From: Chloroflexota bacterium | Lineage (GTDB): Bacteria; Chloroflexota; Anaerolineae; Promineifilales; Promineifilaceae | Assembly (NCBI GenBank): GCA_022616275.1 | Contig: JAKEFB010000022.1 | Span: 1 to 64,000, forward strand | DNA: 64,000 nucleotides | Direction: 5' to 3' | In this document: one piece after another, positions 1 through 64,000 of the stretch | How the letters are laid out: each line of letters starts with the position of its first letter | Position numbering within the stretch: position 1 is the first letter of the stretch | Notes under the pieces: generated by a model | Told to the model about the DNA's origin: nothing | The model's input: the letters and a program-made list of their open reading frames with translations, nothing else | Databases searched by the model: none | Position numbers and translations under genes: made by a program

Positions 1-1041
1 GCCAACAGCAGCGGAGCTGAGGTCACGGACAGCCGGGCCTACTATCTGCCCTTCGGCGGCTATCGTGTGGACCCCACCCAGACGATTACTGACCGGGGGT
101 TCACCGGGCACAAGCATAGCGACGACTTAGGGCTTATCTACATGAAGGCCAGATGGTATTTGCCGGGCATTGGGCGGTTTGCCTCGGCCGATCCAATTGT
201 ACCAGACTATACCAACCCGCAAAGCTTTAACAGATATTCGTATGTTTTAAATCGGTCGCCCGTTCTTACTGACCCTACTGGCCATCGTGAGTGTGATGGA
301 AGCGAGGATTGTAGCGACCCGTTTCCTAATCAACCACCATCGCAAGGGGGCGGAATCCCAGATCCAATATTTGATTATCCATGTACCCCGTCAGGTAATG
401 CGGTATGTATTACCCCAGAGGATGATCCAATTGACATGCTCACCCAAGTAGTTTACGGAGAGGGGGGATCAATAAGCCTGCAAATGGCTGCAAATGTACT
501 GCAAACCCTATTAAATCGGGCTTATAATTACTGGACTTGCACAGAATGTGGCTACAACCCAGACCAGATCCCATGGGAAGATATCACTCCTGAACAATTA
601 ACCGCCCTTCTTTTGTACATTGCCAGTCAACCTTACATAGGGAACGACGGGAACCAATACCCAGCGTATAATGCATGGAACTCAGCTTATGAACGCGGCA
701 AAGGATACTGGAATGACATAAGAGAGGCTATTGTCAATCTCATAAATAGTGCTGGCCAGGACCCTATCACCGTTGGTGGTATAGCACCTTATGCAGCTAT
801 AAGCGGCAACCGGGCGGTAATATACTATGGTGCGGGACCAATGTTAGCGGCGCCACCAGGAGCGGTCGGTTATGATGAGTATATGACACCTTATTATGAT
901 GGCCCGTATACTGATGCAGATCGTCAGCTTATCGTATCAATAGCCTGGCGTCAATATTACTCAACAAGTGCCTTCGATCCAGCACTTTGGGTTCTTCCCG
1001 GATATGAAGTTTACTGGAATATTCAGTATTATTGGGAGTAG
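1..1041 (+). CDS. Rhs-family protein, C-terminal part (5' end outside window)
   Basis: The frame is open from base 1, so this is the 3' part of a larger gene. Counting from the GTG at 67, residues 11-72 carry the Rhs core signature: GFTGHKHS, then KARWYLPGIGRF, ADP and YSYVLNRSPVLTDPTG. In Rhs/YD-repeat proteins this core closes the cage just before a variable C-terminal effector. After a Pro/Gly-rich linker, residues 124-151 (LTQVVYGEGG, then AANVLQTLLNRA) resemble the start of the SleB/CwlJ cell-wall hydrolase fold, with E132 at the catalytic Glu position and the NR pair at 150-151. That suggests a peptidoglycan-cleaving tip. The rest is Tyr/Asn-rich and unfamiliar. A lipoprotein gene starts 3 bases downstream. 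Base composition is clearly more AT-rich than the bulk of the window, which fits acquisition. Rhs assignment is firm; the SleB-like reading is by eye. Confidence 0.85.
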   Translation, partial: ANSSGAEVTDSRAYYLPFGGYRVDPTQTITDRGFTGHKHSDDLGLIYMKARWYLPGIGRFASADPIVPDYTNPQSFNRYSYVLNRSPVLTDPTGHRECDGSEDCSDPFPNQPPSQGGGIPDPIFDYPCTPSGNAVCITPEDDPIDMLTQVVYGEGGSISLQMAANVLQTLLNRAYNYWTCTECGYNPDQIPWEDITPEQLTALLLYIASQPYIGNDGNQYPAYNAWNSAYERGKGYWNDIREAIVNLINSAGQDPITVGGIAPYAAISGNRAVIYYGAGPMLAAPPGAVGYDEYMTPYYDGPYTDADRQLIVSIAWRQYYSTSAFDPALWVLPGYEVYWNIQYYWE

Positions 1042-1044
1042 CTA

Positions 1045-2325
1045 ATGAAAGACTTGATGACTAGAGGCGCTTTATGCATGTTTTTACTATGGCTGTTAGT
1101 GTTTTTGGGTCCTATAGCTTGTTCAGTCCCGGAATCCAGCAATAATCTCGAAACAGCAACTGAGGGCACGTTTTCTCCGGTAAATTCCGCTATGACTAAA
1201 AGCCCGACGGAGGAAGTGCTAACAACATCTACATTCACTGTAACAGCGCTGTCTACTACTTCGAATCAATTTACTCGTAGTCCTGAGACACCTTTACCAA
1301 CTACGGAGATAGAGTCAACGAGTCAACCTGATCCAACTGAGAGCCGATCTGTTATTCTGATAGGAAGTGGTATTCAATACTGGATCCTAGATACTGACAC
1401 TGGTAGCATGACTCAGTTGCCTGAAGGCTATCAGGCATATTCATGGTCGCCTTCGGGTGAATATTTGCTGCTTTGGTCTGTGCCGGTTGAAAGCCGGGGC
1501 TTGTATATCGCTGATTCAGATGGATCTAATCCCCGTTTGCTTGAGGAATACACACTAGGAGCACCTGCGGCCGAAAGCAAATGGTTAACGGATTCACTAA
1601 TTCTAGTTCAAAATCTTGACAGGCTGGAGCCACGTATATTTTATGTGGATGCCAACAGTGGCGAAATTCAAAACCCCGAAGAAGGGTACGGGCGCACACT
1701 GGAGGCTGTATATCCTTTTGGTGAATATTGGATTCAGAGTATAGAGGATACAAGCGCCATTGAAATAGCCGACCTTAGCGGCAACAGGGTGGAAATCTTG
1801 CAAGACTTTCCTAACGTGAGGAGCACTACACAACCGTCTATCCGGCCTAACATAACACTGGTGCCTTCCGGTGAGGCTGCTATCTTTCCCGCTTGCGTTA
1901 GTGGTTCGGAGCCTAACAAAAGTGAATGTCATTACTGGCTCGCAAATGTTACCGGGCAGGGCGTGGAATCCGTACGGTCCATCTACAACTTAGGAGAATA
2001 TCTGCAAGGTTCTCAGTTTCAGGTATCCCCTGATGGCCGTTACCTGGCCTTTTCCGATATTCCCGGATGGATTTATTTTCTCAATCTGGATACTTATGAA
2101 GCGGATTATCGCTGGCCCACGGAATCCGGTCAGTTACACTCCCTTATATGGTCTCCAGATTCGAGATTTATTGCCTATGGGGTAGATAATATTGAAACAG
2201 GAAACTTTAAGCTTGTGATCATAAACATTGAATCAGGCGAAGTAACTGAGTTGTTAGATGGAAATGGCCCGGCTCCCCGTTTGATGGACTGGCAATATCT
2301 GTTAATGGAACAAGAATCTAACTGA
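1045..2325 (+). CDS. Lipoprotein with TolB/WD40-like beta-propeller
   Basis: 426 residues. A hydrophobic N-terminus ends at ...LGPIAC, a loose lipobox (I-A-C), so the protein is probably a secreted lipoprotein. A Ser/Thr-rich linker (about residues 35-100) follows, then propeller-type blades with repeated WSPSGEYLLLW, VSPDGRYLAFS and WSPDSRFIAYG motifs, typical of TolB/PD40 repeats. No catalytic residues are recognised. The ATG is 3 bases after the Rhs stop, so the two are almost certainly co-transcribed. In polymorphic-toxin loci that position is often taken by an immunity protein, and an outward-facing binding protein would suit a cell-wall-directed toxin. That role is inference only. Low GC matches the Rhs gene rather than the rest of the window. 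Confidence 0.75.
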   Translation: MKDLMTRGALCMFLLWLLVFLGPIACSVPESSNNLETATEGTFSPVNSAMTKSPTEEVLTTSTFTVTALSTTSNQFTRSPETPLPTTEIESTSQPDPTESRSVILIGSGIQYWILDTDTGSMTQLPEGYQAYSWSPSGEYLLLWSVPVESRGLYIADSDGSNPRLLEEYTLGAPAAESKWLTDSLILVQNLDRLEPRIFYVDANSGEIQNPEEGYGRTLEAVYPFGEYWIQSIEDTSAIEIADLSGNRVEILQDFPNVRSTTQPSIRPNITLVPSGEAAIFPACVSGSEPNKSECHYWLANVTGQGVESVRSIYNLGEYLQGSQFQVSPDGRYLAFSDIPGWIYFLNLDTYEADYRWPTESGQLHSLIWSPDSRFIAYGVDNIETGNFKLVIINIESGEVTELLDGNGPAPRLMDWQYLLMEQESN

Positions 2326-2397
2326 TCTGAGCAAAATTACTTAGTTCGATGGCGCGTCACTCGCCGCTGGATAGGTGGCCGCCTGCGGACGATCTGC

Positions 2398-2526
2398 TAT
2401 ACTTAATGCTTCGAGAAGTATTGGGCAGCAATGTGATGAGGGATAAAGATTATACCCGTGAGTGAGCGAACCCCGTCGCTCCCGCTCCGGGTGCAAGCAT
2501 CCTCCGATGTGTTTGCACCCTTTTTT
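2398..2526 (+). ncRNA. Possible small transcript: -10-like box to intrinsic terminator
   Basis: TATACT at 2398-2403 could be a -10 box, although no good -35 box precedes it. At 2489-2526 an 8-bp stem (GGGTGCAA/TTGCACCC) followed by six T makes a convincing terminator on the plus strand. The stretch between them has no plus-strand reading frame of note and lies antisense to the recombinase remnant. It may be a small RNA, or only the delayed terminator of the lipoprotein gene. Confidence 0.25.
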
Positions 2527-2681
2527 ATTTCTGCGCTAATTGCCTCAATGACCTCGTCGGGCGCCACTACCCCGCCGTCGAGAATGATCACGACGTTGCC
2601 ATGTAAGGCAATGGCCCTAACCTTATCGTCGTAAACGAACACACGGTCAATGATTTTGCCGGCTAATTGGCGGCCGGCCAT
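2403..2681 (-). pseudogene. Serine recombinase C-terminal remnant
   Basis: 92 residues. The segment LAGKIIDRVFVYDDKVRAI resembles the end of large serine recombinases, where a short KIxVYDDKxxIxL strand pair is common. The catalytic resolvase domain and the zinc-ribbon region are absent, and upstream the frame has no recombinase sequence, so this is a leftover tail. The final 25 residues (STSEDACTRSG-like region) overlap the plus-strand terminator hairpin at 2489-2526 and are unlikely to be original. It marks a former mobile element next to the Rhs genes. Alternative: a chance frame; the YDDK match is the only support. Confidence 0.4.
2489..2526 (+). terminator. Intrinsic terminator
   Basis: GGGTGCAA (2489-2496) pairs with TTGCACCC (2513-2520) and is followed by TTTTTT. 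It is the first terminator downstream of the Rhs/lipoprotein pair. Confidence 0.7.
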
Positions 2682-2848
2682 TCGGCCTTCTTGTCCCGCC
2701 TGACTTGCCCGTCAACAAGAATGCCGCTCACCCGCTGTGCAAACGACTCTTGACAGGAGTAGCACAAATGAGCTATAGTATCACAGTTCAGGTCCTACCA
2801 GCCTGATTCACTCAACCTGAATACTGACCGCGCCTCGCGCACTTTGCT

Positions 2849-2901
2849 GGCCGGGTATGGAAATCAAAGGATTTGCAAAATCCCTAATCCCATACCCGGC
2901 C
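2849..2901. repeat. 12-bp perfect inverted repeat
   Basis: GGCCGGGTATGG (2849-2860) is inverted as CCATACCCGGCC (2890-2901), with a smaller ATTTGCAAAAT palindrome in the loop. It lies in the 300-base gap between the recombinase remnant and the HTH gene. It could be a terminator for neither strand (no T-run), or an end of a lost element. Confidence 0.6.
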
Positions 2902-2943
2902 GTTTCATTTAGTAACCGTCCAAAAATTACTTCCCGTTTTGCT

Positions 2944-2968
2944 GTGGCCGGTCTCCTGACCGCGCCAC
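2944..2968. repeat. Hairpin repeat, copy A (shared with 62711-62737)
   Basis: CGGTC-TCCT-GACCG hairpin extended by GTGGC/GCCAC. A 17-base core, GGCCGGTCTCCTGACCG (2946-2962), occurs again exactly at 62717-62733. The two copies, 60 kb apart in intergenic DNA, suggest a dispersed short repeat. Confidence 0.6.
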
Positions 2969-2979
2969 CTCTGGTGAAA

Positions 2980-3366
2980 ATGTCTACCAAACGCGATCTC
3001 TCCCCCAAACAACGACAGGCCATCCAAAGCCTCCTCGCCGGCCGCACCAAATCCCAAACCGCTGCCGGCGTCGGTGTCACCCGCCGCACCCTCTCCCGCT
3101 GGCTGGCCGACCCCACCTTTCGCGCCGCCCTCTCCGCCGCCACCGACGACGCCCTCGCCAATGCCGCCCGCCGCCTCGCCGCCGCCCTCGACGACGCCGT
3201 CGCCGTCCTCGCCGAAGTCATGTCCAACAAAGACGCCCGCGACCCCGACCGTCTCCGTGCCGCCGGCCTTGTCATCCACCGCGGCCTCGATCTCATCCAG
3301 CAAAAAGAACTTATCGAACGAATTGCCGCCCTGGAGGCCAAAATAAATGTCCCTCAAGAACCTTGA
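2980..3366 (+). CDS. Helix-turn-helix protein, terminase-small-subunit-like
   Basis: 128 residues from the ATG at 2980. The frame extends further upstream, but that part crosses two hairpin repeats and is not protein-like. Residues 6-36 (LSPKQRQAIQSLL, then TKSQTAAGVGVTRRTLSRWL) form a homeodomain-like HTH of the kind found in phage small terminases and transposase N-termini. An Ala-rich helical middle and a short coiled-coil-like tail (LIQQKELIERIAALEAKI) follow. The next gene starts 20 bases before this one ends, so the two are translationally coupled. Codons end almost only in C (GCC, CTC, CCC, ACC, TCC), unlike neighbours that prefer CTG, CCG and GGC. This is a sign of foreign origin. The role is probably DNA binding; no partner portal or large terminase is seen, so a phage function is not shown. 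Confidence 0.65.
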   Translation: MSTKRDLSPKQRQAIQSLLAGRTKSQTAAGVGVTRRTLSRWLADPTFRAALSAATDDALANAARRLAAALDDAVAVLAEVMSNKDARDPDRLRAAGLVIHRGLDLIQQKELIERIAALEAKINVPQEP

Positions 3367-3964
3367 ACGCGCCGTCCACCGCCTCGAAAAAAAACTGCCC
3401 CCTCGCCCCAACGAACTTTTCCCCTTCCTGGACCACCTCATCTCCCAACACCCCACCCTCCGCGCCCAACACCCCACCCGGCCCTTCTCAGCCGCCCTCC
3501 ACGCCATCCAGCTCGCCAACGCTTCGTTGGCCGGCCACGCCGCCGGCCGCCTGCTTTTCCACGACCTCCTCTACGACGACGCCTGGTCCTCCATCCGCCA
3601 GGCCCTCGACGCCCGCTGGCCACGACTCCGCTGGGCGCTCGCCAGCCACGACCCGCTCTACCAGGCCGAAGGCTACCACGACTGCCTCGACGCCCTCGCC
3701 TGCGCCGTCTGGCAAAAATCCACCGACCCTGGCGCCTTCTACTTCACCTGGCCCACCTCCGAGCAAGAACTTGCCATCTACCACCAATACCGTCAGCTCC
3801 CTTCCCCCCAACGCCGCCACTACCGCCGCCAGGCCCTCGAAGACGCCTCCCTCTACTACGATCCCCATCCCGCCCTGCTCCAACTGTTTCTGGACCTCTT
3901 AGCCGAAGCCAAAAAGACAAACACCACCGATTTTCTACCTACTGACCCGAAGGTAACTTTCTAA
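3347..3964 (+). CDS. Conserved-looking protein of unknown function, partner of HTH gene
   Basis: 205 residues, not recognised. The start (MSLKNLERAVHRLEKKL) is a likely amphipathic helix. The rest is helical and rich in Leu, His, Tyr and Trp (FPFLDHLISQHP, YHQYRQLPSPQRRHYRRQALEDASLYYDPHP), with no signal peptide, membrane segment or catalytic motif that I can name. It overlaps the HTH gene by 20 bases and has the same extreme C-ending codon use, so the two came in together and probably work together. The start was chosen at the ATG because it directly follows GCCAAAATAA in the overlap and no better candidate is upstream. Confidence 0.6.
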   Translation: MSLKNLERAVHRLEKKLPPRPNELFPFLDHLISQHPTLRAQHPTRPFSAALHAIQLANASLAGHAAGRLLFHDLLYDDAWSSIRQALDARWPRLRWALASHDPLYQAEGYHDCLDALACAVWQKSTDPGAFYFTWPTSEQELAIYHQYRQLPSPQRRHYRRQALEDASLYYDPHPALLQLFLDLLAEAKKTNTTDFLPTDPKVTF

Positions 3965-4203
3965 ACATGATTCTGCTTGATGACACAGGTGTTTGTTTAA
4001 ATAGTTGTTTTCAGGTCAGTAATTTATCCGTTTTCCCCTATCTTACTGAATAATTTATGTCAAAAATATCATGCCCCTCATCTCCATCACATTGACATAA
4101 ACATAGAAAAAGACCTTAAATGTCTCATTTATTAGACAAAACTGGACATTGTTCAGCGCACCCACAACAGTTCATCAATGCAGCCGGAGTGCAAGTAAAA
4201 ACG
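3965..4203. other. Intergenic, AT-rich, no feature seen
   Basis: A 239-base AT-rich stretch between the HTH pair and the convergent endonuclease-like gene. It includes ATTTATTAG-type runs but no T-tailed hairpin, reading frame or repeat shared with the rest of the window. Confidence 0.5.
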
Positions 4204-4983
4204 CTAGTTTCCGGTAGCAAAGTCAAAAGCGGCTAACAAGGGGAAATGATCAGAAGCCTTGGCAACATCCGGTGCATCCACCACTACCTGGCAGGTACGC
4301 AGCGACGGCAGCAGGTTGGCCGGGGCCAGGATATAGTCGAAGCGGGTGGTCGGGTTAATCGTCCACCAGGTAAAGCCGTCGTCATCCGGGTGCAGGTGGC
4401 GGAAACAGTCCACGTAGCCGGCCCTGAGCAGCCGGGGGATGGCCAGGCGAAAAATCAGGCCGAATTGCAAGGCCATCAGCCGCCTCATCCGGGCCGGGTT
4501 GCGCCGTTGCAGCACCCGGTCGCCAGGGGCAATGCTGTTGAAGTCGCCGATGAGCAGGTGGCGGCCGGGTTGCCGCTCCTGGATGACGGCCAGCAACCGG
4601 CCGGCCGCCTGCCAGCGGCGGATCTCAAAGGGCAGCAGCAACAGGGGCAGGAAGTGGGCGGTGTAGATAGTCAGGGAGCCAGCAGCCTGGCCCAGGTCCA
4701 GCGTTGTTTCCAGCACCGCCTGGGTCAGCGGCCGCCGGTTATGGACCTGCCAGTGGCTAACCGGAAAGCGGGTCAAAGCAGCGATGTGCCGGTCACCGCT
4801 CCCCCTGGCCCAGACCTGGCCCAGGCCCAGCCGCCGGGCCAATTCGGCGACCACGTCCGGGTCGTCCGCTTCGGTGAGGCCGATAAAGTCGGCGTTAAGG
4901 TGGGCCAGGACGGCGTAAATGTCGTCCAACCTGTCCCGGCCGCCAAACCAGAGATTGTAAGCGACGACGCGCACGGGGAGCAC
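4204..4983 (-). CDS. Endonuclease/exonuclease/phosphatase (EEP) family protein
   Basis: 259 residues with the EEP fold signatures in order: VVAYNLWFG near the start (metal-binding Asn), FIGLTEAD around residue 37 (metal-binding Glu), LLIGDFNS around 143 (catalytic Asp/Asn), and KASDHFPLLAAF at the C-terminus (the SDH motif). Family members cleave phosphodiesters in DNA, RNA or lipids, or phosphomonoesters; the substrate cannot be told from sequence. It lacks a signal peptide. It starts at a GTG only 3 bases after the asparagine-synthetase-like gene, so it is the last gene of the 8411-4204 operon. A link to peptide modification is possible but not shown. Confidence 0.85.
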   Translation of the reverse strand: MLPVRVVAYNLWFGGRDRLDDIYAVLAHLNADFIGLTEADDPDVVAELARRLGLGQVWARGSGDRHIAALTRFPVSHWQVHNRRPLTQAVLETTLDLGQAAGSLTIYTAHFLPLLLLPFEIRRWQAAGRLLAVIQERQPGRHLLIGDFNSIAPGDRVLQRRNPARMRRLMALQFGLIFRLAIPRLLRAGYVDCFRHLHPDDDGFTWWTINPTTRFDYILAPANLLPSLRTCQVVVDAPDVAKASDHFPLLAAFDFATGN

Positions 4984-4986
4984 GCT

Positions 4987-6846
4987 TTACCGGCTGACCG
5001 CCATCTCCTGGTGCCAGAGCTGGGTCGTCAACACCCCCATGAGCAGCCGGCTGGCGTCGGCCTGGCCGCTGCGGTGCAGGTGGCGCAGGCGGGCCACTTC
5101 GGCCAGCGTAAAAATCGCTGTTTCGGCCAGGGCGGCCGGGTGCAGGCCTTCCTCGGCCCAGGCCGGCAACCGTTTGGCCCGCCACCAGGCCGCGTGCGGG
5201 GTGGCCAGTCCTTTTTTCGGCCGCCGGCGCACCGCGGCCGGCAACGATTCGGGCAACCCCTGCCGCAGCAGCCACTTGTTGCCCTGGGGAGTCAGCTTGC
5301 AGCCGGGTGGCAACCGGGCGCAAAATTCCCACAGCACGTGGTCCAGGAACGGCGGCCGGGCTTCGACAGAGCTGGCCATACTCATCCGGTCTACTTCAAA
5401 GTTGATAAAGTCCACCATCCGGGTCTGGGATTCAAGGAAGAGGAATTGGTCCAGGGGGTGGAGAAGAGAGAGGGGGAGAAGGGGAGAGGCGGAGAGGGGG
5501 AGCGGGGAATGATCTGATCCGTTTCGTTCCTGGCTGAACAGGGTAGAGAGTTGTTGGGGGGTGGCGACCTGGTGCCAGAGGGTGAAGCGCTGCCAGGGGT
5601 CGGCCGTGCCCTGGGCCAGGACGCGCCGGGCGGCGGCCGAAGCCGGCAGCGGCGTACGGGCCAGGAGGGTCCGGAGCGGCCGGGGCCACGGCAAAAACGA
5701 GCGGGCGCGCCGGTCGCCTTCAAACCAGTGATAGCCGCCCAGTAACTCGTCGGCTCCTTCGCCGGTCATGATGACCTTAAAGCCGGCCTCGTGGCAGGCG
5801 CGGTAGAGCAGATAAATGGGCACGCTGGTCGCCGAGCATTGCGGCTCTTCCAAATGGCGGACGACGGTGGGCAAGGCGTCAAAATCGGCCGGGGTAAAGG
5901 TCAATTCGTGGTGCCGGCTACCCAGGGCCTGGGCCGTTTGCCGGGCAGCGGCCGACTCGTCGTGGGAGGCGGCCTGAAAGGCAATGTGGAAAGTGTGAAT
6001 CGGACCGTCACTCAATTCGGTCAGGAGGGCAGCCAGGGCGCTGGAATCAATTCCTCCACTGAGCAGGGAACCCACCGGCACGTCGCTCAACCGCCAGGCG
6101 TCCACCGCTTCTTTCAGGTGGCCTTTGAACTGCTCTGTAGCCTCCTCCAGGCTTATCGCCTGGTGCTGCCCGGCCGGCGGAAAGCGCAACTGCCAGTAGG
6201 GCCGGACGGTGGCCTGGCCCTTTTCCACCACCAGGTAATGGGCCGCCGGGAGCTTCCAAACGCCGGCCAGGGCAGTCAATGGCGTGGGGATGAAGCCCAG
6301 GGTAAACAACCGGCGTAGCGCCTCCAGATTAGCCTGGCGCGGCAATTGAGGCAGGGCGGCCAGGAGCGGCCGGATTTCCGAGGCGAAGGCCAGGCAACTT
6401 CCCAGTTGGGCGTAATAGAGGGGTTTGATACCAAAGCGGTCGCGGGCCAGGAGCAGCCGTTGCCGCCGGCCGTCCCACAGCCCAAAAGCAAACATGCCCC
6501 GCAGCCGGGGCAGGCATTCCTCGCCCCACGCTTCGTAGGCGTGGACAATGGCTTCAGTATCGCTTGTGGTGCGGAAGTGGTGGCCGGCCGCCTGGAGCTG
6601 CTGGCGAAGCTCAGGGGCGTTGTAGACCTCGCCGTTATAGGTAATCCAGATCGTGCCGTCTTCGTTGCTGAGAGGCTGGTGGCCCCCGGCCAGGTCAATG
6701 ATGCTCAGCCGCCGGGCGCCCAGGCCCACGCCGTTGCCCAGGTAGAAACCACTGTCGTCCGGGCCACGATGGGTGAGCAAATCGTTGGCCTGTTGCAACG
6801 TTGCCTGCTGGACATCAGGAGATAGAAGGCCGACAATGCCGCACAT
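4987..6846 (-). CDS. Asparagine-synthetase-like protein, probable lasso-peptide-type cyclase
   Basis: 619 residues. MCGIVG gives a Cys2 Ntn-glutaminase, followed by HRGPDDSGFY (27-35), ARRLSIIDL and YNGEVYN. The ATP-pyrophosphatase loop SGGIDS is at 263-268, with MTGEGADELLGGY and the FLDHVLWEFCARLP region further on. True AsnB makes Asn from Asp and Gln; in lasso-peptide clusters a homologue adenylates an Asp/Glu side chain and closes the macrolactam. Cyclase is favoured because B1- and B2-like genes lie just upstream in the same operon. The intact glutaminase half keeps AsnB possible. Residues about 445-463 (DHSPLPLSASPLLPLSLL) are a low-complexity insert encoded by a polypurine tract near 5461-5510, which looks like repeat DNA that entered in frame. 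Confidence 0.85.
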   Translation of the reverse strand: MCGIVGLLSPDVQQATLQQANDLLTHRGPDDSGFYLGNGVGLGARRLSIIDLAGGHQPLSNEDGTIWITYNGEVYNAPELRQQLQAAGHHFRTTSDTEAIVHAYEAWGEECLPRLRGMFAFGLWDGRRQRLLLARDRFGIKPLYYAQLGSCLAFASEIRPLLAALPQLPRQANLEALRRLFTLGFIPTPLTALAGVWKLPAAHYLVVEKGQATVRPYWQLRFPPAGQHQAISLEEATEQFKGHLKEAVDAWRLSDVPVGSLLSGGIDSSALAALLTELSDGPIHTFHIAFQAASHDESAAARQTAQALGSRHHELTFTPADFDALPTVVRHLEEPQCSATSVPIYLLYRACHEAGFKVIMTGEGADELLGGYHWFEGDRRARSFLPWPRPLRTLLARTPLPASAAARRVLAQGTADPWQRFTLWHQVATPQQLSTLFSQERNGSDHSPLPLSASPLLPLSLLHPLDQFLFLESQTRMVDFINFEVDRMSMASSVEARPPFLDHVLWEFCARLPPGCKLTPQGNKWLLRQGLPESLPAAVRRRPKKGLATPHAAWWRAKRLPAWAEEGLHPAALAETAIFTLAEVARLRHLHRSGQADASRLLMGVLTTQLWHQEMAVSR

Positions 6847-6896
6847 ACAAAGACTACGTGGTGTGGGGAAGCCTCAGCAAAGACCTGCCCTCAGGC

Positions 6897-7580
6897 TTAT
6901 TCTTCCCCCTCTGGCGGCGTTTTAAGCTCTAACCGGCCGAGATAGATGAGCGTCTCCAAATCCTCGCTATCTTCAGGGCTATAGCGAGCGACGACCTGGC
7001 GGACCCTATCCAGTTCCTGGTCCGAGGCCAGGCCGACCATGCGCGACACGTCAGCCCAGTCCTGGGCGCGGGTGGCGTTAAGCTTCATCAACACCAGATA
7101 GGGCAAGTCCAACACCGGGTAGCCGGCCGGATCAGACCCCGGCCGGTTAAGAGCCTCCTCAAGCCAGGGATCGCTGCCAAAAAGAACGTCTACTTCAACA
7201 CCGTCCGGGGAGAGGAAAAGATAGCCCGGCACGGCAAGCGGGGTCTGGCGTGTAAAACCGGCCGCCTGCAACCGGTTTATGACTTCATCCCGGTCTGCTT
7301 CGCTAACCAGGATGTCTAAATCTCTAGTCATTCTCTCCGGCATGTAGGCGCGGGTGGCCACGCCGCCAATAATGGCCCAGGGAACACCTTGCAAAAGGTC
7401 ACGCAGGTCAGGCCAGGAAACCATTGCTGTTCTCCGCTTTAAAAATTCAAGGCTACTGCCGGTCCCCGCCTTTTGTTTACGCAGCCCCATTTCCAGGAAG
7501 AGCCGCCGTCTCTGGCGGAGGGTCAACCGGCCGTCAGGCGAGATTTTGGCCACGGCCGGCGGGATAGCATTACGGCTCAT
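6897..7580 (-). CDS. Nucleotidyltransferase-fold protein of the RiPP operon
   Basis: 227 residues from the ATG at 7580, which overlaps the end of the B2 gene by 11 bases; the longer frame would run far into B2. Residues about 60-100 hold the MNT-type signature WAIIGGVATRAYMPERMTRD followed by LDILV, where GG..R and DxD bind nucleotide and metal. Later residues are helical. Nucleotidyltransferase-fold proteins accompany HPr-kinase-like genes in some lasso-peptide clusters, where phosphate or nucleotidyl groups are added to the peptide. The N-terminal 45 residues are basic. It sits between B2 and the cyclase, which argues for a role in the pathway. An AbiEii-like antitoxin-type enzyme is the alternative, but no toxin partner is adjacent. 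Confidence 0.75.
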   Translation of the reverse strand: MSRNAIPPAVAKISPDGRLTLRQRRRLFLEMGLRKQKAGTGSSLEFLKRRTAMVSWPDLRDLLQGVPWAIIGGVATRAYMPERMTRDLDILVSEADRDEVINRLQAAGFTRQTPLAVPGYLFLSPDGVEVDVLFGSDPWLEEALNRPGSDPAGYPVLDLPYLVLMKLNATRAQDWADVSRMVGLASDQELDRVRQVVARYSPEDSEDLETLIYLGRLELKTPPEGEE

Positions 7581-8139
7581 GGCTGGTCTCCTCGTCGTTG
7601 GGCGGAAAGGAGAACACGACCGTAAAACCACGCCAGTTAACGCCTGGCTCGTAATAAGCCTTGCCGTCCAGGGTTAGCCAGGCGTGTCCGGTGATGGCCC
7701 GGTCGGGCTTGCCATCTACAAAACGGGCGCCGAAATGGACGGCCACCGGCAGGCCGGCGCGGCGCAGGAAATAGTAGCGGGTCAGGGAGCGGCGCAGACA
7801 GACGCCCAGGGGAGAGCGGCGCTCCAGCAGGGTGGCCAGGTCGGCCAGATCGCGGATAACTCGTTCTTGTTCTTTTTCCGGCCGCGCCGGGCTATCTTCG
7901 GCCGTTAATTGGGCCATCACCTCCGGCAAAGGGACGCGCATCCGGTCCGGCAACTGGCGGACGAAGGCGCGCATTTCCTGGAGCAAGGCCCGCCGGCCGG
8001 GATTGCCGGCCAGGCCGGGCAGTGAACCGGGCAAAAGCCAGAGGTGGCGCAGCCGGATCAACAACGGCCACCACAACGGCCGCAATCGCCGGACAGCCGG
8101 CAGCCGGGAGGCGCGGCGTAGCGTCGTCGTCAGGGCCAT
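7570..8139 (-). CDS. Lasso peptide biosynthesis B2-like leader peptidase
   Basis: 189 residues. The C-terminal two thirds match the transglutaminase-like B2 family: C114 in GVCLRRSLTRYYFLRRAGLP, H152 in GHAWLTLDGKAYYE, and D158 nearby form the expected Cys-His-Asp set. B2 proteins remove the leader from a precursor peptide once the B1 recognition protein has bound it. The N-terminus is basic with a helical LWWPLLIRLRHLWLL stretch. The start ATG overlaps the stop of B1 as TGATG, so translation is coupled. The C-terminal tail overlaps the nucleotidyltransferase gene start. Length and motif spacing are normal for the family. No precursor gene is found in this operon, so its substrate must be encoded elsewhere. 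Confidence 0.88.
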   Translation of the reverse strand: MALTTTLRRASRLPAVRRLRPLWWPLLIRLRHLWLLPGSLPGLAGNPGRRALLQEMRAFVRQLPDRMRVPLPEVMAQLTAEDSPARPEKEQERVIRDLADLATLLERRSPLGVCLRRSLTRYYFLRRAGLPVAVHFGARFVDGKPDRAITGHAWLTLDGKAYYEPGVNWRGFTVVFSFPPNDEETSHEP

Positions 8140-8411
8140 CAGGCGGCCTCCACCAGATTGTCTGTCATCATTTTGCCGGCCAGTTCCAGCAGATCGGCCG
8201 CCACCAGGCTGGTCTCGACGTCGTATTGGGCGGCCAGGGTGGCGGCGTGCTGGCCAATACTCTGCTGGCCGTCCAGCATCTCCCAGAACTGGGTGCCGAC
8301 CTTGTTGAGCGAGAAGTACGTGCCGGTGTCCAGGCGAATCAAAATGGCCTCGCCGGCCACGACCTCGTAGGTGGTGTTGGTCGAACGTTTGAGAACTGTG
8401 TTAGCGTCCAC
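8139..8411 (-). CDS. PqqD-like precursor-recognition protein (lasso B1 type)
   Basis: 90 residues, full length for a stand-alone RiPP recognition element. After VLKRSTNTTYEVV come the typical EAILIRLDTGTYFSLNKVGTQFWEMLDG strand-turn-helix region and a helical end (AADLLELAGKMMTDNLVE). PqqD-fold B1 proteins bind the leader of a precursor peptide and deliver it to B2 and the cyclase. Translation starts at a GTG preceded by a GAGGAG ribosome site and ends overlapping the B2 start. It is the first gene of the minus-strand operon B1-B2-nucleotidyltransferase-cyclase-EEP; the promoter should lie in 8412-8560, shared with the divergent kinase-like gene. Confidence 0.88.
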   Translation of the reverse strand: MDANTVLKRSTNTTYEVVAGEAILIRLDTGTYFSLNKVGTQFWEMLDGQQSIGQHAATLAAQYDVETSLVAADLLELAGKMMTDNLVEAA

Positions 8412-8560
8412 TCCTCTCCTCGGGTGATAGGTGTTAGAGTTTATCGGATATAACCTTCCGGAGGTTAGTGACTACTGCCAGCCTCTAGTGTCAAACCTCC
8501 GGGAGGTTATCAATTCGCGCCAATTCGTTGCCATTTCAATCGTTAGCTATACTCGGCGCC
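8412..8560. promoter_or_regulatory. Divergent control region between B1 and kinase gene, with AACCTCC palindromes
   Basis: This spacer must drive both divergent units. It contains a near-palindrome at 8451-8467 and AACCTCC-G-GGAGGTT at 8494-8508. The same 15-base palindrome recurs at 61188-61208. A TTGACA on the minus strand (8494-8489) has only a weak -10 partner. No precursor-like peptide with a leader motif is encoded on either strand. Confidence 0.4.
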
Positions 8561-9496
8561 ATGCGCTGGCAATTTCACGGCTTAATTATCGAAGGAACGA
8601 CAAATGATGCAACCCTGGCCGCCAGTTGGCGGCAATCTTTTGCCTCCCGGCCGGCCAGCACGGCCGACCCAGACCTGTGTTACCACCTTGACCTGGTAGA
8701 CCAACCGCCGGAGCCGCCGTCTGGCGCTCCCCAATTCCGCCAGGGCGACCTGTTAGCTTATTACCTGGATGGGGAAACGGCCGTGGCCCATTTCCCACGC
8801 TTCGGCCGGTTGCAGTTGAACCTGGCCCGGGGCGTGACCGAGGGGCAAATCGTGCCGGCCGCCCTGCGCACCTACGGCGTCCTGGAAGACATTATCGCCA
8901 TTGGCCTATCGCCGCACCTGCGCCGGCGGGGCCTGTTTCTCCTTCACGCCTTCGCCGCCGCCAGCTACGGCCGGGCCGCCCTTCTGGTGGGTGGCATTGG
9001 GGCCGGCAAGACGACGACCGGCATGGCCTTGCTCGACGCCGGCTGGCAGTTGCTGTCGAACGATTCGCCGGTAGTCAACGAGGTGGCGGAGGTACTCAGC
9101 TACCCGGGTGTCCTGGCTGCTTATCCTGACACGCTGGCCCGCTTTGCCGCTACGGCCCACCTGGCTACAACGACGCCAGGGCAAGAGGGGCGCCCTAAGA
9201 TTGTCGTGCCGGCCGAAAGCCTCTGGCCCGGCGTCTGGCTGGACAAAGCGCCGGCCGGGGCCATTTTCTTCCCCCAGATTGAAGCGCGGTCCGGCCACGC
9301 CCTGGAGCCCCTCACCCCGCCGGAAGCGCTCCGCCGTCTGTTACCCCACGCTGTGGAACAATGGGACCGGCCGTTGATTCCCCGCCACCTGGCCGCCCTG
9401 CGCCGGCTGGTGGAAGCCGCGCCGGCCTACACGCTACGCCTGGGACCGGAAGTGGCGGCTATTCCGCCACTCCTGGCGAGTGTGCTCCAAAGGTGA
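8561..9496 (+). CDS. HPr-kinase-like protein of RiPP locus
   Basis: 311 residues from the ATG at 8561 (a TTG at 8528 is in frame but less likely). A Walker A loop GGIGAGKTT lies at 144-152, followed by ALLDAGWQLLSNDSPVV with D168 at the catalytic Asp position of HPr kinase/phosphorylase. The N-terminal 140 residues replace the regulatory half of true HprK. Homologues in lasso clusters, such as the paeninodin kinase, phosphorylate a Ser on the precursor peptide. The gene diverges from the B1-B2-cyclase operon across a 150-base spacer. No PTS genes are seen, so a role in carbon regulation is unlikely. A second member of the family is at 33065-34120. Confidence 0.8.
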   Translation: MRWQFHGLIIEGTTNDATLAASWRQSFASRPASTADPDLCYHLDLVDQPPEPPSGAPQFRQGDLLAYYLDGETAVAHFPRFGRLQLNLARGVTEGQIVPAALRTYGVLEDIIAIGLSPHLRRRGLFLLHAFAAASYGRAALLVGGIGAGKTTTGMALLDAGWQLLSNDSPVVNEVAEVLSYPGVLAAYPDTLARFAATAHLATTTPGQEGRPKIVVPAESLWPGVWLDKAPAGAIFFPQIEARSGHALEPLTPPEALRRLLPHAVEQWDRPLIPRHLAALRRLVEAAPAYTLRLGPEVAAIPPLLASVLQR

Positions 9497-9557
9497 CAGT
9501 CACTTGAAAACCAGCTTTTTAGTAACAGCTACCTCTGGTCAAAAGTGACTGTCACCT
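9491..9557. terminator. Bidirectional hairpin between convergent genes
   Basis: A perfect 15-bp inverted repeat: AGGTGACAGTCACTT (9491-9505) against 9543-9557. The left arm contains the stop codon of the kinase-like gene and the right arm lies in the last codons of the PBP gene. The loop holds CTTTTTAG. It probably ends transcription from both sides. Confidence 0.6.
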
Positions 9558-12030
9558 GAACGGTAAATACGGTGATTGGGCTGGCCGCCATCTCGCCGTT
9601 GGCGGCCAGGCCGGTGACGTAGAGTTGGTGCTCTCCTAGTTCTAACTGCCACCACACTTCATACGGCGGCTGGCTGAAGCCGGCCAGGGGCCGGCCGTCC
9701 AGCCACACAGTCACGTCCTGGTAATGCTCGCCACTGACAACTTGCAGCAAAATGCGCTGGGCTTCAGGTGGCAAGGATGTCGAGAGGTAAAAGACGGCGT
9801 TGGGATCGGGGTAGACGAGGCGTAGCCTGCTCCCCAACTCCTCTGTAGGCGACGCCTGGCTGGCCCGCTCCAGGTCAACCAGCAGCGGCAGCCCCTGCTC
9901 CCGGGCCCAGACATGAAACTCAGGCGGCAGGTCCAGGACTACCTGCGTTTCAATATAAGCTGGACTGGTACCTGCGGCCGCCAGCATGCCTGTCCGCCGG
10001 TCAATCTCCACCTGGCGGAAGAACGTGTCACTCTTCACCGGTTGGGTCCCGGCCAGGAACCATTCCCAGTGGCGATAGGGGCAGGCCGCCGTGGGCAAAA
10101 GGCCCGACAGGCGGCAGACTTCCACCCGCACCAACCCTGGCGGTTGGACAAAGGGCTTATCCGGCTCCCCGGCCAGGAAAGCCCGCATGGTCTGGTGCCA
10201 GATGGGGCCGGCCCCACTGACGCCGGTCACAGCCACCATCGCCTCGTTGTTGGCGTTGCCGACCCACACCCCGACGACCAGGTCCGGCGTATAACCGACG
10301 GTCCAGATGTCGTGGAAGTTGTTGGTCGTCCCCGTCTTAACGGCTGCCGTCCGGTCAATTCGCAGCACACTGTTTGTGCCAAAAGCCGGCGTGCGGGCCT
10401 GGTTGTCGCTGAGAATATCGGAGATGAGCCAGGCGACCCGCTCGTCCAGCACCCGCACCGGTGACGGCGGCCCGGCCACGTACAATTGACGACCGTCGGC
10501 GGCCACAATCTCCTCAATAAACACCGGCTCCAGCCGCAAACCGCCATTAGCAAAAACGCCAAAGGCCGAGGTTAAATCCAGCAGCGATAGGGAACCCCCA
10601 CCCAGGGCAAAGGAGAGGCCGTAATTCTGAGGATCGCCCAGGTCGTGGATGCCCATTTGGGCGGCAAAATCGAGGCCCGTTTTCAGGCCAATGGTGTGCA
10701 GGGCAACGACGGCCGGTATATTCAACGACGAGCCTAAGGCTTCCCGCACCAGGACCGGCCCATTCTCGTCCCGCGTAAAGTTGACCGGCACGTAAGGATG
10801 TTCTTCGGCCGTGGGAAAGACCGTGCGCACGTCGGGAATCATCGTCGCCGCCGTCCAGGGTGCGCCGCCTGCCAGGCCGGGCGACAGCGCGGCCGCGTAA
10901 ATCAGCGGCTTAATAGCCGAACCGGGCTGGCGCGGGGCCAGGGCCATATTGACCGCCCCGGCGTTGGCGGCGTCGAAGTAATCGTGGTTCCCGACCAGGG
11001 CGCGAATAGCCCCGTTGTGGGGGTCAATGGCCACCAGGGCGCTGTTATGGACGTTGTGGCCGGCCCCTCCTTCCGGCGGCCGGTTCAACCGCTCCAGTTG
11101 CCTGGTAACGATGGCTTCGGCCTGCTGCTGCCAGTTGAAATCCAGAGTGGTCCGCACCGTCAGGCCGCCATAGGCTTTAATTTCGGCCGGGGTAAACAGA
11201 GTATCCACCTGCTGCTGGACCATCATGACGAAGTGGGGGGCATGGACAGGGTAAGGGGTAGCGGCATAGAACAGCGGCTCGTGCAGCGCCAGGTCATGAT
11301 CCTCCTGGGAGATAAACCCGGCTTTCAACATCAACCCCAGAACCACCGCTTGCCGCGCTTCAGCCGCTTCAGCGTCCAGAAAGGGGTTGTAGGCCCCTGG
11401 CGCCTGGGGCAGGCCGGCAATGAGGGCGCTTTCGGCCAGGGTCAATTCCCTGGCCGCTTTGCCGAAGTAGGTCTGGGCCGCTGCTTCAACGCCATAGGCC
11501 ATCGCCCCGTAATAGCTGTGGTTGAGGTAGAGGGCCAGAATCTCTTCTTTCCCGTAACGCCGGCTGATCTGCCAGGCCAGCCAGCTTTCCCGCAGCTTGC
11601 GGCGTATGGTTCGCTGGTCGCTTTCCTCGGCCAGCAGCAGGTTGCGGGTCACCTGCTGGGTAATGGTGCTGCCGCCGGCCAGTACCTCCCCGCCGCGCAC
11701 ATTGATCCACAGGGCGCGGAGAATGCCCGGCGCATCCACCCCTTCATTCTCGTAAAAGTGGCGGTCTTCGGTGGCGATGGTCGCCTGTTGCAAAGCCAGC
11801 GGGATCCTCTCCAGCGGCAAGATCGCCTGGCGGCCGCTTTCGGCATCAATAGCTTCATACAACAATTGCCCATCCCGCGACTCAATACGGACGCTCGGCA
11901 TCTGGCCACCGGCGGCCAGATCGGCCGGATCAGGTAAATCGGCCAGGATCGCCCGCATATAGAGAGCGAGCGCACCCGCGCAGATAAGCAACAGTATTCC
12001 GAGCGAATGGATAAAACGCCTAGCCATCAA
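9529..12030 (-). CDS. pbpC: Penicillin-binding protein 1C (bifunctional)
   Basis: 833 residues. One N-terminal membrane anchor (residues 8-28), then a GT51 transglycosylase domain with ATEDRHFYENEGVD (E88 catalytic) and GGSTITQQVTRN at 118-129. The transpeptidase domain has S370-x-x-K373 (PGSAIKPL), S434-L-N436 and K564-T-G. A C-terminal beta-domain (about 690-833), of the type limited to PBP1C proteins, ends the chain. It polymerises and cross-links peptidoglycan on the outer face of the membrane. It lies downstream of the alpha-2-macroglobulin gene on the same strand, the classical pbpC/yfhM pairing, in which the macroglobulin traps proteases when the wall is breached. All catalytic motifs are intact. 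Confidence 0.95.
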   Translation of the reverse strand: MMARRFIHSLGILLLICAGALALYMRAILADLPDPADLAAGGQMPSVRIESRDGQLLYEAIDAESGRQAILPLERIPLALQQATIATEDRHFYENEGVDAPGILRALWINVRGGEVLAGGSTITQQVTRNLLLAEESDQRTIRRKLRESWLAWQISRRYGKEEILALYLNHSYYGAMAYGVEAAAQTYFGKAARELTLAESALIAGLPQAPGAYNPFLDAEAAEARQAVVLGLMLKAGFISQEDHDLALHEPLFYAATPYPVHAPHFVMMVQQQVDTLFTPAEIKAYGGLTVRTTLDFNWQQQAEAIVTRQLERLNRPPEGGAGHNVHNSALVAIDPHNGAIRALVGNHDYFDAANAGAVNMALAPRQPGSAIKPLIYAAALSPGLAGGAPWTAATMIPDVRTVFPTAEEHPYVPVNFTRDENGPVLVREALGSSLNIPAVVALHTIGLKTGLDFAAQMGIHDLGDPQNYGLSFALGGGSLSLLDLTSAFGVFANGGLRLEPVFIEEIVAADGRQLYVAGPPSPVRVLDERVAWLISDILSDNQARTPAFGTNSVLRIDRTAAVKTGTTNNFHDIWTVGYTPDLVVGVWVGNANNEAMVAVTGVSGAGPIWHQTMRAFLAGEPDKPFVQPPGLVRVEVCRLSGLLPTAACPYRHWEWFLAGTQPVKSDTFFRQVEIDRRTGMLAAAGTSPAYIETQVVLDLPPEFHVWAREQGLPLLVDLERASQASPTEELGSRLRLVYPDPNAVFYLSTSLPPEAQRILLQVVSGEHYQDVTVWLDGRPLAGFSQPPYEVWWQLELGEHQLYVTGLAANGEMAASPITVFTVQVTVTFDQR

Positions 12031-12037
12031 GTTAACC

Positions 12038-12188
12038 AGAGATTGGAGATTGGAGATTCAGTAGATCCAATTTTGCTCAGCCCGGATTGACAAATCCGGG
12101 TTAAAGCCGGGGAGTTGTCAATCCCCGACGAGCAGATTATGGATCTACTGAGATTAAAGCAATCTCCGATCTCTAATCTCCAATCTCT
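12038..12188. repeat. Nested inverted repeats between the macroglobulin and PBP1C genes
   Basis: Outer arms AGAGATTGGAGATT (12038-12051) and its complement (12175-12188), middle arms CAGTAGATCCA (12059-12069) and 12140-12150, and an inner CCCGGATT-GACA-AATCCGGG hairpin (12081-12100). The outer word, GAGATTGGAGATT, belongs to the same repeat vocabulary as 20143-20187 and 36109-36140. Confidence 0.75.
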
Positions 12189-15100
12189 CACTCCACGATA
12201 AACAACGCCCCTTCGCCACGGCCGTAAACCTCGGGGAAATACAACTCCCAGGCCGTGGGTGGAATAACCTGGTACTGGCCGGGAATGGCTGCCCGGACCA
12301 GGTAAACGTACTCGTAAGTCCCGGCCGGAATGAGGCTTGCCGAGAGGGCCACCTTTTCATCCCTTAGCTCGACATGGTCAAAGACCCACCAGCCCCAACC
12401 TTCATATAAGTAACGGTTCCAGTCATAGCTGCCGGGCGCACCGACCTGCTCACTCGTCCTTAGCGAAGTGTCCACCGCCTCCAGCCCGGCCGGCAGGTAA
12501 TCCTCAACCATCACGTAGTGCAAGGTATTAGGGGCGACGATAGTCAGGCGGGCCAGGAAGGTCTCACCCTGGGCGACCTGAGTGATAGAGGTGTCCGGGT
12601 CATCAGCCCGGAAGTAGCGGCGAGAAATGATGATGCCCCGGTTCAGCGCCTGGACCTCCGCCACCGGGATGGCCGCCTCCAGGTGAGCGGTGTAGTACAG
12701 ATTGCCGCCTCCCTCACTGCGGCCGATAGCCAGCCGGTTCAACTCATCGGTGAACAGATCGGCCACGTCCACCTGAAGGGTCAACGTTTCCCGTAACGTC
12801 TCAGCATTGGCTTCGCCGCTGCCGATGAGGTCACCATTCAGGGCAATCTCATAAGCGTAGTCAGCCTCTAATTCGCCGGAAGCCACCATAAACTCGGTCA
12901 GCCCCATCAGCACCCAGGCCGTTTCCTGGGTTCCCTGCCAGCGGCCGTCGGTGCGGTGGGCCATGAGCCAGCGGGTGGCATTGGCCACCAACGGGTTGTC
13001 CGGCTGAATCCTGGCCATTGCCGCCAGGACAATGGCCGTCGTCCGCGTATCAGTGTTCCAGTTCCAGTAATCGGGTGACTCTTCTTCCCAGTGGGTCCCG
13101 GTGGCCGACACAATCGCCTGGCTGGTGAAATCGGCCGCCAGCGTCTCCAGGCGCGGATCGCCCTCGTCCATCAGGTAAATGGCCTGGGCCAGAAAGGCCC
13201 GGCCGTAAATGTCCAGCGAGTTGCGGACGTCATAGAGTTCCTCCAGGCCCGCGGCGCGTGTTGCCCCAGAGCGGGCCAGGACGTAGAGCAAGAAGGCCTG
13301 GCGGTTATACCGGGCCCGTCCCGCTTCCAGACCGGCGCCGCGCCAGTTGCCTTGCAGGTAGCCCCGGCCGGCGCTAATGACCCCCGCACTGACGGCGTAG
13401 CCGGCGTCTCGCGCCTCCACCAGTCCCAGCAACACGTATGCAGAGACGATAGGATCAGACCGCCCCTGGTCCCACCAGGGCCAGCCGCCATCGCTCCGCT
13501 GCCGGCTGTAGAGACGCTGCAAGGCAATCTCCACCTGCTGCTGCAGATTGACTTCCAACGCCGGGTCACTCACTCCCGCTTCCCGCAAGGCCCGGGTGGT
13601 CAACACGTTGGGCAGAAAACGGGAAATCGTCTGCTCGGTGCATTCGTAGGGGAAATGCTCCAGGTAGTTCAAGCCGTCGGTCATGGCCGCCGCCAGCGAC
13701 GGCGCAACAGAGACGGTCACCTCCGCCTGGCTGATCTCCCATTCCGGGAAGACGGGCAGGCCGATAGACTCGACTACCGCCCCGGCCTCGGCCAGTTGGC
13801 CGGACGTGCCAACCACCTCGCTGACTTCGTAGCGGTAGACCGGCAGGCCGCCATCGGGCAGCGTCGCCAGGGGCGGGGTGCTGGCGTCAGCATAGCCGCC
13901 GCCTTCGACCTGGAAGATCAGGTCAACCCGCTCCAGGTCGGTGATCGTCGCATCCCAGGTGACGAACGCTTCGCCGTTGGCCGGAATGGTGACCTCTTGA
14001 ACGGCCGAATCTAACAGCGTCGCTCCCTCGGCCGAAAGGGTGGCCGTGGCCTCGATCGGCTCGCCGGTCGTGTTGACCAGCAGCGTTCCCAATTGAACCT
14101 GGTCGCCGACAATAAAGAAGCGTGGCGTTTGCGGCTGCACGCGCAGCGGTTTCGTCGAGACAATGTCCACCGTCGCCTGGCCCACTTTGGTATCCAGGGT
14201 CACCGCCCGGACGTCCATCCGCCAGGTCGTCAGGTTATCGGGCAGGGTGATGGACACTGTCGCCCGGCCGCTGGCGCCGGTCTGCAACTGCCCTTCCCAG
14301 TAGGCGGTGTCAGGGAAGTTCTGGCGGATCCGTTCGACGCCAACTTCGATGAAGCCACCCTTGCCGCCGCCCCCGCCCGCATTATCAACCGGTGGTATCT
14401 CCTGGTTAAAGAAATCAATGAGCCGGTTGAGCAGCAGGGCAGTGCTGACGCTCAGGAACCGTTCGCTGTAGAAATGGTCCAGGATTGGCTGCTCTTTACG
14501 GGCGCTCAACGACAGCGCGGCCAGGTCGGCCAGGGCCAGGGACAGCTCGGCCTCCACCGGCGCGCCGCTATAGTCGGTCACCTGGACCGTATATTCAACC
14601 GTGTCGCCTGGCCCGACGCTGGTTTTGTCGGGCGTGATGGTCACCGTCAGTTCCTGTTCTTCGCGGTCAACGCCGAATTGCACCATGCCCACTTTGAAGT
14701 CAGGGATAGGATTGAACTCATCGCTGCCTTTGACGATTAGCACCGAGACGACGACGTTGGGGGCCATGTCCCCGGTAATGGGCAGCCGGTAGATGGTGCT
14801 GTTGGTGGTTAAGCGGACGACATCGCGCTGCTTGATGTGGCCGCGCTCGACTGTCACCAGGGCCGTGGCCTCGCCCTGGAAGGGGGAGGCGATGAGCAGT
14901 TCGGCCGTATCGCCCGGCCGGTAGTTGTCGCTGTCGGCAATCAGCTCGAAGTTGTTGTCGCTGCTGCGCCGCCAGGGGATGAAGTCGCGGCCTGAAACCC
15001 AGAAATAGGTCGCCGCCAGGTTCATATTGCCGGCCTCGTCTTGAACCGAGACCAGCGCCTTATAGACGCCGCCATCGGGCACGGTGAACTCGACCGACCC

Positions 15101-18100
15101 CCGCCCCCGGCTATCCAGCGGCACTGCCTCAACAGTGCCCACCGGGATCTCTTCCACTTCGCTGCGCCAGACAAGCTGCCCGCGGGCATCTTCTTCTTGC
15201 ACGCTCGACCAGCGCCGCTCAAAAAGCTCGACGGTGACGCTCCCACCGGCCACCGGTTCGGCCGCCCAGTCCACCAGGGCCACCTCCAGGATAACCGGGT
15301 CGTCAACGGTGCTGACCCGCGCCGATGGGCGAATGCCGGCGTAGAGTTCCGCCGGGTGAACGACGACGGTCGTCCGGCTGCTGACCAGGTTGCCGGCCCC
15401 GTCGGTGATACTGGCTTCAATCGTCAACTCTTGACCCTGGTTTTCGGCCAGCAGGTCAGTGGGAATCTCGACCGAGAACCTGCCCTGGCCGTCGGTAACG
15501 CCCACCCCTTCGGCGATGATCTCGATCGGTTGGTAGCGAAAATCGTCGTAGAAGTAATAGCCGGTATCCTGGTCAAGATTGCTAAAGCTAAAGCGGTTCA
15601 AGTTGCCGCCCGGCCGGAATATAAAGGGCGAAGCCTGGACATACCAGGACACGTCAGCGTTGGCCACGGCCCCGCCGGCAAAGTAGGTGGCCTCGACGGT
15701 GGCTTCGATCGTTTCCCCGGCCAGCACGTTCTCCTCATCGGCCGAGACGGCCACCTGGAAGGTCGGCTTGCGATACTCGGCCACGTCAAAAGCGCCGTAG
15801 CCGATGCCCTCCTCTCCCCGCCGCACTTCGATGGTGTAATCACCCAACGTCGCTTCCGCGTCCAGTAAGAGTTGCCCTTCAAAGGAGCCATAAGGCGACA
15901 GGGGCAGTTCCTCAGCAAAGATAATCTCGTCGAAAGAGGAAATCGTGACTTGCACCGAACTATATTCCGGCAGGCTGAAGACCAGGTCATCATTCAAGCG
16001 GACGATGCCTTTGAAAGAGACCGGTTGGCCGGGGCGATAAAGCGGCCGATCGGTGTACACGTAGACCGTTGGCTGGCCGGGCACGATGTACGGGTCATAC
16101 ATAATCCCGAAGTTATAGGGGAAGACGGCGCCGCTCCAGGTGCTGACGGCCAGGCCGAAAACGTCGCCCTCCCCGGTCAGGGCCAGGTATTGCCCTTCGT
16201 AGTCCGGGGCCAGGCTCAAGTCGTCCCAGTAAACCAGGCCATCTTCGTCGGTGACGCCGCTAACTACCTCTGCCAGCGACTCTGTGTACAGCGTCACCGG
16301 CACGCCGGCCAATGGCAGCCCTGTTTCTAGATCGGTGACCCAGACCATCGCCTCGGTCGTCGTCGTTTTCAAGGTGACGTTGGCATTCACCAGGGCCAGG
16401 ATGCTGCCCTGATCGCGCGTACAATCGCCGCCGTTAGGCAGTTGCGGCGAATCCAGGGTGATGAAGTACAACCCCGGTGCCGGCGGAGCGCCCTCTTCGG
16501 CCAGGCCAAAGCGGGCATAGCCGACCTCATTTTCCGGCAGCGTTACCGCGCGGCTGGCCTGCCAGAGCTGTTCGCTGGGGGTATAGCTGCAGTAGTTGAG
16601 GGGGCCGAATAACAGGTCGGTCATGGCTGACGGCGCCAGTTGGTAGAGAGCAACATCCAGGCGGTCCACGTTGCGGTGGGTGACGTACAGGTCGGTGGCG
16701 CCGCCCTGGCGTAACAGGACCAGCCTATAGGGAAAGCCAAACTGGGCATAGGGTGAGGCCGCCGGGGTGTTAAAGGTGGTCGTATACACCCCGCTAATTT
16801 CGTTGCCATAGGGATCGCGCATGCCCGGCAAAATGCGAACGGTGTAGTCGGTGGAGGGTGTAAAGCCGTAGAAGCTCAATGAGTGGCCGTATTCATCGTA
16901 GTAACTACCATTTTCTTGCTCGATAGCCGGCTCAAATTGAACCCTGTCTTTGAGGCTGCTGAAGGCCATCGGCCCGGCAAACTCGATGTAGAAAGCGCCG
17001 TATTGATAACGAGCACTGCGAATCGCCGGGAAGGGGATAGTGCGAGCGCGCCAGGTGAACCCTCGGCCCAGGCTGCCGCCGCTGGCTGCCTGGGCCGAGG
17101 TGGCCAGGGTCAGTTCGTAATGGGTATCAAGCTCCAGCAGTTGGGTGGGGGTAAAGGTCAGGGTCATGGGCTGATCCGGGTCGTCCCAGGCCAAAGCCAG
17201 GCCAACCGGCCCACCATCGCTCACCGGCCGGAGCGTCACGGCCGCTTCCGTGCTGGCCCGATCCATCGGCTGGTCAAAATAGATGCGGTAAGCCTGGTCA
17301 GGGCGCAAATCGGTACTGTTCGCCGGCGGGTTAACGGTCACGCCAACCAGGTCAAACTGGCGGTAGGTCGGCGCCGCCGTGGTGAAAGACCACGTCTCAT
17401 CCCCGGCCAGGCTTGACCCGCTGGCGCTGGCCTCGTTAACGACGTCGGCCAGAACCCGCACCGTATAGGTCGTCTTCCCTTGCAGAACGGCCGCCGGCCG
17501 GAAAACATACACCGAGGTATTGACCCATTCCCCCTGCCCTTCAATAGCCGGTGTCACGGCCAATGGATTGGGCAAATCTACCTGCTCCTCGGCGATGAGC
17601 AGCGGAACCACCGGCCGGTTGAAGATGACGGTAATCGTGGAATCAATGGCCACGTCGCTGGCCTCGTCGGCCGGCGAGGTCTGACTGACGGCCAGGTCGC
17701 TGATGGTGTTGAAGGTCAGGTTCAGCCCTTCCAGCAAGCTTTCGCCGGCCGTGCTGGCGGCGCTGGCCTCAATTTCGGCGTGGTAAACGGCATTGGCCTG
17801 TAACGGCCGGTCCGGCTTAAAGCGCAGGATGCGCGGCTGCGGGAAGCTAATGTCGCCCGCAACCACCTGCCCCGCCTCGTCAAACACCTGCCAGGCGGCC
17901 GTTGTTCGTTCCGTGTCCATTGGCTGGTCGAAGTAGATTTCGATGGCCCCGTCAACGGCCAGCTCTTCGCCGGCGGTTGGGCTGCGGCCGATGACTTTCG
18001 GCCGGGGCAGCGCCTGGGGATCGCCGATCAGGGGCAGGTCCTGGCCGGGCGGTGTTGTTACTGTCTGGGCTGTAGCAGTAGGGGTGACCGTTACTCCCGG

Positions 18101-18184
18101 CGTTGGCGTTGGCTCTTCTCGCCGGCAGGCCACCAGGACAAATAATAAGATAAGTGTCAATTTGAAGAGACGTGCTCGGATCAT
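12188..18184 (-). CDS. Bacterial alpha-2-macroglobulin lipoprotein
   Basis: 1998 residues from the ATG at 18184, which has a GGGAAGG site upstream and places a proper lipobox (LFVLVAC) at residues 17-23; the longer frame would bury it. A Thr/Pro linker follows, then Ig-like big domains (SPTAGEELAVDGAIEIYFDQPM and repeats), the MG2/A2M core with PTVYVYTDRPLYRPGQPVSFKG, and a YECTEQ thioester site with Cys at about residue 1515. Those CxEQ residues form the internal thioester that covalently traps proteases. The C-terminal receptor-binding-like domain is present. Tethered outside the cell, it protects the envelope together with PBP1C encoded next. Length is in the upper range for the family because of extra Ig-like domains at the front. 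Confidence 0.93.
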   Translation of the reverse strand: MIRARLFKLTLILLFVLVACRREEPTPTPGVTVTPTATAQTVTTPPGQDLPLIGDPQALPRPKVIGRSPTAGEELAVDGAIEIYFDQPMDTERTTAAWQVFDEAGQVVAGDISFPQPRILRFKPDRPLQANAVYHAEIEASAASTAGESLLEGLNLTFNTISDLAVSQTSPADEASDVAIDSTITVIFNRPVVPLLIAEEQVDLPNPLAVTPAIEGQGEWVNTSVYVFRPAAVLQGKTTYTVRVLADVVNEASASGSSLAGDETWSFTTAAPTYRQFDLVGVTVNPPANSTDLRPDQAYRIYFDQPMDRASTEAAVTLRPVSDGGPVGLALAWDDPDQPMTLTFTPTQLLELDTHYELTLATSAQAASGGSLGRGFTWRARTIPFPAIRSARYQYGAFYIEFAGPMAFSSLKDRVQFEPAIEQENGSYYDEYGHSLSFYGFTPSTDYTVRILPGMRDPYGNEISGVYTTTFNTPAASPYAQFGFPYRLVLLRQGGATDLYVTHRNVDRLDVALYQLAPSAMTDLLFGPLNYCSYTPSEQLWQASRAVTLPENEVGYARFGLAEEGAPPAPGLYFITLDSPQLPNGGDCTRDQGSILALVNANVTLKTTTTEAMVWVTDLETGLPLAGVPVTLYTESLAEVVSGVTDEDGLVYWDDLSLAPDYEGQYLALTGEGDVFGLAVSTWSGAVFPYNFGIMYDPYIVPGQPTVYVYTDRPLYRPGQPVSFKGIVRLNDDLVFSLPEYSSVQVTISSFDEIIFAEELPLSPYGSFEGQLLLDAEATLGDYTIEVRRGEEGIGYGAFDVAEYRKPTFQVAVSADEENVLAGETIEATVEATYFAGGAVANADVSWYVQASPFIFRPGGNLNRFSFSNLDQDTGYYFYDDFRYQPIEIIAEGVGVTDGQGRFSVEIPTDLLAENQGQELTIEASITDGAGNLVSSRTTVVVHPAELYAGIRPSARVSTVDDPVILEVALVDWAAEPVAGGSVTVELFERRWSSVQEEDARGQLVWRSEVEEIPVGTVEAVPLDSRGRGSVEFTVPDGGVYKALVSVQDEAGNMNLAATYFWVSGRDFIPWRRSSDNNFELIADSDNYRPGDTAELLIASPFQGEATALVTVERGHIKQRDVVRLTTNSTIYRLPITGDMAPNVVVSVLIVKGSDEFNPIPDFKVGMVQFGVDREEQELTVTITPDKTSVGPGDTVEYTVQVTDYSGAPVEAELSLALADLAALSLSARKEQPILDHFYSERFLSVSTALLLNRLIDFFNQEIPPVDNAGGGGGKGGFIEVGVERIRQNFPDTAYWEGQLQTGASGRATVSITLPDNLTTWRMDVRAVTLDTKVGQATVDIVSTKPLRVQPQTPRFFIVGDQVQLGTLLVNTTGEPIEATATLSAEGATLLDSAVQEVTIPANGEAFVTWDATITDLERVDLIFQVEGGGYADASTPPLATLPDGGLPVYRYEVSEVVGTSGQLAEAGAVVESIGLPVFPEWEISQAEVTVSVAPSLAAAMTDGLNYLEHFPYECTEQTISRFLPNVLTTRALREAGVSDPALEVNLQQQVEIALQRLYSRQRSDGGWPWWDQGRSDPIVSAYVLLGLVEARDAGYAVSAGVISAGRGYLQGNWRGAGLEAGRARYNRQAFLLYVLARSGATRAAGLEELYDVRNSLDIYGRAFLAQAIYLMDEGDPRLETLAADFTSQAIVSATGTHWEEESPDYWNWNTDTRTTAIVLAAMARIQPDNPLVANATRWLMAHRTDGRWQGTQETAWVLMGLTEFMVASGELEADYAYEIALNGDLIGSGEANAETLRETLTLQVDVADLFTDELNRLAIGRSEGGGNLYYTAHLEAAIPVAEVQALNRGIIISRRYFRADDPDTSITQVAQGETFLARLTIVAPNTLHYVMVEDYLPAGLEAVDTSLRTSEQVGAPGSYDWNRYLYEGWGWWVFDHVELRDEKVALSASLIPAGTYEYVYLVRAAIPGQYQVIPPTAWELYFPEVYGRGEGALFIVE

Positions 18185-18304
18185 TCTGACCTTCCCTCTG
18201 ACGATGTTTGCGCTTCTTCCTGGTGAGTATGAAAACTGCAACGTTACTGCTCTCATCATAATAGAAATTGGGAGCCGCGTATAGTCAGTCAGCAGGCGAT
18301 TCAA

Positions 18305-18441
18305 AGACGATTACTCAACGACTTTCATCTGATACCCTGGAATAGTGGACTTCTGCCCAGGAAAGGTTAGCCGGGTCTCTTCGTCTTTTATAAAGATGGA
18401 ACAGTTATCCTCATCGATTGTTAGACGAAAGGAGCAAAACC
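18305..18441. other. Divergent intergenic region
   Basis: 137 bases separate the macroglobulin gene from the propeller gene. TTATAAAG near 18400 could serve as a -10 for the plus-strand gene. An AAAGGAG ribosome site sits 7 bases before the ATG at 18442. No operator-like palindrome seen. Confidence 0.3.
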
Positions 18442-19986
18442 ATGTCTATCTTTTCCCTTTCCCGCTTCCGGCCGGCCATCGTCCTCCTGCTTTGCCTGCT
18501 GGTCGTGTTCGCCGCCCTGCCCGTCGCCGCTGGCGAGGGCGACGGCCTGATTAAAGTTGGCGACCCGCAAAAGGACGGCGTCGTCAAGCTTGAAATTCAT
18601 TGCAAACGGGCCAACGGCTCCGTCGAAAAAGTGCAGGTCTCGGTGGCCATTCTGGCCGCCGACGACGCTGCGGAAAAGGCCGACAAAATCGAACAGGCCA
18701 TTGACGACGCCGACCCCGATTGCTTCTCGGCCGGCAGCTTCTCCAACGAGGTGAACCTCGAGCCGGAAGACGGCAACAAGATTACCGACGTAGACCTGCA
18801 ACAGGATACGACGGTCGAGACCATCAGCGTCAAGGTGGACAGCGCCGAGTCGGTAAGCGGCCGCTTCTCCCTGGAGGGGTTGCCCGAAGGTGGCTCCATT
18901 AGCCTGGTCCTGCCCACGGCTGTGGCCATGGTGCCCACTTCCCCCAGTATGCCGGTCCCCCTGATTATGCAGCAGTTGTTTGCCCAATTGCTCAGCCAGA
19001 ACGTGGCCGCCACCTACGACGGGCAGCAAATTGTCATCCTGGAACCGGACCTGAGCGGCCAGCTCTTGACGGCCGACAACACCGATTTCGGCCTGGACGT
19101 TCATCTGGCCGTTTCCACCAGCGACTACGCCTACCCGGTCATTGAGCTGGATTTGTTGGGCGAGAAACGGGTGGTCGTCCTGGACGCTGGCCGGGCCCGT
19201 CTCTTCGACGCCTTCGGGCAGCAACAGGGGAGCGACATCGCCACAACCGGCCCGGCGACAGTGTTGGGCAGCGGCGATACCATCATTATCGTGGACAACA
19301 ATTGCGTGCGCCTCTACGGGCCGGACGGCGTCCAGCGCGGTCCAACCATCCTCACCGACGGCCGGGCCACTGTCATCGTAGACGGCGACCGGATTATCAT
19401 TATTGACGACGACTCGGTGGAGATTTACGACCGCAACGGCAACCTGGTCCGCCACGTTCCCACCGACGGCCGGGCGACGGTGTTGGTAGATGGCGACCGG
19501 ATCATCATCATTGACGATGACTCGGTGGAGATTTATGACCGGGACGGCAACCTGGTCCGCCACGTTCCTACCGACGGCCGGGCGACGGTCATCGTAGACG
19601 GCGACCGCATTATCGTCATTGACGACGACTCAGTGGAAATCTACGACCGGGACGGCAACCTGATCCGCCACGTTCCTACCGACGGCCGGGCCGGCGTGCT
19701 GTACAGCGCCAGCCGGTTGGCGGTCATTGACGGCAACTCTGTCCGCATTTACGACTGGGACGGCAACCAACAAGGCCCCGTCATTCCCACCGATGGCATG
19801 GCCGGGGCCGTCGCCCTGGAAGATTGCCTGGTTGTCCTGGACGATAATTCGGTCGAACTCTTTGACCTGTCCGGCGAATCCCTGAGCGGGCCGATACCAA
19901 CCAACGGCCGGGCCAATATGACCCTCTTACTCCCGCCGGCTCAACCGGCCGGGTACACCCTTTACCTGCCCATCGTCTTGCGGTAG
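18442..19986 (+). CDS. Secreted repeat protein, probable beta-propeller, C-terminal YLPIVLR
   Basis: 514 residues from the ATG at 18442 (AAAGGAG ribosome site). A signal peptide (RPAIVLLLCLLVVFAALPVAA) is followed by an acidic region of about 230 residues. Then come near-identical repeats of about 36 residues from about 300 to 430: GRATVIVDGDRIIIIDDDSV then EIYDRNGNLVRHVPTD, with more diverged copies on both sides. Each repeat is predicted to be two or more strands, as in a propeller or beta-solenoid. The repeats are also nearly identical in DNA (108-base unit), so they expanded recently. The acidic DDD clusters could bind calcium. The chain ends ...GYTLYLPIVLR, a terminal motif I recall from many secreted Chloroflexi proteins. 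No enzymatic motif seen. Confidence 0.75.
   Translation: MSIFSLSRFRPAIVLLLCLLVVFAALPVAAGEGDGLIKVGDPQKDGVVKLEIHCKRANGSVEKVQVSVAILAADDAAEKADKIEQAIDDADPDCFSAGSFSNEVNLEPEDGNKITDVDLQQDTTVETISVKVDSAESVSGRFSLEGLPEGGSISLVLPTAVAMVPTSPSMPVPLIMQQLFAQLLSQNVAATYDGQQIVILEPDLSGQLLTADNTDFGLDVHLAVSTSDYAYPVIELDLLGEKRVVVLDAGRARLFDAFGQQQGSDIATTGPATVLGSGDTIIIVDNNCVRLYGPDGVQRGPTILTDGRATVIVDGDRIIIIDDDSVEIYDRNGNLVRHVPTDGRATVLVDGDRIIIIDDDSVEIYDRDGNLVRHVPTDGRATVIVDGDRIIVIDDDSVEIYDRDGNLIRHVPTDGRAGVLYSASRLAVIDGNSVRIYDWDGNQQGPVIPTDGMAGAVALEDCLVVLDDNSVELFDLSGESLSGPIPTNGRANMTLLLPPAQPAGYTLYLPIVLR
19323..19690 (+). repeat. 108-bp tandem coding repeats
   Basis: Three nearly identical units of about 108 bases start near 19360, 19468 and 19576, each containing GACGGCCGGGC and GATTTACGACCG-like words, flanked by more diverged units. 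They encode the propeller repeats. The near identity in silent positions suggests recent duplication or gene conversion. Confidence 0.7.
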
Positions 19987-20084
19987 GTGAAGCGCCATAT
20001 TTTTATTTAGCGTTTTTTTAGCGGTCGCTCCGTACAATGGGGATTAGATAGTTGGTATCACCCATTAACAAGGAGAAAGAAACA

Positions 20085-20135
20085 ATGAAGGTCAAGACTA
20101 ACCTGAAGGCCGGGCCCGGTTTCTGGGGCGGCTAA
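20085..20135 (+). CDS. 16-residue peptide MKVKTNLKAGPGFWGG
   Basis: A tiny frame with every part of a gene: TACAAT at 20033-20038 as a possible -10, AAGGAG ribosome site at 20070-20075 with good spacing, an ATG, 15 further codons, TAA, and a perfect 22-bp-arm hairpin starting 8 bases later. The product is basic at the start and ends in a Gly/aromatic tail (AGPGFWGG), plausible as a modified peptide core. I recall short bacterial peptides beginning KVKTN(V/I)KAG, but cannot verify the match. A cobalamin-type radical SAM gene converges on it from the other strand. It may be a RiPP precursor, a signalling peptide or a leader peptide; no larger downstream frame exists for it to control. Confidence 0.5.
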   Translation: MKVKTNLKAGPGFWGG

Positions 20136-20142
20136 GTTTAAA

Positions 20143-20187
20143 AGAGAGTGGAGATTGGCAACGGTCCGTTGCCAATCTCCACTCTCT
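20143..20187. terminator. Perfect palindrome, shared terminator
   Basis: Arms of 22 bases (20143-20164 and 20166-20187) around a single T, containing GGAGATTGGCAACGG. It separates the microgene from the convergent radical SAM gene and is followed by more TCTCTAATC words. Either strand lacks a long T-run, so termination is likely but not certain. Confidence 0.65.
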
Positions 20188-20202
20188 AATCTCTAATCTC
20201 TC

Positions 20203-21783
20203 CTAAGCCTCCAACCCCAGCAATTCGGCCCCTTCGGAAATGGTGCCCTTATGGGTGATAGGGTTGAATTTGACCAGCCGGCGGGTGAGCCAGGCCAGGA
20301 GCGGCCGCAGCGGCGAGTTGATGGCGGCCCGTTTGAGGGCGCCTTCCCAATAATGCTTGAAGTAGCGGTGGCGCCAGCGCCAGCGCAGCAGCCTGTAATA
20401 AGGCGCCAGCAACCAGTGGCCCTGGGACCGGCCGACGAAGAGGATGTCGTTGACCTCGCTCATGACCTGGGCTTCGGCGTCGTCCATCCACGGCGTGTTG
20501 CCCCGGTTCAGGTCAAATCCACACCACCCTTCCTGGTTGGGCGGCGGCACGTAGCCCTGTTCCAGGGCCTTGGGCCACAGCGGCGTGCCGGGATAGGGCA
20601 TGTAGACGCACACGGAGCAGCGGATCTTATCGCTCAGGTCGCACAGGCGCTCAATCAGGTCAAAGGTAATCTTCGTGTCGGCGTCTGTCTCACCCGGCAG
20701 GCCGATGATAAAGGACAGGTTGGCTTCGACGTTGGGAGCAAACTCGACCAGGTGGCGAATGCCCCATTCAATTTGCCAATCTTTCTGGTCTTTCCACATG
20801 CTATCCAGGACGGCCTGCGACCCCGACTCGGCGCCAATGTTGACCCACTGGCAGCCGGTATCGTACATCCACTGAACAAACTCCGGCTTGAGCAGTTGCA
20901 CCCGGACCTGGCCACTCCAGGGCATACCCACCTTTTCGACCAGCCGCTGCATCGGCTTGATCCGGCCGAAAAGGTAATCGTCGGCGTAGTCCACGGCGTC
21001 TATCTGGTAATTTTCTTTGAGCCAGTTGATCTGGTTGAGAATGAATTCGTCCGAGTGCTGCCGCCAGGTGCGCTTCATGACCACTTCGTTGTAGCAGAAG
21101 CCGCAGCGGAAGGGGCAGCCACGGGAGATGTAAACCGGCATGGCTCGTTGATAGGGGCCGCTGGGAATGAGGTAAGCTTCAACGTCCGTCAACAGGTCCC
21201 AGCGCGGCCGGTACTGGTCCAGTTCCTGGATGAACGGCCGCTCCATGTGGAACATCGGCGTGCCGTCGGGCAGCTTGTAGGCCAGTCCGGCCACCGTAGA
21301 CCACTCCGGCTTTTCTTCGGTGGCCAGCTTCAGGGCAAAGTCCTGGGCTGTTTCTTCGCCTTCGTTGACGACGACGAAGTCCACGTACTCTTCCTTGAGC
21401 ACCTCCAGGGGCATGATGGTGGCGTGGACGCCGCCCCAGACGACCGGAATGCCCAAGGCACGGACGTGACGAGAAGCGTCAATGACCGGCTGGAGCTGCG
21501 GGCCGGTGATGGTGCTGAAGCCGACGAACAACGGCCGTTCCTCGGCCACCAGACGGATAAAGTCATCTACTTTATCGGCTGTATCGTGGAACAACCGGAC
21601 CTCAAAGCCGACCTGTTCCAGGGCGTCGGCCACGTACATGATGCCGAAGGGGGGGTACATGTCGCGGTGGTTGCGGTAATTGATGAGGAAGATTTTGCGG
21701 TTTACGTCCGTACGCTCGGGGGAAAGGGGCGCAGATCGAACGCTCAGGTCACTCATGGCAATGGTTGGGCCGTTAACAGACAT
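20203..21783 (-). CDS. Cobalamin-binding-type radical SAM protein
   Basis: 526 residues. Residues 30-150 look like the Rossmann-like B12-binding domain common in BchE-type enzymes (IFLINYRNHRDMYPPFGIMYVADALE, then VVWGGVHATIMP). The radical SAM core begins at 216 with ISRGCPFRCGFCYNEV, whose C223, C227 and C230 bind the 4Fe-4S cluster, and continues with GAESGSQAVLDSM and FIIGLPGETDADT. A C-terminal region of about 120 residues is rich in Trp and Arg. Such enzymes methylate or rearrange unactivated carbons; the substrate is unknown. It is the last gene of the minus-strand series starting near 26.2 kb, 31 bases after the Uma2 gene. No DxHxxG base-off motif is seen, as is usual for this class. 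Confidence 0.85.
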   Translation of the reverse strand: MSVNGPTIAMSDLSVRSAPLSPERTDVNRKIFLINYRNHRDMYPPFGIMYVADALEQVGFEVRLFHDTADKVDDFIRLVAEERPLFVGFSTITGPQLQPVIDASRHVRALGIPVVWGGVHATIMPLEVLKEEYVDFVVVNEGEETAQDFALKLATEEKPEWSTVAGLAYKLPDGTPMFHMERPFIQELDQYRPRWDLLTDVEAYLIPSGPYQRAMPVYISRGCPFRCGFCYNEVVMKRTWRQHSDEFILNQINWLKENYQIDAVDYADDYLFGRIKPMQRLVEKVGMPWSGQVRVQLLKPEFVQWMYDTGCQWVNIGAESGSQAVLDSMWKDQKDWQIEWGIRHLVEFAPNVEANLSFIIGLPGETDADTKITFDLIERLCDLSDKIRCSVCVYMPYPGTPLWPKALEQGYVPPPNQEGWCGFDLNRGNTPWMDDAEAQVMSEVNDILFVGRSQGHWLLAPYYRLLRWRWRHRYFKHYWEGALKRAAINSPLRPLLAWLTRRLVKFNPITHKGTISEGAELLGLEA

Positions 21784-21814
21784 TGGTTATCCTCTCCTCA
21801 GGCGTTGCTGATGC

Positions 21815-22444
21815 TTACTCTTCGGTGACAGGGCCAACATTTTCGCCCATCAGGGCGGCCAGCTCCAGCGTCAGATTGGGAAACAGGCCAGGCGTAAACG
21901 GCTGGCCGGCGGTAATTGTCTGAGCCAATAAGTATCCTTCAGGCGTCAACCGGTACTCTTCAACTCCCAGGTCGTCCGGGCGCACAAGCCAATACCAGGA
22001 GACGCCGGCCCGCTGATAGCTCGTCAACTTCCTGGTGCGGTCGCGGCTTTCGGTGGATGGAGAAAGAATTTCGACCACCAGGTCTGGCACGCCATGAATC
22101 CGGCCGTCTTCTTCATTGTGGTGATCCAGGTGCTCGACGGCCAGAAAGACTAAGTCGGGCGCATACACTCGCCTTTCCGCCGGTAGATGCACCTCAATTT
22201 CTGGCCACACTGCTCCCAAGCCCTGGCTGGTCACGTGGGCATCTAGCGCCGAGCCCAGGCGCAGGGCGACTTTTTGGTGACGGCTGTGGGTGCGCGACAT
22301 CAGGATCAGTTCTCCATCTTCAAATTCGTAGTAGGGGGGGCCTTCGGGTAGGGCAAAGAATTCGTCCAGGCTGATGGTCTGGCGAGGCTGAATCTTGGAT
22401 TGCAGCGGAACGACGGTTGCCACAGTTATTTCCCTTGCCTTCAT
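21815..22444 (-). CDS. Uma2-family endonuclease-like protein
   Basis: 209 residues. Typical Uma2 (DUF820) order: TISLDEFFALPEGPPYYEFEDGELILMS at 24-51, then the PD-(D/E)XK core with YAPDLVFLAVE (Asp) and GVPDLVVEILSPSTESRDRTRKL (Glu...Lys), and AGVSWYWLVRPD. The family is widespread in Cyanobacteria and Chloroflexota and is assumed to be a restriction-type nuclease, but its role is not established. The start overlaps the methyltransferase stop by ATGA, so it is translated from the same message. Its presence in a biosynthetic-looking operon is unexplained. Confidence 0.9.
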   Translation of the reverse strand: MKAREITVATVVPLQSKIQPRQTISLDEFFALPEGPPYYEFEDGELILMSRTHSRHQKVALRLGSALDAHVTSQGLGAVWPEIEVHLPAERRVYAPDLVFLAVEHLDHHNEEDGRIHGVPDLVVEILSPSTESRDRTRKLTSYQRAGVSWYWLVRPDDLGVEEYRLTPEGYLLAQTITAGQPFTPGLFPNLTLELAALMGENVGPVTEE

Positions 22445-23340
22445 TTGCGGTGAAAAGCGTATAAGACCTGTTTATCCAGTTGCCGCACGCGCGGGGCAAA
22501 TTCCTTGCCCTCGGTCAGTTCGCGCCCGGAATGATAGCCGATTAAGCGCAATCCTCCTACGGCCGCGTCGGCGACAAGCTCATTATACTGGTAGAAATGA
22601 TAAAAAACACGACCCTGGGTGGCCTGCAGGCTGACCTGGTTAATAGCCGTGTCGCCAACCTCTCCTGGCCACACTCCGGCCCGGCGGCCCAGGTCCAGCA
22701 GGCTGGTCCAGGTGCGCCAGCGCAGGGTGCGGGCCAGGCCGCGGGCATGCCAGCCTAAACTACTCAACCCCTGGCGGTGCGAGCCCAGCAGCGCGTCGGC
22801 CGGCGTCGCGCCATTGGTCGCCTGGCTGGCCGCCGGCTGAGGGCTTGGGGAACGCAGCCGCTGCCAGCCCCACCAGGCGTAACAGGTCAGCGCCGGAGCC
22901 ACGTTGTCCAGGGCCAGGATGAGCGCCCCGCCCGGCCGCAGCACCCGGCCGATGTTGGCGAAGACGCGCTGGCGGGCCTTGCGGCCGGGGATGTGTTGCA
23001 AGGCGGCAATCAAAATGAGGGCCACGTCGAAGCTGGCCGGGGCGCAGGGGATAGCTTGAATGTCGCCTTGCACCAGCGGCAGTTTCAGACCAGCGGTGGT
23101 ATATGTTTCTCGCGCTGCCCAGACCATTTCCCAGGTAATGTCCAGGCCGTGAACGTCGTACCCCTGGGAGGCCAGGGCCAGGCCGGCCCGGCCGCTGCCG
23201 CAGCCCAGGTCCAGCACCCGGGCCGGCGGCGGCGCGTAGCGGGCCAGCATCTCAGCCTCGCAGGCCTGTAAGCCCTGGTGGCTGAACTCCTTCCAGAAAG
23301 CGACCACTTCCGGCTGGGCGTACTTTTCGGTGATCTTCAT
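22441..23340 (-). CDS. SAM-dependent methyltransferase (class I)
   Basis: 299 residues. The SAM-binding motif I RVLDLGCGSGRAG is at about 40-52, followed by YDVHGLDITWEMVWAARE (motif II region), GDIQAIPC and FDVALILIAALQHIPG, with LRPGGALILAL as the post-III strand. It therefore resembles the Methyltransf_11/25 group that acts on small molecules or peptides. A middle insertion of about 60 residues (after WWGWQRLRSPSP) and the C-terminal beta region are less conserved. It overlaps both neighbours by four bases (ATGA), which ties it firmly to the SUMF1-like and Uma2 genes in one operon. The substrate is unknown. Confidence 0.85.
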   Translation of the reverse strand: MKITEKYAQPEVVAFWKEFSHQGLQACEAEMLARYAPPPARVLDLGCGSGRAGLALASQGYDVHGLDITWEMVWAARETYTTAGLKLPLVQGDIQAIPCAPASFDVALILIAALQHIPGRKARQRVFANIGRVLRPGGALILALDNVAPALTCYAWWGWQRLRSPSPQPAASQATNGATPADALLGSHRQGLSSLGWHARGLARTLRWRTWTSLLDLGRRAGVWPGEVGDTAINQVSLQATQGRVFYHFYQYNELVADAAVGGLRLIGYHSGRELTEGKEFAPRVRQLDKQVLYAFHRK

Positions 23341-24185
23341 AGACTTTCGTAAAGCACACGGAAACCGGTGCCTTGGGCGTGATAATCTACACTAGGGATC
23401 GTCACACTGCAGGCGCTACGCACGTTGCCCTTCGTATGGTGAATACTGTACCCCCAGGAGCCGCCTTTGACCACGTGAAAGCCGGGCAGGTCGGAATTGT
23501 AGAGGCTGGAAGTCCATTCCCAGATGTTGCCGCTCATGTCCAGGCAGCCATAGGGGGAGACGTTTTGGGAGACCGCGCCTACCGGCCAGGGGTAGCCATT
23601 GCGCCAGTACCAGCCGGCGCGGGCCCATTCGCGCCGCGGCCGGACCAGGAGGCTAAAGAGGTAGCTTTCCAGGCCAACAGGGAATTTTTTCTGCCACTGG
23701 ATCTCCGGCCGGGGCGGGGTATTGCCCCAGGGGTAAAGACGGCCGTCGCTCCCCCGGGCGGCTTTTTCCCACTGAAATTCGCTGGGCAGAGTACAGGGCC
23801 GGTCCAGCCGCTCCGACAACCAGGCGCAATAGGCGTAAGCGTCCTGCTGGGTAACGTCCACGACGGGCAGGTCGTCGTGGCCGTCGGGATAGGTAGAGGT
23901 GGGGGTGTAGGCCCTGAGAAAGGCCCCCCGCCAGCCGCCGACCACCCGGTACCACTGCCCCACCCAACAATGGCCGGTTGCTTCCAGGAACTCTCGCCAC
24001 TGGCGATAGGTAATGGGGGCCCGGCCGAGCCAGAACTCCGGCAGCTCCATTGTCTGGCGCGGCCGGAGCGGTGGGCACTTTTCCAACCGCTCGTAACATT
24101 CCTCCGGGCCATAAATGAAGGGGCCGGCCGGAACGTGAACAAAATCGTCCAGGCCTGGCCAGGCGGCCGGTTGCCCCTTACCCAT
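23337..24185 (-). CDS. SUMF1/formylglycine-generating-enzyme-like protein
   Basis: 282 residues with the family's C-type-lectin-like fold markers: FVHVPAGPFIYGP at the start, FWLGRAPITYRQWREFLEATGH, LPVVDVTQQDAYAYCAWLSERL, LPSEFQWEKAARGSDGRLYPWGN, VSPYGCLDMSGNIWEWTSSLY, VKGGSWGY and GTGFRVLYES at the end. True formylglycine-generating enzymes have a paired active-site cysteine motif before the GFR end; here only a single RSAC is found, so sulfatase activation is unlikely. SUMF1-like domains also serve in EgtB-type C-S bond forming enzymes and in binding proteins. It sits between the His-rich membrane protein and the methyltransferase, overlapping both. Confidence 0.88.
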   Translation of the reverse strand: MGKGQPAAWPGLDDFVHVPAGPFIYGPEECYERLEKCPPLRPRQTMELPEFWLGRAPITYRQWREFLEATGHCWVGQWYRVVGGWRGAFLRAYTPTSTYPDGHDDLPVVDVTQQDAYAYCAWLSERLDRPCTLPSEFQWEKAARGSDGRLYPWGNTPPRPEIQWQKKFPVGLESYLFSLLVRPRREWARAGWYWRNGYPWPVGAVSQNVSPYGCLDMSGNIWEWTSSLYNSDLPGFHVVKGGSWGYSIHHTKGNVRSACSVTIPSVDYHAQGTGFRVLYESL

Positions 24186-26220
24186 CGTCCAGCCCGATGA
24201 GCGCCAGCAGCCCCAGGGCTGCCCCGGCGCCGAAGCTGGGCAGCGCCTCCTGGGCCGTCACCTGCAGGGCCCGTTCCGGCCGGCGGAAACCAACCAACCC
24301 CAGGGCGTTGCCCACTGCCCCGGCCAGGGCGGCTGCAGCCGCCCATTCCGGCCGGCCGCGCCGGGCCAGGGCCAGGCTGAGGGCGTTTCCGGCCGGGCCC
24401 AGGCCGGCCCACTTGCGCGCCGGCTGGGGGCCAAGGGCGATGATGGCGTCGCCCACCAACCGCTGGGCGGCCGAGATGTGATGGGTGTGGCCCAAGGCGT
24501 GGCCGGGGTCCACCCGGGCCAGTGGGTCCAGCCGCTGGCGATAGGCCGCCAGCCAGGTCCCGGCCAAAGCGGCCAGGGTGGCAACCTGCCAACTGCGGCG
24601 CGGCAGGGTCAGGGCGGCCGAGGCCAACGGCAGCAGCCAGTCCAGGTTGAAACCGCGATATTCCTCGATGCGCAGGTGGTACTCCGGCCCGGCTGTGGCC
24701 GCTGCCAGGGCGGCCGCCGCCGCGGCCGGGTAGAGCGTAGCCTGAATAAGCCCTTCGACAGGATCGTCTTCTCGCCCGGGCAGCGCGGCTACCGGGGCCA
24801 GCGCCGCCGTGGCCAGGGCCAGCAGCTTGGGTGCATACGAAGGCGGGTAGAGTGCCTGGAGGTCAGTATGCTCGTGGGAATGGTCGTAGTGGTTATGCTC
24901 ATGGTGAACGTCATCATGGTGATGGTGTTCGTGATCATGAGCATGAGGATGATCATGGTCATGGTCATGGTCATGACCATGCGGGTGGTCATGACCATGC
25001 GGGTGGTCATGATTATGGGGGTGGGTATGGTCGTGATGGTCATGGTCGTGGCGCCGGGCCACGATCTGGTTGCGGCGCTTTTCAACGAAGGGGAGGGCGA
25101 CCGCGCCGGCCGCCCCAGCGGCTACCAACGGCACAGCAGCCACCTCCGGTAAGCCAAGCAAGCGGGTGACGGCCGCGCCGGCCAGCCCGGCCGGGACGAG
25201 GCCGGCCAGGGCCAGCTCGACCGGGGCCGGGGCCGGAATGGGGGTCGGCGGGTGGGGATCGGCGCTGGCGACAAAGCCGGCCCGTTCCAGCGCCTGGCGC
25301 AGGTGTTCCAGATAATGCAGCCCTTCCAACGGCTCGGTGGCGTGCAGAACGCGGAAGAAATTGACATAACAAAAGCGGATACCCCGCTCACGGGCCAGGT
25401 GAGCCCAGTTGTGGGCCGCGGCGTGGAAATCCAGGGGGACCATCTCTTGGGGTGAGAGCCGATGGGCCAGAACGACGTGCGGAGCGCGCCGTTTGGCAAT
25501 AAACCAGTCCCCCTTCTGGTGGCGTGACTCGGCAAAATAGACCAGCGATAAGTCGTATTCGGCCATGGCCGCCAGCGTTTCGTCCAGGTGCATTTCGTGG
25601 CCCAGGATCATCTCCCCGGCAAAAGCCACCAGGTGGCCCAATTGGGCAGCCTGGGCCAGTGTGCGCTCCAGCAACGCTTTTTCCGGCCAGGCATAGCTCA
25701 CCGGCCGGGGGACGACCCCCAGACCGTGCCGGGCAATCTGGCCGGCCACCTCCGTTTCAAAACCCAGGCCAATTTCGCCAATCGTAGGCAGGTTGCCGGC
25801 GAAAACCAGCGTCTCCTCCTGCACGTCGGCCTGGGTGTAAGGCAGGCGGGCGTTGAGTTCGTCGCCGAGAGATGCCAGCAAAGCAGCCGGGCCATAGAGA
25901 TAATTCCAATGGCCAACGGCCGGCGAGCCGGCGCGGGGCTGGATCGGGGCGCGCGGGGCCAGCCGTCCCAGGGCGATCAGCCGGTCGAGCGCCAGCTCCG
26001 GCAGAGAAACGTGGGTTGCGCCGTGGCTGGCTATTCGAGCCAGCATCTCGTCAAAAGAGAGGCCGGCCCGGATGGCGGCTGCCTGGGCGTCGTCGTAATC
26101 CACACAAATAGCGACGCGGTTATTGCGCCGTTCCCACTGCTGGCGGCGGGACAGGACGCGACCGGCCGCCAGAGCGCCGGCCGTGGTTAGCGAGAGAGCG
26201 AGGAGATTGGATAGTTTCAT
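24178..26220 (-). CDS. DUF5693-like membrane protein with His/Asp-rich metal-binding belt
   Basis: 680 residues from the ATG at 26220. An N-terminal membrane helix (LLALSLTTAGALAAGRVL) precedes a domain with AICVDYDDAQAAAIRAGLSFDEMLARIASHGATHVSLPE, which resembles DUF5693. From about residue 385 a striking belt of more than 60 residues consists almost only of His, Asp, Glu and Pro (HDHDHHDHTHPHNHDHPHG and further), then several helices at the C-terminus (LLALATAALAPVAAL, ALTLPRRSWQVATLAALAGTWLAAY). Such belts in transporters and metallochaperones hold Zn, Ni or Cu. DUF5693 proteins have no established reaction. It overlaps the SUMF1-like gene by 8 bases and is the first of that set. A metal-supply role for the following enzymes is a guess. 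Confidence 0.7.
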   Translation of the reverse strand: MKLSNLLALSLTTAGALAAGRVLSRRQQWERRNNRVAICVDYDDAQAAAIRAGLSFDEMLARIASHGATHVSLPELALDRLIALGRLAPRAPIQPRAGSPAVGHWNYLYGPAALLASLGDELNARLPYTQADVQEETLVFAGNLPTIGEIGLGFETEVAGQIARHGLGVVPRPVSYAWPEKALLERTLAQAAQLGHLVAFAGEMILGHEMHLDETLAAMAEYDLSLVYFAESRHQKGDWFIAKRRAPHVVLAHRLSPQEMVPLDFHAAAHNWAHLARERGIRFCYVNFFRVLHATEPLEGLHYLEHLRQALERAGFVASADPHPPTPIPAPAPVELALAGLVPAGLAGAAVTRLLGLPEVAAVPLVAAGAAGAVALPFVEKRRNQIVARRHDHDHHDHTHPHNHDHPHGHDHPHGHDHDHDHDHPHAHDHEHHHHDDVHHEHNHYDHSHEHTDLQALYPPSYAPKLLALATAALAPVAALPGREDDPVEGLIQATLYPAAAAAALAAATAGPEYHLRIEEYRGFNLDWLLPLASAALTLPRRSWQVATLAALAGTWLAAYRQRLDPLARVDPGHALGHTHHISAAQRLVGDAIIALGPQPARKWAGLGPAGNALSLALARRGRPEWAAAAALAGAVGNALGLVGFRRPERALQVTAQEALPSFGAGAALGLLALIGLDDG

Positions 26221-26229
26221 ATCAAAAGT

Positions 26230-26314
26230 AACGAGGACTGAGTGAGTCTGCAAGTAACTTACCTACTCGCAAACTCGCAAACTTGCCCACTTGCATCCTT
26301 GCATCCTTGCCCAC
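26230..26314. repeat. Intergenic short-word repeats (ACTCGCAA/CATCCTTG)
   Basis: ACTCGCAAACTCGCA (26265-26279) also occurs at 40049 onward. TGCATCCT is doubled just downstream, and TGCAAGT (26249-26255) pairs with ACTTGCA (near 26290). It fills the 94-base gap between the nucleotidyltransferase and DUF5693 genes, so the two may be separate transcription units. Confidence 0.55.
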
Positions 26315-27502
26315 TCATTGGCGACTCATGGTCAGGCGCTTGAGGAGCAGGCGGCCGGTGTCGGTCCGGCCGGCGTCCAACGCGGTACGCCAGACCTGCC
26401 AGCGGCCGCGCCAGTCGGTGGCCCAGCGCGCCGTCTCGGCCCGGTCGCTCAGACCGCGCCAGAGTCGCCGGCCGACGGTCGTCAGCGGCTTCTGCTGGGT
26501 GCGCTGCAAAATAGTGGCCAGGTCCAGGCGCTCGATGCGGCGGCGCAGGCTCGCGGGCGTGGCCTGGGCCAGCGCCTGGGTCACCTCGGCTGGAACAGGG
26601 GCCTGAAGCAGCTTATGGGCCAGGCTGAGAGCCGCCAGGGCGTAAGGGGCGGCGCGTTGCTCAATGGCCCGGTTCACGAACAGCGGCCACTCTAGACGAG
26701 CGCCCGACGCGTCGAGCCGGGTCACGGCCAGCAAGTCGGCCAGTTGGACTATGGACGGCGCGCCCATAATCAGGTGGAAGCAGAAATGGACGCACAGGTG
26801 CAGCAGCAAATCCTCCACGGCCAGGACCCGGCCGGGCTGCCCGCCAAGCGCCACCGTTACCGAGCGTTCGCGAACGCCGGGCGTCACGTCTACCTTCAGG
26901 CCAAACCACGACTCTTCCAGGGAGGTGTGCGGCTCGACAGTCCGGCCGGCCGCGGCCGAAAGGTAGGGATTGGACGTGGCGGCCTCTTCGCCGGTGCGGC
27001 GGAAAGTGCTGGTATGCTTGGTGACGCCGGGGCCAAAGTCGGCCGATTTGTGCTTGCCGCTGTAGCCCAGATCTGCCAGCAGTTGCTCGGCCGCCGGCAG
27101 CTCGGCCGGCGTAAAGAGCAGGTCAATGTCGTTCATCGGCCGCAACGCCGGGTCCGGGTAGTAACAGGCGGCCAGGTGGACCCCCTTCAGGGCAATCGGC
27201 TGCAACTGGCGGGCGGCGCAGGCTTCCAGCACTTCGCCCAACTGGGCGTAGATGGCGGCATTGCGCTGGGCCTGGGCCTGGTAGGTGACCTTGAGCTTGA
27301 CGGCCGCCCGCGCCGGTAGCTCCAGGCCCCAACCGGCCAGCCGCTGTTGTAACTGTGGCGCCAGGCCAAAGACGATGGCCCGGACCACCAGGTCATCCCA
27401 CTGTACCTGGGCTTGAACGCAATCAGACTCCCAGTTGCTGGGAGTCTGATTGGGATGAAGTGCGTTGAGAATCAATTGTGTGGTCGTAACGGCGGAACTC
27501 AT
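26315..27502 (-). CDS. Nucleotidyltransferase family protein (NTP_transf_5 type)
   Basis: 395 residues. The core QPIALKGVHLAACYYPDPALR then PMNDIDLLF (about 118-150) is the signature of the NTP_transf_5 group: a Lys-Gly pair, then a DxD that binds metal and nucleotide. The rest is helical and includes a conserved-looking VEPHTSLEESWFGLK and LLLHLCVHF. Members of this group are often found beside lasso-peptide and other RiPP genes, and their reaction is not settled. It is the first full gene downstream of the two identical 21-residue peptide genes (97 bases away), and a paralogue lies at 29313-30635. The most likely substrate is the adjacent peptide, or a carrier involved in its modification. 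This is inference. Confidence 0.8.
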   Translation of the reverse strand: MSSAVTTTQLILNALHPNQTPSNWESDCVQAQVQWDDLVVRAIVFGLAPQLQQRLAGWGLELPARAAVKLKVTYQAQAQRNAAIYAQLGEVLEACAARQLQPIALKGVHLAACYYPDPALRPMNDIDLLFTPAELPAAEQLLADLGYSGKHKSADFGPGVTKHTSTFRRTGEEAATSNPYLSAAAGRTVEPHTSLEESWFGLKVDVTPGVRERSVTVALGGQPGRVLAVEDLLLHLCVHFCFHLIMGAPSIVQLADLLAVTRLDASGARLEWPLFVNRAIEQRAAPYALAALSLAHKLLQAPVPAEVTQALAQATPASLRRRIERLDLATILQRTQQKPLTTVGRRLWRGLSDRAETARWATDWRGRWQVWRTALDAGRTDTGRLLLKRLTMSRQ

Positions 27503-27599
27503 TCAATAACAAAAGGAGGCACGCTACAAAAGTCAGGCCGTTTTGCACCGACCTTTTTGATTCAACAACAAGTCTGTTGTGGCTGACGCCACGCTAAAC

Positions 27600-27665
27600 T
27601 TAGTGAGAGCTAAAGGTGACTTGGGTCAGCTCTTCGTGCTTGGTGATTTCAGGCTTCTCGTACAC
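27600..27665 (-). CDS. 21-residue leader-like peptide, copy 2 (GTG start)
   Basis: The frame encodes the same 21 residues as copy 1: MYEKPEITKHEELTQ followed by VTFSSH, but starts at GTG behind an AGGAGGG ribosome site. It lies exactly 100 bases downstream of copy 1. The pattern Y-x2-P-x-I-x(5)-E-L-T matches the leader consensus of lasso-type precursors (YxxPxL...T), which B1 proteins bind. What follows the T is only seven residues (QVTFSSH), too short for a lasso ring, but it offers Thr, Ser and His side chains for phosphorylation or other tailoring. Silent changes (GAA/GAG, CAG/CAA, TTC/TTT) between copies with unchanged protein argue for selection on the peptide. Confidence 0.7.
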   Translation of the reverse strand: MYEKPEITKHEELTQVTFSSH

Positions 27666-27699
27666 GGTGTACCCTCCTGAAGTGAAATGACCTGGCTGC

Positions 27700-27765
27700 T
27701 TAGTGAGAGCTGAAGGTGACCTGGGTCAGTTCTTCGTGCTTGGTGATTTCGGGCTTCTCGTACAT
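27700..27765 (-). CDS. 21-residue leader-like peptide, copy 1 (ATG start)
   Basis: MYEKPEITKHEELTQ then VTFSSH, stop TAA. An AGAAGGAGAGA ribosome site is 5 bases upstream of the ATG. The promoter-like TTGCGC-16-TATACT at 27883-27856 would give a 5' leader of about 85 bases. The peptide fits the leader pattern of lasso-type RiPP precursors recognised by PqqD-like B1 proteins; the only B1/B2 genes in view are 19 kb away at 7570-8411. Downstream in the same direction are copy 2 and a nucleotidyltransferase. As a gene it is supported by two conserved copies each with a strong ribosome site. Its product and fate are unknown. Confidence 0.75.
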   Translation of the reverse strand: MYEKPEITKHEELTQVTFSSH

Positions 27766-27855
27766 AGCATCTCTCCTTCTTGGTTTAAAGGGAACTTGTT
27801 AGCGTAGCGCGCCTCCCTTTGACTAAAACGGGAATGACCCCATCTTTGGCTCAAC

Positions 27856-27883
27856 AGTATATTCGTTTTGCGATTTTGCGCAA
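27856..27883 (-). promoter_or_regulatory. Candidate promoter of the peptide operon
   Basis: On the minus strand TTGCGC (27883-27878) is spaced 16 bases from TATACT (27861-27856). It is the best sigma-70-like pair between the GT2 gene and the first peptide gene, and it points at the peptides. Confidence 0.5.
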
Positions 27884-27899
27884 TACGCAGGTACGAACC

Positions 27900-29234
27900 T
27901 CAAGAGTGGGTCTGCCGTTCTTCCCAGGCCGGCCGGGGACGGCGCCAGGTATTGAGCAGTCCGGCCACGGCCATTGCCAGGTCTAGAAGGAAAAAGAGAG
28001 GCAGCCAGCCCAGGCGTAGCCACAAGGCGGGCGGTGCGCCGGCCAGCCGCAAAGCCACCAGGACCTGGACCAGGGGGGTAAGCAGGTGAAGGAGCAACGC
28101 CGGCCGGAGCAGCCCACGTTGGGGGGCGAGGAGGGCCAGCACTCCGCCCAGCAACAACGCCACCCGGTCCAGGTAGCCCAGGGAAAAGAGCAGCAGCTCC
28201 AGGCGCAACAGAGGGGGCGGCCGGGAATCCAGCAGAGTCGGCGGGGCCTGCTCGGCGGCGACCTCGTTAAAGCCCCTGGCCCAGCGAGTGTGCTGCCGCC
28301 AGTAGCCGCCGACTGTGCGCGGCACAGCGTGGCTACTGATAGCCCTTGGCTCAAAGCGAGTCTGCCAGCCGGCGCGGGCCAGCCGCATCGTCAGGTCGGT
28401 GTCTTCCAGCAGGGCGGCCGGCTTGAAATTGCCGGCCCGTTCTAACGCCTCACGGCGGTAGGCGCAGTTGGAGCCCAGGATGGCCGGGACCAGCTTCAGC
28501 CGGTCCTTGGCCCGAATAGTCACCAATTGGTGGACCAGGTTCTCGAAGGTGGCGTAGGTAGCCGCCGGACTGTCCAGGGGGTTGCTCACCAGCCGCCGGC
28601 CGGTAACGGCCGCCACCCGCTCGTCGGCAAAGTGGGGGACCAGGCAACGCAACGTATCCGGCCGCGGCCGCTCGTCGGCGTCGTAAACGACGACAATTTC
28701 TCCCTGGGGAAAAACCACCAGGGCCTGGTTGAGCGCGCTGGCCTTACCCTGGTTGCCAGGCAGGGCCAGTGCGTTGACGTGCGCCCGGCCATTGGCCCAG
28801 GTACACAACAGGGTCTGGCTGCCGTCAGTGGAGCCGTCGTCAATCAGGACGATAGTCAGCCGGCCGGCCGGGTACTCCAGATTGTCCAGCGCCGCCAGGA
28901 ACTCCGGCAGCTCCCGGCGCTCGTTGCGGACGGGGGCCAGCAGCAGCACCGCCGGCCACGCCTGTGCCGAGGAGGGAGCATCCTCAGATGCGACCGAACC
29001 GCCCAATGATTTGTCAGAGTCTCTGAAAGAATACGCTACTGCTGAGGAGGGAGCATCCTCAGATGCGACCGTCGCGGCATCTGAGGATGCCGCACTCCTC
29101 GGTGAGCGGCCGGGGAGGAGCGCCGCAACTGTCAGCCACCAGCGCCGGGCCGTAAAGAGGAGCAAGATGGCAGCAATTGGCCAGGCCAGCAGGTTGAAGG
29201 CGGTGGCCAGGAACGGCCGGCGGCTGTGTTTCAT
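27900..29234 (-). CDS. Membrane glycosyltransferase, family 2
   Basis: 444 residues. One or two N-terminal helices (residues 10-40), then a GT2 domain: APVRNERRELPEFLAALDNL, VLIDDGSTDGS, VVYDADERPRPD (the DxD), LEDTDLTMRLARAGW (catalytic ED) and QHTRWARG (the QxxRW motif of processive-type enzymes). Several C-terminal membrane helices follow. It would transfer sugar from an activated donor to a membrane-bound acceptor. Residues about 42-90, between the helices and the GT2 domain, hold a duplicated VASEDAPSSA segment encoded by a 28-base direct repeat (28969-28996 and 29044-29071) plus an inverted copy, so repeat DNA has entered the linker in frame. The gene diverges from the nucleotidyltransferase at 29313. 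Confidence 0.9.
   Translation of the reverse strand: MKHSRRPFLATAFNLLAWPIAAILLLFTARRWWLTVAALLPGRSPRSAASSDAATVASEDAPSSAVAYSFRDSDKSLGGSVASEDAPSSAQAWPAVLLLAPVRNERRELPEFLAALDNLEYPAGRLTIVLIDDGSTDGSQTLLCTWANGRAHVNALALPGNQGKASALNQALVVFPQGEIVVVYDADERPRPDTLRCLVPHFADERVAAVTGRRLVSNPLDSPAATYATFENLVHQLVTIRAKDRLKLVPAILGSNCAYRREALERAGNFKPAALLEDTDLTMRLARAGWQTRFEPRAISSHAVPRTVGGYWRQHTRWARGFNEVAAEQAPPTLLDSRPPPLLRLELLLFSLGYLDRVALLLGGVLALLAPQRGLLRPALLLHLLTPLVQVLVALRLAGAPPALWLRLGWLPLFFLLDLAMAVAGLLNTWRRPRPAWEERQTHS
28969..29100. repeat. In-frame repeat insertion in the GT2 gene
   Basis: A 28-base word starting GAGGAGGGAGCATCC is present exactly at 28969-28996 and 29044-29071; a near-complement (GCATCTGAGGATGCC onward) is at 29077-29100. 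The block can fold into alternative hairpins and encodes only a flexible Ser/Ala/Asp linker. Confidence 0.8.
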
Positions 29235-29312
29235 AAGACTACGTTACAACCGGCGGATAGATTTAACAACACCTGATTTTGACAGCCCACGAAAGAGAGA
29301 GAAAATAACGCC

Positions 29313-30635
29313 GTGCAAACCACCACAAGGCATCGGCAAGCCCTGCGCTTGATACAACTGTCAGCCGAAGAACAATTTTTATGGGACTGCGCCCTCACCT
29401 GGCGAGACCCCCGGCCGCCAGAGGCGCCGGAAAAGCTGGATTGGTCCAGGATCGTCTCAATCGCCCGGGCCAACAAGATGGCTACCCTCCTGGGCCAGGT
29501 GCTTGGCCAGACAGGGCTGCTGGCCTGCCTGCCGCCGGCCGCCGGCCAGGAGCTGGACGAGGCTATGGCCAGGCTGGCCGGCAAGGCGGCCGACTACCGG
29601 CGGGTCCTGGGCCAGTACATGCCCCTGGCCTGGGAACAGGGACTGGAAACGATCCCCCTCAAAGGGTTGTGGGTCTCCAGCCACGTCTACGGTAACCCGA
29701 CCATGCGCCCCGGCCACGACATGGACATCCTGGTCCGGCGCGGCCGGGTGGCCGATTGTATTGCTATCCTGGAACGCCTGGGCTTCGGCCGCTACTGGCC
29801 GCAACAACTGGCCGACGCCTTCTACCAACGCCACCACCTCCACCTGGAGTTGTGCCTGTCCGATTGCTGGACGTGGGTCGAAATCCACTGGGCCTTTGAC
29901 CATCCCCGCACCCGGCTGACGATAGATTACGAAGCGGTGCTGAACCGGGCCAGGCCGGGAGAGCTGCTGGGCGTCCCGGTCTGGGACCCGTCGCCGCCCG
30001 ATTTGCTCCTCTACCTGGCCGTCCACCTGGTCAAGCACGCCGTTTACCTGCCGGCCGTCCTGGATCGGCCCGAACTGCCCCGCCTGATCCTGGCCGACGG
30101 CCGGTTAATGTACTTTCTAGACCTGGCTGAGGCGGTCAAGGTTTACCGGGAAGAGATAGATTGGCAACTGGTGATTGCCCTGGCCCGCGCCTACGGCGCT
30201 GTGGACATCCTGGGGGCGGTGCTCCGCGTTTGCCATGACATCCTGGGCGCGCCGGTCCCGGAGGAGGCGCTGGCGGCGCTGCCTGTCGCCCGCCTGGGGC
30301 CTGTCACCCGCCGGCTCATGAACCGGGTGGCCAGCCATACCATCGCCACCTACCTGGGCCGGCCGGCAAGCGCCTTCTGGCATTTTCTGCTGGCCGAAAA
30401 CACGAAATTTGTCGTCCGGCCGGTCCGCCTGCTGGATTTCGCCACTTACGCTGCACCCGGCCGGAACTATTTGCAGCGCCGCTACGGGCGGGCCACGGCC
30501 GGCGCGGCCGCCAGCCACCTGGCCCGCACTTTGGGGGAGTACACCCGGCTGGGCCTGGACACTGTGGCCTTCACCTGGCAACGCCGGCGCCGGCCGCTGC
30601 CCGTTTTTATGACCCGGCCGGAGGGGACAGGGTGA
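29313..30635 (+). CDS. Nucleotidyltransferase family protein (NTP_transf_5 type), paralogue
   Basis: 440 residues, starting at a GTG. The signature is ETIPLKGLWVSSHVYGNPTMRPGHDMDILVRR (about 113-144), with the LKG and DMD pattern of the NTP_transf_5 group, followed by HHLHLELC and WVEIHW, and helices to the end. It is a distant paralogue of 26315-27502. It opens a plus-strand series: flippase 7 bases later, PhyH-type oxygenase, kinase-like protein and PMT-like glycosyltransferase. The group is frequent near lasso and capsule-like gene sets. The substrate is unknown; activation of a peptide or a lipid-linked glycan by nucleotidyl transfer is the simplest guess. Confidence 0.8.
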   Translation: MQTTTRHRQALRLIQLSAEEQFLWDCALTWRDPRPPEAPEKLDWSRIVSIARANKMATLLGQVLGQTGLLACLPPAAGQELDEAMARLAGKAADYRRVLGQYMPLAWEQGLETIPLKGLWVSSHVYGNPTMRPGHDMDILVRRGRVADCIAILERLGFGRYWPQQLADAFYQRHHLHLELCLSDCWTWVEIHWAFDHPRTRLTIDYEAVLNRARPGELLGVPVWDPSPPDLLLYLAVHLVKHAVYLPAVLDRPELPRLILADGRLMYFLDLAEAVKVYREEIDWQLVIALARAYGAVDILGAVLRVCHDILGAPVPEEALAALPVARLGPVTRRLMNRVASHTIATYLGRPASAFWHFLLAENTKFVVRPVRLLDFATYAAPGRNYLQRRYGRATAGAAASHLARTLGEYTRLGLDTVAFTWQRRRRPLPVFMTRPEGTG

Positions 30636-30642
30636 GTCGGAA

Positions 30643-31962
30643 ATGAATTTCAGCCGGTCCAGAATCCGCTCTCAAACCCCGCAGGTCTTCAAGACCTGCG
30701 GGGTTTCAAAATTGATTGTGGGCGACGTGGGCCTGCTGTTCGGCGTGGACATGATCACCAACGTGGCCGACTACGCCTTTCACCTCTTCCTGGGGCGGGC
30801 CTTGTCCCCTGGCGATTTTGCCGTCGTCCAGGCGGTGAACGCCGCCGTGCTCATCGTGGTTACCGCTTTTGCCGTGACGCAGCCGGTAGTAGCCCGCTAC
30901 GTCGCCGAAGCGGCCATCGAAGGCCAGGCCAACGGCCGGGGGCAGGCGGTCTTCCAGCTTTTCTTTGGCCAGAGCGCCCTTGCTGGTCTACTGCTGACAT
31001 TGCTGGCCCTGGCCGGCCGGGAGACAGTGGCCGGCTGGCTGAACGTGCCGCCGGCGGCCGTGGCCCTGAGCGCGGCCATGCTCTTCCTGGCCCTGGTCCG
31101 GCCGGTCGTGGCCGGCATGTTGCAGGGGCAGCAGCGCTTTGTGCCCTTTGGCCTGACGCGCACCGCTTTCTCCCTGGGCCGGCTGTTGCTGGCCGTAGCC
31201 TGGGTAGGCTGGTGGGGCGGCGGGGCGCTGGCCGGTGTGGCCACCATCCCCCTGGCCGCCGGCCTGGCGCTGGTGGCCGGTCTGTTGTTCCTGGGCCGGC
31301 CGGCCTGGCAGCCTGGCCCGGCCCTGCCCCGGGACCTGGTTCGCCAGGGCTGGCGGCTGTCGCTGGCCGCCCTGGTTGCCTATGGAGCTTACACCAGCCT
31401 GCAAAGTGTGGACGTAATCTGGGTCAACCGGGCCTTTGACCCGGCGCTGGCCGGCGGCTACGCCACGGCGGCCGTGCTGCGACGCGTGCTGGCCCTGCTG
31501 CCGGGCGCGGCCGTAGTCATTCTCTATCCCCGGGTGGTGGCCCTGGTTGCCCGGCGAGAGTTGCCGGATCGCCTGCTGGCCCAGACGGCGGCCGTCATCC
31601 TGGTCACGACGGCCAGCCTGGCCGCCCTTTACTTTGTCCTGGCGGAGCCACTTGTCGGTTGGCTCTTTGGACCGGAATACCTGGCCGCCAGCCCGCTACT
31701 CGGTTGGATGGGCCTGGCCATGGTCGGTTACGGCCTGGGCGCAGTCTGGCTAAACGTTTTTCTGGCCACCCGTCCCTGGCCGTTTGTCTGGCTGCTGGCC
31801 GGCGCAGCCGCCGGCCAGCTGGCCTTCCTGGCGGCCTACCACGCCACGCTGGCCCAGGTAACGGCCATCTTTGCCGCCGGTGGCTGGGTCTTAGCCCTGG
31901 CCGGCGCGCTGCTATACCTGGCCTGGCTGCGGCCGGCATTAAAACGACAAGGAGGCTCATGA
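30643..31962 (+). CDS. Oligosaccharide flippase (Wzx/MVF-like)
   Basis: 439 residues with about 12 predicted membrane helices and the typical start GDVGLLFGVDMITNVADYAFHLFLGRALSPGDFAVVQAVNA of the polysaccharide transporter branch of the MOP superfamily. It moves lipid-linked sugars, or perhaps a modified peptide, across the cytoplasmic membrane. The first 25 residues of the frame as called contain a perfect 33-base palindrome (30674-30706, encoding TPQVFKTCGVSK), so either a dispersed repeat has been added to the N-terminus in frame or the real start is a TTG/GTG near 30712-30718. Neighbours are a nucleotidyltransferase (7 bases upstream) and a PhyH oxygenase (3 bases downstream), all probably in one message. 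Confidence 0.85.
   Translation: MNFSRSRIRSQTPQVFKTCGVSKLIVGDVGLLFGVDMITNVADYAFHLFLGRALSPGDFAVVQAVNAAVLIVVTAFAVTQPVVARYVAEAAIEGQANGRGQAVFQLFFGQSALAGLLLTLLALAGRETVAGWLNVPPAAVALSAAMLFLALVRPVVAGMLQGQQRFVPFGLTRTAFSLGRLLLAVAWVGWWGGGALAGVATIPLAAGLALVAGLLFLGRPAWQPGPALPRDLVRQGWRLSLAALVAYGAYTSLQSVDVIWVNRAFDPALAGGYATAAVLRRVLALLPGAAVVILYPRVVALVARRELPDRLLAQTAAVILVTTASLAALYFVLAEPLVGWLFGPEYLAASPLLGWMGLAMVGYGLGAVWLNVFLATRPWPFVWLLAGAAAGQLAFLAAYHATLAQVTAIFAAGGWVLALAGALLYLAWLRPALKRQGGS
30674..30706. repeat. 33-base perfect palindrome inside coding sequence
   Basis: AAACCCCGCAGGTCTT (30674-30689), a single C, then its exact complement (30691-30706). It resembles dispersed extragenic palindromes but here lies within the 5' end of the flippase gene without breaking the frame. 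Confidence 0.85.
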
Positions 31963-31965
31963 ACA

Positions 31966-32703
31966 ATGACCCATTTAACGGAGGAGCAACGGAAGCAACT
32001 GGACGAGGCTGGCTACGTGCTGCTGCCGGCCGTCCTCTCCGGCGAGGAGATAGAACAGTTGCTGGCCCACCTGGAGCGGTTATGGCAGGAGGAGGGCGAG
32101 GCAGCCAGCAGCGAGAATTACGTCGAAGCCAGCGCTCGCCGTCTGGCCAACCTGGCCAACAAGGGCGACATCTTTCGGGCTATTTACGCTCATCCCCTGG
32201 TTCTGGAAGCTGTGGCCGCCGTTGTCGGGCCAGACGTTCGCCTGAGTATGCTCAACGCCCGCGACGCCCGGCCGTTTGCCGAAGGCCGGCAGCCGTTCCA
32301 CGCCGACACCGATAGCGGCGGCAAACCGGATGACAAAGGGTACTACGCCTGCACGGCCGTCTGGATGCTGGACGATTTCACCCCGGAGAACGGCGCCACC
32401 CGGCTAATACCCGGCACGCACCGCAGCCACCAGGTGCCCAAAGAGGCCCTGGCCGACGTCTTTGCGCCGCACCCGGAGGAGATTGCTCTGACCGGCCGCC
32501 GGGGCGACGTGCTCATTTTTAACGGCCACTGCTGGCACGCCGGCGGCCAGAACCAGACCAACGGCCCGCGGCGGGCCATCCTGGCCCACTACTTCCGGGC
32601 CGGCATTCCCCGCCGGCCGGACCGGCGGCAGCATTTGGACGACAGTACCCGGGCGGGCCTGGCCCCTCGCGAACTGGAAATCCTGGGCTTGGACGATCCG
32701 TAA
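31966..32703 (+). CDS. PhyH-type Fe(II)/2-oxoglutarate dioxygenase
   Basis: 245 residues, normal for the phytanoyl-CoA dioxygenase family. The iron triad is H112-x-D114 (FHADTDSGG) and H191 (GHCWHAGG), with R202/R203 set to bind 2-oxoglutarate; GYVLLPAVLSGEEI at the start and DDFTPENGATRLIPGTHRSH are also typical. The enzyme would hydroxylate an unactivated carbon of a small molecule, sugar, lipid or peptide. It follows the flippase by 3 bases and belongs to the same plus-strand unit, so its substrate is probably the product of this locus. The exact reaction cannot be read from sequence. Confidence 0.9.
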   Translation: MTHLTEEQRKQLDEAGYVLLPAVLSGEEIEQLLAHLERLWQEEGEAASSENYVEASARRLANLANKGDIFRAIYAHPLVLEAVAAVVGPDVRLSMLNARDARPFAEGRQPFHADTDSGGKPDDKGYYACTAVWMLDDFTPENGATRLIPGTHRSHQVPKEALADVFAPHPEEIALTGRRGDVLIFNGHCWHAGGQNQTNGPRRAILAHYFRAGIPRRPDRRQHLDDSTRAGLAPRELEILGLDDP

Positions 32704-32787
32704 AAGAAAGAAGGGATGTAGAGTTGTTGGGTAAACACCTGGTCAAGCTTTTGCCCTTCTGAGGGTGCAGGATAATATTGGGAATAT

Positions 32788-33015
32788 ATGGTAAAGGGCA
32801 ATTACTCTCGGGGCAGCGAGTTCCCCCACGAGGAATTTGTGCAGCGTGCAATTGAGAGCTATTTTTCGGCGTTATGCTTCAAGGAAGAGGTAGGTGGACA
32901 TGCTGACCTGGTTTGCGCAAATTCCGAGACAGGTGAACGATGGCTCGTCGAAGCGAAGGGCCTTACGACACAGGTCGGGTTAGATTTTCGCACAATTCTT
33001 TCGCGACGAGGATGA
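32788..33015 (+). pseudogene. Truncated PD-(D/E)XK-like protein
   Basis: 75 residues: FPHEEFVQRAIESYFSALCF, then ADLVCANSETGERWLVEAKG, with D...E-x-K as in PD-(D/E)XK nucleases, then LDFRTILSRRG and a stop. Full-length relatives known to me in outline go on after LDFRTGLGQLVQR; here the frame breaks exactly there, so this is a frameshifted or truncated remnant. It separates the oxygenase from the kinase-like gene and has lower GC than both. It probably has no function, although the core strand-Lys motif is intact. Confidence 0.5.
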
Positions 33016-33064
33016 AGCTGGATACTCCTTGGACGATGCTTAAGAAATATAAAGTAGCCACACC

Positions 33065-34120
33065 TTGAATCTAACGGCCGCTGATTTTGCTGGCTTATAT
33101 AACCGGTACGCCGGCGAACTGGAGGATTTTTGGGGGCGGCGGGCCAATGGGCCGCGTTACGCGCGGGAGTTTACCCTCTTTGGCCGGCCGCTGCGGGTGA
33201 CAAGCAACCACCAGGGAGTATTGGCCGCAGTAGACCAGACCTGCCTGCTTTACACCACAGCTCCGGCCACCGGCCACCCACCCCTGGCCATCCACCTGGT
33301 GGTCCGCGAAAGCCCTCTCGACCCCGGGCCGCCGCCCGAAGACCTGCTGGCCATCAACCAGTACACCGGCTACGACGAGTGGCTGGCCATTCAAATGGGG
33401 GCATGGGGCCATTGCCAAGTGGAGCTGGCTGCCGGCCGGGCCGTGGCCGTGCTCACGCCACAACTGGCCGAACGGCCGGAACTGGTCGGCCGGGGGCTGC
33501 TGGCAACGATATTCAACAACCTCCTCACCGGCCAGGGCTTCAGCATGTTGCACTGCACCGGGCTATGCCGGGGTGCGCGTGCCCTGTTGATTATGGCTCC
33601 TCACAATACCGGGAAGTCTACCCTGGCTTTCCGGCTGGCGCTGGCCGGCTACCGGCTGATTTCCGATAGTCAAATTTACCTCTTGCCCGAGGATGGGCCG
33701 CTGGCGTTACTGGGCTTTCCGGTTGGCCGGGTCAAACTGCGCCAGGACGTGGTCGCCCATTTTCCCCAGGCGCAGCCTTTTCTGATGCCTGAACCGGTGC
33801 GGAACGAAGTCAAGTATGCCTGTGATTTGTGGCGCTGGGATGCAGAACGCGTCCAGGCCACTGCCTTCTACCCGGAAGCCATAGACCTGTGCCTGCTGCA
33901 GCGCAGCGACCAGCCCGGCACCAGCCTGGTCCCGGCCGTTCCTGAGGCGGTCTGGGAAGCGGTTATGGCCAACAGCCTCTATTATGACACGGCCGCCGCC
34001 TGGCTGCGTAACCTGGCTCCCATCGAGCGGTTAATCGGCCAGGCCCGCGCCTATCATCTGCTCCTTGGGACCGATCCGGCCAGTGCGCTGCCGGCTCTGG
34101 CTGCTCTGGAATCACCATGA
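33065..34120 (+). CDS. HPr-kinase-like protein, second copy
   Basis: 351 residues, starting at TTG (no ATG before residue 111). A P-loop MAPHNTGKST lies at 177-186 (Ala replaces the usual first Gly), and YRLISDSQIYLLP places D201 at the catalytic Asp seen in HPr kinase. The N-terminal 160 residues are specific to this subfamily. It is related in plan to the kinase-like protein at 8561-9496 but longer. HPr-kinase-like enzymes in RiPP clusters phosphorylate Ser of the peptide. The 21-residue peptides of this locus have two Ser near their end, which makes them candidate substrates. The stop overlaps the start of the PMT-like gene by ATGA. Confidence 0.75.
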   Translation: MNLTAADFAGLYNRYAGELEDFWGRRANGPRYAREFTLFGRPLRVTSNHQGVLAAVDQTCLLYTTAPATGHPPLAIHLVVRESPLDPGPPPEDLLAINQYTGYDEWLAIQMGAWGHCQVELAAGRAVAVLTPQLAERPELVGRGLLATIFNNLLTGQGFSMLHCTGLCRGARALLIMAPHNTGKSTLAFRLALAGYRLISDSQIYLLPEDGPLALLGFPVGRVKLRQDVVAHFPQAQPFLMPEPVRNEVKYACDLWRWDAERVQATAFYPEAIDLCLLQRSDQPGTSLVPAVPEAVWEAVMANSLYYDTAAAWLRNLAPIERLIGQARAYHLLLGTDPASALPALAALESP

Positions 34121-36117
34121 GCGGCAGCTTGCAGCCGGTAAATGATGATTTGCCGCGAAAGCACAGACTTTGGCTTGCCAAAGTTCACACAAGGGCGGGC
34201 CTTCTCTCCTTGCCCTCCTGGCGCGTCCTGGGGTTGTTGGTCGCCAGCCTGCTCGTCTTCGGCCTGGCCTATTGGTCGCCGGTTACCCACTTTGGCTCAG
34301 ACCCTTACCTGACCTTACTGGTATCTCAGGCTCTGGTAGAGCACCACACCTTCCAACTGGACGCTTACCAGGAGAGCGTGATCGCGCCCCCTGGCGGCCC
34401 CAATTTTGAAGGGCAGACAGTTCGCTACAACGAGCACATCTATTACTATTTCCCACCAGGCACATCCATCCTGGCTGCACCGGCCGTCTGGCTGGCCCGT
34501 GAATGGGGGCTGGATATGGCCCGCCCGGAAGATAATGATCACATGCAAAACTTACTCTCAGCTTTGCTGTGCGTCCTGGTTTTCGTCCTCCTCTACCAGA
34601 CTGCCGTCTGTTACCTGGAACCGGCGACGAGTCTGGCTATAGCAGGCGTCTCAGCCCTGGGTAGTTCACTCATCAGCACTCTGGGCACGGCCTTGTGGAG
34701 CAGCAACTTTGCCGTTTTGTGGCTGACGCTGAGTTTGTGGCTGATCGTTCGCCATGAAAGCGGCCGCAGCCAGACCCTTCACCCCTACCTGTTGGGCGTC
34801 TCTCTTTTTGGCGCTTACTTTTGCCGGCCGACCGTGGCGGTGTTTATTTTCCTGGTTCTCGTCTACCTGCTTCTCTGGCAACGCCGCTTTTTCCTGCCCA
34901 CGGCCGTGGTTTCGGCCGGCCTCTTGGCTCTTTTTCTCCTGTCGTCCCGAATAACCTTCGGCGATTGGCTGCCGCCTTACTACACGGTGCAACGGTTCCA
35001 GGCCAATAAGCCGCCCTTGTGGGTGCCGCTCTACGGCCTCTTTCTCAGCCCATCGCGGGGGTTGTTTATTTTTAGCCCCTTCCTGGCTTTGGCGCTGGGT
35101 CTGGCCTTGTGGCAGTGGCGCAGCCTGCGGCGGTGGCCGCTTTTCTGGCTATGCCTGGCCTGGGTCGGGCTGCACCTTTTTGTTGCCTCCCGGGCCTCGC
35201 GCTGGTTTGGTGGCCACGGTTTTGGCCCCCGCCTGCTAGTGGACCTGATGCCTGGCCTGGTGTTGTTGACTATCCTGGTCTGGACCAGGGGCCGGCCGGC
35301 GCTCTCCGGCCGGGCCAGGCGGCTCCTGACCAGTGCTTACCTGGCGCTGGGGGCCTGGGCTATTTTCGTGAACACTATTCAGGGATTGTATAACCTGCAA
35401 GCGGCCCGCTGGAACGGGAACATTGCCCCGGATATTGACCGGCGGCCGCAGGCCCTTTTGGACTGGCGATACCCGCAATTCCTGGCCAATAGCGAAACGT
35501 TGTGTACCCGCAACCAGGCATTTATCAACGAAGTCCTGGCCGCCGATCCGGGCCTGAAGGCTTATCAGCCTGGCTGGCCCATTACCTACCGGGGCGATAG
35601 CTACGCCGATTACTACCCGCCGGATATAACCCTCGTCCGGCCAGCCAGTGCCCAGGTGCTGGAAGAAGCCCGGCCGCTACCTGGTTCCCCGGCGGCGCAG
35701 CTCTTTTTTCCCCTGGTTGTCAGCCTGGGCAACGAGGCGCTGTTTGCCGGCTGGTCTACTCCAGAGAGCGGTACGCGCTGGTCCGAGTGCCAGACAGCGC
35801 GCATTTTATTTCTCTGGGGGGAGACCAGCGTAGACCAGGAACAACAGTATTGGCTGGCCCTGTTGGCTGGCTCGTTTGGCGACCAGGAGGTGGGCCTTAG
35901 CCTGAACGGCGTGACGCTCGGCCGGTACACCTTTGCCGGCCGCACGTCGTTCAGCACCTACCTCATTCCGTTTGATGGCCGCCTGCTGAAGCCGGGCGAG
36001 GTCAACGAGGTTACGTTTGATCTGCCTGGAGCGACCCAGGCCGCCAACCAGAAAGACCCGCGCCGGCTGGGGCTGGCTTTCGTCTCCTTGACGATTTATG
36101 AAGGGACTGGAGATTAG
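34117..36117 (+). CDS. PMT/ArnT-like membrane glycosyltransferase
   Basis: 666 residues. About ten membrane helices fill residues 28-430; the first outer loop has HFGSDPYLTLLVSQALVEHHTFQLD, where the Asp near the start is the usual catalytic position of GT-C enzymes. PPGTSILAAPAVWLAREWG resembles the loop that contacts the lipid carrier. Residues 430-666 are a soluble beta-rich domain on the outer face (LFFPLVVSLGNEALFAGW, EVGLSLNGVTLGRYTF, LKPGEVNEVTFDLPG). It would transfer a sugar from a polyprenyl carrier to an outer acceptor. Translation is coupled to the kinase-like gene. The gene ends in a hairpin shared with the convergent EAD-like gene. Confidence 0.85.
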   Translation: MSGSLQPVNDDLPRKHRLWLAKVHTRAGLLSLPSWRVLGLLVASLLVFGLAYWSPVTHFGSDPYLTLLVSQALVEHHTFQLDAYQESVIAPPGGPNFEGQTVRYNEHIYYYFPPGTSILAAPAVWLAREWGLDMARPEDNDHMQNLLSALLCVLVFVLLYQTAVCYLEPATSLAIAGVSALGSSLISTLGTALWSSNFAVLWLTLSLWLIVRHESGRSQTLHPYLLGVSLFGAYFCRPTVAVFIFLVLVYLLLWQRRFFLPTAVVSAGLLALFLLSSRITFGDWLPPYYTVQRFQANKPPLWVPLYGLFLSPSRGLFIFSPFLALALGLALWQWRSLRRWPLFWLCLAWVGLHLFVASRASRWFGGHGFGPRLLVDLMPGLVLLTILVWTRGRPALSGRARRLLTSAYLALGAWAIFVNTIQGLYNLQAARWNGNIAPDIDRRPQALLDWRYPQFLANSETLCTRNQAFINEVLAADPGLKAYQPGWPITYRGDSYADYYPPDITLVRPASAQVLEEARPLPGSPAAQLFFPLVVSLGNEALFAGWSTPESGTRWSECQTARILFLWGETSVDQEQQYWLALLAGSFGDQEVGLSLNGVTLGRYTFAGRTSFSTYLIPFDGRLLKPGEVNEVTFDLPGATQAANQKDPRRLGLAFVSLTIYEGTGD

Positions 36118-36140
36118 ATATTGCTCAATCTCTAATCTCC
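36109..36140. terminator. Hairpin between convergent genes
   Basis: GGAGATTAGA (36109-36118) pairs with TCTAATCTCC (36131-36140); the left arm overlaps the stop codon of the PMT-like gene. The sequence uses the same GGAGATT vocabulary as 12038-12188 and 20143-20187. Confidence 0.55.
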
Positions 36141-36152
36141 AATCTCCAATCT

Positions 36153-36953
36153 CTACCCCACCGCCACCGGCTCCTGCATTAGACTAATTAAATCCTCAAC
36201 CTGGTTGCGGCGGTAAAGGTAGAGCAGGAGGTTGCGCGCCTTCTCTTTTTTGCTATTGCCGGCGATATTTTCCCACTCTACGCTCATCTCGGCCGCCATC
36301 TGCTCCAGTTGGTCAAGGCTGTAGTTGGCAATGAGAAAGGCGCGCAAAACGGTGTGGGGGGAATCGGCGTTCAGTTTTTCCAGGCGCGGCAGGTGTTCTC
36401 GGGGGAGCGGCGTCAGGATGCGCTCGACGGCCAAAGCCAGGTTACTGGCCTGGCCGCGCTCTTCGGCCAGGTCCATGACCTGGATGATCAGGTCGTTCAG
36501 CTCCTGGTGAAAGGAGATAACATCGTTTTCGTTGATCCCCAGGTCGAAAATCAAGTCCAACACGTCGTCAGGGCCGAAGCGGTAGCGGATCTGGTCATAT
36601 AACATCTGGCGGTCGTAGGCAGTGCCGACGATCTCGCCGGTCGCTTTGTGCCGCTCGACGCTAATGCGGGGTGCCCGGCTGGGCGCCGGCCCGGCCGTCA
36701 CGGTCGCCGGCCGCAGCAACCCCCACAACCACAGAGCTGTCCCGGCAAACAGCCCGCCGCTGATGACGTAGAAGAAAAAGCCCAATTGGGCCGCCATTTC
36801 GTCCCGGCCGAAGGTGCCCAACAACGTATCCAGGAGCATCGCCGTCGTGACCGTCAGCAGGCCGATGCCCCAGATCACCTTGCTGCCACGCAGGAACATG
36901 ACCAGGAAGAAGACGACGACCATGATTTTGAGAAAGAGAAACAATAGAGTCAT
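36153..36953 (-). CDS. Membrane protein with two effector-associated (EAD1-like) domains
   Basis: 266 residues from the ATG at 36953 (a TTG at 36989 is in frame). Three membrane helices lie in residues 1-80. The soluble part has two similar all-helical modules: 116-182 (LYDQIRYRFGPDDVLDLIFD then LGINENDV) and 207-260 (LIANYSLDQLEQMAAEMSVE then WENIAGNSKKEKARNLLLYL). The second matches the pattern I know for effector-associated domain 1: a helical death-like adaptor with a central Gly and KARELV-like helix. EADs recruit effectors in bacterial conflict systems by homotypic contact. No protease, nuclease or STAND gene is nearby, so partners must be elsewhere. Assignment is by pattern only. Confidence 0.6.
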   Translation of the reverse strand: MTLLFLFLKIMVVVFFLVMFLRGSKVIWGIGLLTVTTAMLLDTLLGTFGRDEMAAQLGFFFYVISGGLFAGTALWLWGLLRPATVTAGPAPSRAPRISVERHKATGEIVGTAYDRQMLYDQIRYRFGPDDVLDLIFDLGINENDVISFHQELNDLIIQVMDLAEERGQASNLALAVERILTPLPREHLPRLEKLNADSPHTVLRAFLIANYSLDQLEQMAAEMSVEWENIAGNSKKEKARNLLLYLYRRNQVEDLISLMQEPVAVG

Positions 36954-37031
36954 ACGGCCGAATTTTAACACCCGTCCCAATGGGTGCAAAGGTGGATTGG
37001 CTTAGCTTTCTTCCGATGATATGATCAGGCC

Positions 37032-38303
37032 ATGCGGAAAGCGCTCTACCTGAAATCGGCCGGTCCCCTGGTGTTGCCATGTTTGGTCTTGTTACTGGCC
37101 TTGACCGCCTGCCAGGCGCTAATCGCCCCGCCTTTGCCCACTCGCGCCGTGGCGGCCGCCACCCTGGCGCTAACAGCAAATACGCCAGTTCCTGGCGAAG
37201 TGCCCTTCACCTGGACGCCGGCTCCGGCCCAGACTACTGAACTGGTCGAGCCGACCAGCCTGCTGGGATTCCCAACCCGCACGCCGGCCGCGACGGCGCC
37301 CTTTCCAACCAACACCCCCACCCGTACCCCTACGCCAACGCCCACGCCGACGCCGACGCGCTACGTCTGGCGGCTGCCCGATATTCCCTTTTCCAACGAG
37401 CTGGGTCCCAGCAAATTAGGGTTGCACGTCATTCGCAACAACGATCCGGCTATCATGGACTTTATCCGGCGAGCCCAGCCGGCCGTGGTCAAGGCGGTGG
37501 ATGACCTGGGTTTCCTGGCTGAGGTCCGGCAGGTCTCGCCGCGAACGATCACCATCGGCCGGGTCAACGTAGACAACCAGAGTTATGAAGGCAGCCCCGA
37601 GGAAGCCGCCCGGCGCTTTGTCGCCCAGCACCTGGCCACTTACCAGGCCAACCCGGCCGTAGATTACTGGGAAGGGTGGAACGAGCCCGATCCCAATTAC
37701 AATAACATGATCTGGTTCTCCCGCTTTGAGCAGGAGCGGGTAAAGGAAATGGCCCGCTACGGCTTCCGCTGCGCCATTGGCAGCTTTGCCACCGGAGTGC
37801 CCGAATTTGACGAATTTATGCTCTTTTTACCGGCCGTAGATGCGGCTATGCGGCACGGCGGCGTCCTGTCCCTGCACGAATATAGCGCCCCAGACATGAC
37901 TTTCGGCTATGGCGCGCCGCTGCCGGGCTTTCCTCCCTACACAGACCGGGGCTCGTTGACCTTTCGCTACCGCTGGCTATACCGGGACATGTTGGAACCT
38001 GGCGGCATGGTCATTCCCCTGGTTATTACCGAGGCAGGGGTGGACGGAATTATCGGCAACCGGCCGGGGCCAGATGGGCTGGGGTGGTGGGACTTCCAGA
38101 GTTATTGGGTAGAACAGGGCTGGGGGCCAAACGGCCCGCAAGCCTTTATCAACCAACTGGCCTGGTACGACGCCGGCGTGCGCCAGGATGGCTACGTGAT
38201 TGGTTTCACCGTCTTTACCGCCGGCGGTTTTGGTTATTGGCAGAATTACAATATTAATTCCATCTTGCCCCAGATAACGGATTACGTGATTGGCCAGCGA
38301 TAA
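37032..38303 (+). CDS. Lipoprotein with GH-A-like (beta/alpha) barrel
   Basis: 423 residues. Signal with lipobox LALTAC (C27), a long Thr/Pro linker to about 113 (TRTPTPTPTPTPTR), then a glycoside-hydrolase-like barrel: LGLHVIRNNDPAIMDFI, DYWEGWNEPDPN with E218 in the acid/base position after Asn, and PLVITEAGVDG with E334 in the nucleophile position. Both Glu residues of clan GH-A are therefore present, so activity on a polysaccharide is likely, but the family (39-like or other) is uncertain. It would act tethered on the outer side of the membrane. It stands alone, diverging from the EAD-like gene. Confidence 0.75.
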   Translation: MRKALYLKSAGPLVLPCLVLLLALTACQALIAPPLPTRAVAAATLALTANTPVPGEVPFTWTPAPAQTTELVEPTSLLGFPTRTPAATAPFPTNTPTRTPTPTPTPTPTRYVWRLPDIPFSNELGPSKLGLHVIRNNDPAIMDFIRRAQPAVVKAVDDLGFLAEVRQVSPRTITIGRVNVDNQSYEGSPEEAARRFVAQHLATYQANPAVDYWEGWNEPDPNYNNMIWFSRFEQERVKEMARYGFRCAIGSFATGVPEFDEFMLFLPAVDAAMRHGGVLSLHEYSAPDMTFGYGAPLPGFPPYTDRGSLTFRYRWLYRDMLEPGGMVIPLVITEAGVDGIIGNRPGPDGLGWWDFQSYWVEQGWGPNGPQAFINQLAWYDAGVRQDGYVIGFTVFTAGGFGYWQNYNINSILPQITDYVIGQR

Positions 38304-38362
38304 TTATCGTTTGCCGCCCTGCAACCTGCAGGTGGCAACGCGCGTATTATGAGGTGTAAATA

Positions 38363-38812
38363 ATGACTGAGAAACAAGAGGACAAAGTAGAAATGGAAAG
38401 CCCGTTACCAGTCAGGAGCAAAGATATTGGTTTCTGGCGCGAGATTTTACACCAGGCCCGGTTGGTCTGGTATTTACTGCGTGACCCGGACGTACCTTTT
38501 TATCTGAAGTTGCTGCCGCTGGCCGCCGTTGGTTACGTCCTGTTCCCCATTGACCTGGTATCTGATTTCATCCCGGTCCTGGGCCAGTTAGACGACATCA
38601 CCGCCTTATTAGTGAGTGCCAAGGTGTTCATTGAGCTTTCGCCCGAACACGTTGTGGCTTATTACCTGAAGAAGATGCGCCAGGAAGCTGGCTTTGAGGA
38701 GCTGGAAGCGCCGGCCGCGGACCCGGAAGCCGAGATCCGGGACCTTAAGAATTCGATTGTCATCGAGGGGGATTACCGGGCCTTAGAGGATAAAGAGAAC
38801 CGAGGCGGTTAG
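38363..38812 (+). CDS. YkvA family (DUF1232) membrane protein
   Basis: 149 residues. The DUF1232 core is FYLKLLPLAAVGYVLFPIDLVSDFIPVLGQLDD (about 46-78), with the PIDLVPDxIPxxGxxDD pattern in full. Around it are one or two membrane helices and an acidic C-terminal tail. The molecular role of the family is unknown; it is often linked to envelope homeostasis. It has its own terminator (38837-38872) and so is probably a single-gene unit. Confidence 0.9.
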   Translation: MTEKQEDKVEMESPLPVRSKDIGFWREILHQARLVWYLLRDPDVPFYLKLLPLAAVGYVLFPIDLVSDFIPVLGQLDDITALLVSAKVFIELSPEHVVAYYLKKMRQEAGFEELEAPAADPEAEIRDLKNSIVIEGDYRALEDKENRGG

Positions 38813-38836
38813 CGCCGGCAGCACTACCCAACAACT

Positions 38837-38872
38837 CGTGGGGCGAACGCACTGTGTTCGCCCCACGTTTTT
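38837..38872 (+). terminator. Intrinsic terminator
   Basis: CGTGGGGCGAAC (38837-38848) pairs perfectly with 38856-38867, loop of 7, followed by TTTTT. It ends the DUF1232 unit. Confidence 0.9.
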
Positions 38873-38900
38873 ATCAGAACGGACAATTTTGCGCTTTTGC

Positions 38901-39902
38901 TTAGAGCGCCAGGCGATCCACAGCGCCAGCCAGGACTCGCTGCCATTCGGTAGTTGGGATGCTTAATTGATCAAATAGCCCCTGTTGGTAAGCAACCGCC
39001 ACGGCCACGAGGCAACAGCAGCACAGCACCAGGACGACGATAATGCCGATAATCAGGTTGCGGTTCATACCGCTCTTGCCCGGCGTGCCGGCCGGAGGTG
39101 GGGGGGGCGGCGGGGGTGAGCCGGCTGGCCGGGCCCCAAAGTCCGGTAACGGCTGGCCCGAATCAAAGGCCGGCATCGGTTCCGGTTCGTCAAACCTGGG
39201 CATCGGCTTGGGTTCTTCGTAAGAGTAGGAAGGCGGGGGGGGCTTGGGTTCTTCAAAAGAGTAAGAAGGTCTGGGCGGTTCCGGTTCCGGCGTGTAGCTG
39301 GGTGGTGGCGTCGCTTCCATGACCGTCGCCATGCCCACCTCTTCCTCTTCCTCTTCCCTCATCATCGGCGGTGGGGTCGGCGCTTCTTCCATCGGCTCCG
39401 GCATTTCCGGCTCCATAGGCTCGGCCATCATCGGTTCTGGCTCCATAGGCTCGGCCATCATCGGTTCCGGCATTTCCACTTCTATCGGTTCGGCCATAAC
39501 CGGCTCCGGCTCTGGGGCTGGCATTTCCGGCTGGGGCGTTTCCATTTGCGGTAGACCCGTCGGGGCAATCATCGTCGCCAGTGGATCAGAAGCGGACGTG
39601 GCCTGGAAAATAAGGGTCACGTTGCTGCCAAGCATAACGACCTGCCCCGGCTTGAGCAGTATAGCGTCACCACCCATGCGTTTGCCGTCTACAAAGCTGC
39701 CGTTGGTGCTGCCCATGTCCTGCAGTTCGTAGCTATCGCCACGGCGCATCATTTTGGCGTGGTGGCGGGATATTTCGGGGTCATTCAAGACGATGTCCGA
39801 TAGGGGATCACGGCCGATGGTGATCGTGTCCAGGGTAAGAGGAAAGACCTGACCTGGCCGGGGGCCTTTGCGTACAACCAGTTGATAAGTTTGATCTGCC
39901 AC
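38901..39902 (-). CDS. FHA-domain protein with Pro/Glu/Met linker and C-terminal membrane anchor
   Basis: 333 residues. The N-terminal FHA domain (1-95) has ITIGRDPLSDIVLNDPEISRHHAKM and YELQDMGSTNGSFVDGKRM, with R, S, H and N at phosphothreonine-binding positions. Residues 115-265 are a low-complexity linker with repeated PMMAEPMEPE and PxPSYSYEEPKP units. A single membrane helix (LIIGIIVVLVLCCCCLVAVAVAY, about 281-303) is near the end, so the FHA head is cytoplasmic. It probably docks onto a phosphorylated partner at the membrane. No kinase gene is adjacent. The repeat units and the polyCys helix are unusual for a bacterial protein but common in design to Chloroflexi FHA proteins. Confidence 0.85.
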   Translation of the reverse strand: MADQTYQLVVRKGPRPGQVFPLTLDTITIGRDPLSDIVLNDPEISRHHAKMMRRGDSYELQDMGSTNGSFVDGKRMGGDAILLKPGQVVMLGSNVTLIFQATSASDPLATMIAPTGLPQMETPQPEMPAPEPEPVMAEPIEVEMPEPMMAEPMEPEPMMAEPMEPEMPEPMEEAPTPPPMMREEEEEEVGMATVMEATPPPSYTPEPEPPRPSYSFEEPKPPPPSYSYEEPKPMPRFDEPEPMPAFDSGQPLPDFGARPAGSPPPPPPPPAGTPGKSGMNRNLIIGIIVVLVLCCCCLVAVAVAYQQGLFDQLSIPTTEWQRVLAGAVDRLAL

Positions 39903-40038
39903 TTTTGCTTTCCTTTGCTCGTTAGGGTTTGTTAATTGGGGTATTTTAACCTGTGAACCAACGCAACGCCCTGCATTTTACACGATTTGATCATGTTTAC
40001 AAACTTATAGAGACAGGGAGCAACTTTGCAAGTGGCAA

Positions 40039-40098
40039 GTGAATGACTACTCGCAAACTCGCAGACTCGCAAACTCGCAGACTCGCAAACTCATTCAC
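40039..40098. repeat. 16-base tandem repeat inside a hairpin
   Basis: ACTCGCAAACTCGCAG occurs at 40049-40064 and 40065-40080 with a partial third unit to 40092, enclosed by GTGAATGA (40039-40046) and TCATTCAC (40091-40098). It overlaps the stop of murJ. It is not a CRISPR: no spacers. Confidence 0.8.
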
Positions 40099-41741
40099 CT
40101 CCTCATCTTTTTCCGTGCTACCTGCCACAGCGACCTGGCTTCCTGGATGTCGAGGAGCGGGACGGCCAGGGCGTAGACGGCCAGGCCGGCCGCGCCGGCG
40201 GCGGCGACAGTGGTTAGCCTGGCGAAAAAGCTGCCGGCCGGCAGCCAGTGGCTGGCCAGGATGGCCAGGCCGTAGGCAGCCAGCCCGGTGAGAGCCGCCG
40301 CCGCCAGAGACTTGAGCAGGCTAGACCAGACGTGGTGTCCGGCCAGGCCGCCTAGATGGCGCTCCAGCAGCCAGAGCATGATCAGAGTATGCAGGACGTG
40401 TTTGGCGGCGTCGGCGACCATCAGACTGAGAAGTCCAAGTGATTCCAGAAGAGCCACGGCGACACCCAAATAGAACAGAATGCTGACCACTCCGACCAGG
40501 GCTGGCCGCCAGGTGTCCTGGCGGGCGTAGGAGGCAAAGACCAGCATCTGGTCCACGGCGGCGAAAGGCAGCCCAAAGAGATAGACGCGCAGCACCAGGG
40601 CGGTAGTGACCGTGTCCTGGGGGGTGAAGCGGCCGTGCTCAAACAGCAGGGCCACAATCGGGCCGGCCAGGGCAAAGAGCCCGGCCGCGGCCGGTAAAAT
40701 CAGCGTCAGCACCAGCCGCAGTCCGCCGGCCAGCGTCTGCTTGAACTCGGCCAACCGGCCGCCGGCTTGCTGGGCCAGGGTGGGCAGCGTGGCAATCGAA
40801 AGCGCCGTGACCACCAACCCCAGGGGAAACTGGTAGAGGGTGGTGGCGTAGGCCATGTAAGTGACGCTTGCGTCGCCGGTGCGGGTGGCCAGGTTGTAGC
40901 TGAGGGCGATGGCCAGTTGGTTAATAACCAGGCCGGCGACGATGGGCGTGTAGAGCCGGAGGATGCGGCCGATGGCCGGGTGGCGCCAGTTCAAATGCCA
41001 GCGCAGCCGGGCGTCTCGCAGCGCCGGCAGTTGCAGAACCACCTGCAGGATGGATCCGAGCAGCAATCCCCAGACCAGGCTGGTAATTTGCTCCGGCCAG
41101 ACCAGGGCGGCGACGACGATAGTCCCGTTAAAGACGGCGGCGGTGAAGGCTGGCAGGGTGAAGCGCTTCAGGGCGTAGAGCAGCCCGGTCAGAATGCTGG
41201 ATAGGCTAAGGAAGAGGACGGCCGGGGTGGCCAGCCGCATCAATCGGATGCTGATAATTTCCAGCTCGGCGTCCTGGAAATTGCGCGCCCCGATCAGCCA
41301 GGCGACCTGCGGGGCGAACAGCTCCACCAGGAGGACGACCACCAGCAAAAAGACGGTTGCCACGCTCAGGAAGGTACTGGCCACGTCCCACAACTCGTCC
41401 CAATGCCGGCGTCGTTCCGTTTCGCCGGCCGCGTGGCCGGCCGCACCGGCGTAATCGCTAAAGACCGGCACCAGGGAAGAGTTGACCATGCCGCCGATGA
41501 TCAGGTCAAACAGGCTGGCCGGTACGTAGGCAGCTACCGTATAAGCGCTGAGCAACCCGGAAGCCCCGAAGAGGTTGGCCTTGACCGTCTCCCGGGCCAG
41601 CCCCAGCACCCGGCTGGCGACGTTGCCGATGGCCAGAACGGCCGCAGCGCGGACCACGCCGCTATCCTGGCTGAGGGGGATGGGGACCTGGGGTTCGGCC
41701 GGGGGGAGGTTGGGTGGCTCAATCAAGGTTGCGTCTTTCAC
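40095..41741 (-). CDS. murJ: Lipid II flippase MurJ
   Basis: 548 residues with about 14 membrane helices. The N-terminus VVRAAAVLAIGNVASRVLGLARETVKANLFGAS is the standard MurJ/MVF start, and GLVINQLAIALSYNLATRTGDASVTYMAYATTLYQFPLGL carries the family's central helices. It moves lipid II outward for peptidoglycan synthesis. The arrangement is normal, with a Pro-rich cytoplasmic N-terminal tail of about 30 residues. It stands as a single gene between the FHA gene and the toxin-antitoxin pair. Confidence 0.93.
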   Translation of the reverse strand: MKDATLIEPPNLPPAEPQVPIPLSQDSGVVRAAAVLAIGNVASRVLGLARETVKANLFGASGLLSAYTVAAYVPASLFDLIIGGMVNSSLVPVFSDYAGAAGHAAGETERRRHWDELWDVASTFLSVATVFLLVVVLLVELFAPQVAWLIGARNFQDAELEIISIRLMRLATPAVLFLSLSSILTGLLYALKRFTLPAFTAAVFNGTIVVAALVWPEQITSLVWGLLLGSILQVVLQLPALRDARLRWHLNWRHPAIGRILRLYTPIVAGLVINQLAIALSYNLATRTGDASVTYMAYATTLYQFPLGLVVTALSIATLPTLAQQAGGRLAEFKQTLAGGLRLVLTLILPAAAGLFALAGPIVALLFEHGRFTPQDTVTTALVLRVYLFGLPFAAVDQMLVFASYARQDTWRPALVGVVSILFYLGVAVALLESLGLLSLMVADAAKHVLHTLIMLWLLERHLGGLAGHHVWSSLLKSLAAAALTGLAAYGLAILASHWLPAGSFFARLTTVAAAGAAGLAVYALAVPLLDIQEARSLWQVARKKMRR

Positions 41742-41837
41742 TCGGCCGGCATTCTAGCCCATGCCCCCCGCTGCCGCAACCACGGCCGGGCGACGAATCG
41801 GCTACGCTTGGTTGATGGGGATGGAGATTCGGTAGGG

Positions 41838-42242
41838 CTACCAAATTACCGGCGCCACGCCAGCTTCGTGTATTTTGGCGTCCCGGGAAATCAGTGGTAA
41901 CCCCAACTGGAGAGCGGTTGCCAGAATAATGCGATCCGGCATGTCTGGTACGGCCGCGCGAGGGATAGAACGCATAGCCCTGGCTGTATTCTGATCCAAG
42001 TCAGCTACCGCATAGCTCCCCATCACGGTATCGAGCAATCTGAAAAGGTGATTCACAAAACTCTCTTCAAGGCGGCCCTTCTCAACGAGGTAGACCATCT
42101 CAATTAAAGCAACCCCTGGTATCAAAACCTGATGGTGCCCAGCGTCAGTCTCAAGGAATATCTGACGGGCGGTTAGAGAGAGTCGAGAGTCACCAGTGAG
42201 GTGCCAATGTAAGGCGTGCGTGTCAGTAACGTACCGGCTCAC
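41838..42242 (-). CDS. PIN-domain toxin (VapC-like)
   Basis: 134 residues from the GTG at 42242, which overlaps the antitoxin stop as GTGA; the longer frame runs back into the antitoxin. PIN residues are in place: D7 in VTDTHALHW, Glu in LIEMVYLVEKGRLEE, Asp in MPDRIILATALQLG and the later SRDAKI. These form the metal-dependent RNase site. VapC toxins cleave tRNA or rRNA when the antitoxin is degraded. The gene order, antitoxin first with overlap, is standard. Confidence 0.9.
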   Translation of the reverse strand: MSRYVTDTHALHWHLTGDSRLSLTARQIFLETDAGHHQVLIPGVALIEMVYLVEKGRLEESFVNHLFRLLDTVMGSYAVADLDQNTARAMRSIPRAAVPDMPDRIILATALQLGLPLISRDAKIHEAGVAPVIW

Positions 42243-42487
42243 TCGTCCAACTCTCCAAAATTCGCCCACATTTCACGGCGCGCTTCAGCAATGTCCTCGT
42301 CGGTAATAGTGACGCCTGCCCAAATACCCCCTAAGGGGACAGGTACGTAGGGTGTTGGTCCTGAAGTGGAGCGGACCTGCTTGTACTGGAGGTATTCCAG
42401 AAACGTCATCACTTCTGGCAACGTTTCTTCTGGAAGCCGTTCCAGCGATTTCACAATCTGTTCTTTCAAACCATTAGAGGTATTCAT
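42239..42487 (-). CDS. Antitoxin partner of PIN toxin (DUF2281-like)
   Basis: 82 residues, with a strong GAGGAGG ribosome site 5 bases before the ATG. LKEQIVKSLERLPEETLPEVMTFLEYLQYK is the helical N-terminal half that resembles DUF2281; the tail (PLGGIWAGVTITDEDIAEARREMW) is the toxin-wrapping segment often seen in antitoxins for PIN proteins. It should neutralise the downstream toxin and repress the pair's own promoter. No palindromic operator was identified with confidence in 42488-42560. Confidence 0.85.
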   Translation of the reverse strand: MNTSNGLKEQIVKSLERLPEETLPEVMTFLEYLQYKQVRSTSGPTPYVPVPLGGIWAGVTITDEDIAEARREMWANFGELDE

Positions 42488-42649
42488 CGTTCCTCCTCAT
42501 TAGGATGGCGAACTGTAGTAATTGTAGCACATTCGCAAAACCCCTGGCAGCCAAGTATAATCTTTTTCACAATCTTTCAGTTAGGGTGTTGAGTTAAAGT
42601 CAAACGATTCTACCTCTAACTCCAAACTTCACGAGGAGCGCAACGTTCC

Positions 42650-44332
42650 ATGTACGACAAACAGAAACTGGCCGAGATAGCCGAGAATAAGGACCGCTGG
42701 GAGGAGACGACGCTGCCGCAGAGCCTGGCCCGCTCCCCTGAGCGCCGGGAAAAGTTTGTCACCACCTCCAGCGAGCCGATTAAGCGGCTCTACACCCCCC
42801 TGGACGTGGCCAACCTGGACTACGGCCAGGACCTGGGCTTTCCCGGTGAGTACCCCTACACGCGCGGCGTCCACGCCACCATGTACCGCGGCCGGCCGTG
42901 GACGATGCGCATGTTTGCCGGTTTTGGCACGGCCGAGGAGACCAACGAACGATACAAATATCTGCTTAAGCAGGGCAACATGGGTCTGTCGGTGGCCTTC
43001 GACCTGGCCACGCTGATGGGCTACGACACCGACGCCCCTGAGGCGCTGGGCGAGTTCGGCAAGTGCGGCGTGGCCGTCAGCAGCCTCAAGGACATGGAGA
43101 TTCTGTTTGACGGCATCCCCCTGGACAAGGTTAGCACCAGCATGACCATCAACAGCCCGGCGGCCGTTATCTGGGCCATGTATATCGCCGCGGCCGAAAA
43201 GCAGGGCGTCCCGATGAGCCAGTTGCGCGGCACGCTGCAAAACGACATCCTCAAGGAATTTATTGCCCAGAAAGAGTACATTTTCCCACCTGAACCCTCG
43301 ATGCGCCTGGTGGTAGACACCATTGAGTTCGGCTCACAATGCCTGCCCCAGTGGAACACCATCTCCATCAGCGGCTACCACATCCGCGAGGCCGGCTCGA
43401 CGGCCGCCCAGGAGCTGGCCTTCACCCTGGGCGACGGGCTCGAATACGTCCGCTGGTGCCTGGACCGGGGCATGGACATTGACGACTTTGCCCCCCGGCT
43501 GAGCTTCTTCTTCAACAGCCACAACGACTTCTTCGAGGAAATTGCCAAGTTCCGGGCCGCCCGCCGCATCTGGGCCCGGGAAATGCGCCAGACGTTCGGG
43601 GCGAAGAACCCCCGCTCCTGGCTATGTCGCTTCCACACCCAGACGGCCGGCGTCTCCCTCACTGCCCAGCAGCCGGAAAACAACATTGTCCGGGTCACGA
43701 TCCAGGCCCTGGCCGCCGTCCTCGGCGGCACCCAAAGCCTGCATACCAACAGCATGGACGAGGCCTGGGCCTTGCCCAGCGAGGACGCTGTAACCATTGC
43801 CCTGCGCACCCAGCAAATCATTGCCGAGGAGAGCGGGATCGGCAATACCATTGACCCGCTGGCCGGTTCCTTCTTCGTCGAGCACGAAACCAACAAGATG
43901 GAGCAGCAGGTCTACGATTATTGGCAACAGGTGGCCGGGCTGGGCGGCGTGCTGCCGGCCATTGAGCAGGGCTTCTTCCAACGGGAAATTGCCAACGCCG
44001 CTTACCGCTACCAGCGCGAGACCGACGCCGACGAGCGGATCGTCGTCGGCGTTAACGGTTACGTGGACGAATCAGAAGACCTGAGCATTCCCATCCTGGC
44101 AATGGACCCCCAGGGCTACCAGCGCCAGGTCAACCGCCTGCGCCGGCTGCGCCAGGAGCGGGACAACGAACAGACGGAGCAAACGCTCAACGCCCTGCGC
44201 AACGCGGCCGCCGACCAGGCCAACACCATGCCCTACATCCTCGACGCCGTCCGTGCCTACGCCACCCTGAGCGAGATTACCGGCGTCTTCCGCCAGGTCT
44301 TCGGTGAGTACCAGGAACCCAACTGGATTTAG
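42650..44332 (+). CDS. Acyl-CoA mutase large subunit, isobutyryl-CoA mutase type
   Basis: 560 residues: the substrate-binding barrel only, without the C-terminal B12 domain, so a separate small subunit is needed; none is in the window. The numbering matches Propionibacterium methylmalonyl-CoA mutase by alignment around [19 protein letters not shown] and [16 protein letters not shown]. At the two specificity positions this protein has F89 and Q207, where methylmalonyl-CoA mutases have Tyr and Arg. Phe/Gln is the isobutyryl-CoA mutase pattern. The substrate is therefore predicted to be isobutyryl-/n-butyryl-CoA rather than methylmalonyl-CoA. H75 also replaces the usual Tyr. A hairpin at 44331-44362 ends the gene. 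The ATG follows a GAGGAG site with rather long spacing. Confidence 0.88.
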
Positions 44333-44362
44333 GTAGGGCAATTTTTTAAAATTGCCCTACCT
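44331..44362 (+). terminator. Terminator of the mutase gene
   Basis: AGGTAGGGCAATTTT (44331-44345) pairs perfectly with 44348-44362 around a TT loop. The A/T-rich tip gives T-runs on both strands. It insulates the mutase from the LacI promoter. Confidence 0.75.
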
Positions 44363-44371
44363 CACCATTAC

Positions 44372-44401
44372 TTGACAAAGCCACCGTTCCCATACTATAC
44401 T
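44372..44401 (+). promoter_or_regulatory. Sigma-70-like promoter of the LacI gene
   Basis: Consensus TTGACA at 44372-44377 and TATACT at 44396-44401, spacing 18. It is the clearest promoter in the window and lies directly before two operator palindromes. Confidence 0.8.
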
Positions 44402-44403
44402 GC

Positions 44404-44428
44404 TAACACGTGTTACTAACACGTGTTA
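44404..44428. promoter_or_regulatory. Two tandem LacI-family operators
   Basis: TAACACGTGTTA occurs perfectly twice, at 44404-44415 and 44417-44428, 13 bases centre to centre. A CG-centred palindrome is typical for LacI regulators. The position, at the start of transcription, means binding would block the gene's own promoter. No third copy was noticed before the transporter genes. Confidence 0.8.
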
Positions 44429-44460
44429 CTTAGCCTAGGGGGTGGGTCAGGAAGAGGGTC

Positions 44461-45495
44461 GTGACCAGGAAGCGGATCACTGGTGCCGCTGTCGCCAAGG
44501 AGGCTGGCGTCTCACGCACCACGGTATCCCTGGTTCTCAACAATATCCCCAACGCCAGTATCCCGGCCGAAACGCGGCGCAAGGTCATGGACGCGGCCGC
44601 CCGGCTGAAGTACTATCCCCACGCCGGCGCTCGCCGCCTGGCCAGCGGCCGGACGTGGACACTGGCCTTTGTCATGCACCAGAGTCCAGAGAGGGCTACC
44701 TCCGACCTGTTCCTACCCCAGGTGCTGCACGGCTTAAACACCGTGGCCCGCCAGTATGGTTATTACATTCTCTTTTGGCCGGTTGACCCGGCCGATCCCC
44801 AGGAAGATTATTCCCACCTCATTTATGAAGGCCACGTAGATGGCATCATCCTGTCTGGTCCCCTGTTGGATGAGCCCGAGGCCGTTGCCTTGGACGAACA
44901 GGGGTTAACCATCGTCTTGACGGGGCGCTTGCCCGGGCGGACGCTGCCCTGCGTGGATGTGGACAATTACCTGGGCGCGCGCCAGGCCACCGACCACCTC
45001 ATCGGCCTGGGCCACCGGCGCGTGGCTCTGATTGCCAACGCCCCTCGCACCTACCTGTCCAGCTACGAGCGCCACCGGGGTTACCAGGCCAGCCTGCTGG
45101 CCGCCGGGTTGCCCTACGACGAAGCCCTGGTCCAGGAAGGTGACTTTACCGGCCGCAGCGGCTACCGGGCCATGAATGCGCTGCTGGACCTGGCCGAACC
45201 ACCCACGGCCGTCTTCATTGCCAGCGACGTGGTTGCCTTTGGGGCCATCCAGGCCGTGAAAAACCGCGGCCTGTCCATTCCCCGTGATGTGGCCATCGTC
45301 GGCTTTGACGACGTGGCCATTGCCCAGTACGTCGAGCCGCACCTGACGACCGTCCACCTGCCGGCCTATGATTTGGGCTGGCAGGTGGGCCAGTTGGCCT
45401 TGCAGTTGCTCAATAAGGAGCCGGCCGGAAACCTGGTCAAACTGTTGGCTACACACCTGGTCATACGTGATTCCTGCGGCGCCCGGCTGTCATAG
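44461..45495 (+). CDS. LacI-family sugar regulator
   Basis: 344 residues, GTG start. The N-terminal HTH (ITGAAVAKEAGVSRTTVSLVLNN) and hinge (LKYYPHAGARRLASGRT) are canonical. The effector domain is the periplasmic-binding type, with LIGLGHRRVALIANAP, FIASDVVAFGAIQAVKNRGLSIP and VAIVGFDDVAIAQYVEPHLTTVHLP. It should bind the twin TAACACGTGTTA sites just upstream and so repress itself, and probably the sugar uptake genes that follow, until a sugar ligand is present. The ligand is likely a product of the GH1/GH13 enzymes encoded downstream. Confidence 0.93.
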   Translation: MTRKRITGAAVAKEAGVSRTTVSLVLNNIPNASIPAETRRKVMDAAARLKYYPHAGARRLASGRTWTLAFVMHQSPERATSDLFLPQVLHGLNTVARQYGYYILFWPVDPADPQEDYSHLIYEGHVDGIILSGPLLDEPEAVALDEQGLTIVLTGRLPGRTLPCVDVDNYLGARQATDHLIGLGHRRVALIANAPRTYLSSYERHRGYQASLLAAGLPYDEALVQEGDFTGRSGYRAMNALLDLAEPPTAVFIASDVVAFGAIQAVKNRGLSIPRDVAIVGFDDVAIAQYVEPHLTTVHLPAYDLGWQVGQLALQLLNKEPAGNLVKLLATHLVIRDSCGARLS

Positions 45496-45608
45496 CCGGC
45501 CGCCGCCAGTCCCCACAAGGAGGTACTGTATAAGAGGAGGTCAGAAAAACGCAACGCCCAACACAATATTTTTTTACCGTTTTCCAACTAACCAAACGGA
45601 GGATGAAG

Positions 45609-46991
45609 ATGAAAAACCGCAAATTAATGAGCCTCTTGAGCCTGCTCATGGTTCTGGCTCTTGTCTTGGTGGCCTGCGGCGGCGGCCAAGAGCCGACCAC
45701 TGAACCGGAACCACAGGCTACCGAGCCTGAAGGTGAACAACCAGAACCGGAAGGCGAGGCAACCGAAGAAATGATGGAAGAGACGCCGGAGGCAATAGCT
45801 GGTGAGATTGATTGCAAGGGCGCCCAGGCTGGCGACGAGGTCAGCCTGTTGTACCAGTGGTCTGGTGTCGAAGAAGAACGACTGAACACGATCCTCAAAC
45901 CGCTTATTGACGCCTGCGGCATTGTTCTGCAGCCGGAGTCTACCCGTGACCAGGCCCTGCTGGACACCCGCGTCCAGGCCGGCACGCCCCCGGACATTGC
46001 TTTCTGGAACGTGACCCAGCTTGAGCAATACCAGGATCAACTCGTGCCGGTGACGGAATTGGGCGTCCACGAGGAGAAGTACGCCGATTATTGGAAGGAA
46101 ATTGGCACCTTTGGCGGCAATTGGCTGGGCCTGCCGGTCAAGGCCGACATCAAGACAATTATCTGGTACAGCCCGGTCAATTTCGAGGCCTTTGGCTACG
46201 AAGTGCCTCAGACCTGGGAAGAGCTGGACGCTCTGGTCGAGCAGATGGTAGCCGATGGCAACGTACCCTGGTCAATGGGTATGGAGTCAGGTGACGCCAC
46301 CGGCTGGACGGGGTCCGACTTCATCCAGGACATTTTCTTAGTGACTCAGGGGCCGGAATACGTCATGGGCATCATTGATGGCTCCGTTCCCTACAACGAT
46401 GCCGGCGTTATGGAAGCCTATGAGATTTACGGCAAATGGGCCACTGATCCGGCATACACCGTCGGCGGCGCAGATGGCACGTTGTCTACCGGCTTTAACG
46501 ACGCCATCTTGAAGGTCTTCTCTGACCCGCCGGAAGCCATGATGGTCAAGCAATCGGGTTTTGCCAGCGGTACCATTACCGATCAATACCCTGACCTGGT
46601 CTATGGCACAGACTTCGACTTCTTTGGCGTGCCTGGCGCTCAGGGTGTGCAGGGTGGCTCGGACTGGATGATGGCTTTCAGCGATTCGCCGGCCGTCCAG
46701 GCTATCTTCACTTACCTCAGCAGCGAGGCTGGCGGCCAGAAGTGGGCCGAAGTTGGCTTTGACCTGACGCCCAACACGGCCGGCGCGGCGGCTTACACCG
46801 ACGAGTCGTTGCAGAAGAAAGCCGACATCCTGAGCAGCGCGGCCGGGTTCACCCCCGACATTGGCGACACCATTCCCGGCGGTTTCGGTAGTGCCGAGTG
46901 GACAGCCATTGTGGACTACGTGAATGGCGGCGATCTGGCTGCGGCGCTAGAAGCAGCGGCCGCTGTGCAGCAAGAAGCGTTAGGCGGTTAG
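45609..46991 (+). CDS. Sugar ABC transporter substrate-binding lipoprotein
   Basis: 460 residues from the ATG at 45609, which has the well-spaced GGAGG site; the ATG two codons earlier is too close to it. Lipobox LVAC at residue 23 or so, then a Glu/Pro/Thr linker to about 60. The rest is a family 1 extracellular binding protein: VSLLYQWSGVEEERLNTILKP, GTPPDIAFWNVTQLEQY, GLPVKADIKTIIWYSPVNFEAFG and PQTWEELDALVEQMVADG. It captures an oligosaccharide and passes it to the permeases encoded next. A strong hairpin (47065-47100) separates it from the permeases and probably sets its higher expression. Confidence 0.92.
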   Translation: MKNRKLMSLLSLLMVLALVLVACGGGQEPTTEPEPQATEPEGEQPEPEGEATEEMMEETPEAIAGEIDCKGAQAGDEVSLLYQWSGVEEERLNTILKPLIDACGIVLQPESTRDQALLDTRVQAGTPPDIAFWNVTQLEQYQDQLVPVTELGVHEEKYADYWKEIGTFGGNWLGLPVKADIKTIIWYSPVNFEAFGYEVPQTWEELDALVEQMVADGNVPWSMGMESGDATGWTGSDFIQDIFLVTQGPEYVMGIIDGSVPYNDAGVMEAYEIYGKWATDPAYTVGGADGTLSTGFNDAILKVFSDPPEAMMVKQSGFASGTITDQYPDLVYGTDFDFFGVPGAQGVQGGSDWMMAFSDSPAVQAIFTYLSSEAGGQKWAEVGFDLTPNTAGAAAYTDESLQKKADILSSAAGFTPDIGDTIPGGFGSAEWTAIVDYVNGGDLAAALEAAAAVQQEALGG

Positions 46992-47064
46992 ATGGATTGC
47001 GTTCGTGTTCAGGAAGAGGAACTGACAAAATAGTCACCCATTTCGCTGACCGAACGTAAGGACA

Positions 47065-47100
47065 TCCCGAGGCTTCCTGATTTCAAAGGAAGCCTCGGGA
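47065..47100 (+). promoter_or_regulatory. Intercistronic hairpin between binding protein and permeases
   Basis: TCCCGAGGCTTCC (47065-47077) pairs perfectly with 47088-47100, loop of 10, with no T-run. Such hairpins in ABC operons protect the upstream message or partly stop transcription, giving more binding protein than permease. Confidence 0.65.
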
Positions 47101-47120
47101 AAATCCAACAAGGAGGATTC

Positions 47121-48080
47121 ATGACCCACCCAACACCGGAGATCATGAAACAGGGGAAGGCAACGCCGTGGTATTACCTTGCCCCTGCCCTTATCGTCAT
47201 GGCCTTTTTTATCCTTTACCCGATGGTCAATACCATCTCTCTCAGCTTTCAAAACGGCGACGCCACGACGTCGGCGACTACAACTTGCGTCGAAGGCCGG
47301 CCTTGCTGGGGAATTTTTGAAAATTACCGCTATGCGCTGCTGGGGGAGCTGGACCTCAGCGGCTTTGGGGCGACCCTGCGGTCGTTTTCGCTTTCTTCTT
47401 ACGGCAACAACATTAAATGGATTTTATTAATGGTCACCGGCACAGTCGGGCTTGGCCTGTTGATTGCCGTCCTGGCCGACCGCGTTCGATATGAGCCCTT
47501 GGCCAAGGCGATTATTTTTATGCCAATGGCCATTTCCTTCGTCGGTGCAGGCGTCATCTGGCGATTCGTCTACGACTTCGGCACCCAACAGGTCCAAATC
47601 GGGCTGCTCAACGCCATTATTACCAAGCTGGGTGGTGAACCTGTTGCCTGGTTAGCGACCGAGCAGCTCAACACGATTGCTCTCATTGTTGTTGGAGTCT
47701 GGCTATGGACTGGCTTTTGTATGACGGTATTGTCCGCGTCGTTAAAAAGTGTGCCGACCGAGATCCTCGAAGCAGCCCGCGTTGACGGCGCCAATGAATG
47801 GATCGTCTTCTGGCGGGTGATGGTGCCGATCATCATGCCGACTATCGTCGTCGTCATTACCACGATGGTCATCAATGTCCTCAAAATCTTTGATATTCCT
47901 TACGTGATGACTGGGGGCAACTTTGGCAGCGATGTTATGGCCAACCGGATGTATGAGGAGATGTACGTGAAGTTCAATGTCGGCCGGGGCACGGCCGTTG
48001 CCGTCGTCCTCATTCTGGTCATCATTCCATTTCTCATCATCAACGTCCGCCGTTTCCGGGAGCAGGAGGCTATCCGATGA
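47121..48080 (+). CDS. Sugar ABC transporter permease, MalF type
   Basis: 319 residues, AAGGAGG ribosome site. Six main membrane helices; the loop EILEAARVDGANEWIVFWRVMVPIIMP contains the EAA motif (EAA...G.........I.LP) that docks the ATPase. It forms the channel with the MalG-type permease, whose gene overlaps by ATGA. No ATPase gene is in the operon, so a shared MsmK/MalK-like ATPase encoded elsewhere must energise it. The outer loop after helix 1 is extended (about 50-95, with TTCVEGRPCWGIFENYRYAL) and has two Cys that could pair. Confidence 0.93.
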   Translation: MTHPTPEIMKQGKATPWYYLAPALIVMAFFILYPMVNTISLSFQNGDATTSATTTCVEGRPCWGIFENYRYALLGELDLSGFGATLRSFSLSSYGNNIKWILLMVTGTVGLGLLIAVLADRVRYEPLAKAIIFMPMAISFVGAGVIWRFVYDFGTQQVQIGLLNAIITKLGGEPVAWLATEQLNTIALIVVGVWLWTGFCMTVLSASLKSVPTEILEAARVDGANEWIVFWRVMVPIIMPTIVVVITTMVINVLKIFDIPYVMTGGNFGSDVMANRMYEEMYVKFNVGRGTAVAVVLILVIIPFLIINVRRFREQEAIR

Positions 48081-49261
48081 AGAAAAGAGGCCTGGATAGA
48101 ATTCTTGGTCGGTCGCTCGTACACGCAACTTTAGTCGGCCTAGCTCTTCTCTGGCTGGTTCCCACTCTCGGGCTGTTAATTACCTCCATACGGCCGTTCC
48201 AGGATGTGAATACTTCTGGCTGGTGGACAATTTTCTCGTCCTCCACGGGGGCCGCCGAATTTCAACAGTCCTGCGCTTCGTGTCACGGGGCCAATGGAGA
48301 GGCCATTCCCCAGGCAGACCTGACCAATCCGGAGCTAATCAGCCAATATCCGCGTTCTCTACAACTTCTGGCCGCCTTGCGCCGGGAGATTGACGGCCAG
48401 CCCCATATGCAAGACGTGCCTGTGCCGGAGGCCCAGGAGGCGGCTAACATTGCCGTTTACCTCAAGCGGATTTCCGGCGTTGAGGCGCCGCCCCGCTTCA
48501 CCCTCAGCAACTATGTGGATGCCATAATGGGCTACCGGGGGACAACTACTTATCTGGAGGACTGTGTCAGTGGCACGCAATCTCTTGACCTCAAGTGCAA
48601 CCTTGGCGATCTGCTCAACCCGCGTGGCATGGGTCGCGCTTTCCTCAACAGCCTGTTCGTAACGATCCCGGCCACCATTTTACCCATCCTGTTTGCCGCC
48701 TTTGCCGCCTACGCTTTTGCCTGGCTGGACTTTCGGGGGCGCCATTGGCTGTTTGCCGTCCTGGTTGGGCTGCAGGTCGTTCCACTGCAGATGACATTAG
48801 TGCCCATTTCTCGCCTCTACGCCGACCTGGGGCTCAATGGAACGTTTCTAGGCGTCTGGCTGTTCCATACCGGCTTTGGAATGCCCTACGCCATTTACCT
48901 GATGCGTAATTTCCTCGGTTCGCTTCCCCGCGACCTGTTTGAATCGGCGTATCTGGATGGGGCTTCTCACTGGACAGCCTTCACCCGGTTGGCCTTACCA
49001 CTGTCGGTTCCGGCGATTGCTTCGCTGGGTATTTTCCAATTTCTATGGGTCTGGAATGATTTGTTGGTCGCGCTGGTCTTCCTCGGCGGGACTCGGCCGG
49101 TGATTACCTACCAGATCAGCAACATGGTCACCTCGCTTGGCGCGGGCTGGCACCTGCTCACGGCCGCGGCCTTTCTCTCCTTTCTGTTGCCCATGTTGGT
49201 ATTCTTCGCCCTACAGCGCTATTTCGTGCGTGGTATGCTGGCCGGCGCCGTCAAGGGATAA
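48077..49261 (+). CDS. Sugar ABC transporter permease, MalG type, with inserted cytochrome c domain
   Basis: 394 residues, about 110 longer than usual. Helix 1 (HATLVGLALLWLVPTLGLLITSI) and the RPFQDVNTSGWW motif are normal. Residues about 57-134 are then a class I cytochrome c-like domain: AEFQQSCASCHGANGEAIPQ with heme motif C66-A-S-C69-H70, a helical middle, a candidate axial M111 in PHMQDVPVPEAQEAANIAVYLKRI, and a return to FTLSNYVDAI. The insertion is in the first loop, which is outside the cell, where heme is attached. The rest (helices 2-6, EAA-type loop ESAYLDGASHWTAFTRLALPLSVP) is intact. The frame is continuous with no sign of an assembly join. The purpose of a heme in a sugar permease is unknown. 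Confidence 0.9.
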   Translation: MKKRGLDRILGRSLVHATLVGLALLWLVPTLGLLITSIRPFQDVNTSGWWTIFSSSTGAAEFQQSCASCHGANGEAIPQADLTNPELISQYPRSLQLLAALRREIDGQPHMQDVPVPEAQEAANIAVYLKRISGVEAPPRFTLSNYVDAIMGYRGTTTYLEDCVSGTQSLDLKCNLGDLLNPRGMGRAFLNSLFVTIPATILPILFAAFAAYAFAWLDFRGRHWLFAVLVGLQVVPLQMTLVPISRLYADLGLNGTFLGVWLFHTGFGMPYAIYLMRNFLGSLPRDLFESAYLDGASHWTAFTRLALPLSVPAIASLGIFQFLWVWNDLLVALVFLGGTRPVITYQISNMVTSLGAGWHLLTAAAFLSFLLPMLVFFALQRYFVRGMLAGAVKG

Positions 49262-49279
49262 AGGCTGTATGCCAGTTGA

Positions 49280-52271
<2,992 letters not shown>

Positions 52272-52434
52272 CGGCGGATGCCCTCCTTTATAATTTTGGT
52301 ATAGATATACTGACTGTGGCCGGCCCCTGACTATGGCTGGCTTCCCGTGAGGGCTGGTTCCCAGCCCCGGCCACCTTTGGTCAAAATGTCAGTTTATGAC
52401 CGTTGCCAGCATATGGTGAATGATTGGAGGCAAA
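52272..52434. other. Operon boundary with inverted repeat
   Basis: GTGGCCGG (about 52316-52323) and CCGGCCAC (near 52367-52374) flank a G/C-rich core, which can fold as a hairpin. TATACT at 52306-52311 could be a -10 box for the isomerase operon. The GC content falls here and stays low to about 56.2 kb. Confidence 0.4.
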
Positions 52435-53028
52435 ATGCTGTCGGACGTGCTCTCTCTAAAATTCAATCCTTTAGTTCCAGAAGTCAAAGATGCTGAAATT
52501 AGCGAAAAACATCTATCTGATCTGAAGGGCTACTTTGCGGATGAACATGCCTATGAGCAACTACTTAGCGAAGATCCAATTCTATATCGGGTCTCCACTT
52601 GGGAAATTGCCCATGGAGATGGTGATCTCATTTGTGGATTTGGCATCCTTCAGCCGGGCAAAGTTGGTGACGAATACTTCTTCACAAAAGGCCACTACCA
52701 CGAATGGCGAGAGGCAGCCGAGATCTATGTTGGCCTCAGCGGAGAAGGCTACATGTTGCTTGAACACGAGACGAACAAGGAATCGAAGTTGTTCCCCCTT
52801 AGCGCTAATCGCATAGTTTATGTTCCTGGCTACACAGCACACCGGACAATTAATGTTGGTACTATACCCTTAACGTATATGGGCATCTATTCGGTCCGGG
52901 CCGGCCATGATTATGGTGCGTTAGTTGAGAACAATTTTCGGAAAATTCTCGTAGCCAGAGATGGAAAACCAACCTTAATAGATCGCCGTGAATACGCAAA
53001 TGCACGAATACCAAAGGGTGTCTCATGA
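52435..53028 (+). CDS. Cupin-type glucose-6-phosphate isomerase
   Basis: 197 residues from the ATG at 52435 with a TTGGAGG ribosome site. The cupin motif KGHYHEWREAAEIYVGLSGEGYMLLE (metal-binding His-x-His, Glu) and VYVPGYTAHRTINVG (third His) are those of the PGI cupin family first described from archaea such as Pyrococcus. It interconverts glucose 6-phosphate and fructose 6-phosphate. The length fits. It is the first gene of a four-gene, lower-GC operon. A role on other hexose phosphates is possible given two mannose-6-phosphate isomerase-like genes next to it. Confidence 0.88.
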   Translation: MLSDVLSLKFNPLVPEVKDAEISEKHLSDLKGYFADEHAYEQLLSEDPILYRVSTWEIAHGDGDLICGFGILQPGKVGDEYFFTKGHYHEWREAAEIYVGLSGEGYMLLEHETNKESKLFPLSANRIVYVPGYTAHRTINVGTIPLTYMGIYSVRAGHDYGALVENNFRKILVARDGKPTLIDRREYANARIPKGVS

Positions 53029-53408
53029 GCCAATACATAACGCCTGATCAAAAACCTGAAGTAGCACTGGTCGAGCGCCCCTGGGGAAGCTTTAAGCAAT
53101 TTGCCCACAATGAGGAAGTGACCGTGAGTCTCATGACGGTTAAAGCGGGACAACGTCTGAGCCTGCAATCACATACAGGACGAGCAGAATTATGGATTGC
53201 CCTGGATAACCATGCCATTATCCAGGTGGGCGAGGAAATTATTCATGCCAACGAGGGCGACGAATTTTGGATTCCCCCCAATACCAAGCATCGGCTGGCA
53301 GGTGGTGAACATTCCTCGCAAGTCCTTGAAGTTGCCTTTGGCAACTGGCAGCAAGCAGACATTACCCGTTACGAAGACGATTACAATCGCCCCAACCTGG
53401 AAGTGTAA
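53025..53408 (+). CDS. Cupin mannose-6-phosphate isomerase (type II C-terminal domain)
   Basis: 127 residues; the ATG overlaps the previous stop by ATGA. ERPWGSFKQFAHNEEVTVSLMTVKAGQRLSLQSHTGRAELWIALD is the usual PWG start and metal-binding cupin motif (here QSHTGRAE), followed by NEGDEFWIPPNTKHRLAG. It corresponds to the isomerase half of bifunctional ManC/AlgA without the guanylyltransferase. It should interconvert mannose 6-phosphate and fructose 6-phosphate. Confidence 0.88.
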   Translation: MSQYITPDQKPEVALVERPWGSFKQFAHNEEVTVSLMTVKAGQRLSLQSHTGRAELWIALDNHAIIQVGEEIIHANEGDEFWIPPNTKHRLAGGEHSSQVLEVAFGNWQQADITRYEDDYNRPNLEV

Positions 53409-53411
53409 ATC

Positions 53412-55187
53412 GTGCGCAAAACGACTCAAAGATTGATGCCACGCCAGGGTAACCAAACCAGTCCGGGACAATATGATATTTATCCGGGCTTTCCGGTTGG
53501 CAACAAGAAGATTTTTAGTAGCTTTGACGAACTGGCCAAAAAACTGGCCGGGCAACAGCGTATCATCATTGACGGGTATGGTGGGGTTTTTTGGAACGAT
53601 TTCCGTGATCGTCTGGATTCTGCCCTTAAATCTATTGGCATCGAAGCACAGTGGATTGCTATCAACGAGGCGATGTATTCCCCTGATGAAATTAACCATA
53701 TGGTCGCGCCCTTTCTTGGAAGAGATGATCCGGTTTTTGGGACACGCTTTACCGGTCATCTACGTGATTTTTTCGACTCTGCCAAACTTCGGGCAACGAA
53801 GCCCAACCCCGACACGGATGTGACGATTGTGTATGGCTGTGGGGCAGGACTGCTTTACTGGGACGCCTATGTGGTTTATGTAGATGTACCAAAGAACGAA
53901 ATCCAATTCCGCTCGCGTGCTGGCAGCATTACCAATCTTGGGGCAACCCGCCCGGAACCGCCTAAGGCAATGTATAAACGGTTTTACTTTGTTGATTGGA
54001 TTGCACTAAATCGGCAGAAGGCGGACCTTTTACCGCGTATTGACCTTATTGTGGATGAACAGCGCGCAGACGATATCACATTTATGTCTGGTGATACCCT
54101 TCGTCAGTCATTAGCTAAAATGAGTCGAAATTATTTCCGGGTGCGTCCATGGTTCGAACCGGGTGCTTGGGGCGGACACTGGATAAAGCAACATATTCCC
54201 CAGCTTCCGCAAGATGTTCCCAACTACGCTTGGTCGTTTGAACTTATAGTGCCCGAAAATGGTTTGCTACTTGAGAGTGATAATCAACTACTCGAAATTT
54301 CTTTCGATTTCATGATGTACTATGACCATCGAAGTGTCATAGGCGACTCTGCTGGTCGGTTCGGTTATGAATTCCCGATTCGCTTTGACTTCCTGGACAC
54401 ATTTCAGGGTGGAAATCTATCGCTGCAATGTCATCCGAGTACAGAGTTCATCCGCGACAACTTTGGTGAGACCTTCACCCAGGATGAAACTTATTACATT
54501 CTCGATTGCGAGGATGATGCGGAAGTCCATCTTGGTTTTCAGGACAACATTGATCCCGATGCGTTCCGGCAGGCTCTTGAAGAAAGTGTGGCTAAGTCAC
54601 AGCCAGTTGATGTTGAACGCTATGTAAAAGTCCATGCGGCGAAAAAGCATGATTTATTCCTGATCCCCAATGGAACGGTTCACTGTTCAGGGATCAATAA
54701 CCTTGTTCTGGAAATTAGTGCCACACCATACATATTTACCTTCAAAATGTATGATTGGATGCGCCTTGATCTGGATGGGAAACCACGCCCTATCAATATT
54801 GACCGTGCTTTTGCCAATCTGAGATTTGAGCGCAACGGTAAGCGGGTAAAAGAAGAATTAATTTCCAAACCAATCACCTTAGAAAAGTATGATGACTGGC
54901 AGCTTATTCATCTGCCCACCCATTCTGAGCATTTCTATGATGTTCACCGTTTTGAAATCAGGCCGGGGAAAGCGGTGGATGTAAAAACAGAAGCCTCATG
55001 CCATGTCTTGAGCCTGGTTGAGGGGCAGACCGTTGTTTTAGAAACAAAGAATGGACTGGAAAGGCAGTTTAACTACGCTGAGACCTTTGTTGTCCCTGCG
55101 GCCGCTGAAAGCTATCGCCTGGCGAACAACACGGCCCAGCCCATTAAAGTCATCAAAGCCTTTATGAAGGCTGAAGTTGGAGGGTAG
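53412..55187 (+). CDS. Class I mannose-6-phosphate-isomerase-like protein with N-terminal kinase-like domain
   Basis: 591 residues, GTG start 3 bases after the previous stop. Residues 35-230 resemble P-loop uridine/nucleoside kinases (RIIIDGYGGVFWNDFRDRLD, then DTDVTIVYGCGAGLLYWDAYVVYVDVPK), but the GxxxxGK(S/T) loop is degenerate (DGYGGVFWNDF), so it probably does not bind ATP normally. Residues 240-590 follow class I phosphomannose isomerase: PWFEPGAWGGHWIKQ, LSLQCHPSTEFIRDNFG with zinc ligands, and LFLIPNGTVHCSGINNLVLEIS. The fusion makes it more than 150 residues longer than ordinary isomerases. It may act on a different sugar phosphate or as a scaffold. Confidence 0.8.
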   Translation: MRKTTQRLMPRQGNQTSPGQYDIYPGFPVGNKKIFSSFDELAKKLAGQQRIIIDGYGGVFWNDFRDRLDSALKSIGIEAQWIAINEAMYSPDEINHMVAPFLGRDDPVFGTRFTGHLRDFFDSAKLRATKPNPDTDVTIVYGCGAGLLYWDAYVVYVDVPKNEIQFRSRAGSITNLGATRPEPPKAMYKRFYFVDWIALNRQKADLLPRIDLIVDEQRADDITFMSGDTLRQSLAKMSRNYFRVRPWFEPGAWGGHWIKQHIPQLPQDVPNYAWSFELIVPENGLLLESDNQLLEISFDFMMYYDHRSVIGDSAGRFGYEFPIRFDFLDTFQGGNLSLQCHPSTEFIRDNFGETFTQDETYYILDCEDDAEVHLGFQDNIDPDAFRQALEESVAKSQPVDVERYVKVHAAKKHDLFLIPNGTVHCSGINNLVLEISATPYIFTFKMYDWMRLDLDGKPRPINIDRAFANLRFERNGKRVKEELISKPITLEKYDDWQLIHLPTHSEHFYDVHRFEIRPGKAVDVKTEASCHVLSLVEGQTVVLETKNGLERQFNYAETFVVPAAAESYRLANNTAQPIKVIKAFMKAEVGG

Positions 55188-55191
55188 GGGG

Positions 55192-56187
55192 ATGTCCAGG
55201 CGTATTCTAGGTATTGATGGTGGTGGAACGCGAACGCGCGCCGCCATTATTGACGAAACAGGCAAACTGCTTGGCGTTGGTATTGGCGGACCCAGCAACT
55301 ATGATGATATAGGCATTGACGCGACTCGTGAGAACCTCTTCCAGGCAATATCTGCTGCTGGTCAAGATGCTGGATTAGATCCAGAAGCGTTCGACGCTGC
55401 GTTCTTCGGCCTCGCCGGCGTTGTATCCGAAAACGATCACCAGATTGTTCGACAAATTATCAGTGAACTGCACGTTGTCCCAGAATCCCAGGTCGGTGTT
55501 GACCACGATTGCCGGATTGCCCTCGCAGGTTCGCTTTCCGGGCGTGCGGGCATTGTTCTTATTGCCGGAACAGGTTCAGCTTGTTATGGCAGGAATGCCG
55601 AGGGAAACGATTGGCGCGCCGGTGGTTGGGGCGAGCTTCTGGCGGATGAAGGCAGCGGTGGTTGGCTTGGGCTACAAGCAATGCGCGCGGCCGTACGATC
55701 ATTTGATGGTCGAGAGCAGCCTACACGCCTGATTGATGACCTATTAGAACTGTTTGAACTCCGCCATATGAATGACATTATGCATCGTATTTACCATGTG
55801 GGACTGAGTCGAAAAGAACGGGCTGCCCTCGCTCCCCTGGTAATGAGCGCTGCCCGCAATAACGACGTAGTTGCTCAGCAATTAATCCATGAAGCTGTTA
55901 CTGAACTGGCGCTGAGTGTGTTGGCTGTTGCCAATCGGTTGGAAATGCACGATCACCCAGAGGTCGCTATCGTGGGGGGCTTATATACTGTTGAAGACAT
56001 CTTTGCCTCACCACTACGAGCGGCCATAAGAAGTAAACTGCCGGGTTGCCACATCCAGCCCCCAGAATTATCGCCGGTCATAGGGGCTTGCCTTCTCGCT
56101 TTGCAGCAAATCGGTGTTGATCCCCAAACAGTGTCATCGGCCCTAATCGCCAGCGAGATAGCCCTGACAACAGAAATGGGCATTTAA
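55192..56187 (+). CDS. N-acetylglucosamine-kinase-like sugar kinase (BadF/BadG family)
   Basis: 331 residues from the ATG at 55192. ASKHA fold markers: RRILGIDGGGTRTRAAIIDETGKLLG (phosphate 1), ALAGSLSGRAGIVLIAGTGSACYGR (adenosine/phosphate 2, with GTGS), GWGELLADEGSGGWLGLQA and VAIVGGLYT. This matches eukaryotic-type N-acetylglucosamine kinases and relatives. It should phosphorylate an amino sugar or hexose to feed the isomerases encoded upstream. Its stop overlaps the convergent histidine kinase stop by four bases (TTAA), so the two genes meet tail to tail. Confidence 0.85.
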   Translation: MSRRILGIDGGGTRTRAAIIDETGKLLGVGIGGPSNYDDIGIDATRENLFQAISAAGQDAGLDPEAFDAAFFGLAGVVSENDHQIVRQIISELHVVPESQVGVDHDCRIALAGSLSGRAGIVLIAGTGSACYGRNAEGNDWRAGGWGELLADEGSGGWLGLQAMRAAVRSFDGREQPTRLIDDLLELFELRHMNDIMHRIYHVGLSRKERAALAPLVMSAARNNDVVAQQLIHEAVTELALSVLAVANRLEMHDHPEVAIVGGLYTVEDIFASPLRAAIRSKLPGCHIQPPELSPVIGACLLALQQIGVDPQTVSSALIASEIALTTEMGI

Positions 56188-57584
56188 GATAAATAGACCA
56201 CAAACGTCGTGCCCCGGCCTACTTCACTCTGTACTGCCAGATGGCCGCCGTGGGCCCGCGCGATTTCATAAGCAATAGCTAGGCCCAGCCCCGCGCCGCC
56301 CTGCCCATTGTCACGCCACCCTCGCGCCCGGTCACCCTCGACGCGATAGAACCGTTCAAATAGATGGGGTAGATGCTCGGCCGGAATACCCGGCCCGGTG
56401 TCACTGACAGAAACGATAACCTGCGTCCCCATCCGTTCCGCCTGGACCGTCACCCGGCCGCCCGCTGGCGTGTATTTGACCGCATTATCCAGCAGGTTCA
56501 AGTGGAGGCGTATCAGCAGGTCCAAATCCCCCTGGAGCGTCAGGCCAGGAGGAATACTTTCTACCAGCGTGATGGCTTTGGCTTCCGCTAACGGCCGGAC
56601 CTGGTCCATCACAGCGGCCATAAAATCAGCCAGCTCTATCCGTTCAGTTTGGGGCCGAAACTGGCCCTGGTCCAGCCGGGCCATAAATAGCAAGTCGTTG
56701 CTTAAACGAATGAGCCGGTCTACTTGCTGTTCCATCTCCTGCAAAGTTTCCACATACGCTGCCGGTTGGCGCGGCCGGCTCAACGTCACGCCGATGCGCC
56801 CTTTCAGGGCCGCCAGTGGGGTGCGCAGCTCGTGAGCCGCGTCGCCGGTGAAACGACGCTCGCGCCCGAAAGCCGCCTGCAGGCGGTCCAGCATGTTGTC
56901 AAAAGTCTGTGCCAGCCGGCCCACCTCGTCGGCCGGACCTTGATAACGGATACGCTGGCCCAGGTCGCTGGCCGAGATGGCCCGGGCTGTCTGGGTGATG
57001 TGGTCAATCGGCCGCAGGGCGCGCGACGCCAGGAAGAACCCCCCCAATCCGGCCAGGAGGAGCGCCAGGGGCAGACCCAGAACTATCTGCGCCTGCAGGC
57101 TGGCCAACGTTTCGACGACAGGCTCAAGTTCTTGCGCTACCTGCACCCGGCCGGTGATGCTGCCGGCCGCCACTTCCTGGCTATAAACTCGCCACGGATC
57201 TTCCTCGTCTATCAACGTGCGAAAACCTGTAGCCTGGACCGGGAAGACTGGCACGTCGTCATCATTGCTCAACGTGTCTAAAACCGTCCCGTCTTGTGCC
57301 AGCAGGTGAATGACAAAATCGTCGTTCAGGTTGCGCATTGCCTCTGGATTGCGCTCGACGTTCTGAAAGGCCAATTGCCCCCCCTCTTCGCCCAGGCTCA
57401 GGAGAGCCTGGGTGGCGGCCAGGTGCAAAGCCGCGTCTACCTGGGCTACCAGGCTGCGCCTGACCTGTAAATACAGAAACGTGGTAAACAACACTAAAAT
57501 GAAGCCCAGGGAGAGTACGTACCAGAGAGTCAGGCGTATCCGTAGGGGAATTTGGGACGGCCGTAAGTGGGATAGCATCCTCAT
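56184..57584 (-). CDS. Two-component sensor histidine kinase
   Basis: 466 residues. Two membrane helices (about 18-38 and 166-187) enclose an outer sensor domain of about 125 residues. A HAMP linker follows (LRPIDHITQTARAISASDL), then HisKA with phospho-acceptor H251 in FTGDAAHELRTPLAALKGR, and a HATPase domain with LLDNAVKYTPAGG (N box), SDTGPGIP and GAGLGLAI. It phosphorylates the OmpR-type regulator encoded upstream, whose stop overlaps this start by ATGA. The signal is unknown. The sensor resembles those of CusS/QseC-type kinases only in general plan. Confidence 0.94.
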   Translation of the reverse strand: MRMLSHLRPSQIPLRIRLTLWYVLSLGFILVLFTTFLYLQVRRSLVAQVDAALHLAATQALLSLGEEGGQLAFQNVERNPEAMRNLNDDFVIHLLAQDGTVLDTLSNDDDVPVFPVQATGFRTLIDEEDPWRVYSQEVAAGSITGRVQVAQELEPVVETLASLQAQIVLGLPLALLLAGLGGFFLASRALRPIDHITQTARAISASDLGQRIRYQGPADEVGRLAQTFDNMLDRLQAAFGRERRFTGDAAHELRTPLAALKGRIGVTLSRPRQPAAYVETLQEMEQQVDRLIRLSNDLLFMARLDQGQFRPQTERIELADFMAAVMDQVRPLAEAKAITLVESIPPGLTLQGDLDLLIRLHLNLLDNAVKYTPAGGRVTVQAERMGTQVIVSVSDTGPGIPAEHLPHLFERFYRVEGDRARGWRDNGQGGAGLGLAIAYEIARAHGGHLAVQSEVGRGTTFVVYLS

Positions 57585-58261
57585 TCCAGTTCCTCCGCAC
57601 TGATACGGTAGCCGACGCCACGCACCGTGTGAATCAGGGGCATGTCGTTCCCCCTGTCAATTTTGCGCCGCAGATAGCCGATGTAAACGTCCAACACGTT
57701 AGATTCGTTATAAAAGTCGAAGTTCCAGACGTGTTCGCCAATTTGTGTCCGTGTCAGCACCTGGTTGGGGTGGCGCATCAGATATTCCAGTACGGCATAT
57801 TCACGAGGGCTGAGATCAATGAGACAGCCGTTTCGTCGCACTGCTCGCGTGGCCGTGTCCATTTCCAGGTCCCCCACCTCAAGCACATTTCCCGTCTGTA
57901 ACGGAGGGCGGCGCAGCAAGGCGCGGACGCGGGCCAGTAATTCGGGGAAAGCGAATGGTTTAACCAGGTAATCGTCCGCCCCGGCATCCAATCCTTCGAC
58001 CCGGTTGTCTACCGTATCGCGAGCAGTCAACATGACGGTTGGCGTCTTGTCTCCCCGGTGGCGCAATTCGCGCAACAGCTTTAATCCATCCATCTTTGGC
58101 AGCATGATGTCCAGCACCAATACGTCGTAGTCGGCCGCCAGGGCATAATCCAGCCCCTCCCGGCCGTCCCAGGCCAGGTCCACCGCATACCCGGCTTCTG
58201 TCAGGCCCTGGCGCACGAAATTGGCAATGCTCGGTTCATCTTCGACGACAAGAATGCGCAT
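57581..58261 (-). CDS. OmpR-family response regulator
   Basis: 226 residues. Receiver domain: MRILVVEDEPSIANFVRQGL, phospho-acceptor D51 in LVLDIMLPKMDG, T/S in VMLTARD, and K in YLVKPFAFPELLAR. The winged-helix effector ends with the usual VLDVYIGYLRRKID and IHTVRGVGYRIS. It is the first gene of the two-gene unit with the histidine kinase. Spacing and length are standard. The target genes are not evident; the divergent MNT-HEPN pair is 170 bases away. Confidence 0.95.
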   Translation of the reverse strand: MRILVVEDEPSIANFVRQGLTEAGYAVDLAWDGREGLDYALAADYDVLVLDIMLPKMDGLKLLRELRHRGDKTPTVMLTARDTVDNRVEGLDAGADDYLVKPFAFPELLARVRALLRRPPLQTGNVLEVGDLEMDTATRAVRRNGCLIDLSPREYAVLEYLMRHPNQVLTRTQIGEHVWNFDFYNESNVLDVYIGYLRRKIDRGNDMPLIHTVRGVGYRISAEELE

Positions 58262-58405
58262 AATGTCTCTCCGGTGAAAGAAGCTATCAGCTCTCAGCTT
58301 TTAGCATTTCATTCATGATGGTGGGTTACCACCCATGTGAACTCCATAGAATGAATTCTAACGCAGGGGAGTAAGAAAACGATGAAGAGCTTCGAGCTTT
58401 TCAGG

Positions 58406-58411
58406 TATAAT
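58406..58411 (+). promoter_or_regulatory. -10 box before the MNT-HEPN pair
   Basis: TATAAT at 58406-58411, 20 bases before the GTG start; no consensus -35. The upstream region has a GGTGGGTTACCACCC palindrome near 58319-58333 that may be an operator for either divergent gene. Confidence 0.4.
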
Positions 58412-58431
58412 TAAAAGCCGAGGTGATAGAC

Positions 58432-58806
58432 GTGACCCGGCAAATATCTGAGGAAGAGATGGCCGTTTATCGCGAAACGGCCCGGCGGCGACAGGCTATG
58501 AAACAACAGGTGCTGGCCGAACGGCGCCAGCGGGCCTGGGATCTGGCCCGGCAGGCGGCCGCATTATTGAAAGAAGAACTTGGCGCCACCCAGGTTAGGT
58601 TGTTTGGTTCCCTGGTACATGGGGCGTTGTTTCACGCGCGTTCAGACGTGGACTTAGCCGTGTGGGGGCTGGACGAGAAGATTTATTATCAAGCCGTTAG
58701 CCGCTTGTTGGACCTGGACCCGGCCATTGAGGTGGATCTTATCCGGGTTGAAGATGCTACTCTCAGTTTGCAAAATTTAATTGAAAGGGAGGGGGTTAGC
58801 TTGTGA
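58432..58806 (+). CDS. MNT-type nucleotidyltransferase antitoxin
   Basis: 124 residues from the GTG at 58432, with AGGTGAT as ribosome site. The minimal nucleotidyltransferase motif is LFGSLVHGALFHARSDVDLAVWG (about 60-82): GS, then the DxD. In MntA-HepT systems this protein neutralises the HEPN RNase by adding AMP groups to it. The gene overlaps the HEPN gene by GTGA, as expected for that pair. An N-terminal basic helix (RETARRRQAMKQQVLAERRQRAW) precedes the fold. Confidence 0.85.
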   Translation: MTRQISEEEMAVYRETARRRQAMKQQVLAERRQRAWDLARQAAALLKEELGATQVRLFGSLVHGALFHARSDVDLAVWGLDEKIYYQAVSRLLDLDPAIEVDLIRVEDATLSLQNLIEREGVSL

Positions 58807-59561
58807 GAGGAGAATATAGCGGACTTGCCGCCCGCATCCGTCGGAAACTGACTGATGTGGCCGTCGCTGTGGCTCGCGCCAGACAACTGATGGAAAAAGC
58901 GCAGCGTACCGGCGACGACGGCTTTTTGGATGGGGTTGCTCTAAACCTGCATGATTTCTACACAGGCGTCGAGCAGATTTTTGAGGATATTGCTCGTAGC
59001 CTCGAAGAGGGAATACCGGATGGCCCGAACTGGCACCAAGAGTTATTGCTCCAAATGTCGGTTGAGGTTAGGACCGTGCGCCCGGCTGTCATTTCTCAAG
59101 AGACGCGGCGTTGCCTGGACGAGTATCGGGGGTTTCGTCACGTTGTGCGCAATGTTTATGCTCACGAGTTGCGGCCGGCTCGCTTGCAAGAACTGACGGC
59201 CGATTTACCCGCCGTTATGATCTTGCTACTCAAGACCTCGAAGGCTTTGCTGACTTCCTGGAGCATTTACTACCAGGTGACGGCTAAGGATACTTGGCCG
59301 ATACGTCCGAAGGAGAAGCTGGATGAAACGAGTTTTAATCCTGGGCGGTGGCTTTGGTGGCTTGGCTACGGCCCATACATTACGAACGCTCCGGCCGGAC
59401 GACGAAGTTGTCCTGGTAGACCGGGCTACCCACTTTATGGTTGGCTTTCGCAAGATCTGGGACTTGTTAGGGCTATCCCCCCAGCCGGCCGTGCATGGCC
59501 GGCTGGCCGATCTGGAACAGTTTGGCATCCAGGTCATCCACGGCGCGGTGACCAAGCTTGA
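58803..59561 (+). CDS. HEPN-domain toxin-like protein with frame running into next gene
   Basis: 252 codons as read, of which only about 165 look real. The HEPN core has ALNLHDFYTGVEQIFEDIA and the RNase motif R116-N-V-Y-A-H121 (Rx4H) in RGFRHVVRNVYAHELRP. HEPN toxins of this size (about 140-155 residues) end near TSWSIYYQVT. Here no stop occurs; the frame enters the flavoprotein gene at 59323 in a different phase and continues 239 bases with Pro/Gly/Arg-rich, non-native sequence. The tail may be translated or the end of the gene was lost. The pair with the MNT protein is otherwise typical (HepT-MntA). Confidence 0.8.
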   Translation: MRGEYSGLAARIRRKLTDVAVAVARARQLMEKAQRTGDDGFLDGVALNLHDFYTGVEQIFEDIARSLEEGIPDGPNWHQELLLQMSVEVRTVRPAVISQETRRCLDEYRGFRHVVRNVYAHELRPARLQELTADLPAVMILLLKTSKALLTSWSIYYQVTAKDTWPIRPKEKLDETSFNPGRWLWWLGYGPYITNAPAGRRSCPGRPGYPLYGWLSQDLGLVRAIPPAGRAWPAGRSGTVWHPGHPRRGDQA

Positions 59562-60468
59562 CCCCGACGGCCGGGCGGCCGAGGTGGGCGGCCGCCGTCT
59601 GGAGGCGGACGCGTTGGTGGTTGCCCTGGGTGCTTCCCTGGGGACCGACCGGATTCCCGGCTTCAGCCACTACGCCCTGAACGTCTACGACCCTCGGGCC
59701 ATTGCCCGGAACCGGGAAGCGCTCCAAAACTTCTCCGGCGGCCGGGTACTCCTCGGCGTTTTTGGCTTGCCCTACAAATGCCCCCCGGCCCCTTACGAAA
59801 TCGCTTTGTTGGTCCAGGAATTCTTTGCCGGGCGCGGGGTGGCGGCGACGATGGAGGTCTTTACCCCACAGCCGTCGTCTATGCCCATCCTCGGCCAGGC
59901 CGGCTGCCTGGTGATCGAAGGGCGGCTGATGGCGCGCGGCATTACCTTTTTGCCCAACCATACCGCCACCGCCGTCGAGGAAGGGGAGGTTGTCTTTACC
60001 ACCGGCCGGCGGCCCTACGATTTGCTCCTGGGCATCCCACCCCACCGCTGCCCGGCCGTGATCGTCGAGAGTGGCCTGACCGATGGCGGGGCCTGGGTCT
60101 CGGTCAACCCGCGCACCCTGGAAACGCGCTTCCCCGGCGTCTATGCCGTCGGCGACGTCACCCAGGTCCTGATGGCCAACGACAAGCCCCTGCCTAAGGC
60201 CGGCGTCTTTGCCGAAAGCCAGGGTCGGGTCGTGGCCCACCGGATTGCCGCTGCCTTTGAGGGCCGGCCGCCAGACGTGACCTTTGAGGGGCAGGGGGGC
60301 TGTTTCCTCGAATTCGGCCACGGCGAGGCTGCGATGATTGAAGGCCACTTCATGGCCGAGCCGGCGCCCCAGGTCCGCCTGACCGAGGCCAGCAAGGAGT
60401 ACCTTGACCAGAAACAGGCTTTCGAGCAAGAGCGCCTGCGAAGCTGGTTCCCCCAAGACGACAATTGA
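59323..60468 (+). CDS. FAD/NAD(P)-dependent oxidoreductase, sulfide:quinone reductase-like
   Basis: 381 residues. The FAD-binding ILGGGFGGLATAHTLRTLRPDDEVVLVDR is at the start, LGASLGTD in the middle and GVYAVGDVTQVL towards the end. FGLPYKCPPAPYEIALLV holds a Cys in the region where SQR/FccB enzymes carry a redox cysteine. The KCPPAPYE pattern is common in this group. It may oxidise sulfide or another donor and pass electrons to quinone or cytochrome. The start has a GGAGAA site, 6 bases before the ATG. It overlaps the out-of-phase end of the HEPN frame. Confidence 0.85.
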   Translation: MKRVLILGGGFGGLATAHTLRTLRPDDEVVLVDRATHFMVGFRKIWDLLGLSPQPAVHGRLADLEQFGIQVIHGAVTKLDPDGRAAEVGGRRLEADALVVALGASLGTDRIPGFSHYALNVYDPRAIARNREALQNFSGGRVLLGVFGLPYKCPPAPYEIALLVQEFFAGRGVAATMEVFTPQPSSMPILGQAGCLVIEGRLMARGITFLPNHTATAVEEGEVVFTTGRRPYDLLLGIPPHRCPAVIVESGLTDGGAWVSVNPRTLETRFPGVYAVGDVTQVLMANDKPLPKAGVFAESQGRVVAHRIAAAFEGRPPDVTFEGQGGCFLEFGHGEAAMIEGHFMAEPAPQVRLTEASKEYLDQKQAFEQERLRSWFPQDDN

Positions 60469-60471
60469 CGG

Positions 60472-60549
60472 CCGGCAGCGGACGATGGGCGGCCGGTTCT
60501 GTCGTCTGTCGTCTATCCTCCACCGTCTATCATTGGCTGCCGGCTTTTT
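60472..60549 (+). terminator. Long-loop hairpin with T-run after the flavoprotein gene
   Basis: GCCGGCAGC (about 60472-60480) pairs with GCTGCCGGC (60537-60545), followed by TTTTT. The loop is rich in GTCGTCTGTC words related to 61928-61968. The right arm lies inside the end of the convergent M50-like gene. Confidence 0.4.
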
Positions 60550-61067
60550 CGCCACCAGGTGAGGATGGTGCTGCCGTCGGTGAAGCCCAGGGGCAGGAAG
60601 GCGCCCAGGGTGAAGACCAACAGGTTGTCCAGGAAGAAGAACAGGGCCACCAGGTAGGCCACGCCGCCGGCCGGTTGCAGTAGCCGGGTAATAACCGCCG
60701 CCACTAGAGTCATAAGCAGGCTGGCGGCCGGCCCGCCCAGCGCCCGCCGGATGTGGGTGGCCGCCGGCAACGGTGGCTCGTCCCGGGGATAGAGGGATAT
60801 GCCCAGCAACGTCCACAGCCGCACCCCGGTCATCGGGTAGCCTGTGCTCCGCGCCGCCCAGGCGTGGCCGAACTGGTGCCACAACTCTCCTATCCAGTGC
60901 AGCAATGCTGCCGCCAGTCCGCCCAGGACGGCCGGAAGCGGTGCAACCTCCAGTAACCCAATGGCCACACCTGACAGCCCTACCCAAAGCAGCAACGTGG
61001 CATAGACGGCTGGGGGCGTGACGATAATATTTAGTCCCAAAATGGTTGCCAATTTGAAGGAACGCAC
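60513..61067 (-). CDS. M50-like membrane protein lacking the catalytic Glu
   Basis: 184 residues with about five membrane helices and the plan of a short site-2-protease (M50) homologue. The zinc motif reads WHQFGHAWAARSTGYP: H64 and H68 are present, but the catalytic Glu of HExxH is Gln at 65. The third-ligand region is PLGFTDGSTI, with the usual Asp. It may bind zinc without peptidase activity, or E61 one turn earlier could substitute. It stands alone, converging on the flavoprotein gene. Confidence 0.7.
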   Translation of the reverse strand: MRSFKLATILGLNIIVTPPAVYATLLLWVGLSGVAIGLLEVAPLPAVLGGLAAALLHWIGELWHQFGHAWAARSTGYPMTGVRLWTLLGISLYPRDEPPLPAATHIRRALGGPAASLLMTLVAAVITRLLQPAGGVAYLVALFFFLDNLLVFTLGAFLPLGFTDGSTILTWWRKSRQPMIDGGG

Positions 61068-61173
61068 GAAAACACCTCCTCAGAGGATAGTAATGAGCGA
61101 TGAGTGAAGTTGTCTGTTTTCGATCTATACTTGGAGAAGTATACTTCATAAAAGATAATCCTCGGAGGACATC

Positions 61174-61214
61174 GTGAACCTCCCGGAGGTTTAGAACCTC
61201 CGGGAGGTTGTTCA
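61174..61214. repeat. Double AACCTCC palindrome
   Basis: AACCTCCCGGAGGTT and AACCTCCGGGAGGTT stand back to back, enclosed by GTGAAC and GTTCAC. The second half is the same 15-mer as at 8494-8508. Confidence 0.75.
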
Positions 61215-61296
61215 CAAATCACCAGGAGTTGACCGGAGCGCGGCAATCAGATACTCTTCGGCCCGTGTAAATTCTGATCTGGATAACACGACAAGG

Positions 61297-61330
61297 CCGT
61301 CCAGACTTAAGGAGTATGGACGGTCTTTTT
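61297..61330 (+). terminator. Intrinsic terminator upstream of the FKBP gene
   Basis: CCGTCCA (61297-61303) pairs with TGGACGG (61317-61323), then TCTTTTT. With no plus-strand gene for 830 bases upstream, it may serve a small RNA or attenuate the FKBP message. Confidence 0.6.
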
Positions 61331-61389
61331 ACTAAGGCGGGTAACCACAACGTCACCTTTTGCTATTTCACAAACCAAGGAAGGTAGAA

Positions 61390-61890
61390 ATGGAAACAAA
61401 CCCTTTAACTATTGACGACGACGACGTCGTTTCATTAGCTTACTCTCTTCGCCTGGACGATGGCCAGGAAGTTGACAGTTCGGATGGCGATGATCCTTTG
61501 GAGTTTATTCAAGGCTACGGGCAGATTATTCCCGGCCTGGAAGAGGCGCTCTACGGAATGGCTGTTGGCGAAGAAAAGCAGGTAGTCGTCGAACCGGAAG
61601 ATGGCTACGGCCATTATGACGTGGACGACTTTAGCGTCGTGCCCCGGGATGCTTTCCCGCCAGAGCTAACGCTGGCGCCAGGTATGGGCCTGTCGGTGCA
61701 GGACAGCGAGTCAGGCGAGGTCTTTCAGGCCTACGTGGCCGAACTGCACTCCGATTCCGTCGTGCTAGATTTCAACCACCCCTTGGCCGGCGAAACGCTG
61801 CATTTCCAGGTTAAAATCGTTGGCTTACGGGCGGCAACAGATGAAGAACTGGAACACGGCCACGTCCACGACAACGGGCATTCTCATTAA
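61390..61890 (+). CDS. SlyD-like FKBP peptidyl-prolyl isomerase
   Basis: 166 residues from the ATG at 61390 with AAGGTAG/AAGGAAGG before it. The FKBP half (VSLAYSLRLDDGQEVDSSDGDDPLEFIQGYGQIIPGLEEALYGM) encloses an insert-in-flap domain (EPEDGYGHYDVDDFSVVPRDAFP to LDFNHPLAGETLHFQVKI), the SlyD arrangement. The tail HGHVHDNGHSH binds metals such as Ni or Zn in SlyD. It helps fold cytoplasmic proteins and may deliver metal. It stands alone behind a terminator. Confidence 0.92.
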   Translation: METNPLTIDDDDVVSLAYSLRLDDGQEVDSSDGDDPLEFIQGYGQIIPGLEEALYGMAVGEEKQVVVEPEDGYGHYDVDDFSVVPRDAFPPELTLAPGMGLSVQDSESGEVFQAYVAELHSDSVVLDFNHPLAGETLHFQVKIVGLRAATDEELEHGHVHDNGHSH

Positions 61891-61927
61891 GAATCTGCCT
61901 AAGAATAAGCTCGCGGCGTGCGAGACA

Positions 61928-61968
61928 ACGGACGACAGACAATGATGAACCCGTCGTCTGTCGTCCGT
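61928..61968. repeat. Inverted repeat of GTCGTC words
   Basis: ACGGACGACAGAC (61928-61940) pairs perfectly with 61956-61968, followed by more TCGTCCG words. It lies between the FKBP gene and the convergent metallopeptidase gene and may end both transcripts. Confidence 0.6.
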
Positions 61969-61986
61969 CGTCCGTCGTCAGACGAA

Positions 61987-62676
61987 TTACCGCCGCCGGC
62001 CGCCGGTCAGCAACAAGACGAAATAAAGCAACTGGCCCATGGCCGAAACGGCCGCCGCCACGTAGGTCAGAGCAGCCGCGTCCAACACCTTTTTCACTCC
62101 TTGCATTTCCTCCTGGCCAACCAGGATACCCTGGCCGCCGAGCAGCTTCTTAGCCCGGTTGCTGGCATCAAACTCCACCGGCAGCGTGACCAGGGCAAAG
62201 ACCACCGCTCCGGCAAAAAGAGCAACCCCAAACCAGGCCAGAGGGGTGAGCCTCAGAAGGAAACCGGCAATAAACAACCAGGGAGCCAGGGTGCTGCCAA
62301 ACTGGACGACCGGCACGAGGGCCGTGCGGAACTGCAAGGGCGCGTACCCTTGGGCGTGCTGCAGGGCGTGCCCCGCTTCGTGGGCGGCCACGCCGGCCGC
62401 AGCCACGCTGGGGGTGCGGTATACTTCCGAACTCAAACGCAGCATCTTGCTGCGCGGATCATAATGGTCACTCAAAAGGCCGCGCGTTTCTTCAATCGCG
62501 ACGTTGGCTAGACCCTGAGAGTTGAGCAATGCCTGGGCCACCTCGGCCCCGGTGACGCCGCGCAGGGTGCGCACTTTAGAGTAATTGCCATAGGCGCTGC
62601 GTATCCGGGCCTGGGCCCACAGGCCCAGCAGCAGGCCGGGTAAGGCAAAGAGAAACCACAACGGATCAAAGAACAT
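61987..62676 (-). CDS. YugP-like zinc metallopeptidase (membrane)
   Basis: 229 residues. Membrane helices lie at the start (WFLFALPGLLLGLWA) and in the last third. The zinc motif is in VAAHEAGHALQHAQGYAPLQFRTALVP, with HExxH at about 109-113. LLSDHYDPRSKMLRLSSEVY in front of it is the family's conserved strand. This is the neutral zinc metallopeptidase 2 (YugP) family; the substrate is unknown. It stands alone on the minus strand, diverging from the secreted protein at 62963. Confidence 0.92.
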   Translation of the reverse strand: MFFDPLWFLFALPGLLLGLWAQARIRSAYGNYSKVRTLRGVTGAEVAQALLNSQGLANVAIEETRGLLSDHYDPRSKMLRLSSEVYRTPSVAAAGVAAHEAGHALQHAQGYAPLQFRTALVPVVQFGSTLAPWLFIAGFLLRLTPLAWFGVALFAGAVVFALVTLPVEFDASNRAKKLLGGQGILVGQEEMQGVKKVLDAAALTYVAAAVSAMGQLLYFVLLLTGGRRR

Positions 62677-62710
62677 AGGAAATCCCTTCCTCTCGTTAGT
62701 AAAGTATATC

Positions 62711-62737
62711 GGCTCAGGCCGGTCTCCTGACCGAGCC
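62711..62737. repeat. Hairpin repeat, copy B (shared with 2944-2968)
   Basis: The 17-base core at 62717-62733 is identical to 2946-2962, enclosed here by GGCTC and GAGCC. Confidence 0.6.
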
Positions 62738-62913
62738 TATTCACACGACAACGCCCGGCGTTCCGGCCGGGAACACTCAGACAGTATCCACCGTCTATTC
62801 GTTATCAGAAAAATTTTTGCATAATTTCGCTACTCCCGTCAAGATTGCCGCCGCTTTTCCAACGAATATCTAACAGTTGGGCCACGGGCTATGGCTTGAG
62901 CAGGGGCGTTGTG

Positions 62914-62919
62914 TATAAT
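62914..62919 (+). promoter_or_regulatory. -10 box for the secreted protein gene
   Basis: TATAAT at 62914-62919, 44 bases before the ATG, inside TTGTGTATAATC; no clear -35 at 17 bases. The rest of the 62677-62962 gap shows the hairpin repeat at 62711-62737 and nothing else. Confidence 0.45.
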
Positions 62920-62962
62920 CTTCTTACAACCGCCGGAAGGATTGACACGTAAAGAAAACGCG

Positions 62963-64000
62963 ATGCCCATTCAACAACTAAAGAAAGTCGTTATTTTCCT
63001 GTCATTCATCTTTTTTTTCTGCCTGGGGGGTGCCAGAGCCGCCGCAGCCCAGGAGGAAGAATCTTTTACACTGGCCGCCACGGCCGGCTTTGACGGCCTC
63101 TACAAGGGTGAGTTTTGGCTGCCTGTCCACGTTCACGTGGCCAACAGCGGCCCCAACGTAGACGGGAAGATAAAGGTATCCGTTGGCACGGCCACCGGCA
63201 GCGACTTTGTCGTCTATACCAGCCCGGTTAGCCTGCCCACCCAGTCGGAAAAGCGCCTCACCCTCTACGTGTTTGTCCCCAACTTCGCCAGCAGCCTGAC
63301 CGTCGAGTTGTTGGATGAGCGTGAACGGGTGGTGGAAACGGTGCGGACCAACGCCCTCACCCGGCTGGCGATGGACGACCTGCTCTACGGCGTCGTCACG
63401 CCTGAGCCGGGCGAATTTGGCCTCTTAGAAGACATCTACGCCGACAGGGGCGATGCCGGCGTGGCCTTCCTGGATGTCAGCCAGTTGCCGGCCGCCGCCG
63501 CCGCCTGGAACGCCCTGGACGTCATCATCTTCCACGACGTGGACACGGCCCAACTGGCCGCCGAACAATTGTCGGCCTTAAAGGGCTGGCTAGGCACAGG
63601 CGGCCAACTGGTCGTGGCTGGCGGGCCGGCCTGGCAAAGAACGACGGCCGGCCTGGCCGACCTGCTGCCGGTAACGGTGAGCGGCGTCCAATCGCTGGCC
63701 GATTTACCCGTCCTCGTCAGCCAGACTGGGGTTGCCTTTCGCGATCCCGGCCCTTACCTGGTGGCCCAAAGCAGCCTGCGGAGCGGTGAACTCCTCATTC
63801 ACCAGGACGGCCTGCCTTTGCTGGCTCGCCAGTCCATCGGCCGGGGCGCCGTCTACTTTCTGGCCCTCGACCCCAACCTGGCCCCGATGGCCGATTGGGA
63901 CGGCAGTGAGTTTATCTGGCAGACAATCGCCAGGGTAACGCCCCGCTTGCCGGTCTGGGCCGTTGGCGCGCAAAACAGTTACGCCGCCGGCAGCGCCATT
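62963..64000 (+). CDS. Secreted/membrane protein of unknown function (3' end outside window)
   Basis: 346 codons, open at the window end. A signal sequence (VVIFLSFIFFFCLGGARAAAAQ) is followed by a beta-rich domain (FTLAATAGFDGLYKGEFWLPVHVHVANSG to LTVELLDERE) and then an alpha/beta region with ALDVIIFHDVDTAQLAAEQLSALKGWLGTGGQLVVAGG, which resembles the class I glutamine-amidotransferase-like fold found in large Chloroflexi and Firmicutes membrane proteins with a BatA-like plan. A C-terminal membrane helix is expected beyond the window. No catalytic residues are recognised. Confidence 0.7.
   Translation, partial: MPIQQLKKVVIFLSFIFFFCLGGARAAAAQEEESFTLAATAGFDGLYKGEFWLPVHVHVANSGPNVDGKIKVSVGTATGSDFVVYTSPVSLPTQSEKRLTLYVFVPNFASSLTVELLDERERVVETVRTNALTRLAMDDLLYGVVTPEPGEFGLLEDIYADRGDAGVAFLDVSQLPAAAAAWNALDVIIFHDVDTAQLAAEQLSALKGWLGTGGQLVVAGGPAWQRTTAGLADLLPVTVSGVQSLADLPVLVSQTGVAFRDPGPYLVAQSSLRSGELLIHQDGLPLLARQSIGRGAVYFLALDPNLAPMADWDGSEFIWQTIARVTPRLPVWAVGAQNSYAAGSAI

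Follow-up and report, generated by a model that had tools for sequence, protein, structure and literature searches.

A stretch of 64,000 nucleotides from a Chloroflexota bacterium (the whole of it hereafter called the window) carries two tandem genes for one and the same 21-residue peptide, which probably is a RiPP precursor belonging to the gene set encoded around it. Its relatives are conserved through to the C-terminus, evolve under purifying selection, keep a leader motif in the register of known RRE-bound leaders and occur together with the same enzymes, in two genomes within a single contiguous locus. A literature search, with most subscription journals outside its reach, found no earlier description of the peptide or of the system.

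Two copies of the peptide gene

A sequence-only reading of this DNA had described two minus-strand frames with the same 21 residues, starting with ATG and GTG and each with its own ribosome site, and this was confirmed: both have an AGGAG-type site at a normal distance from the start.

27700..27765, minus strand: candidate precursor peptide, copy 1, MYEKPEITKHEELTQVTFSSH; ATG start, 21 aa
27773..27777, minus strand: AGGAG, ribosome-site-like sequence 5' of copy 1
27600..27665, minus strand: candidate precursor peptide, copy 2; GTG start, 21 aa, MYEKPEITKHEELTQVTFSSH apart from the start codon
27673..27678, minus strand: AGGAGG, ribosome-site-like sequence 5' of copy 2

The genes are held in a direct repeat of 66 nt with 94% identity and a start-to-start spacing of 100, in agreement with the tandem duplication proposed earlier, and the four differences between the repeat copies are all silent. 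The host genome (8.53 Mb, 309 contigs) contains the peptide in these two copies only. A weak terminator-like hairpin (27535-27554, minus strand) lies between copy 2 and the NTP_transf_5 gene, one such site being found where 0.5 was expected by chance. Within the 5' part of that gene there is an inverted repeat (27412-27460; 23 bp, 87%, 3-nt loop). An Rfam scan of 26.5-29.5 kb gave no family above its cut-off.

Spread and conservation of the peptide

Peptides with the consensus YxKPx[I/L/V/M]xKHxxLxxVTFSxH-stop were found at full length in 22 genomes besides the window's own; a further genome, G019, has a 15-residue match ended by a contig edge, bringing the merged searches to 24 genomes. Among 99 genomes comprising the host's and its relatives, 10 carry the peptide (G019 included), all from one family, and the 46 non-family genomes of this set had no match. 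A class-wide profile search matched 17 of 397 sampled genomes: 4 belong to the window's family, another 12 come from other families and have full peptides, and G675 is a weak partial match that is not counted. An earlier, narrower profile gave no confident match outside the class in a 400-genome sample of the phylum, where 4 genomes matched, the host's included, and the other three matches (10 residues, E 0.02-0.05) were taken as chance.

It had been set as a test beforehand that similar peptides should stand upstream of homologous nucleotidyltransferases. The NTP_transf_5 profile found 24 loci when searched against one genome per species, and 17 of them (L055-L071) were close relatives with at least 47% identity. 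The peptide was present upstream in 15 of the 15 close relatives with enough upstream sequence, L065 and L070 being left out for too short an upstream stretch; nine of the 15 loci had served to build the query, so that the independent result is six of six (L059, L066, L067, L068, L069, L071). It lies about 150-430 nt upstream of the aligned NTP_transf_5 start. Upstream of the seven distant NTP_transf_5 matches (L072-L078) it was absent. The records of the close relatives are Chloroflexi/Chloroflexota, Anaerolineae, Anaerolineales, Anaerolineaceae or Ardenticatenaceae MAGs, with L068 titled only 'bacterium'. The peptide genes are thus real, beyond what chance would produce. One genome, G013, has two separate peptide loci (L025, L026), whose peptides differ (MYKKPQVKKHKELSQITFSSH and MYKKPKVKKHDQLSQVTFSSH).

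An alignment of 29 copies from 23 loci, comprising 20 distinct Tyr-to-His sequences, showed nine positions invariant in all 29: Y, K, P, K, L, T, F, S (Ser19) and the C-terminal H. A further His, ninth when counting from the Tyr, is kept in 28 of 29 copies, and the penultimate residue (Ser20) is S in 26 copies, with A in two others and M in one. Precursor lengths range from 21 to 29 aa, with a near-invariant F-S-x-H tail, and a fixed tail suggests one defined small product.

Tandem pairs occur at 6 of the 23 loci. Compared over 19 codons, from the Tyr to the penultimate residue, the pairs differ at 4, 7, 6, 3, 0 and 4 silent positions, giving 24 silent and no replacement differences. A simple neutral count that takes 11.7 of the 57 sites of the window copy as synonymous gives this pattern p = 2.9e-17. 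The peptide is under purifying selection. Gene conversion may act on the tandem copies as well, but since the differences are silent only, conversion alone is an insufficient explanation.

Leader register, RRE and B2 protease

RRE-dependent RiPP leaders share the motif [Y/W]xxPx[L/V/I/F/A/Y]. The proposed Y-x2-P-x-(L/I) leader held across the family: YxKPx is found in 29 of 29 copies, followed by I, L or V in 27 and by M in 2. In linear polyphosphorylated peptides (LPPs; PMC13381572), leaders have their Tyr at -16 and are cleaved after Thr -1, and lasso leaders are described as carrying YxxPxL from -17 to -12 and a Thr at -2. Both kinds of leader accordingly place the threonine 15 residues past the tyrosine, which in our peptide is the invariant Thr17. 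If Thr17 is the leader threonine, the core is FSSH by an LPP-type cut or SSH by a lasso-type cut. It is likely, then, that the leader makes up nearly the whole peptide and that the core has at most four residues. A leader boundary at Leu13-Thr14 was rejected on the Tyr-to-Thr register. The idea of a precursor-like peptide with a minimal tail was supported, whereas its leader threonine, thought to have seven residues after it, had to be moved to Thr17 with four, leaving a tail shorter than claimed.

The PqqD-like partner that had been pointed out in the window is an RRE (8139-8411). Ranked by alignment it was closest to TbiB1, with PbaB1 next and LppB lower, and the RREs matched TbiB1 with E 3.7e-12 and LppB far more weakly, with E 0.0037. 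Residues N33 and D70 of LppB are described as fixing the proline kink and the tyrosine of the leader (PMC13381572). Their counterparts here are N36 and D73, which all 7 RREs aligned share (11 were first chosen); this mapping assumes that residue numbers in the deposited chain and in the paper differ by 18, as deduced from the distances N-to-D and D-to-F. The C-terminal half is divergent in four of 13 RREs (L121, L122, L127, L131), and the Asp was not seen in the stretch read; perhaps an insertion interrupts the domain in these. Judging from its homologues, the RRE would bind the leader of the 21-mer and the neighbouring B2 protein would cleave it. The window B2 scored 45.3 against the cut-off of 33 of NF033537, and its L124 homologue fell below it (28.1).

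Motif scans near the RRE operon in relatives found no other plausible precursor; the scans were YxxP-based, so that precursors lacking YxxP would be missed, and were judged by eye. Motif-bearing frames in several loci, plus one (L042) in 23 RRE loci, were judged spurious in this way.

The gene set and its loci

In the window the system lies in two parts, at 4.2-9.5 kb and 20.2-27.8 kb.

26315..27502, minus strand: NTP_transf_5 protein (PF14907), first gene after the peptides; D125 and D127 shared by all 10 sequences aligned
24178..26253, minus strand: DUF5693 membrane protein with a His-rich loop; weak TIM-barrel-type structure matches only
23337..24185, minus strand: FGE-sulfatase-fold protein (PF03781); 61-78% identity to peptide-locus relatives
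22441..23340, minus strand: SAM-dependent methyltransferase; present in L128 and L147 too
20203..21783, minus strand: B12-binding radical SAM enzyme; 65-78% identity to relatives in the same system
8528..9496, plus strand: HprK-like P-loop protein; H-K-N-D in place of H-K-D-D
8139..8411, minus strand: RRE (PqqD/B1-like); putative Tyr-leader contact residues N36 and D73
7570..8139, minus strand: B2 leader-peptidase-like protein; NF033537 above cut-off; Cys and His kept in 12 aligned sequences
6897..7631, minus strand: small NTP_transf_5-like protein of the RRE operon; under the Pfam cut-off
4987..6846, minus strand: AsnB-type glutamine amidotransferase; MCG start intact, lasso cyclase score too low
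4204..4983, minus strand: endonuclease/exonuclease/phosphatase (EEP)-fold protein; in L146 and L147 a relative immediately precedes the peptide
27900..29234, minus strand: GT2 glycosyltransferase; with the cassette in several lineages
29313..30635, plus strand: second NTP_transf_5 protein
33065..34120, plus strand: second HprK-like protein; H-K-D-S

The peptides are followed on the same strand by the genes for NTP_transf_5, DUF5693, the FGE-fold protein, the methyltransferase, a Uma2-type protein and the B12 radical SAM enzyme. In the operon at 4204-9496, which is found in relatives too, the HprK-like gene is divergent from those for the RRE, B2, the small NTP_transf_5-like protein, the AsnB-type amidotransferase and the EEP-fold protein. 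In L146 and L147 the two parts are joined, with the peptide, EEP, NTP_transf_5, DUF5693, FGE, radical SAM, HprK, RRE, B2 and amidotransferase genes contiguous. The peptide and HprK/RRE share one contig in L068 and L059, and in L059, L065, L068, L127 and L128 no more than about 10 kb separates HprK or HprK/RRE from cassette genes. The RRE is on the peptide's contig stretch in L146, L147, L068 and L059 and about 19 kb away in the window, and the B2 protease belongs to the peptide locus in L146, L147 and L068. In many genomes the two gene groups, RRE included, are on different contigs. Four loci (L149-L152) have the radical SAM gene directly after the peptide and then NTP_transf_5 (38-44% identity). 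An ABC ATPase gene is near the cassette in L020-L022, L025, L026 and L127; no relative of it was found in the window.

Several other features of the window were recorded. The region that separates the two parts of the system contains a pair of minus-strand genes (9529-18304) for a penicillin-binding protein with a PBP C-terminal domain and a 2038-aa bacterial alpha-2-macroglobulin. A PhyH-family oxygenase (31966-32703, plus strand) is encoded between flippase-like and second HprK-like genes, and a 64% relative of it occurs near the peptide cassette of L067. The protein at 36153-36989 (minus strand) has a C-terminal effector-associated domain EAD7. A 75-aa ORF (32788-33015, plus strand) has a VEAKG motif, presumably resembling that of PD-(D/E)xK nucleases; considered as an RRE, it was rejected, with no Pfam match and no visible resemblance.

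Co-occurrence across genomes

The peptide travels with these enzymes. Among the 99 genomes, a close HprK was present in 9 of the 10 peptide genomes and in 2 of the 89 others; the corresponding figures are 9/10 and 2/89 for NTP_transf_5, 9/10 and 1/89 for FGE, and 9/10 and 2/89 for radical SAM. Fisher tests gave p 3e-10 to 6e-11 over the 99 genomes and 1e-7 to 2e-8 within the 53 family members, values that kinship among the genomes makes optimistic. Here a close HprK means at least 56% identity (11 of the 37 genomes with any match), a cut set after a score gap had been seen. The radical SAM enzyme, searched at 1e-100, was in none of the 46 non-family genomes of this set.

Of the 12 peptide genomes outside the family, 11 encode an HprK-like protein (40-54% identity) together with the radical SAM enzyme (65-69%), a count that covers peptide genomes only. 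The HprK paralogues of peptide-free family members show 26-40%, so the out-of-family matches are in part no better in identity, although higher in score. RRE genes are present in 10/10 and 11/12 peptide genomes, but as they are common in these genomes generally, their presence alone carries little information. There were exceptions: G032 has the peptide, NTP, HprK, RRE and B2 genes and lacks close FGE and radical SAM genes, with no AsnB or EEP relative within the 20 kb examined; G004 (75% complete) has the peptide and no HprK match; G487 (81% complete) has it with neither an HprK nor a radical SAM match; and G029 and G040 have a close HprK and no peptide match.

The sequence-only reading had linked the peptide to flanking nucleotidyltransferase and HPr-kinase-like genes, and that part stood, in co-occurrence as in shared loci. 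It had left the B12 radical SAM, FGE-like and amidotransferase genes unmentioned, and the chemistry is probably broader than the phosphorylation or nucleotidylation it envisaged.

Predicted tailoring enzymes

The kinase motif is reported as His-Lys-Asp-Asp, with all four residues required in ThcoK. All 23 sequences of the 8528-type HprK family have Asn in place of the first Asp of this motif (N-D), and all 6 of the 33065 family have Ser in place of the second (D-S); in a weak match, V-A-D-D of the HPr kinase 1ko7 aligned to L-S-N-D. As each family is short of one motif Asp, kinase activity is uncertain. Phosphorylation of the peptide is plausible, and we give an even chance to a serine being phosphorylated at some stage. 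Ser20 as the obligatory site is weakened by the Ala or Met that replaces it in 3 of 29 copies.

The AsnB-type protein of the window scored 252 bits with the lasso cyclase model NF033535, against a cut-off of 525, and passes asn_synth_AEB (TIGR01536); its Cys-Gly start, with the glutaminase Cys, is intact in every one of 9 sequences aligned. The FGE-like proteins have [IV]HH in the region where the Cys pair is expected, which we take to be that of human FGE Cys336/341, in 11 of 11 aligned sequences, and we rejected a formylglycine-generating role for them; L066 has PPH, and we therefore propose no motif in place of the Cys pair. For EgtB/OvoA-type chemistry on the C-terminal His there is a lead only, the EgtB match being to its FGE-type part, and AlphaFold modelled the FGE-like protein poorly (pLDDT 52). 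A Foldseek search with the DUF5693 model (pLDDT 70) gave weak matches, none at E 0.001. Residues ~400-460 of that protein form a long His/Asp-rich loop, zinc-transporter-like, with a sub-threshold ZIP match. A PDB search with the NTP_transf_5 profile gave no match.

Relation to known systems and alternative explanations

LPPs (Popov et al. 2026, PMC13381572) share with our system the YxxP leader with its Thr 15 residues past the Tyr, a discrete RRE, an HprK-like protein, an NTP transferase, a glycan-locus setting and the absence of a macrolactam cyclase. One may ask, then, whether the peptides are a Chloroflexota branch of the LPPs, with the same leader logic, HprK acting on a core Ser, an NTP transferase and a core shrunk to FSSH. 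The LPP motif YxxPxVLxHQxIxFETxxS (PMC13381572) is matched in 7 of its 11 columns if conservative changes are allowed, a value that shuffles reach with p 4e-5 (0.003 when Tyr and Pro stay in place), and the HprK-like, NTP_transf_5 and RRE genes are present in a glycan-related locus. Only 5 of the columns match exactly, however (shuffle p 0.001, rising to 0.05 once Tyr and Pro are held); these tests use all 11 defined columns, the version with the 7 matching columns being biased.

Other features set the two systems apart. LPPs of Bacillota are described as having precursors of 35-200 aa with a variable C-terminal core phosphorylated at Ser3, and an archaeal-type SpI leader peptidase (PMC13381572). 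In contrast, the system studied here belongs to Chloroflexota and has precursors of 21-29 aa with a near-invariant core, probably of at most four residues; a lasso-type B2 is present, and no SpI-type peptidase was seen among the Pfam-scanned window proteins; and by sequence the equivalent of Ser3 is Ser20, the residue replaced in three copies, with Ser19 invariant instead. Unlike LPP loci, it includes radical SAM, FGE-like and amidotransferase genes and an altered kinase motif, and its RREs match LppB far below TbiB1. LPPs also have an MsbA-like exporter (PMC13381572); here the ABC ATPase gene stands near the cassette in some loci, with no relative found in the window. We therefore regard an LPP branch as rather unlikely.

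The phosphorylated lasso peptides (paeninodin, pseudomycoidin and Bsf; PMC9266682, PMC10368454) share the RRE (B1), B2, an HprK-like kinase, a nucleotidyltransferase, an Asn-synthetase-family protein and the YxxPxL leader. Here, by contrast, no ring is possible, a canonical AsnB glutaminase replaces the cyclase, the tail is fixed and there are extra tailoring enzymes. We file the system as an RRE-dependent RiPP variant near LPPs and phosphorylated lasso peptides, a member of neither.

The PQQ system (PqqA/PqqD) likewise has a very short, conserved precursor, and PqqA leaders are said to bear the same RRE-binding motif. PqqA has a Glu-x3-Tyr cross-link pair, whereas the tail Q-V-T-F-S-S-H lacks a Glu/Tyr pair, and no PqqE-, PqqC- or PqqB-type genes were among the annotated neighbours.

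A different possibility is that the peptide escapes processing altogether and serves at full length as a small subunit, structural or regulatory, of a single enzyme such as the NTP_transf_5 protein. Its near-uniform length, near-invariant C-terminus and tight link to the NTP gene would suit such a role; a leader-type motif in exact register, conserved RRE contact residues, a B2 protease encoded alongside the peptide in L146, L147 and L068, and the arrangement of L149-L152, where radical SAM comes first, would not, and we consider it improbable. Attenuator-type leader ORFs, whose translation would control the gene behind, are a quite improbable reading of these frames: they do stand upstream of biosynthetic genes, and the weak terminator-like site follows copy 2, but residue-level conservation reaches the C-terminus, two copies are present at 6 of 23 loci, the distance to the downstream start varies (~150-430 nt), radical SAM rather than NTP is downstream in L149-L152, and the peptide has no run of a single amino acid. 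A true lasso peptide, which the YxxPxI leader, the Thr at Y+15, the discrete RRE and the B2 protein would call to mind, is refuted and given next to no weight, given the at most four residues after Thr17, the cyclase scores and the intact glutaminase Cys; as had been anticipated, no lasso ring is possible, FSSH or SSH being too short and without an Asp or Glu to close it.

Proposed pathway and significance

We consider it likely that, taken as a whole, the system makes an RRE-guided RiPP with a core limited to the final three or four residues of the peptide. The RRE at 8139-8411 would grip Tyr2-x-x-Pro5-x-Ile7, and the F-S-x-H tail would be offered to the tailoring enzymes while the leader is still attached. 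The HprK-like protein might phosphorylate Ser19, and the NTP_transf_5 protein might add a sugar or nucleotide to this phosphate, much as the nucleotidyltransferase PsmN is reported to load the phosphate in pseudomycoidin. The B12 radical SAM, FGE-like and AsnB-type proteins could act on Phe18, His21 or the C-terminal carboxylate, and the B2 protease would cleave after Thr17 or Phe18, freeing FSSH or SSH; how the tail is modified, and in what order, is conjecture. The product might act at the cell surface alongside the neighbouring glycan genes, and a surface-related role is put forward tentatively.

It is possible, though we put it somewhat below an even chance, that the system represents a new RiPP class, in which a peptide that is almost all leader donates a fixed (F)S-x-H to a B12 radical SAM enzyme, an FGE-fold protein, an amidotransferase and a kinase/nucleotidyltransferase pair, yielding a cofactor-like or surface-glycan-linked product by a PQQ-like logic with unrelated chemistry.

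If the proposed pathway is right, the fixed core, as in PQQ, would point to a conserved small molecule and not to a diversifying natural product, and to our knowledge such a core would be among the smallest RiPP cores. The peptide would supply the precursor for an RRE/B2/HprK/radical SAM gene set for which the motif scans had found none. The phosphopeptide-RiPP logic, restricted to Bacillota according to the LPP report (PMC13381572), would then reach beyond that phylum. Finally, the peptide would provide a short, readily synthesised substrate for the RRE, B2, HprK-like, radical SAM and FGE-like proteins of these bacteria.
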